From: a virus
Virus record (IMG/VR): IMGVR_UViG_3300025082_002529
Coordinates: 1-21,921 of that record
Length of the DNA: 21,921 bases
Strand: one strand, 5' to 3'
Shown here: positions 1-21,921 of the stretch, in pieces
How the letters are laid out: every line of letters begins with the position of its first letter
Numbering within the stretch: position 1 is the stretch's first letter
Notes under the pieces: model-generated
Told to the model about the DNA's origin: nothing
Databases searched by the model: none
What the model saw: the letters and a program-made list of their open reading frames with translations, nothing else
Translations under genes and position numbers: made by a program

Positions 1-35
1 CGAAGATAAAAAAAGTAATCAGCGAGTTATACTAA
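1..35 (+). CDS. C-terminal end of an upstream gene (partial, off left edge)
   Basis: Reading from base 3, the frame codes for KIKKVISELY and stops at TAA 33-35, which overlaps the next ATG by one base (TAATG). The same TAATG junction occurs at 6133-6137 and 17903-17907, so it is a normal gene boundary in this genome. Only about ten residues are visible and no family can be assigned. Alternatively this is non-coding: the frame of the next gene is also open upstream to the window edge. Confidence 0.3.
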   Translation, partial: KIKKVISELY

Positions 36-748
36 TGATAGTTGCAATTCAGACAGCGAGAAAGGGAAGCAAGACAGTTGTTGATAAGAACATATCAGAT
101 GTCAATGGAAAGCCGCTGTTTCTTCATTCTATTGACATAGTAAATGAATCAAGACTCATTGATCATGTGTTTGTTAGCACAGATTGCCCTGTAATCAAAT
201 CATGCTCAAAAGATGGAAAATTTTGTGTGATAGACAGACCTGAGTATCTTGCAGGAGATAAAAGCTCGCATCATGAAACAATGATACACGCAATATTGGC
301 AGCAGAGATAGTACTGCGTGAAAAAATTGATCTCATCGTTTTCTTATTAGGAAACACAATTTGTGCACCGTCAGAAGATGTAGATATGTGCATACAGGAT
401 ATGATAAATAATAAAAGAATTGACTCAATACAGTCTGTTTCTAAGTTCAATATGTTCAATCCATATAGAGCCTACACAATCAGCCCATCAGGAAATTTAA
501 TAAACTTCATTGACTCTTCAAACATAGAAGCTGCAAATGATAAAAATAGCGCAGGCGATGTCTGGTTTAACAATGGATCGTTTTTTATTTGTAGAAGAGA
601 CACGGTAATATTGAAGAAAGGTTTGAGTCCTTTCCCATGGTTGGGCCATAATATCAAGCCCTTCAAAGAAGATACGAAAATGGAAGTCGATGCACAGTGG
701 CAACTTAATTGGCTAAGAAACAGTTTTATGGAAAAAAATGAAAAATAA
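35..748 (+). CDS. Divergent CMP-sugar cytidylyltransferase (NeuA-like paralogue)
   Basis: This 237-residue protein belongs to the acylneuraminate cytidylyltransferase family, which activates nonulosonic or related sugars with CTP. The nucleotide-binding N-terminus AIQTARKGSK (residues 4-13, then DKN 17-19) corresponds to the IPARGGSKG...KN motif. The C-terminal stretch near EVDAQWQLNWL resembles the acidic metal-binding segment. The family's LQPTSPLR motif is replaced by LLGNTICAPS, and the first motif is degraded too, so substrate or activity may differ from the canonical copy encoded at 2356-3006. The start at 35 puts the nucleotide-binding motif where the family has it and makes a TAATG junction; no good Shine-Dalgarno is seen, so coupling is likely. 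The frame is open to the left edge, so a longer protein cannot be excluded. Family assignment is fairly sure; function is not. Confidence 0.75.
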   Translation: MIVAIQTARKGSKTVVDKNISDVNGKPLFLHSIDIVNESRLIDHVFVSTDCPVIKSCSKDGKFCVIDRPEYLAGDKSSHHETMIHAILAAEIVLREKIDLIVFLLGNTICAPSEDVDMCIQDMINNKRIDSIQSVSKFNMFNPYRAYTISPSGNLINFIDSSNIEAANDKNSAGDVWFNNGSFFICRRDTVILKKGLSPFPWLGHNIKPFKEDTKMEVDAQWQLNWLRNSFMEKNEK

Positions 749-2339
749 AAATGAACTAAGGGTGCTATCAGAGAAGATAAACTCATTACCGAACTGGGAC
801 AGATGGAATAATTACAAGGATATCTACGACACTAGCAAGATAACAGAATCTTTTTTAGAGTCAATTCTTTTTCAGTCAGAAGAAGAAAGTGTGCTTGATT
901 TCGGTGCAGGCTTTGCTTTGAATTCGTTCTATGCTAAAAAGTCAGGCTTGAAAATAGATGCACTGGATATTGATACAGAAGAAGTTAGAAAGACATTTAA
1001 AGAAGTTCACAAGATATTAGATCTAGAAACAGATCTTTATGATGGCATCAATGTTCCGTATGAAGATGAGTCATACGATAAGATAATTTTCAAGGCATCA
1101 ATTACAAAATTTATAAGCACAAATACTTTAGATATTTTTGATGAGCTTGTAAGAATATCTAAGCCTGGTGCTACATGGTATATTGCACCTCCGTACATGT
1201 ATCCAAGATTTATAGCTGCCGTGACAAAAGCAGCCGGCAAAGCGCTACTAAGTAATTTAAGCGTAGACAGCACTATCAATTCTGTTTATGGAGAAGTTTT
1301 AAAAAAGAATATATCAATTGTAGTGTGGGACTGGACAAAAAGATCAACATTTGCAATATGGACCCGTGACGACATCGTATCTGACATAGGCTGGACTCCA
1401 ACTGCTGCGTTTGAAAGAGAATCGCTGACAACTTGTTTTAAGTATGATATACCTAGCGCGACGTCATTTGTTCCTGTTCACGGTGTACACCTGTTATATC
1501 GAGATTTATTTGATGCCATTATGTCACTCGCACCAGCTTTAGGAGTAGAGCAAGAAAAAGCGAACCAACTCGGCCACGCTTTCAAAGTATTTGTGAAAGA
1601 GAATCTTGACAAGATCAATGAAACACCTGAAGTAGCGAATACAAAAAAATTATCGATAATTCCTAACGGCCAGTGTGGCCTCTCTGTCAAAGACAATAAG
1701 ACATACATCGTTGCACGTGGTGCTTCAGCATCTCAAATACCCAACCTTGAATTAGTAGCTGCACCTGATGAGTGTGTGATATACGTGAATGACTGGAAGG
1801 AAGAGCTAACGACTTATGATTTTTCAAGATTCTCTGAAAAGAGTCTTAATATACATTTTTTAAATAGAGGCATTAGTTTAAATAAGCTTAAAACTAGGCA
1901 GTATTTTGATAAAAAGTTTAATTTACTTCAGCTAAATTGTGAATTTTCAGAACAGGACCATGCGGCCATCTCAGAACTGTATAAAGAGGCAGCAGACAAT
2001 AGCATTAATCTTGCTTGGCTGCCACATGACATAATAACTACCCCTGTTAAAACAGCTGGATTACATGCTGTATTCTATGCAGTTAAAATCTTAAAAAGAA
2101 AAGAAATTGAGATATTTGGTCTAGATTTTTTTGAGTGCAATTATATGACAAAGCATGTTGTGACGGGAAAACCTGAACCAAGAGAGTACCAGCCTGCCAA
2201 AGGAAAGATTGCTAAGGGCCAGTTTCTTGATCTAGTTAAGAGCAATCCAGGTGTTAAGTTTACAATCAATACTTTTGCAAAGTTTGATGAAAAAGAACTT
2301 AAAAATATTAAAAACTTAACAGTTAACCATTTAAAATAG
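738..2339 (+). CDS. Two-domain protein: SAM methyltransferase-like N-terminus, sialyltransferase-like C-terminus
   Basis: This is a 533-residue protein. Residues about 50-150 look like a class I SAM-dependent methyltransferase: glycine-rich motif LDFGAGFA at 53-60, acidic strand DALDID at 74-79, and SKPGATWYIAPP at 141-152. Residues about 305-530 look like a bacterial CstII/GT42-type sialyltransferase fold. The stretch YIVARGASASQI (323-334) sits where that family has its GNGPSL-type nucleotide loop. KTAGLHAVFYAVKI (438-451) and KEIEIFGLDFFE (455-466) match the family's SG...A-LGYKEIYLSGIDFY region, and a possible catalytic histidine follows at 473. The middle (150-300) is unassigned. The start overlaps the previous gene by 11 bases with GGA at 730-732 as a weak Shine-Dalgarno. 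If the call is right, this protein transfers the CMP-activated sugar made by its neighbours and may also methylate it. The methyltransferase part is fairly sure; the transferase part is inferred from motif resemblance. Confidence 0.6.
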   Translation: MKNKNELRVLSEKINSLPNWDRWNNYKDIYDTSKITESFLESILFQSEEESVLDFGAGFALNSFYAKKSGLKIDALDIDTEEVRKTFKEVHKILDLETDLYDGINVPYEDESYDKIIFKASITKFISTNTLDIFDELVRISKPGATWYIAPPYMYPRFIAAVTKAAGKALLSNLSVDSTINSVYGEVLKKNISIVVWDWTKRSTFAIWTRDDIVSDIGWTPTAAFERESLTTCFKYDIPSATSFVPVHGVHLLYRDLFDAIMSLAPALGVEQEKANQLGHAFKVFVKENLDKINETPEVANTKKLSIIPNGQCGLSVKDNKTYIVARGASASQIPNLELVAAPDECVIYVNDWKEELTTYDFSRFSEKSLNIHFLNRGISLNKLKTRQYFDKKFNLLQLNCEFSEQDHAAISELYKEAADNSINLAWLPHDIITTPVKTAGLHAVFYAVKILKRKEIEIFGLDFFECNYMTKHVVTGKPEPREYQPAKGKIAKGQFLDLVKSNPGVKFTINTFAKFDEKELKNIKNLTVNHLK

Positions 2340-2355
2340 ATAAAATAGGTGATCA

Positions 2356-3006
2356 ATGAAAATTTTTGCCGTAATACCTGCAAGAGGTGGGAGTAAGGGT
2401 GTTCTTAAGAAAAACCTTTATCCGCTTAATGGAAAGCCCTTACTACATTACAGCATCAACGCCGCGCTTTCATGCCCGCTTATTGATGCCGTATACATCT
2501 CATCAGATGATAATGAAATTCTAGACTACGCAGAAGATGAGGGTGCTCGCACAATAAAAAGACCCACGGAAATATCAACTGATACATCAACTTCTGAGTC
2601 TGCATTATTACATTTTGCTGAAAATGTAGAATTTGATCATCTGATATTCTTACAGGCAACTTCTCCTTTGATGACACCTGAGCTACTAGAGGCAGCGCTA
2701 AGTGTTTATATTAGAGGCAAGTATGATTCTGTAGTCTCTGTATTTGAAGATCATGGATTCTGGTGGTACTATGATGACCCGCTGTATAATCCGATGAATA
2801 GGCACATGAGACAGGAAAATGCAAATAAGCGATACAAAGAGTCTGGAATGTTTTACATAACTTCTAAAAAAGCACTGCTGGAATCAAAATGTCGATTTTC
2901 AGGTAAGAGTCATTCATTTGTACATTCAAGAATAGTGGGATATGATATAGATGATTTAGATGACTTTAAGATAGTCGAAGCAATTATGGAGAAATTAAAT
3001 GTTTAA
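2356..3006 (+). CDS. neuA: CMP-nonulosonate (N-acylneuraminate) cytidylyltransferase, NeuA type
   Basis: This 216-residue enzyme couples a nonulosonic acid to CMP using CTP, giving the donor for glycosyltransfer. The motifs are canonical: IPARGGSKG at 7-15, KN at 19-20, KRP at 68-70, LQATSPLM at 99-106, and an acidic metal-binding cluster DIDDLDD at 197-203, of which D197 and D199 correspond to the Mg ligands known in NeuA. AGGTGA at 2347-2352 lies just ahead of the ATG. The gene overlaps the neuB-like gene by 8 bases, so the two are almost certainly cotranslated. The substrate could be sialic, legionaminic or another nonulosonic acid (LegF/PtmB homologues share these motifs); the sequence alone does not say which. 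Confidence 0.9.
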   Translation: MKIFAVIPARGGSKGVLKKNLYPLNGKPLLHYSINAALSCPLIDAVYISSDDNEILDYAEDEGARTIKRPTEISTDTSTSESALLHFAENVEFDHLIFLQATSPLMTPELLEAALSVYIRGKYDSVVSVFEDHGFWWYYDDPLYNPMNRHMRQENANKRYKESGMFYITSKKALLESKCRFSGKSHSFVHSRIVGYDIDDLDDFKIVEAIMEKLNV

Positions 3007-3850
3007 CCCTTACGAGAATAGTGAGCTACCTTTTATCATTGCAGAAGTTGGCATCAATCACAATGGTTGTTTAACAACAGCAAAGAAATTAATTGATGTA
3101 GCAGCGCAGTCAGGTGCAAATGCTGTTAAATTTCAGAAAAGAACTGTTGATGTAGTGTACACTCAAGAGTACTTAGCAGGTCATAGGGAGAGCCCATGGG
3201 GAACTACGCAGCGCGATCAGAAAGAAGGATTAGAGTTTGGTCATTCTGAGTACAAAGAGATTGATGAGCACTGTCTTAAAGCAGGGATCATATGGACAGC
3301 GTCCGCATGGGATATTAATAGTCAGCGCTTCTTAAGAGAGTTTAATGTGCCTTTTAATAAGATAGCATCAGCAATGATAACAAATATACCCTTTCTCGAT
3401 GCAGTCGCCTCAGAAAGAAAGCATACTTTTATTTCAACTGGAATGACAGAGTATGAAGATGTTGATACTGCTGTATCAGTTTTTGAGGGCTATAATTGTC
3501 CATTTACTCTTTTCCACACAGTGTCAACTTATCCTTGCGAGCTAGAGGATTGTAACATTAGTATGGTCACTAGTCTTATTGATAAATATGAATGCCCGGT
3601 AGGCTATAGCGGCCATGAAAAGGGAATTTTGCCATCTGTGCTTGCTGTTTCTCTCGGCGCTGTTGCAATTGAGAGACATATCACACTTGACAGGACAATG
3701 TACGGTTCAGATCAGTCTGCTTCGTTAGAGCCATATGGTTTTAAGCGACTCATTAGGGACTGTAAGAATGCCAAGACTATTCTGGGTGACGGTGAAAAAA
3801 GATTTATAGATGAAGAAAGAGTTATAGCTGATAAGCTAAGATATTTTTAG
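2999..3850 (+). CDS. neuB: Nonulosonate synthase, NeuB type, lacking the SAF domain
   Basis: This protein condenses phosphoenolpyruvate with an N-acyl hexosamine (ManNAc or a di-N-acyl relative) to form a nine-carbon acid. The TIM-barrel motifs are intact: AEVGINHNG at 15-23, VKFQKR at 43-48, STGM at 146-149, YSGHEKG at 203-209, ERHITLDR at 225-232 and SLEP at 242-245. H206 and H227 are 21 residues apart, as are the two Mn-binding histidines known in meningococcal NeuB. At 283 residues it is shorter than the usual ~340-350: it stops after DKLRYF, where the family normally links to a C-terminal antifreeze-like SAF domain that closes the partner subunit's active site in the dimer. GGAG at 2988-2991 gives a 7-base spacer to the ATG. 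NeuB, LegI and PseI are all possible. Catalytic residues look present; activity without SAF is unproven. Confidence 0.88.
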   Translation: MFNPYENSELPFIIAEVGINHNGCLTTAKKLIDVAAQSGANAVKFQKRTVDVVYTQEYLAGHRESPWGTTQRDQKEGLEFGHSEYKEIDEHCLKAGIIWTASAWDINSQRFLREFNVPFNKIASAMITNIPFLDAVASERKHTFISTGMTEYEDVDTAVSVFEGYNCPFTLFHTVSTYPCELEDCNISMVTSLIDKYECPVGYSGHEKGILPSVLAVSLGAVAIERHITLDRTMYGSDQSASLEPYGFKRLIRDCKNAKTILGDGEKRFIDEERVIADKLRYF

Positions 3851-3854
3851 TAAT

Positions 3855-4625
3855 ATGAACTTATCTGTATTACAAGGTAGATTATCTTCTCCAGAAAACG
3901 GCTATCAGGAAACACCAGTTGATTGGCACAGAGAGTTTAAGCTGTTAAATGAAGTGGGCTTATCACATGTAGAGTGGGTTATCACAAAAAATCAATTTTT
4001 TAATAATCCATTTTTCACTAATGACTTAGATAAGTTTTCTATTAGCGCTGTCTGTGCAGATAATGCAGTTGATAATAATATTTTTAATAGAGATTTTTTT
4101 ATAGGAAGCATGTATCCGATTTGTGAAAAGAGCATAGCGCATGGAATTGACACAGTAACACTTCCGCTGCTGGATGAGTCAAAAGTAGATACTGATGAGA
4201 AGAAGCAAAAGATAATCAGCTTGCTTATTGAGTGCTGCAAAAGATATCCACAGCTTAGAATTAATATAGAGGCTGAGCTTGATTCGAAAAATTTACTAGA
4301 CATTATCCTGTCTCATGAGAATTTAAAAGTTACATACGATACAGGAAATTTGACAGCTATGAACTTTGATCATGAAGAGTACATAGCTGAGACCTTTAAT
4401 CACATCACTAATGTTCACTTAAAGGATAGAAAATTCAACAAAGGTGAATCTCAAATTTTATTTGAAGGAGATACTGACTTTGATGTGATTTTTAGCACAC
4501 TATCTACATTAGGATATAAAGGTTTTTTTACATTGCAAGTTGCAAGAGAGAAACCTGGAAATGAAATTGATCATATAAAAAAAATAGCAAACACATTTAG
4601 GAGGATGTATGAACAATATTTTTAG
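3855..4625 (+). CDS. Sugar isomerase/epimerase-like TIM-barrel protein (AP-endonuclease-2 superfamily)
   Basis: This 256-residue protein resembles the xylose-isomerase-like superfamily, whose members isomerise or epimerise sugars and sugar phosphates with a divalent metal. Candidate metal ligands appear in family order: E139 in INIEAE, D162 in YDTGN, H188 in NVHLKDR and a last ligand near LQVARE (E232). The EGDTDFD segment at 204-210 matches the conserved GxGxxDF loop. The N-terminal LSVLQGRLS also fits the family. It lies four bases after the neuB-like gene and overlaps the SDR gene by 17 bases. Relatives occur in bacterial nonulosonate clusters, so it may help supply or modify the sugar precursor; that role is inference. 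Confidence 0.72.
   Translation: MNLSVLQGRLSSPENGYQETPVDWHREFKLLNEVGLSHVEWVITKNQFFNNPFFTNDLDKFSISAVCADNAVDNNIFNRDFFIGSMYPICEKSIAHGIDTVTLPLLDESKVDTDEKKQKIISLLIECCKRYPQLRINIEAELDSKNLLDIILSHENLKVTYDTGNLTAMNFDHEEYIAETFNHITNVHLKDRKFNKGESQILFEGDTDFDVIFSTLSTLGYKGFFTLQVAREKPGNEIDHIKKIANTFRRMYEQYF
4599..4604 (+). promoter_or_regulatory. Strong Shine-Dalgarno inside the preceding gene
   Basis: AGGAGG is followed by a 4-base spacer and the ATG at 4609. It lies within the last codons of the isomerase-like gene and fixes the start of the SDR gene despite the 17-base overlap. Confidence 0.75.
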
Positions 4626-5427
4626 ACTTGACGGGAAGATAGCATTAATTACTGGTGCAGGAGGGCTGCTTGGACCGAAACACGCAGAAGCGATTATTGA
4701 GTTTGGTGGCAAGGTCATTTTAACTGACCACCATTTAAATAGGGTTGAAGAAAAGGCATATCAGCTTAATGAGATGTACGGCGCAGGTAGTGCCACAGCT
4801 TATCACATGGATGTAACTGATCCACGGTCTGTACGAGCAGTTGTTGATCACTGTGACAGGATTGATATTCTCATTAATAATGCAGCGAAAGATCCAAAAG
4901 TGAAGAAATCAGGGAGTTTGACACCAGAAAGCAGATTTGAAACGATGACATCAGAGTATTGGCAGGAAGGAATTGATGCGGCGCTTAATGGTACATTTTA
5001 CTGTTCGCAAGCAGTTGCAAACAAAATGATCCGCGATAATGTGAAGGGAGTAATACTCAATATCTCTTCTGATCTTGGCGTAATTGCGCCAGATCAACGA
5101 ATATACAGAAAGCCAGGAACACCTGATCATCTGCAGAATGTAAAGCCAGTGACATACTCAGCTGCAAAGTGGGCAATTGTTGGAATGACAAAATATCTTG
5201 GTGTGTACTTTGCTCAGAAGGGAATCAGAGTTAACTGCTTGAGCCCGACAGGTGTCTACAATGACCATCCTGAAGAGTTTGTTGCTAAGTTATCAAACAT
5301 TATTCCAATGGGTAGAATGGCAGACATTGATGAGTATAAAGGTGCAATAGTATTCTTGTGCTCTGATGCTAGTTCTTACATGACAGGCGAGAACATGGTC
5401 ATTGATGGTGGAAAGACAGTATGGTAG
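4609..5427 (+). CDS. Short-chain dehydrogenase/reductase in the nonulosonate cluster
   Basis: This is a classical SDR of 272 residues. It shows the cofactor-binding TGAGGLLG at 15-22 (a variant of TGxxxGxG), LINNAA at 88-93, catalytic serine at NISS 151-154, YSAAK at 183-187 with catalytic Y183 and K187, and SPTGV at 212-216. It ends in GENMVIDGGKTVW, typical of SDR C-termini. It would oxidise or reduce a sugar or sugar-nucleotide hydroxyl with NAD(P). It resembles the PtmA-like SDRs known from flagellin nonulosonate loci of Campylobacter, which suits the neighbours, but SDR substrate specificity cannot be read from sequence. It starts from a strong AGGAGG and overlaps the cupin gene by 7 bases. 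Confidence 0.82.
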   Translation: MNNIFRLDGKIALITGAGGLLGPKHAEAIIEFGGKVILTDHHLNRVEEKAYQLNEMYGAGSATAYHMDVTDPRSVRAVVDHCDRIDILINNAAKDPKVKKSGSLTPESRFETMTSEYWQEGIDAALNGTFYCSQAVANKMIRDNVKGVILNISSDLGVIAPDQRIYRKPGTPDHLQNVKPVTYSAAKWAIVGMTKYLGVYFAQKGIRVNCLSPTGVYNDHPEEFVAKLSNIIPMGRMADIDEYKGAIVFLCSDASSYMTGENMVIDGGKTVW

Positions 5428-5810
5428 AGACCGTCGCTCGATTCTTACCAAGAAAGATCAACTTGTATATGAAACATGTTGACAAGGGCTGGGGCTGGGA
5501 GCGATGGATATGCAACGGCCCAGAGTATTGTGGAAAGCTTTTATTTTTTGAAGCTGACAAAAGATGCTCTTGGCACTATCATAAGCTAAAAGATGAGGTC
5601 TTTTATTTACAATCTGGCTTAGTGATCGTGAATTATTCAGAAGATGATGATCTAGAAAATGCATCACAACAAATATTGAACCCAGGTGAAAATTTCCATG
5701 TCTATAGAGGTCTAAGACACCAGATGATAGCCCTTCAGGATTCAGAGTTGTTTGAATTTTCAACTCAGCATTTTGATGAGGATAGTCATAGAATAGTTAA
5801 GGGTGATTAG
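5421..5810 (+). CDS. Small cupin-domain protein, sugar-phosphate-isomerase-like
   Basis: This single-domain cupin of up to 129 residues has candidate metal ligands H52, H54, E59 and H100 in the order H-x-H-x(4)-E...H. KGWGWERWI at 22-30 resembles the N-terminal side of the cupin domains of mannose-6-phosphate isomerases and GDP-mannose pyrophosphorylases. Such stand-alone cupins occur in surface-polysaccharide loci and probably bind or isomerise sugar phosphates. The ATG at 5421 overlaps the SDR stop and has a GGTGG upstream; a later ATG at 5469 (MKHVDKGWGWE) would give 113 residues and starts nearer the domain. Fold is fairly sure; reaction unknown. Confidence 0.7.
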   Translation: MVETVARFLPRKINLYMKHVDKGWGWERWICNGPEYCGKLLFFEADKRCSWHYHKLKDEVFYLQSGLVIVNYSEDDDLENASQQILNPGENFHVYRGLRHQMIALQDSELFEFSTQHFDEDSHRIVKGD

Positions 5811-5814
5811 TTTT

Positions 5815-6135
5815 ATGAAAAAAATATACTGTTTTGACATTGATGGTACAATTTGTACAATCACAGACGGTACGTATGAAGATGCTACACCCCATAAGGG
5901 AAGAATTGCAATGATCAATAGGCTTTACAATGAAGGACACATAATAAAGTATTTTACTGCAAGAGGGTCTACGACAGGGATAGATTGGTCTAAAGTTACA
6001 GAAAGCCAGCTGTCAGACTGGGGTGCTAAGCATCATGAGCTTCACTTCGGTAAACCACATTACGACATGTATATTGGTGATAAAGCGCTAAGTGATAAAG
6101 TATTTTTTGGAACGACAATATTTGAGGAATTTTAA
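5815..6135 (+). CDS. Small HAD-family phosphatase-like protein
   Basis: This 106-residue protein has HAD motif I FDIDGT (residues 7-12; D8 nucleophile, D10 acid/base), a motif II-like YFTARGS, and a lysine/acidic pair in GKPHYDMYIGDKA. It has no cap domain, like the small capless HAD proteins found in capsule and LPS loci. It may remove a phosphate from a sugar intermediate, possibly in this same pathway, but the substrate is unknown. I chose ATG 5815, after the cupin stop and 11 bases past AAGGG (5799-5803), over a GTG at 5803 that would add four residues and overlap the cupin gene. Confidence 0.75.
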   Translation: MKKIYCFDIDGTICTITDGTYEDATPHKGRIAMINRLYNEGHIIKYFTARGSTTGIDWSKVTESQLSDWGAKHHELHFGKPHYDMYIGDKALSDKVFFGTTIFEEF

Positions 6136-6989
6136 TGAGCATTCCAACAATAGGAATAGTCGGCCAGGGCTTTGTAGGCTCAGCAATACGAGTAGGCCTT
6201 GAGAATTTTTATGAAATTCTAACGTATGATTTAGACGAGACAAAGTGTAACTCAACACATGAAGATGTGTGCTTGAAAAGTGATATAGTTTTTATTTGTC
6301 TTCCTACGCCTATGCGCACATCAGGTGAATGTGACACCCGGATACTTGAACGTGCAATTAATAAAATAGAGAGTGTATGTTTTAAGTCGTATGAAACAAA
6401 TAATCCAATACTTGTTATAAAATCAACAATTCCTCCAGGCACAACTGAAAGAATAAATAAAAATTGTAAGTTATCTGTTTGTTTCAGCCCAGAATTTTTA
6501 ACAGAAGCAAATTCTTTTGATGACTTTAAAAATCAGACGAGAATTATTATAGGTGGGCCCCGTCCAGAAACAGGAAAAGTAAAGCAGATGTTTAGACGTG
6601 CATTTCCTGAGATTCCGATAATTAAGACAGGATCAAATACTGCAGAGACTGTTAAGTATTTTATTAATTGTTTCTTGGCTACAAAAGTTATATTTGCAAA
6701 TGAAATGTATGATATATGCTCTGCTGCAGGAATTGACTTTGATAAAGTTACAGAGTACGCATTATATGACAAGAGAATTGGGAGTAGCCACTTGATGGTA
6801 CCAGGCCCAGATGGTGATAGGGGATTTGGTGGCCACTGTTTTCCAAAGGACATGGAAGCCTTGATCTACTTTGCCAAGCAGATGTCTATAGATCCAAAAC
6901 TTTTAAAAAATGTATTGGATAAAAATGATTCATTGAGAAAAAATAGAGACTGGGAAGTAATGAAAGGCCGGGCAGTAAGTGACGACTAG
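6135..6989 (+). CDS. UDP-glucose/UDP-ManNAc dehydrogenase family, lacking the C-terminal domain
   Basis: This family oxidises a UDP-hexose C6 alcohol to a uronic acid with two NAD+. The Rossmann motif is at 7-15 (GIVGQGFVG), with KSTIPPGTT at 96-104, SPEFLTEA at 118-125, K174 and N178 in the K...N central-helix motif, and the active site GGHCFPKD with C235 and D239. At 284 residues the protein ends soon after the central domain and lacks the UDP-binding C-terminal third that makes typical members 390-450 residues. It is therefore naturally truncated, or the missing part is supplied elsewhere or not needed. It starts at a TAATG junction with GAGGA at 6124-6128. Candidate substrates are UDP-Glc, UDP-GlcNAc and UDP-ManNAc. 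Confidence 0.82.
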   Translation: MSIPTIGIVGQGFVGSAIRVGLENFYEILTYDLDETKCNSTHEDVCLKSDIVFICLPTPMRTSGECDTRILERAINKIESVCFKSYETNNPILVIKSTIPPGTTERINKNCKLSVCFSPEFLTEANSFDDFKNQTRIIIGGPRPETGKVKQMFRRAFPEIPIIKTGSNTAETVKYFINCFLATKVIFANEMYDICSAAGIDFDKVTEYALYDKRIGSSHLMVPGPDGDRGFGGHCFPKDMEALIYFAKQMSIDPKLLKNVLDKNDSLRKNRDWEVMKGRAVSDD

Positions 6990-7881
6990 TTTAGTGACAG
7001 GAGGCTGTGGTTTTATAGGAGGGCATATTGTTGATAGGTTAGTTTCCCTCGGCCACCACGTCACTGTTATAGATGATTTGTCTGCACCAGAAAATGAAGA
7101 TTTTTACTTCAATAAAGATAAATCAAGTGTAGCGTACGTGATCAAAGATGTGTCAGAAGATGATTGTAATGAGTATTTTTCTGGTGTTGACTATGTTTTT
7201 CATCTGGCGGCAAGAAGTCGAATCCAACCGACCATAGACGATCCAGAGCAGTGTTTTAGGGTGAACGTTCTAGGCACACAGAGGGTCCTGGAGTGGTCCA
7301 GGATGTCCGGTGTGAAGAAACTTGTATATTCAGGTACGTCATCATTGTATGGTAAACAGAATCCAATTCCGTTCACTCCAAACATGCCCGCGCACTGTCT
7401 TAATCCGTACTCGATGTCAAAGTGGATGGGTGAGCAAGTTTGTGAGCTATACTTTCAACTGTACGGATTGCACAGTATTGTCTTGCGATATTTTAATGTT
7501 TACGGCCCTAGGGAACCGCTAAAAGGCCAGTACGCACCGGTGATCGGACTTTTTAAACGCCAAGAGGCAAATGAAGAGCCGATAACACTTGTTGGAAACG
7601 GTCTTCAAAGAAGAGACTTTACGTACATTGATGATGTTGTCGATGCAAATATGTGTGCAATAGGCGCAGATGGAATTAAACACGGTGTTTATAATGTGGG
7701 AACAGGAAGAAATTATCCGATAATTGAGATTGCACACATGATAAAAAGAAAAAGTTCAATTGTTCACATCCCATCCAGACCAGCCGAGGTCAGAGAGACG
7801 CTAGCAGATATTGAATCTACGATAAGAGATCTTGGATGGGCACCGAAGTTTAAGTTGAGGGACACAGTAAATTCTTATTAA
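6979..7881 (+). CDS. NAD-dependent UDP-sugar epimerase/dehydratase (extended SDR), GTG start
   Basis: This is a 300-residue extended SDR of the GalE/WbpP type that probably epimerises or otherwise remodels a UDP-sugar, possibly the uronate from the preceding dehydrogenase. It has VTGGCGFIG at 6-14, FHLAAR at 74-79, SGTSSLYG at 118-125, catalytic Y144 and K148 in YSMSK, and LRYFNVYGPRE at 169-179. The reading frame overlaps the previous gene by 11 bases. GTG at 6979 is needed because the Rossmann motif begins only five residues in; AAAGG at 6963-6967 is a distant Shine-Dalgarno. It lacks the pattern I would expect for UDP-xylose synthase, so a 4-epimerase is more likely. It ends the first polycistronic block. 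Confidence 0.83.
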   Translation: MTTSLVTGGCGFIGGHIVDRLVSLGHHVTVIDDLSAPENEDFYFNKDKSSVAYVIKDVSEDDCNEYFSGVDYVFHLAARSRIQPTIDDPEQCFRVNVLGTQRVLEWSRMSGVKKLVYSGTSSLYGKQNPIPFTPNMPAHCLNPYSMSKWMGEQVCELYFQLYGLHSIVLRYFNVYGPREPLKGQYAPVIGLFKRQEANEEPITLVGNGLQRRDFTYIDDVVDANMCAIGADGIKHGVYNVGTGRNYPIIEIAHMIKRKSSIVHIPSRPAEVRETLADIESTIRDLGWAPKFKLRDTVNSY

Positions 7882-7906
7882 AAAAATAACATTTTCTCGT
7901 TATTAT
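7878..7906 (+). promoter_or_regulatory. Weak candidate promoter before the nuclease gene
   Basis: TTAAAA at 7878-7883 and TATTAT at 7901-7906 are separated by 17 bases, a fair fit to a sigma-70-type -35/-10 pair. This lies in one of the few real intergenic gaps of the left half. Such AT-rich spacers match by chance fairly often. Confidence 0.22.
7885..7904. repeat. Short inverted repeat in the spacer before the nuclease gene
   Basis: AATAAC (7885-7890) pairs with GTTATT (7899-7904) around the 8-base loop ATTTTCTC. The stem is short and AU-rich with no following U-run, so an intrinsic terminator is doubtful. A longer repeat with the same loop size lies in the spacer after the nuclease gene. 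Confidence 0.4.
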
Positions 7907-7922
7907 TAATTGAGGAAATTAC

Positions 7923-8768
7923 ATGGAAGATAATAAAGTTACTGCAACATTTCCAACAGGAAAGTCACACATCTCTTTCTCTGAATTAAAGATATGGAAG
8001 GAGTGCACGTATAGACACAAGCTTGCTTATATTGACAAGCTTGATGTATTTGAGCCTTCACCGTACTTAGACTTTGGGACTGCAGTTCATGAAGGCTGCG
8101 AGTCTCTCTTGACGACAAAGTCTGTTGACAAGGAGAAGATACTTTCAGAAGTTAGAAGTGCTTGGGATAAAAATGGGTTTGGTAAGCCAGAGTGGTATGA
8201 AAAAATGCCAGGTTGGTATAAGCATGAGCCCGTTGATGTCTGGTGCACTTGGGCATTAAACATGTGGGATGAAGTACCACAGTTCTTAGATAAAACATTC
8301 CCTGGCTGGGAGTGCTTTAAAGCTGAGGAAGCATTATACGAACCAATTGAGGAAAAGGATCTGACATTCAAGGGGTTTGTTGACGCCATTATAAAGGTAC
8401 CTAAGAAACGAGGCACAGGTTTCAACTATTGGATAATTGATTGGAAGACTTCACAATCATACGGATGGAGAAGACAAAAGAAACAGGATATCTTGATGAC
8501 AGCGCAATTGATTCTCTACAAGTACTTTTGGTCAAAAAAGCATGACATATCACTAAGTGACATACGCTGTGGCTTCATTCTTTTAAAGCGCGGAGGAAAA
8601 CCAGGAAAGATATGCGAGCTGGTTGATGTATCAGTCGGACCTAAGTCTCTAGCAAAAGGGATAAAGATAATGAACGACATGATCTCTGCAGTGCGAAGAG
8701 GAATCGCGCTAAAGAATAGAAATAGCTGCACATATTGTCCTTTTTATGGCACAGAACACTGCACGTAG
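7923..8768 (+). CDS. Cas4/AddB-like PD-(D/E)XK nuclease with putative Fe-S cluster
   Basis: This 281-residue RecB-family nuclease is likely a DNA exonuclease. GTAVHEG (52-58) holds the motif I histidine H56, FKGFVDAI (149-156) holds D154, IIDWKTS (171-177) holds the D173-x-K175 pair, and QLILYKY (195-201) is the QxxxY motif. One cysteine near the N-terminus (C28, in WKEC) and three near the C-terminus (C269, C272, C280) are placed as in Cas4, AddB and related proteins, where they bind a 4Fe-4S cluster. GAGGA at 7912-7916 gives a 6-base spacer. It stands alone between sugar genes with its own spacers on both sides. No cas1, cas2 or repeat array is visible, so a role in phage recombination, replication or host-DNA breakdown is more likely than CRISPR adaptation. 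Confidence 0.85.
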   Translation: MEDNKVTATFPTGKSHISFSELKIWKECTYRHKLAYIDKLDVFEPSPYLDFGTAVHEGCESLLTTKSVDKEKILSEVRSAWDKNGFGKPEWYEKMPGWYKHEPVDVWCTWALNMWDEVPQFLDKTFPGWECFKAEEALYEPIEEKDLTFKGFVDAIIKVPKKRGTGFNYWIIDWKTSQSYGWRRQKKQDILMTAQLILYKYFWSKKHDISLSDIRCGFILLKRGGKPGKICELVDVSVGPKSLAKGIKIMNDMISAVRRGIALKNRNSCTYCPFYGTEHCT

Positions 8769-8796
8769 TTTAAAAATTATTATCATGAGTTATAAT
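8768..8796 (+). promoter_or_regulatory. Candidate early-type promoter before the glycosyltransferases
   Basis: GTTTAA (8768-8773) lies 17 bases before an exact TATAAT (8791-8796). The upstream box resembles the GTTTAC -35 of T4 early promoters more than TTGACA. Transcription would begin near 8803 and serve the glycosyltransferase genes. The -10 overlaps the right arm of an inverted repeat, which could allow regulation. Untested. Confidence 0.4.
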
Positions 8797-8802
8797 AATT
8801 TT
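8773..8802. repeat. Perfect 11-bp inverted repeat with 8-base loop
   Basis: AAAATTATTAT (8773-8783) and ATAATAATTTT (8792-8802) are exact reverse complements around the loop CATGAGTT. The stem is pure A/T, so the hairpin would be weak for its length and there is no clean U-run after it. It could be an operator, a weak bidirectional terminator or an RNA processing element. Confidence 0.6.
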
Positions 8803-8826
8803 AATTCAGTAAGGGGTTATCAATAG

Positions 8827-10086
8827 ATGACTGAAAATGGGAAGCTTAAAGTTTTGGTTTTGTCTGATCACGCGTTATCAACAAGCGGCGTTGGAACGCA
8901 AACTAGACACTTAATTAATGGTCTTTTGGAAAAAAACAAGTGGTCATTCAGACAGTTTGGCGCTGCACTAAAGCATAATGACTACAAGACAATTGTTGTT
9001 AATGAAGACTTTATTATTAAACCAATTGATGGGTTTGGATCACCTGAAGTTATACGTGTGGCTCTCGCGACAGAAAAACCAGACATTATGTTCATTTTCA
9101 CAGATCCAAGATTTTTTACGTGGCTTTTTGATATAGAGGATGAGATACATCAAATATGTCCAATTGTCTGGTGGCATGTTTGGGACAACTATCCATATCC
9201 CGAATTCAATAATTCCTATTATGATGCTACGGATAAGATTAACTGTCATTCACACATGACATACAAGATGATCAAAGAGAACGGTAGGCATGCTGACAAG
9301 ACATCTTTTATACCTCATTCGATTCCAAATGAATTGTTTCATAAACTTTCAGACGAGGATATTGAAAAACACAAGAAGAATCTATTTGGTGACAGGAATG
9401 ATAAGTTTACAGGAATATGGGTTAATAGAAATGCAAAAAGAAAGAGACCAAATGATGTTCTTGAGTCGTGGAAATTATTTCTAGATAAGTTAGAAGAGGA
9501 CGAAGGCCACCGCTCTGCTAAGCTGATAATGCACACAGATCCGTTGGACGGTGAAGGCCCGAACTTATTCGTAGTGTGTGAGATGCTGGGTATTGTTGAT
9601 AACGTTTTCTTTTCAAGAGACAGACTTGACTTTGAAAAAATGAATGTTCTGTATAATGTTTCTGACTTTTGCATAAATATTTCATATGCAGAGGGCTTCG
9701 GATTGTCAACACTTGAGTCGATGATGACCGGAACACCGATAATCGCTGCTAAAACAGGTGGTTTGACCAGACAGGTAACAGATCACAGGGATCAAACAGA
9801 AAATGGTGTTGCATTGGATATTGATACTACCGTGATGGTGGGTAGTCAAACAGTCCCTTACATCTATGAGGATTATGTCTCTAATGAGAACACTGCGAAA
9901 GCTATAAGATCGCTGTACGACGAAATTCAAGACGAAACCAGAAAAAGAATTTTGAGTGAAAAAGTTTTAAGTTACGCGACGACAGAGTTTAATTATCAGA
10001 AAACTATTGATTTGTGGCACGAAAGTATGTTGGATGCTATCGAAAAATTTAAAGATAGAGAGAGCTGGTCTAAGAAGACGTTTTAA
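8827..10086 (+). CDS. GT4-type glycosyltransferase
   Basis: This 419-residue GT-B glycosyltransferase would move a sugar from a nucleotide donor to a glycan, lipid or protein. The N-terminal domain begins KVLVLSDHALSTSGVGTQ, with the glycine-rich loop after strand 1. The C-terminal domain contains YAEGFGLSTLE, with E289 and E297 forming the EX7E donor-binding motif, then TGTPIIAAKTGG. No signal peptide or membrane segment is evident, so it should be cytoplasmic. AAGGGG at 8811-8816 is 10 bases from the ATG. It lies two genes after the UDP-sugar pathway and is followed nearly without gap by a second GT4, so the pair may act in sequence. Acceptor and donor are unknown. Confidence 0.85.
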   Translation: MTENGKLKVLVLSDHALSTSGVGTQTRHLINGLLEKNKWSFRQFGAALKHNDYKTIVVNEDFIIKPIDGFGSPEVIRVALATEKPDIMFIFTDPRFFTWLFDIEDEIHQICPIVWWHVWDNYPYPEFNNSYYDATDKINCHSHMTYKMIKENGRHADKTSFIPHSIPNELFHKLSDEDIEKHKKNLFGDRNDKFTGIWVNRNAKRKRPNDVLESWKLFLDKLEEDEGHRSAKLIMHTDPLDGEGPNLFVVCEMLGIVDNVFFSRDRLDFEKMNVLYNVSDFCINISYAEGFGLSTLESMMTGTPIIAAKTGGLTRQVTDHRDQTENGVALDIDTTVMVGSQTVPYIYEDYVSNENTAKAIRSLYDEIQDETRKRILSEKVLSYATTEFNYQKTIDLWHESMLDAIEKFKDRESWSKKTF

Positions 10087-10094
10087 GGTTGAAT

Positions 10095-11270
10095 ATGAAA
10101 GTTTTATTAAGAGCACCGCTACTAACTAACAGCGGATATGGTGTACACTCTCGACAAATATTCGAGTGGCTAGTCGGTAGAAATGATGTTGACTTGCACA
10201 CAGAGTGTTTGATGTGGGGACACTGTTCGTGGCTGATCAATACAGACTTACACGGAGGTTTAATAGGGCAGATAATGCATCACTCCCGTCCAATAGAGAA
10301 AGGTCAAAATTTCGATGTGTCTTTTCAGGTGCAGCTTCCAAACGAGTGGGATCCAAATTTAGCTAAAAAAAATATTGGTGTATCTGCATTTGTTGAAACA
10401 GATCGTTGTAATCCTGAGTGGATCAATCACTGTAATAAAATGAGCAGAGTCATAGTTCCGTCGACATTTACAAAAAACGTCGCTGTAAGGTCTGGGAAGC
10501 TGTCAACACAAATTGATGTTGTTCCTGAGTGGTATAATCACAGTATTATTAAAAAGTCAGCATGTGATAAAATAGCTAAATCTGATAAAAGATATAAGTT
10601 CAACACGAGATTTAATATCATGATAATGGGTCTGCTAACAAGCATGAATACAAATGATGATAGAAAAAATTTAGTTAACACAATTAAATGGATAATTGAG
10701 ACGTTTAGCGGCAATAAAGATGTTGGAATTGTCCTTAAGACAGGCTTAGGCCGGGATACTGTACAGGACAAATTGATATGCGAGGCCAACATAAGAAAGA
10801 TAGTTGACGAGTTCAGAAAATCAAGCTTATTTCCCAAGATTCACTTTTTGCATGGACATATGCAACCCAATGAACTAGGTGCACTTTATACTTCATCAGG
10901 TATAAAAGTTTTTGCATCTGCAACTAGAGGAGAGGGATACGGTCTGCCAATAATTGATGCGGCAGCAGCAGGAATTCCAATTATAGCAACAGGCTGGTCT
11001 GGACATTTTGAGTTTTTAGATCGTGACTTAGTGAGTTGTGTAGACTACAAGCTTAATGAGATAGCAAAATCAAGAGTTGACAATTCAATATTTTTAGATG
11101 GGTTCCGGTGGGCAGAACCTGATAGAGATAGTTTTTGCAATGCACTAACTGACATTTATGAAAACTATAAAATTGCAAAGGGCAAAGCAAATAAATTGAA
11201 GAAAAAAATAGTACCAGGCTTCCATAAAGAGAACATTAAGAAGTTATATGATAAAATTCTGGATGAGTAG
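10095..11270 (+). CDS. Second GT4-type glycosyltransferase
   Basis: This protein has about 391 residues. The N-terminus KVLLRAPLLTNSGYGVHS gives the first Rossmann strand and glycine loop. SRVIVPSTFTKN matches the hinge region of GT4 enzymes, and the C-terminal donor site reads RGEGYGLPIID with E280 but D288 in place of the second glutamate, then AAGIPIIATGWSG. The EX7E motif is thus EX7D, which is found in some members. I chose ATG 10095, 6 bases past AAGG (10085-10088), over a TTG at 10089. It is distinct in sequence from the preceding GT4, so this is not a recent duplication. Donor and acceptor unknown. Confidence 0.82.
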   Translation: MKVLLRAPLLTNSGYGVHSRQIFEWLVGRNDVDLHTECLMWGHCSWLINTDLHGGLIGQIMHHSRPIEKGQNFDVSFQVQLPNEWDPNLAKKNIGVSAFVETDRCNPEWINHCNKMSRVIVPSTFTKNVAVRSGKLSTQIDVVPEWYNHSIIKKSACDKIAKSDKRYKFNTRFNIMIMGLLTSMNTNDDRKNLVNTIKWIIETFSGNKDVGIVLKTGLGRDTVQDKLICEANIRKIVDEFRKSSLFPKIHFLHGHMQPNELGALYTSSGIKVFASATRGEGYGLPIIDAAAAGIPIIATGWSGHFEFLDRDLVSCVDYKLNEIAKSRVDNSIFLDGFRWAEPDRDSFCNALTDIYENYKIAKGKANKLKKKIVPGFHKENIKKLYDKILDE

Positions 11271-11278
11271 AGAAAAAT

Positions 11279-11602
11279 ATGAATGAAGTAGGAATATATA
11301 TAGGATGCATCTGTGCTCTGTTGCTTATCTGTATTTTCTTGACAAAAAAGCTTTACGATTTTTCTATTGTAATACTCAATGTAGAGGAATCGCTAGAAGC
11401 GTCTCTTGATATTTTAGATGAAAAATATAAATCAATGAATAAAATATTAGAAACACCAGTTTTTTTTGACTCTATTGAAGTGAGACAAGTTTTATCTGAT
11501 ATTCGTGATTGTCACAATGCTGTTCTTGTAGTTGCAAATAAATTAACAAATAACATAGGACTAACAGGTGATATTAAAGAAACGAGTAAAGAAAGCAAGT
11601 AG
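11279..11602 (+). CDS. Small membrane-anchored protein of unknown function
   Basis: This 107-residue protein is not recognised. Residues about 5-22 (GIYIGCICALLLICIFLT) form one hydrophobic helix followed by KK, consistent with an inner-membrane anchor leaving the rest in the cytoplasm (N-out). The remainder is polar and helical, with possible coiled coil from about 30 to 60 (VEESLEASLDILDEKYKSM). It lies 8 bases after the second glycosyltransferase, and its 3' end overlaps the sigma-factor-like gene by 35 bases, so the two are probably coupled. Confidence 0.6.
   Translation: MNEVGIYIGCICALLLICIFLTKKLYDFSIVILNVEESLEASLDILDEKYKSMNKILETPVFFDSIEVRQVLSDIRDCHNAVLVVANKLTNNIGLTGDIKETSKESK
11557..11560 (+). 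promoter_or_regulatory. Shine-Dalgarno supporting a GTG start
   Basis: AGGA is followed by a 7-base spacer and the GTG at 11568. It lies inside the small membrane-protein gene and favours initiation there rather than at a later codon of the sigma-like gene. Confidence 0.45.
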
Positions 11603-12314
11603 CGGTACCAAAAAGCCAAAGAAAACATTGTACTTTGGTAAGGAAGCACATCAGGCCATAGTAGAGTATCAACAAGCAGAGAGCAGTGATGACAAGCATG
11701 AAATTTATGTGCACAGAATTCGAAATTCATTTGATAAGTTAACAGAAAATTTAATTTACATCCATGGGTTTTCAAGGGACAAGGAACACTTTAAGATACT
11801 TAAATCTGACTGTGTTTCTTTTTTATACGAAACATTAGAGAAGTTTGATAAAGATAGAGGGTCAAAGGCCTTCTCTTACTTTAACGTCTGCGCAAAGAAT
11901 TTTCTAATAATAAGAAGTAAAAAATCAACAAAAAGCCGAAGAAGAAATGTTAGCTTAGAAGACTTTACAAGTATGAGTGCATCAGAGAAAAAAGCCATAG
12001 AGAATTATAAAATAATTCCTGCGCAAGATGATATAATGGTCCGCCGCGAGGATAGGGTGATACTAAACGATATCCTGTTAAAAATAAACACACGCGTCAA
12101 CAATCAGAATGAAAAACTGTGCATAGAAGCTATTATAAAAGTTTTTGAAAATATTGAAAATCTAGATTTTTTAAATAAACGTGCAATCTTTGTGTATCTA
12201 AGAGAGATCTCTGGGTTGAATCCTAAGCAGCTAAGTGTTGCCATATCAAACATAAGAAAGTATTATAGAGAAATTGTCGGAAATGATGATTTTTACATGC
12301 TTTTCAAGACTTGA
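11568..12314 (+). CDS. 55: Probable late-transcription sigma factor, T4 gp55-like
   Basis: This is a 248-residue protein. Residues about 45-125 resemble the gp55/sigma region 2 core: a helical stretch ending FDKDRGSKAFSYFNVCAKN (about 86-104), then a basic tail KKSTKSRRR. The FD...G.AFSYF...A.N pattern is typical of phage late sigma factors that direct host RNA polymerase to late promoters with the sliding clamp and gp33. A second helical segment (about 205-238) could be a helix-turn-helix. The C-terminus NDDFYMLFKT is acidic-hydrophobic like the clamp-binding tail of T4 gp55; that is inference. The GTG start overlaps the previous gene by 35 bases. Its place directly upstream of baseplate genes suits a late regulator. 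Alternatively it is a divergent phage sigma of another type. Confidence 0.62.
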   Translation: MILKKRVKKASSGTKKPKKTLYFGKEAHQAIVEYQQAESSDDKHEIYVHRIRNSFDKLTENLIYIHGFSRDKEHFKILKSDCVSFLYETLEKFDKDRGSKAFSYFNVCAKNFLIIRSKKSTKSRRRNVSLEDFTSMSASEKKAIENYKIIPAQDDIMVRREDRVILNDILLKINTRVNNQNEKLCIEAIIKVFENIENLDFLNKRAIFVYLREISGLNPKQLSVAISNIRKYYREIVGNDDFYMLFKT

Positions 12315-12322
12315 GGAAAGAA

Positions 12323-12676
12323 ATGAAAAAGGATGTCAAGACCCTCACACAGACAGAAAAAAAGTTACAAGATTTTGCAGACTTGTTGGACTCGCTTAGC
12401 AACGCAGAAGATAAGAAAAAATTATTGTGGCGCGAAGCATACCAGAATGCGCTGGAAGACAGGGAGAGCGCTAATATTTTAGTGACAGACCTATTGCTTC
12501 AGATAAGAGGTAATATCACAAATCATCAAACATACGGTTCAACAATGTCAAAGTATCTAGAGAGAATGGCAAAATCAAATGATCAGATACTAAAACTAGC
12601 AGAGTTAATTGCAAAGGAACAGGAAGGATTAAACGTAGTTTCTGCCGACGATATATTTAATGAAATAGGCGGTTAA
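12323..12676 (+). CDS. Small helical phage protein of unknown function
   Basis: This 117-residue, charged and largely helical protein has no membrane segment. A middle region (WREAYQNALEDRESANILV) and a C-terminal region (YLERMAKSNDQILKLAELIA) look amphipathic, suggesting a coiled-coil or small oligomer. ATG 12323 with GAGG at 12313-12316 (6-base spacer) is preferred to a TTG at 12311. It sits between the sigma-like gene and the hub gene. In T4, gp55 works with the small protein gp33, but I see no convincing gp33 similarity, so no function is assigned. Confidence 0.6.
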   Translation: MKKDVKTLTQTEKKLQDFADLLDSLSNAEDKKKLLWREAYQNALEDRESANILVTDLLLQIRGNITNHQTYGSTMSKYLERMAKSNDQILKLAELIAKEQEGLNVVSADDIFNEIGG

Positions 12677-12678
12677 TT

Positions 12679-14463
12679 ATGGCAAATGGGTCAAATAGTG
12701 ACGGAGTTGATCCCCGTCATTTCAAAGGTACCTCACCCGGTGTGCTTCATCCTAAACCTACGGGTGTGCAGAGCGGTCAGACATCGCAGTCACGAAGCTA
12801 CAATTTTTTGACTGCAATTGTTAAAGAAGTGATATCAAACCCTGAAGAGCTATTTTTAGATAGAATAGCTCATGCTTCATCAGGCGATCCAGTTGAGAAT
12901 CCAGCCGGCGATATCTCTGTGAAGCAGCAGCTAAGAGGCGCCTCAGGTGATCTTATCAGTATAGCGAATAAAGAGTGGGCCCCGTATGTTCCAATAAACT
13001 CAATCATCGCGCATATCATCGATGATCAAGCGGCCCCAGGTGCCGCGAAAGATGTCATTTGTTTTCCATTTTTTCCACCGCACCTATCACTTCCAGTAAA
13101 ACCTGGTGAGTATGTGTGGCTAATTCAGGAGGATAACAAGGGTTCTGATGTCTACTACTGGATGTGCAGGAAGGTTGGAATAAGACAGGTAGATGACATT
13201 AATCTTACACACTTAGAACGACAAAATGATGTAATCGACGCGTATAGAGCTTGGGAGAAGGGAACACCTCTCTCTGATGATAAAGTAGGTACGGTATCTG
13301 CATTTGAGAAAGCAACCGACGGTACCGGCTTAGAATCTGGTACTTCTTTTACTGAGATACACAGAACTTCCATAGCATTCAAGGAAGAGTTCACAGGTGA
13401 GCCTGTGCCACGACACGCGAAGGACTGTGCTGACTTACTTCTGCAAGGGTCAAATAATGCACACATTATGTTAGGCACTGAAAAGTTTACAATTCCTGAG
13501 GAAAATGAGAAGGACGACAGGGAACTAGCGCCATTTGAACCCACAAGAATGACTGGTGAGGCAAAGGTCGGCGCGCTAACAAAAAGAAAACCGCTGTCAC
13601 CTGCAATTGACTTATGCGTAGGCAGAAAGATCGGTGATCTTTTAGACTTTGCTGCAAAGACAAAGGATGACATGCCAGCACTGGGATTATCTGAGAGTAT
13701 GGCCGTGATGATAGGGGCCAGACCGACATCTGAAATTGACCTGCACCACATGGAAGTGGATAAGACACAGGAGGTCCAGGATAAGTTTGTAAAGGACAAG
13801 ACAGTTAAAGAGTTTATTGACTTCAATGCGTTGAACTGCTTAGGTAGGATATATATGACGAACTCAATTGACATAGACAGAACATTTGGGTTTGTCATGA
13901 ATGAGAATATCGTAGCTCGACCGGATACTAGCGGAGGTGCTGAAGGCTTCATCGGTCTAGATCCTAATGAGCGAGATGATGAGAACTCAGCAGACTTAGA
14001 CGTAACGGGTGATCAAGGGTACCCTTCAGAGCTAGTTGAAAGCATGAACTATGGAGCCATCGCAATTTACTCAACCAACTTAAGGCTACGTTCAGATGCA
14101 ACGACAAAAATTTATAATAGCCTCGGCAAGAGCATGATCACGATGACACCGCAAGGGGACATCTTCCTTCAGGCCAACACAGACGGCGGCGCAAAGATAA
14201 TCCTTGAGGCTGATGGGAACATTCGTATAGTTCCAGGTGAGAACGGCCTTGTGAAGATAGGTGAGGACCTGAAAACAGAGGACGAGGAAAATGCTGGAAT
14301 GAGGCCAGTGTGTGGCGCGATAACAGCAACTTCCTATGATCCAGCACCCGGTAGAAATGGACCATCGCTGATGGCACCCGGATTAGTCACAGGTGCTGCA
14401 GGCGGAGTTGAGCAAGGTGCCGGAGGCACCGGTGTCCTTGCGTCTAATGTGATACTAAAGTAG
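12679..14463 (+). CDS. 5: Baseplate hub/spike protein, gp5/VgrG-like
   Basis: This is a 594-residue tail protein. Residues about 100-170 (from PINSIIAHI through VICFPFFPPHLSLPVKPGEYVWLI to YYWMCRK) fit the OB-fold domain at the base of gp5/gpV/VgrG spikes. The C-terminal part (about 465-535) has short beta repeats such as GDIFLQA, AKIILEADG, NIRIVPG and LVKIGED, typical of a triple-stranded beta-helix spike. No lysozyme domain like that of T4 gp5 is apparent. The N-terminus is polar and the last 50 residues are rich in Gly, Ala and Pro. It is followed 9 bases later by the hydrophobic protein and then gp25 and gp6, the expected baseplate neighbourhood. Hub/spike is the best fit; exact T4 equivalence is not certain. 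Confidence 0.7.
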   Translation: MANGSNSDGVDPRHFKGTSPGVLHPKPTGVQSGQTSQSRSYNFLTAIVKEVISNPEELFLDRIAHASSGDPVENPAGDISVKQQLRGASGDLISIANKEWAPYVPINSIIAHIIDDQAAPGAAKDVICFPFFPPHLSLPVKPGEYVWLIQEDNKGSDVYYWMCRKVGIRQVDDINLTHLERQNDVIDAYRAWEKGTPLSDDKVGTVSAFEKATDGTGLESGTSFTEIHRTSIAFKEEFTGEPVPRHAKDCADLLLQGSNNAHIMLGTEKFTIPEENEKDDRELAPFEPTRMTGEAKVGALTKRKPLSPAIDLCVGRKIGDLLDFAAKTKDDMPALGLSESMAVMIGARPTSEIDLHHMEVDKTQEVQDKFVKDKTVKEFIDFNALNCLGRIYMTNSIDIDRTFGFVMNENIVARPDTSGGAEGFIGLDPNERDDENSADLDVTGDQGYPSELVESMNYGAIAIYSTNLRLRSDATTKIYNSLGKSMITMTPQGDIFLQANTDGGAKIILEADGNIRIVPGENGLVKIGEDLKTEDEENAGMRPVCGAITATSYDPAPGRNGPSLMAPGLVTGAAGGVEQGAGGTGVLASNVILK

Positions 14464-14472
14464 GAGTGTATT

Positions 14473-15474
14473 ATGGGAGCATTAAAAGATGTAGGTGCAA
14501 TTGGTGATGAGGCTGAGGATTCTTATGACCAGTTCAGGGCTGCTACACAGCAGACGCTGATAGACGGATATGCTTACGTAATTCCAGGTGTCGAAGATTC
14601 AGCAGTGCCCATACCTCTGCATGAGGATGCAGGAGGCCTCCCAGAGTCAGTCAGGCTTGGAGCTGCTGGCATACTGACCACACACTACGATGACTTCGAT
14701 GCTATGTGGGGAGACATGTACTTCAAAACAATGGAAGCTATTGATGATAACTTCCCGTCGGCAGGCATGCCACCTGTTACTCCGCTTATCGATCCAACAG
14801 TGCCACTTATTCCTATACTCACATTGGATCTAGGTATCCCGGACCTCCCTGAGTGGCTTCTTAAGCACCTCCCTCCGCTAATGATTAATCCAACCTGGCC
14901 ACCTGATTTTTTGGCTGCAGTGACTAAGGCATTGGCTTGTGAGCCAAAAGATCTTGCAAATATGTTAGTTGATATGGACAAAGACGGCGTCGTAGAGGCA
15001 GATAGAGTTATTGAGGCATTTGAAGCAATCTGTCCGATTACGATACCCACGATTACTATTCCTCCCATTCCGCCCCCGCCATTCCCGTGGGCATTCAACT
15101 TTGCTCCTGTTCCATCGATAGGCTTCCTCATTCCAAACTGGGAGTGGCCGAATCTTAATTTTTCGTTTTCATTGCTCTTAGAAATTGTTATAAAAGCAGG
15201 AATTAAATTTGGAGCAGCGATACCAGAGCTTATCTTAAAGATAGTCAACGGGATCGAAGAATTTCTTATTGCTTGTGTAATGTTTTTGATAGAAACTATT
15301 ATCGCTATGATCATGGAGGTCATGGCATTTTTATTGAAGATGGTCACATATGTAGCAGGTCTTATGACATTTCTTGCAAAAATAATTCCCGGTATGATAG
15401 TCGCAATTCTCGGTTGGGCCTTAGGAACCGGCATGATAGCTTACATAGCCGCTGGCTACTTTGATTTAATCTAA
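14473..15474 (+). CDS. Proline-rich baseplate-locus protein with hydrophobic C-terminus
   Basis: This 333-residue protein is not recognised. Residues about 105-215 are rich in Pro and Ile (for example PTITIPPIPPPPFPWAF near 191-207), and from about 230 to the end is nearly continuous hydrophobic sequence able to form three or four membrane helices (MFLIETIIAMIMEVMAFLLK; LAKIIPGMIVAILGWALGTG). Between them DMDKDGVVEADR (about 168-179) resembles a Ca-binding EF-hand loop (DxDxDG) without the usual final glutamate. AGGAG at 14462-14466 precedes the ATG. Flanked by hub and wedge genes, it is probably a virion protein, perhaps membrane-active during DNA entry or a tail-tip component. That is inference; an inner-membrane phage protein is the alternative. 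Confidence 0.6.
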   Translation: MGALKDVGAIGDEAEDSYDQFRAATQQTLIDGYAYVIPGVEDSAVPIPLHEDAGGLPESVRLGAAGILTTHYDDFDAMWGDMYFKTMEAIDDNFPSAGMPPVTPLIDPTVPLIPILTLDLGIPDLPEWLLKHLPPLMINPTWPPDFLAAVTKALACEPKDLANMLVDMDKDGVVEADRVIEAFEAICPITIPTITIPPIPPPPFPWAFNFAPVPSIGFLIPNWEWPNLNFSFSLLLEIVIKAGIKFGAAIPELILKIVNGIEEFLIACVMFLIETIIAMIMEVMAFLLKMVTYVAGLMTFLAKIIPGMIVAILGWALGTGMIAYIAAGYFDLI

Positions 15475-15532
15475 CAGCCACATTGAACTTATTTTACAGG
15501 TGTATATTTATAGATGCGGAGAATAATGTAAC

Positions 15533-16054
15533 ATGAGTGATGCAACAAATGCAACAGTCTCGAAGTTTAGCTTTAAGAGCGTGGGCAACGTCGTTACTGC
15601 TAGAAAGTTTGATAATACTTCTACTATAGCATCGTTAGAAAGAAGTATCGGTATTATTACACCTATCAGGCAGAGTGGTAAGGGTGAAATATTTGACATG
15701 CACACAGACGTCAGAGAGCAGTTAAAGGATAATTTAAAGAATCTCATCATGACTAACCAGGGTGAACGACTATGTCGTCATGCTTTCGGTGCAAACTTAA
15801 AAAGTGTGCTTTACGATTACACAAAAGAGAAGGAGTATATAAATTTAGTCTCAGGATTGATAAGGCAGGCAACTGAGCAATCTATGCCTGCGCTTGATAT
15901 CACAGAGGTTGAGGTGCTTGTTTTGAATAATCTTGAGAAGAATAATGCAAACTTAGCAGGCTTGGCAAAATTAAAGTTAAGAGTAATTTTTTCTGTGCCG
16001 AGTATTCGTATAGAAAATTTAGGCGTTGAAGTTGAAATGTTTATCGGAGGATAA
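15533..16054 (+). CDS. 25: Baseplate wedge subunit, gp25-like (GpW/gp25 family)
   Basis: This 173-residue protein has the gp25/GpW signature: REQLKDNLKNLIMTNQGERLCRHAFGANLKSVLYD (about 62-96), in which the helix, the TNxGER turn and the following FG..L...L pattern are conserved across contractile tails and related injection systems. The protein sits in the baseplate at the wedge-sheath boundary in T4. Residues 1-50 are a longer N-terminal extension than in T4 gp25 (132 residues). GGAGA at 15518-15522 is 10 bases from the ATG. It follows the only spacer above about 20 bases in the structural block, and gp6 follows at once, as in other T4-like phages. Its presence marks a contractile tail. Confidence 0.9.
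   Translation: MSDATNATVSKFSFKSVGNVVTARKFDNTSTIASLERSIGIITPIRQSGKGEIFDMHTDVREQLKDNLKNLIMTNQGERLCRHAFGANLKSVLYDYTKEKEYINLVSGLIRQATEQSMPALDITEVEVLVLNNLEKNNANLAGLAKLKLRVIFSVPSIRIENLGVEVEMFIGG
16046..16050 (+). promoter_or_regulatory. Shine-Dalgarno deciding a TTG start
   Basis: GGAGG lies 10 bases before TTG 16061, at the very end of the gp25-like gene. It supports TTG as the gp6 start; no ATG is available near that point in the frame. Confidence 0.6.
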
Positions 16055-16060
16055 TTTAAA

Positions 16061-17905
16061 TTGGCAAGAAATATTAAAAAAGAAGTAGCAAAGCACAAGG
16101 ATATATCGTATACAAATCGTGACTTTGACAGTATTAGGAATGAGCTAAAAAGATACACAGCTACACACTTTAATCAAAATATTGTTGATATAAGTGATGC
16201 ATCGTTAGCGGGCCTTCTAATTGACCTTGCTGCGTATGTGGGTGATGTGATGTCGTACTACATAGACCATCAGTTTAATGAGACATCAATTGAGACAGCA
16301 ATTGAGACTGAGAATATTGAGAGGTTCATTAGAGAGGCCGGCGTTGAAGTAGCTGGTCCGTCACCTGCACTTTGTGAGGTGACATTCAGAATTAGAGTTC
16401 CTGCAACGCTTAATAATGGTGAGTACTCTCCGAATAGTGTGTATCTACCTGTAATTAAATCAGGGTCAGTTGTCTCGTCAACAACAGGTGTTGACTTTGA
16501 GTTACTTGATGATGTTGACTTTTCAGAAACTGACGCAGATGATGAGCTAGTTGCAACATTCAGGATTGGCCAGCTATCCGGATCAACACCTCTTAACTTT
16601 ATTTTAGAAGCGACAGGTGTGTGCACAAGTGCAAAGTCAAAGACAGATTCATTTCCAATAGGCGATACTGTTGAACCGTTTAGAAAAATTACATTGACAA
16701 AGACCGATGTCACAGAGCTAGTGTCTGTCTACGATAACGATGGCGACAATTACTATGAGGTGAGTTCTCTGACCCAGGATACTGTTTTCAAACGTCATGC
16801 GAATAGTAGACAAGATGCAGAGTACGCTCCCGAGCGCCTGCAGATTCTTCATGCGCCGAAGCGATTTGTCAAATTTAGAACATCAACAACAGGAAAGACA
16901 ACGATAAGATTCGGCTCCGGTGATGAGACAAAGTTCGATGAAGACATAATCCCAGATCCTTCAGATCACGCAGTCACGCTTTACGGTGATAGGGAGACAT
17001 CAACAAAGATCACGATTGATCCTAACAGTTTCCTGGAGACACAGACATTAGGCATCTCTCCTAGAAATACAACAATAACAGTGAACTACAGATATGGTGG
17101 AGGTCTAAAGCATAATGTGGGAGCTGGTTTACTAAATTCTGTAAAGACGTTGATCACGTCTTTTGGAACAGCAACACCAACATCCGTCGCATCATCAATC
17201 AGAGCGTCGACAACTGTGATCAATCAACAGCCAGCAGCAGGCGGAGAGGATGAGCCAACGCTAGAAGAGTTAAGAAATATCGCGCTGTTCAATAGAAACT
17301 CACAGAACAGGGTCGTCACTAGAGAGGATCTCATAGCAAGAGTGTACGGAATGCCAACTAACTTTGGAAGAGTATTCAGAGTGTCTGTAAGAGATAATCC
17401 AAATAATCCACAAGCTGCACAACTTCACATAATTTCTAGAAATTCTAATGGAAAATTAATACTGTCGCCTGACACTCTAAAGGAAAACTTAGGCTTCTAT
17501 TTGAGCCAGTTTAGAATAGTATCTGATGCGATAGACGTTCTCGATGCAGCTATAATTAATATAGGAATAAACTATTCAGTCACAGTTGATGCAGATAGGA
17601 ATTCGAATACAGTTTTGAATATCATTAATGCTAAATTAGGAAAATACTTTAATATAAAAAATTGGCAGATTGATCAGCCTGTTATCACCGGCGAGCTTGA
17701 AAATATCGTGCTAAATACTGCCGGCGTAGTTTCAATTGTGGAGTTTTCAATAGTTGGTAAGTCAGGAGTAATTGATGACTTGGTTTATACTGATGTCTCA
17801 TATGATCCAAGAAGATACATGGATAGAGGGTATCTATTTCCACCACGAGGTGGAATGATAGAGCTCAAGTATCCTAATGACGACATTGTCGGGAGTGTTA
17901 CATAA
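16061..17905 (+). CDS. 6: Baseplate wedge subunit, gp6-like
   Basis: This 614-residue wedge protein starts at TTG with GGAGG 10 bases upstream. The N-terminus matches the gp6/gpJ family: YTNRDFDSIRNELKRY (about 18-33), then SLAGLLIDLAAYVGDVMSYYID (about 48-69), where the LIDLxAYxxxxxxYY pattern is diagnostic. The middle holds beta-rich sequence, and a later segment EELRNIALFNRNSQNRVVTREDL (about 404-426) matches the VT.eDy motif of wedge proteins. In T4, gp6 dimers form the ring that joins wedges around the hub. The stop overlaps the next ATG by one base (TAATG). Same length class as T4 gp6 (660 residues). Confidence 0.88.
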   Translation: MARNIKKEVAKHKDISYTNRDFDSIRNELKRYTATHFNQNIVDISDASLAGLLIDLAAYVGDVMSYYIDHQFNETSIETAIETENIERFIREAGVEVAGPSPALCEVTFRIRVPATLNNGEYSPNSVYLPVIKSGSVVSSTTGVDFELLDDVDFSETDADDELVATFRIGQLSGSTPLNFILEATGVCTSAKSKTDSFPIGDTVEPFRKITLTKTDVTELVSVYDNDGDNYYEVSSLTQDTVFKRHANSRQDAEYAPERLQILHAPKRFVKFRTSTTGKTTIRFGSGDETKFDEDIIPDPSDHAVTLYGDRETSTKITIDPNSFLETQTLGISPRNTTITVNYRYGGGLKHNVGAGLLNSVKTLITSFGTATPTSVASSIRASTTVINQQPAAGGEDEPTLEELRNIALFNRNSQNRVVTREDLIARVYGMPTNFGRVFRVSVRDNPNNPQAAQLHIISRNSNGKLILSPDTLKENLGFYLSQFRIVSDAIDVLDAAIINIGINYSVTVDADRNSNTVLNIINAKLGKYFNIKNWQIDQPVITGELENIVLNTAGVVSIVEFSIVGKSGVIDDLVYTDVSYDPRRYMDRGYLFPPRGGMIELKYPNDDIVGSVT

Positions 17906-19428
17906 TGTACAGAATACTGTCTGCATCGCATGACAATTACATAACTGATAAGATAATCAATAATTCTTTTAGAGCTAAGGATGCAAATGCAGGTCAAGCT
18001 GGAACACTTGATCTTTTTAAGATCTGTAACGAGACATCCTTAACAGGTTCGAAGGAACAAATTGAATTATCTAGAATTTTAATAAAGTTTGATTTAACTC
18101 CTGTAACAACAATGCAAGATAACGCAAAAATTGACGTAAATAGTAGTAATTTCAAGTGTATATTAAAACTCCATGATGTGTATGGTGGCCAAACGACTCC
18201 TTCTAATTTTCACATTATTGTTTTTCCATTAACGCAAAAGTTTGATGAAGGCAGTGGGTATGATGTGTCTCAGTTTGAAGACATAGACTCATCAAACTTC
18301 ATAACAGCATCAGTTACATCAGGCACACCTGTGCTGTGGAACCGGCAAGGTGCTTTGGCATCAGGAAGCTTAGGTGACTCAGGAATTGATGTGATTGTAA
18401 GCGGAGCGCTTGCAGGGCCTTCGGGAACAGAGACAGTCGCGATAGCACAACAGCAGTATTTTGAGAACGGAGAAGACGACCTATACGTTGATGTGACAAA
18501 ATTTGTATCAGGTGTGTACTCATCGCAGATAACAAATCATGGATTTTTAATTGCATATTCTGGAAGCTATGAACAAAATGATAAGACATATTACGTTAAA
18601 AGATTCGCGTCAAGAAATGTCTCCAACACAGCAATTCGACCAAAGCTCATAATAAAGTATGACGATAGCGTGCATGACAATCATTCAGATTTTATATTTG
18701 ATGTAACTTCGTCAATCTATCTGAATAATTTTCATTATAGTGATACAGCAAATATACTGTCGGGCGCAGGTGCTACAGCGTTAACAGGAAATGAGTGTAT
18801 GGAAGTAAAGATCGAAAGTGGAAGCTTCAAGAAGTCATTTAATGTATCGCAGGCTCTCCGAGGTGTCAACAGAATGACAGGGATGTACTCAGCTTCATTC
18901 GCTATTAGCAGCTTTGAGTCGACACTAAGAGATGACTTGTTATACTCAGGTAGCATCACGTTCAGAGAGGTATGGGGATCTACAGACGGAACTGTTTCTT
19001 TTCTTTCATCTTCTTTGACGATTAATAACAATAGTAGACTTGCATTCGAGAGTAAGCATCAAAATTTACTTGTTTCTCTGCTAAACCTAAGAGAGTCTTA
19101 TAAAGTGGGTGATGTTGTTAAGATAAGAGTGTTCTCAGAGGACAGAAACAGATCCGTTGTTTTTAAGAAGCTCCCAATTGAAAATACTAGTCAGGTATAT
19201 CATGAGATGTATTTTAGAGTAAGAGATTTTCAAACCGATGATATTATCATACCTTTCGATACGACAAATAAGTCAACAAGGCTTTCAACAGATTCATCTG
19301 GTATGTATTTTGAGTTTTACGTTGATTCACTACCAAGAGGTAGGACATATGTCTTTGATTTTTTGATCAAGAAAAATGGGTTTGATACAATCATAACTGA
19401 TGCAGCATCCAAATTTAGGGTTGAGTAG
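17905..19428 (+). CDS. Beta-rich tail/baseplate protein with DNRLRE-like domain
   Basis: This 507-residue structural protein is not a recognised T4 homologue. The N-terminal half resembles a DNRLRE-type jelly-roll repeat: RILIKFDLTPV near 57-67, CILKLHDVYGG, HIIVFPLTQKF, VLWNRQG, DDLYVDVTKFVSG near 192-204 and HGFLIAYSGSY near 212-222. Such domains are common in secreted and surface proteins and often act as scaffolds or adhesins. The rest (about 245-507) is Ser/Thr-rich beta sequence without a recognised domain. GGGAG at 17891-17895 serves the ATG. Position after gp6 and before a LamG protein suggests a peripheral baseplate or fibre-attachment role, possibly where T4 has gp7/gp8, by location only. 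Confidence 0.62.
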   Translation: MYRILSASHDNYITDKIINNSFRAKDANAGQAGTLDLFKICNETSLTGSKEQIELSRILIKFDLTPVTTMQDNAKIDVNSSNFKCILKLHDVYGGQTTPSNFHIIVFPLTQKFDEGSGYDVSQFEDIDSSNFITASVTSGTPVLWNRQGALASGSLGDSGIDVIVSGALAGPSGTETVAIAQQQYFENGEDDLYVDVTKFVSGVYSSQITNHGFLIAYSGSYEQNDKTYYVKRFASRNVSNTAIRPKLIIKYDDSVHDNHSDFIFDVTSSIYLNNFHYSDTANILSGAGATALTGNECMEVKIESGSFKKSFNVSQALRGVNRMTGMYSASFAISSFESTLRDDLLYSGSITFREVWGSTDGTVSFLSSSLTINNNSRLAFESKHQNLLVSLLNLRESYKVGDVVKIRVFSEDRNRSVVFKKLPIENTSQVYHEMYFRVRDFQTDDIIIPFDTTNKSTRLSTDSSGMYFEFYVDSLPRGRTYVFDFLIKKNGFDTIITDAASKFRVE

Positions 19429-19439
19429 TGGTAGTTTAA

Positions 19440-21921
19440 ATGTCTAAGAAACTTTTTGATAGAAATGTACCTGGTAAGCTTTTTAAGCCAACTTTCCGAA
19501 GAGAAGCCAGGCAATCAGCTGCTCATCTCAATAAGCCTGAGGACACAAAATACACATACGCTGCGTTTAAAGACACAAACTTATTTAGCACATCTTCATA
19601 CAGGTACGGAGACAAGGATTATCTAGTCTCAACACAGCAAGCAAATGTTGACTTTTCAAAATTTGAGAACCACACGTTTTTTCACTCTGCAGTTGCTAAT
19701 GTCAATGAGGCATTTGATAGAATAGTCAACTTTTATCCTTTTGATGGAACAAAAAAAGATATTGAAGAGTTTGAAGACACCTTAACGGGTTTTGAAAAGT
19801 ATGTTTTTAATTCTTTTCCAAAGAACGTAGGCTATCTTGTTTTTTCAGGATCTAAAGCTGCAGGATCAGGAAATTATATAGAGGTTGTTGATAGATCAGG
19901 CGCTGCAATCAACTCGATATCAGATGACAGGTCAGGAAAGGTCGTGATGGATCCTGCTTCGAACCCTTTCACAATAGAATTCTTCTATAATGCTCCTGAA
20001 CTAGCAAATGATAATCAGGTCATTGCCCAAAAGAGGAGCTCGCTGTCAAATTCAATAACAATTGCGCTGTCTCAGTCAAATAGCACGTCAACGGGAAGCA
20101 TAATCTTTGGTGTGACATCTGGATCGAATTACTCTTATGTAACAGGAACACTTTATAAGGGTTCGTTTAATCACGTCGCTGCGATTTATGACATAGAGGG
20201 GGATCAAAAGACAAAGCTGATAATAGATGATGTAGTCTACTCTTCAAGCATGTCAACAACATTTTCAACACTGCACTACTCAGCAAATAGCTTGTACATA
20301 GGAACAGGCTCACAGGTTCGTTTAAATAATCTCATATTCGACCCTCAAGAGACACTGTCAGGTGCAATGGACACTTTTAGATTCTATCATGTAGTGAAGG
20401 ATCGTGCGACAATCAAAGATGAAAAGACAAAAGATGTGTACGCATCAAGTGACCTAAAACTTCAGCTAAGATTCAATGAGCCGTCTGGAAGTTACACAGG
20501 TAATGACATAGTTCTTGACAGCTCAGGAAATTCTTTACACGGCATAATAACAAATTTTGATAGTTCATTTAATAGGACAACCGGCTCAAATAATCCAACA
20601 GGAAATGAGTGTGTTGAGAGGAGTATAGTGCTCTTTCCTGACTTCCCTCAGATAACAGCACTGAATACTGCGCTTTTGACAACTGGGAGCGAGTACGACA
20701 CGTATAATCCGAATCTAATTACAAAGTTGATACCTCCACATTATTTTGAAGAATCGAATTATTTAGATAATTTTGATGATGACCTGGGAAAACTAGGCGA
20801 GGCATTTTCAACATTCACAGACTTTAATGTAGGTAAGAAGTCGTCAGATCTTCCAGGCGCTTCTCTCTTGGTCAAGTTTTTACTGATATGGGCAAAAGCG
20901 TTTGATGAGTTAAAAATAACAATTGATACTATAAGTAATTTTAATCATGTTAAGTATGAAGACTATGAGTCAGTTCCAGACCCCCTGCTTAGAAAGAAAG
21001 CTGAGTCAATAAATATAAGACTTCCCTCACTTTTTAGAAACTCAGAGCAGTCACAGCTGATAGAGGGAATTAACTTATCAGAAGACTTCACAAATGCAAC
21101 TAAGTCGCTTAATGACCTTCAAAATCTGATATGGAGAAGAATCCTATCAGATACAGTAAACATGCGGAACACAAAAGGGACAATTGGTTCACTAAAAAGT
21201 GTGTTCAGGTCTGCAGGAATGGAGCCTGACAACATACTGGCTTTTAGAGAGTATGGAGGATCCAGATTAAAAAGCCTTAACGGTTCTAGGGAAAGAAAAG
21301 TTGACGTATTGAAATTTCTAAACTTTTCAGGATCAATGGAAAAGACTGTAGGGTCAGTTGATAATGAAGGCTATCCAGATAATTTTCCAAAGATAAAGTC
21401 AGGTTACTTGTCTAGCTCGAGGGTTGAAACAGGCGTTCCGTTACCTGGTCCGTCAACTCTGGCAATAGGCACCATCGAAGTCGAGGACGTTTCTACTATT
21501 ACTGACGGAATGCTACTGAACATAACAGACTCGATCGGAAAAATAATAACATTTGAATTTGATGATGATGATTCAACAACAGCAGGAAATGTTGGAATTC
21601 CAATCCAAGCATCAGAATCTTTGATGGCAGAAAAGATACTTCAGAAAGTTACAGGAAGCTTTAGTGGTTCTATGACAGGCTCTCTAATCTCAGCGGGTGC
21701 AGCAGACGGAACATGTGTGTTAACACAGAGCTTAAGGGCCCGGACAAATCTTGGTAATACTACAATTGACGGGTCAGTATCTTCAGCAGACGTAACAATC
21801 GTTAACTTTAACGGTGGCGCCGGGTTCCTCTTTCAAAATAGTGATGAGCACGGAACACACGGAATTTCAACTGTGAGATCAGATGGCCTTTTAACTTCAG
21901 GTTCTTTTACGTATGAGGGGT
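19440..21921 (+). CDS. Large baseplate protein with LamG-like domain (partial, off right edge)
   Basis: The frame is open from ATG 19440 to the end (827 codons, no stop). Residues about 135-320 form a LamG/concanavalin-like jelly roll: SGNYIEVVD, NPFTIEFFYNAPE, SFNHVAAIYDIEG, KLIIDDVVYSS, NSLYIGTG and SGAMDTFRFYHVV. These domains often bind carbohydrate. A helical segment follows near 482-500 (LVKFLLIWAKAFDELKITID), then a module near 560-606 with LQNLIWRRIL, KGTIGSLKSVFRSAGM and FREYGGSR, a pattern I associate with large wedge or tail proteins of other phages. The final visible part is Ser/Gly/Thr-rich. It could be the positional counterpart of T4 gp7; similarity to T4 gp7 itself is not demonstrable here. 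Confidence 0.7.
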   Translation, partial: MSKKLFDRNVPGKLFKPTFRREARQSAAHLNKPEDTKYTYAAFKDTNLFSTSSYRYGDKDYLVSTQQANVDFSKFENHTFFHSAVANVNEAFDRIVNFYPFDGTKKDIEEFEDTLTGFEKYVFNSFPKNVGYLVFSGSKAAGSGNYIEVVDRSGAAINSISDDRSGKVVMDPASNPFTIEFFYNAPELANDNQVIAQKRSSLSNSITIALSQSNSTSTGSIIFGVTSGSNYSYVTGTLYKGSFNHVAAIYDIEGDQKTKLIIDDVVYSSSMSTTFSTLHYSANSLYIGTGSQVRLNNLIFDPQETLSGAMDTFRFYHVVKDRATIKDEKTKDVYASSDLKLQLRFNEPSGSYTGNDIVLDSSGNSLHGIITNFDSSFNRTTGSNNPTGNECVERSIVLFPDFPQITALNTALLTTGSEYDTYNPNLITKLIPPHYFEESNYLDNFDDDLGKLGEAFSTFTDFNVGKKSSDLPGASLLVKFLLIWAKAFDELKITIDTISNFNHVKYEDYESVPDPLLRKKAESINIRLPSLFRNSEQSQLIEGINLSEDFTNATKSLNDLQNLIWRRILSDTVNMRNTKGTIGSLKSVFRSAGMEPDNILAFREYGGSRLKSLNGSRERKVDVLKFLNFSGSMEKTVGSVDNEGYPDNFPKIKSGYLSSSRVETGVPLPGPSTLAIGTIEVEDVSTITDGMLLNITDSIGKIITFEFDDDDSTTAGNVGIPIQASESLMAEKILQKVTGSFSGSMTGSLISAGAADGTCVLTQSLRARTNLGNTTIDGSVSSADVTIVNFNGGAGFLFQNSDEHGTHGISTVRSDGLLTSGSFTYEG

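Follow-up and report, generated by a model that had tools for sequence, protein, structure and literature searches.

Recognition at surfaces relies on sialic-acid-like sugars as a currency. Were phages to produce such sugars themselves and attach them, the chemistry of their coats or of the host surface would be virus-encoded and could be swapped by cassette, with bearing on adsorption, superinfection and phage immunity. An earlier note, drawn from the letters of one viral contig, proposed such a pathway in a single operon. Does the locus encode one, and what sugar would it make? Here the observation itself is confirmed, and its interpretation as a whole is partly supported: the sequence comparisons support a virus-borne operon in which a ulosonate synthase is combined with CMP-activation and with a candidate transferase.

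A tightly packed sugar operon in a non-chimeric phage contig

The window, as we call the whole stretch of DNA analysed (21,921 bases), is an entire IMG/VR record and a piece of a phage genome. All ten ORFs of the sugar operon described at 35-7881 are present on the plus strand, with spacings of −17 to +16 bases between neighbours and intact frames in 10 of 10 (Table 1). The order runs from a cytidylyltransferase (A) through B, NeuA (C), NeuB (D), an isomerase (E), an SDR (F), a cupin (G) and a HAD-type protein (H) to I and J; 3' of the island lie a nuclease gene (K), two GT4 genes (L, M) and then T4-like baseplate genes. The latter, also announced for this segment, are indeed homologues of gp25 and gp6 (15533-17905). 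No Rfam RNAs or tRNAs were found in the window, and a scan for the T4 late promoter motif returned one match only, at chance level and on the wrong strand.

Table 1 Genes of the sugar island and its surroundings, with the matches on which each assignment is based.
Gene	Position	Strand	Assignment	Basis
A	35-748	+	Divergent cytidylyltransferase, candidate second CMP-sugar synthetase	PF02348, 8.9e-11
B	738-2339	+	SAM methyltransferase (N-terminal) fused to GT42/GT29-like candidate transferase domain (about 1644-2339)	
C	2356-3006	+	NeuA-type CMP-nonulosonate synthetase	PF02348, 1.3e-25; IPARGGSKG motif
D	2999-3850	+	SAF-less NeuB-family PEP-condensing synthase, RESPWG subfamily	PF03102, 5.5e-68; residue conservation; tree
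E	3855-4625	+	Xylose-isomerase-like TIM barrel sugar isomerase/epimerase	PF01261, 2.9e-11
F	4609-5427	+	SDR, PtmA-like	Nearest model NF006619 (PRK09186), 1.7e-47
G	5421-5810	+	Cupin	PF07883, 5e-5
H	5815-6135 (alternative GTG start 5803)	+	Small HAD-type phosphatase candidate	EcbF-BcbF, 0.0021
I	6135-6989	+	Short UDP-glucose/GDP-mannose dehydrogenase-type protein	PF03721 and PF00984 only
J	6979-7881	+	NAD-dependent sugar epimerase/dehydratase	PF01370, 1.2e-57
K	7923-8768	+	PD-(D/E)XK nuclease, flanking lineage marker	PF12705, 1.2e-19
L	8827-10086	+	GT4-type glycosyltransferase, lineage marker	PF00534, 3.8e-11
M	10089-11270	+	Second GT4-type glycosyltransferase, lineage marker	PF20706, 3.5e-7
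gp25-like	15533-16054	+	Baseplate wedge gene	PF04965, 7.7e-5, below cut-off
gp6-like	16061-17905	+	Baseplate wedge gene	phrog_6, 2.4e-15; immuto gp6, 32% over 99%
Upstream genes of twin contig			2-hydroxyacid dehydrogenase; IolG-like Gfo/Idh dehydrogenase; GmhA-like SIS isomerase; SDR; AroB-related putative phospholyase	

A second record, IMGVR_UViG_3300006926_002033 (L002/G001; 31,298 bases, hereafter the twin contig), is collinear with the window across all 21,921 bases. The two differ by 20 SNPs, 17 of which fall within one 141-base patch of the gene at 14473-15474. The mixed gene content, and nothing beyond it, could suggest a chimeric assembly of a bacterial surface locus with a phage, the case the earlier note had named as fatal. 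The collinear twin, together with the same arrangement in 21 other contigs (the same layout in 22 of 22), rules out such a join, to which we assign a vanishingly small probability.

The twin contig adds five sugar genes 5' of A, and the operon begins 5' of the window start. The AroB-related gene among them matches TIGR04425 (8e-96), a putative phospholyase or cyclase. With this cyclase as the key enzyme, the operon might produce a soluble sugar-derived metabolite or cyclitol to which NeuB and NeuA supply one building block. The IolG-like Gfo/Idh dehydrogenase, the SIS isomerase and the 2-hydroxyacid dehydrogenase of the twin would suit that route, and secondary-metabolite-like clusters have been proposed in jumbo cyanophages (PMC7824862). 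An AroB-like gene, however, lies near just one of the 80 viral NeuB genes and one of the 80 cellular ones and is thus outside the conserved module, and glycosyltransferase genes are frequent partners of NeuB; we consider a metabolite improbable.

The synthase belongs to a distinct NeuB subfamily

The NeuB-type synthase claimed for this operon held as a family assignment but not as a canonical Neu5Ac synthase. D comprises 283 aa and ends after the barrel; a Pfam search detected no SAF domain in D, and the domain is absent subfamily-wide. Against the NeuB equivalog TIGR03569, D scores 241.2 bits, below the cut-off of 399.65. In Neisseria NeuB the SAF domain, with its arginine, contributes to the ManNAc site. 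The closest solved protein to D is a SAF-less Leptospira NeuB (PDB 6ncs, Leptospira borgpetersenii; 5.5e-47).

An alignment of 153 proteins defined what the subfamily retains. Positions matching Neisseria NeuB K53, Q55, K129, S132, Y186, S213, H215, E234, H236 and D247, which serve in PEP and metal binding, are almost invariant, and D carries the corresponding PEP/metal-type residues K44, Q46, K121, S124, Y178, S204, H206, E225, H227 and D238. At these PEP/metal sites, at least 151 of the 153 members keep Lys, Gln, Ser, His, Glu, His and Asp. The position of Neisseria E134, the catalytic Glu of canonical NeuB, is M126 in D; it is Met in 127 of 153 members, versus Glu or Asp in 20 of 24 distant paralogs. 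Nearly all members span ~275-300 aa, and most contain an R-E/D-S/T-P-W-G motif, represented in D by R63, E64, P66, W67 and G68. D is thus a member of a distinct SAF-less NeuB subfamily and no canonical Neu5Ac synthase. As the PEP/metal residues are almost invariant while the E134 position holds Met and SAF is missing, D likely keeps the PEP chemistry with a different acceptor recognition.

No NeuC-like 2-epimerase had been visible in the window, and consistently PF02350 (NeuC-type epimerase) is absent from the twin contig. It is also absent from 48 of 50 phage records, with one match above the cut-off and one weak match in the others. The changed synthase (no SAF, Met) and the near absence of NeuC-type epimerases together suggest that the sugar is unlikely to be Neu5Ac derived from ManNAc. 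The label "sialic-acid-like" therefore applies in a loose sense only.

The subfamily is widespread and recurs at a fixed phage position

The module also occurs beyond this phage, and one profile scan recovered relatives of D from at least 360 IMG/VR contigs. In cells, the 80 best-scoring loci belong to SAR11, SAR86, Prochlorococcus, Caulobacter, Omnitrophota, Lachnospiraceae and further groups. Among GenBank phages, NeuB of this kind occurs in 3 of 50,697 records, one of them labelled Moritella viscosa.

Phylogeny against cellular NeuB, as the earlier note had suggested, placed D within an all-virus clade of eight; a second virus-only clade contains 35 sequences (support 96). At least eight virus/cell label switches lie on supported branches, far fewer than expected by chance, suggesting that NeuB was acquired repeatedly and then retained within phage lineages. 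A search with the window gp6 detected gp6 in 23 of 37 NeuB-bearing contigs. In 22 of the 22 contigs that could be placed, the two genes share a strand and NeuB precedes gp6 by 11.9-31.7 kb, indicating that the island position is a fixed trait of a phage lineage.

K, L and M are kept together in many NeuB phages. K is also conserved in Flavobacterium phage immuto and Microcystis phage Mel-JY01, and L has relatives in immuto, Mel-JY01, RM378 and LR756508. By gp6 and GT4, the named relatives of the window are immuto, Mel-JY01, Rhodothermus phage RM378 (by GT4 alone) and an uncultured jumbo phage of 484 kb.

The repeated switches would also be compatible with functionless filler DNA, taken from hosts for headful packaging, a possibility raised for cyanophage LPS clusters (PMC3037559). 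Yet the ten genes have no broken frames, sub-modules are conserved, the position is fixed, and two deep clades made up of viruses alone, with 8 and 35 sequences, show no change in the catalytic residues. We regard filler as even less probable than a metabolite.

Two cytidylyltransferases and a candidate transferase

The NeuA assignment of C was borne out. Its PF02348 score is 90.9 bits (cut-off 22.6), and its best solved relative is PpNeuA (PDB 9t4z, 1.9e-34); the score against the PseF equivalog, 119.6 bits, is below that model's cut-off of 205.7. The second cytidylyltransferase of the earlier description is A, the first gene, a divergent PF02348 protein in which the motif TARKGSK replaces the canonical ARGGSKG. 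Compared with CMP-NeuNAc synthetases in the PDB, A matched 6ifd (6e-9), and an ortholog (45%) occupies the same place in contig L009.

The CstII-like domain read in B proved to be a remote relationship to GT42, not a direct family match. The N-terminal domain of B matches PF13649/PF08241 (about 2e-6), whereas the C-terminal domain has no Pfam match. Neither PF06002 (GT42, CST-I) nor PF00777 (GT29) matched in the window or the twin contig; PF00777 is present in G003, G014, G016, G017 and L003. Relatives of the C-terminal domain occur in L009, L004 and L172, and in L009 the two domains of B are separate ORFs. We compared a four-member profile of this domain with a phage GT42-like profile set, seeded from ORFs with PF06002 matches, most above the family cut-off. 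The hhalign probability was 88% (E 3e-6), whereas none of 20 decoy families exceeded 5.3%. With three B-domain sequences it was 61%, and against six GT29 sequences alone 4.4%. GPS-like and GxD motifs are common to the B domain and GT42.

Structure prediction gave a mixed picture. For the low-confidence model of the window domain (pLDDT 55), the sole PDB matches with E<1e-3 by foldseek were to the ST8SiaIII sialyltransferase. The model of the L009 ortholog (pLDDT 69) retrieved no sialyltransferases from the PDB, where its matches were unspecific, and unnamed phage proteins from BFVD; folding alone proves nothing about the identity of the domain. A PDB sequence search with the domain profile yielded noise only, and tblastn of B against GenBank phages gave no match. 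Single-sequence scans of IMG/VR with B and NeuB returned only the twin contig; profiles were needed for more. We conclude that the C-terminal domain of B is a probable, not proven, GT42-like transferase remotely related to GT42.

The gene neighbourhoods of related phages strengthen the candidate role of this domain. In L021 and L022 a GT29 (PF00777) gene overlaps NeuA, which itself adjoins NeuB, the slot held by B in the window. A PF00777 gene abuts NeuB in L018, and in the near relative L010 the distance between the two is 6 kb. In many contigs of the second phage NeuB clade, a GT42-like gene is located directly 3' of NeuB. Contig L172, fetched with the transferase profile alone and without use of NeuB, has NeuB, a PtmA-like SDR and HAD genes beside the transferase gene. 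This co-occurrence, seen directly in the contigs, supports a complete module for synthesis, activation and putative transfer.

Genes that may supply the acceptor sugar

Among the accompanying genes previously named, the isomerase, SDR, dehydrogenase and epimerase were recovered by Pfam, while the cupin and HAD assignments are weak and below cut-offs. F scores 162 bits against NF006619 (cut-off 255), and its orthologs in other NeuB phages are 75-79% identical. The cupin match of G reaches 23.4 bits (cut-off 27.2); G is 66-81% identical in other phages and is phage-restricted among NeuB loci, lying near NeuB in 20 of 80 viral versus 0 of 80 cellular loci. H reaches 18 bits against EcbF-BcbF (cut-off 162), and its orthologs are found near 30 of 80 viral NeuB genes. 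I is without the C-terminal UDP-binding domain and aligns to positions 69-298 of the 413 of TIGR03026 (199 bits). J scores 121 bits against LegB, below 475, and no aminotransferase, LegC included, was found in the window or among the upstream genes of the twin contig.

NeuB is fused to a PF01261 TIM barrel (NeuB-(SAF)-AP_endonuc_2) in phage contigs L073 and L080 and in Prochlorococcus L100, and to a cupin in phage contig L063; these are the domain types of E and G. Cellular NeuB loci contain an E-type gene in 35 of 80 cases and SIS in 31 of 80, as well as PtmA-like SDRs of the F or L4 type. From these fusions and pairings, E, G, F and SIS enzymes appear to be the best candidates for supplying the acceptor sugar. 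PtmA genes form part of clusters for legionaminic acid (PMC4481668), but LegB and LegC are lacking here.

A proposed pathway and its acceptor

We propose, with a probability of roughly 0.45, that an uncultured lineage of T4-like myophages carries the locus as a glycan island in its late region, in which a ulosonate would be made, charged with CMP and moved to an intracellular or virion acceptor. Isomerases, dehydrogenases and phosphatases, E and G among them, would turn a sugar of the host into an aldose acceptor, which D would condense with PEP to a 3-deoxy-2-ulosonic acid other than classical Neu5Ac. NeuA (C), perhaps with A, would charge this product with CMP, and the GT42-like domain of B would transfer it; the fused methyltransferase might O-methylate the sugar or glycan. 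The final acceptor would most likely be reached in the cytoplasm and be either a protein of the virion tail or baseplate or else a glycan begun by L and M.

An acceptor inside the cell is favoured by the position in the structural-gene region, which points to late expression, and by the search for export functions. PF01943 (Wzx flippase) and PF02397 above its cut-off were each found in 0 of 50 phage records, many of which are fragments; 31 of 50 cellular genomes that carry this NeuB contain PF01943, and such genomes are far larger than the phage records. The flippase result tilts the balance to an acceptor within the cell, which may be the virion, and is compatible with use of a host flippase. 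Maf-type transferases are thought to place such sugars on flagellin (PMC9298399), which makes a protein route chemically plausible.

Alternatively, host flippase and ligase might set the phage CMP-ulosonate on LPS or capsule, remodelling the envelope and masking receptors from superinfecting phages. Hypervariable polysaccharide islands are described in P-SSM2, S-SSM7 and S-SM2, with superinfection exclusion proposed (PMC7824862, PMC3037559). In line with this, island content differs between close relatives, and cellular relatives of this NeuB sit in surface-polysaccharide-like loci. Against it stand the lack of the flippase and of an above-cut-off initiating transferase (PF02397) in the 50 phage records, and a site just before the baseplate genes, suggesting expression at a time when masking would be least useful. 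Envelope remodelling is, in our judgement, a serious alternative, somewhat less likely than an intracellular or virion acceptor. For DNA decoration, a further use suggested in the earlier note, the analysis gave no supporting evidence.

In its most specific form, the glycan-island reading says that a widespread lineage of aquatic myophages makes and CMP-activates its own uncharacterised 3-deoxy-ulosonic acid through a SAF-less NeuB. In the host cytoplasm, GT42-like or GT29 transferases, used interchangeably, would attach this acid to proteins of the virion. We advance this form tentatively, as a possible one.

Comparison with known systems

The window contains a sugar and glycosyltransferase cluster with gp6 and gp25 in the same contig and qualifies as a phage polysaccharide (LPS-type) island. 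Phage glycan islands are already known, and the nonulosonate-type variant appears undescribed: we found no account in the open-access literature of a phage module joining a NeuB-family synthase, a CMP-synthetase and a sialyltransferase-family transferase. Nor did we find a product assigned to the SAF-less NeuB subfamily of SAR11, SAR86, Prochlorococcus, gut bacteria and phages; where partners are fused, the phage modules provide a small and testable system for finding its substrate.

Bacterial NeuB/LegI/PseI and NeuA/LegF pathways, including that for legionaminic acid in Campylobacter, share PF03102, PF02348 and a PtmA-like SDR with the window. The window differs from them in the missing SAF, the Met at E134 and the lack of NeuC/LegC, with TIM-barrel and cupin isomerases instead. 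Leptospira 6ncs is, like D, a NeuB barrel (290 aa) without SAF, but it lacks the RE(S/T)PWG motif and reads KIASCD where the window has KIASAM. GT42 (Cst) and Maf/MptE-like transferases resemble the B domain through remote profile similarity and through the GT42-like homologs beside NeuB in related phages; B is distinguished by its methyltransferase fusion and by the want of a direct Pfam match. One Maf protein, Maf4, is a putative transferase of legionaminic acid to flagellin (PMC9298399).

The LPS/capsular islands of the T4-like cyanophages P-SSM2, S-SSM7 and S-SM2 resemble the window in their variable epimerase, cupin, glycosyltransferase and sugar genes, according to the available text of PMC3037559 and PMC7824862, which makes no mention of NeuB, NeuA or sialyltransferase-family genes. 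The function of phage polysaccharide islands is described there as unproven (PMC3037559). Our search of GenBank phages with the D NeuB gave no match in these three phages. Unlike the cyanophage islands, that of the window sits beside PD-(D/E)XK, GT4 and GT4 genes and baseplate genes. Closest in layout are immuto and Mel-JY01, which share the PD-(D/E)XK-GT-GT core, an adjacent sugar island and a related gp6 with the window, whereas their islands are without NeuB and NeuA and lie downstream of the glycosyltransferase pair.

Sialyltransferase-family genes beside NeuB in phages

On two phage contigs, L021 and L022 (131 and 316 kb), NeuA is overlapped by a GT29 sialyltransferase-family gene, with NeuB overlapping or sitting no more than 12 bases away. 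Together the three genes form a predicted minimal cassette for transfer, activation and synthesis. In a 484-kb uncultured phage (LR756508.1), NeuB lies between two GT29 genes, and GDP-mannose-dehydratase/fucose-synthase-like genes adjoin this group. In a second, virus-only NeuB clade (loci L055, L063, L068, L069, L073, L076 and others), a GT42-like gene immediately follows NeuB; some phages, such as L011, L012 and L014, encode both NeuB types. Additionally, Marine virus AG-345-L05, a single-cell-derived cyanophage encoding psbA, has consecutive genes for an SDR, a KdsB-like protein, an aminotransferase, a SAF-less NeuB, a HAD protein, a GT-like protein and an epimerase. Multidomain NeuB proteins were found in phages and Prochlorococcus.

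NeuB-associated and tail-region features
Feature	Location	Source	E
GT29 gene 1	L003:19277-19909	LR756508.1	1.6e-26
GT29 gene 2	L003:22008-22691	LR756508.1	7.9e-32
GT29, NeuA, NeuB in succession	L021:8512-10828	phage contig	
GT29, NeuA, NeuB in succession	L022:8548-10828	phage contig	
Second-clade NeuB + GT42-like gene	L055:10004-11556		
Second-clade NeuB + GT42-like gene	L063:9989-11547		
Sugar-gene row with SAF-less NeuB	L004:17358-23661	Marine virus AG-345-L05, Kyanoviridae	
NeuB + SAF + xylose-isomerase-like TIM barrel, one protein	L073:13293-15191	phage	
NeuB + xylose-isomerase-like TIM barrel, one protein	L080:12216-14057	phage	
NeuB + SAF + xylose-isomerase-like TIM barrel, one protein	L100:6960-8855	Prochlorococcus	
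NeuB-SAF-cupin, one protein	L063:12236-13696	phage	
AroB-related putative sugar phosphate phospholyase (TIGR04425)	L002:3186-4289, upstream of window	extended operon	
1,287-aa tail-region protein, Laminin_G_3/ConA-like lectin domain	window 19440-21921; full gene G001:23694-27557		

Operon and baseplate region of the window

The AroB-related gene, located on the collinear twin contig (L002, also G001), is rare among NeuB loci, and the product of its enzyme may be a cyclitol or other sugar. The nucleotide-sugar dehydrogenase at window 6135-6989 (284 aa) has no C-terminal UDP-binding domain, and its orthologs adjoin the nuclease gene in other phages. Seventeen of the 20 differences between window and twin contig fall within a 141-base patch (window 14520-14660) inside a predicted baseplate-region gene, a clustering that suggests local recombination or diversification. 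The lectin-domain gene belongs to the same gene run in the window, and its protein could bind glycans.

Follow-up and report, generated by a model that had tools for sequence, protein, structure and literature searches.

Little is yet understood of how DNA crosses the inner membrane once a contractile-tail spike has passed the outer one. In T4, the central spike gp5 has a PAAR-type tip, gp5.4. In the T6SS, prePAAR/PAAR effectors with transmembrane domains, such as Tse6 and RhsA, are carried on VgrG, and their helices are proposed to enter the inner membrane of the target (PMC7773334). The tape measure protein pb2 of T5 has hydrophobic segments that are proposed to form a membrane channel (PMC10038345).

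We analyzed the 21,921-base virus record IMGVR_UViG_3300025082_002529, referred to below as the window. The gene of interest (14473-15474, + strand) starts with ATG, is open over 333 aa and encodes a proline-rich protein with a membrane-like C-terminus (P0001). It lies between the gene of a gp5/VgrG-like central spike (12679..14463, +; 594 aa) and that of a gp25-like baseplate wedge protein (15533..16054, +; PF04965 at E 7.7e-5, a match that does not reach the Pfam threshold, together with weak PHROG matches to wedge proteins), so that its placement between hub and wedge genes, as given in the preliminary description, was confirmed. We call this position the slot and the gene the slot gene. 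It starts 10 bases 3' of the spike-gene stop codon, which is overlapped by a Shine-Dalgarno-like AGGAG (14462..14466, +). Downstream of the gp25-like gene is the gene of a gp6-like baseplate wedge protein (16061..17905, +; phrog_6 at E 2.4e-15 and phrog_219 at E 4.9e-15), which served as the basis of the tree described below. The spike gene of the window alone had no PHROG or Pfam match. A profile of 12 related spikes matched the central spike of the Anabaena myophage A-1(L) (8KEA, chain 8kea_D, E 5e-4) across a beta-strand stretch, indicating that the two spikes are related. In contrast to the present locus, none of the five A-1(L) baseplate components that the accessible part of its report mentions (PMC10966104) is a counterpart of the slot protein.

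Several other features of the window were recorded. A run of sugar/nonulosonate biosynthesis-like genes (35-7881), judged by eye from the translations, is an unusual cargo adjoining the tail locus and includes two CMP-sugar synthetase-like genes as well as NeuB-like, SDR, cupin, HAD, UDP-glucose-dehydrogenase-like and epimerase-like genes. Two glycosyltransferase-like genes follow (8827-11270), the second of which matches phrog_2170 (E 8e-19), and their synteny with the tail locus is conserved in several relatives (L005-L010). Directly upstream of the spike gene, at 11279-12676, are three conserved genes present in almost all related loci, which encode a small protein bearing a TM segment at its N-terminus, an overlapping late-sigma-like protein (weak match, phrog_234, E 0.03) and a 121-aa coiled protein.

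Related tail loci were gathered by scans with the gp6-like neighbor. Besides near-identical copies of the window slot gene (L001 and L002), divergent relatives of the slot protein were found on 12 other viral contigs, all between the spike gene and the gp25-like gene. Relatives occupy this position in L005, L006, L008, L010/L014, L028, L030/L033, L031, L039, L041, L057 and the frameshifted L104. In L104 (1488-2485), a frameshift, either real or a sequencing error, splits the slot gene into two ORFs in different frames. The family members are 312-378 aa long, and P0001 shares about 19-29% identity with its relatives in an 11-row alignment. Because relatives this divergent retain an N-terminal MGxL, a central DPT and a G-x3-G-x-G-[LI]-like motif close to the C-terminus, the slot gene is real and not a chance ORF.

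The preliminary description had staked its reading on homologues always adjoining gp5/gp25, and every homologue found is immediately flanked by the spike gene on one side and the gp25-like gene on the other; searches of nine whole records revealed no relative outside this slot. Single-sequence searches found no slot-protein relative in the cultured-phage collection or in the genome contigs. The L057 slot protein gave only insignificant, tape-measure-like matches, and the L028 and L057 spikes had no match in cultured phages. Against PHROGs and Pfam, P0001 reached a best PHROG E value of 0.079 and no Pfam match, a search of PDB sequences with the family profile yielded nothing beyond helical matches attributable to chance, and Foldseek found no fold match in BFVD or PDB. 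The slot protein is a real phage protein family that has no PHROG or Pfam name and is confined to spike-adjacent tail loci.

The same tail locus occurs with an empty slot in many relatives (e.g. L007, L009, L017 and L034) and with an unrelated protein in others. A second hydrophobic slot protein was observed in L043 (6179-6781), L047 (6299-6841), L048 (6329-6823) and L053 (6320-6868); it is 164-200 aa long with 14-17 Pro and almost no Lys/Arg, and a small Cys-rich protein usually comes after it. Homology of this protein to the P0001 family was unsupported (profile comparison probability, 3.3%). Large hydrophilic proteins with apparent internal repeats lie between spike and gp25 in L060 (1267-2586, 439 aa) and L079 (6440-7360, 306 aa).

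We modeled P0001 by AlphaFold2 with 11 aligned relatives, and the model was of modest confidence (mean pLDDT 66.7, pTM 0.62). It predicts a helical N-terminal domain (residues 1-188; 14473..15036, +), which begins with the conserved MGxL and contains the DPT motif at residues 107-109, followed by a proline-rich linker at about residues 189-228 (15037..15153, +), predicted to be disordered with pLDDT below 50, and then by long C-terminal helices at residues 228-259, 261-287, 291-317 and 321-329 (15154..15471, +). The C-terminus is thus predicted to comprise three long membrane-like helices plus a short fourth, and the conserved glycine motif G314-x3-G318-x-G320 (15412..15432, +) falls in the last hydrophobic segment. 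The relative L028 has the same layout by AlphaFold2. The polyproline middle noted earlier is present: P0001 contains 34 Pro (10.2%), and the stretch 'IPTITIPPIPPPPFPWAF' occupies residues 191-208.

Hydrophobicity is strong over the C-terminal 110 residues, which have a mean Kyte-Doolittle value of 1.44 and contain 5 Lys/Arg. P0001 has 48 hydrophobic 19-residue windows against a mean of 20 in shuffles of the same composition (p=0.014); its single best window showed no excess over shuffles (p=0.21), and for over half of the relatives, including most of those outside the L006/L028/L030 group, the window count was not clearly above that of their own shuffles. In P0001, the predicted helices are long enough to span a membrane, at the modest confidence of the model. 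The three or four hydrophobic helices of the preliminary description are accordingly reproduced in the models of P0001 and L028 and accompanied by the window excess in P0001.

That description also read the loop DMDKDGVVEADR (residues 167-178; 14971..15006, +) as EF-hand-like and suggested calcium as a trigger. EF-hands have Glu/Asp at loop position 12, and P0001 has Arg178 there. In the alignment, DxDxDG is found in none of 10 relatives and is confined to the near-identical clade of the window (L001, L002); the relatives have EIDPSI, KIDSSI or EIDPTI at this position. The loop itself exists and the EF-hand label was an overstatement; the calcium trigger was rejected, because the loop has no position-12 acid and is unconserved in the family. 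The conserved feature at this site in the wider clade of the window is a Cys pair flanking a helical hairpin, Cys156 and Cys187 in P0001 (14938..15033, +), with equivalent pairs in L005, L006, L028 and L030 and none in the L008 clade.

Like the genes of Tse6 and RhsA, the slot gene adjoins a VgrG-like spike gene and its product bears predicted hydrophobic helices. Unlike these effectors, the slot protein has no PAAR domain, AARxxDxxxH motif or toxin domain, and its helices are C-terminal instead of N-terminal. P0001 had no Pfam match to PAAR, none was among the matches of the 11 members, and the prePAAR motif AARxxDxxxH was absent from all 11. No chaperone gene was recognized among the window genes scanned. 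Membership in the PAAR/prePAAR effectors was rejected, since PAAR and AARxxDxxxH are both missing. The proposed arrangement resembles T4 gp5/gp5.4 in that a tip module would work with a gp5-like spike; it differs from gp5.4 in that the slot protein has no PAAR match and is long and helical, with a linker and hydrophobic helices.

The C-termini of the spikes fall into two types. The type A tip, seen beside the slot gene, is beta/glycine-rich; in the window it takes up the last ~100 aa of the spike (14161..14460, +) with the pattern IRIVPG..VKIG ... GG ... TGxx[AS]xxV. The type B tip, present in most other loci, is a helical domain closing with a [IV][FY]GE-like motif. Using leave-one-out HMMs, we assigned all 12 readable spikes adjacent to a slot gene to type A, with margins of at least 20 bits. 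Spikes from loci without the slot gene were type B in 38 of 39 cases and confidently type A in none. The L024 spike belonged to neither type (5.5 versus 1.9 bits). Typing by regular expressions had misassigned L037 and missed several spikes, and was replaced by the HMMs.

On a maximum-likelihood gp6 tree of 52 rows, the presence of the slot gene requires 6 changes, at least 5 of them on well-supported branches. The tip type switched in the same direction as the slot gene in five of five independent pairs (p=0.0625, the floor of a sign test with 5 pairs, which is therefore unable to reach 0.05). The spikes of L010 and L007 are 72% identical in their cores and the gp25-like proteins 77%, yet the tips are unalignable (score 13) and the slot gene is replaced; compared with the distant L028, L010 shares 38% identity in the spike core and 42% in the tip (score 115). 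This mosaic indicates that the exchange covers the final ~55-65 spike residues plus the slot gene. The pairing with the spike tip was an unexpected new result that simple linkage could also give. These comparisons suggest that, in this family of uncultured contractile-tailed phages, the slot gene and the type A tip work together as one interchangeable module with which the bacterial membrane is breached.

We propose, with a probability of roughly one half, that the slot protein is a virion protein on the type-A spike whose helices insert into the inner membrane. The conserved helical N-terminal domain would dock on or beside the type-A tip, and the flexible proline linker would bear the bundle of three to four hydrophobic helices. 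When sheath contraction drives the spike past the outer membrane, these helices would be released, enter the inner membrane and aid DNA passage, possibly by forming a channel. The idea of a membrane-inserting protein ejected with the spike, put forward in the preliminary description, is thus retained in part: the predicted linker and helices and the placement in tail loci only are consistent with it, the tip pairing favors action together with the spike, and the calcium trigger has been dropped.

The slot protein would take over a role that, in other tails, is proposed for the tape measure and its hydrophobic segments. Like T5 pb2, it is a putative tail protein with predicted hydrophobic helices, and its family has weak profile matches to tape measure families; unlike pb2, it is a separate protein (312-378 aa) beside the spike, and a non-hydrophobic tape measure candidate exists as well in the 236-kb relative G002, the only genome in which slot gene and tape measure are both in view. 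This likely tape measure is a 636-aa protein whose gene follows those of the tail tube (phrog_4542) and of a gp26-like hub protein (phrog_150), and it has no hydrophobic segments (most hydrophobic window, 1.11). Its presence speaks against the slot protein as the length ruler of the tail, although it has no PHROG match of its own. The homologous candidates of G011 (800 aa) and G012 (809 aa) also lack hydrophobic segments, and the slot in these two is occupied by another hydrophobic protein poor in Lys/Arg. Those of G014 (1319 aa), G016 (1883 aa) and G017 (1616 aa) have several such segments, and the slot there is empty or hydrophilic. All candidates were assigned by position and weak homology, with PHROG matches backing the long ones only, and the pattern is no more than suggestive of replacement of a hydrophobic tape measure by the slot protein. 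G008 lacks both the slot gene and a tape measure candidate with hydrophobic segments; the complementarity is therefore not strict, and a strict form was rejected. Hydrophobic extensions of the spike were considered as a substitute in phages without the slot gene, and only weak segments were found. In G002 (C1, L105-L117), a MKITRxQLRxLI-like N-terminus recurs in many ORFs and may be a common signal for targeting or processing; two paralogous tail sheath-like proteins of 1049 and 988 aa are encoded next to each other.

A different reading, which we regard as rather unlikely, is that the slot protein resides inside the tail as a fragment split off from the tape measure, which would lie in the hub/tube lumen above the spike and be ejected after it instead of docking on the tip. 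The non-hydrophobic tape measure candidate of G002 would fit this, as would the tape measure profile matches of several family members (best 1.5e-10, in L057; phrog_1272 in 6 of 11 members), which cover helical and hydrophobic regions. However, the matched positions of phrog_1272 differ by member (550-669, 673-838 and 851-1024), as expected from composition and not from homology; on these grounds, the resemblance to tape measure proteins is probably compositional for the most part, and P0001 itself reaches only the E value of 0.079 given above. Moreover, the distal end of known spikes is directed away from the tube lumen, and it is this end that takes part in the pairing.

It is also unlikely, in our estimate, that tip and slot gene travel together merely as neighbors, the slot protein having a baseplate or assembly role (e.g. 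as a scaffold or hub chaperone) with neither tip contact nor a membrane role. The tip-coding 3' end of the spike gene directly adjoins the slot gene, and one recombination tract could therefore move both; the edges of the swap are sharp, inside the spike and ahead of gp25, and related phages are viable without the slot gene. Adjacency alone, however, does not enforce the pairing, because type-B spikes are accompanied by widely differing slot contents (empty, 79-439 aa, unrelated) with no switch to type A. Decoupled cases, that is, a slot gene without type A or the reverse, were not seen among the spikes typed, and three hydrophobic helices of 27-32 residues, as predicted by the model, would be odd in a soluble chaperone. 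A T6SS-like cargo or effector acting in the host envelope beyond DNA entry is very improbable: the gene follows that of a VgrG-like spike and its predicted TM helices recall the TMD-bearing PAAR effectors (PMC7773334), but neither PAAR nor the prePAAR motif was found, nor any domain of a toxin or enzyme.

Membrane insertion by a slot protein docked on the type-A spike predicts direct contact with the spike tip and membrane activity. If this is true, a dedicated protein whose presence tracks a single tip type would be a concrete candidate for the inner-membrane step. A tentative extension, of which we are more doubtful, is that a group of uncultured large myophages has moved membrane penetration from the tape measure to a swappable cassette, composed of the spike tip (the last ~55-65 residues) and a dedicated membrane-insertion protein, that is exchanged as a unit against a helical tip needing no partner. 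If true, spike tips would evolve via cassette exchange, like the VgrG/PAAR/effector sets of the T6SS.
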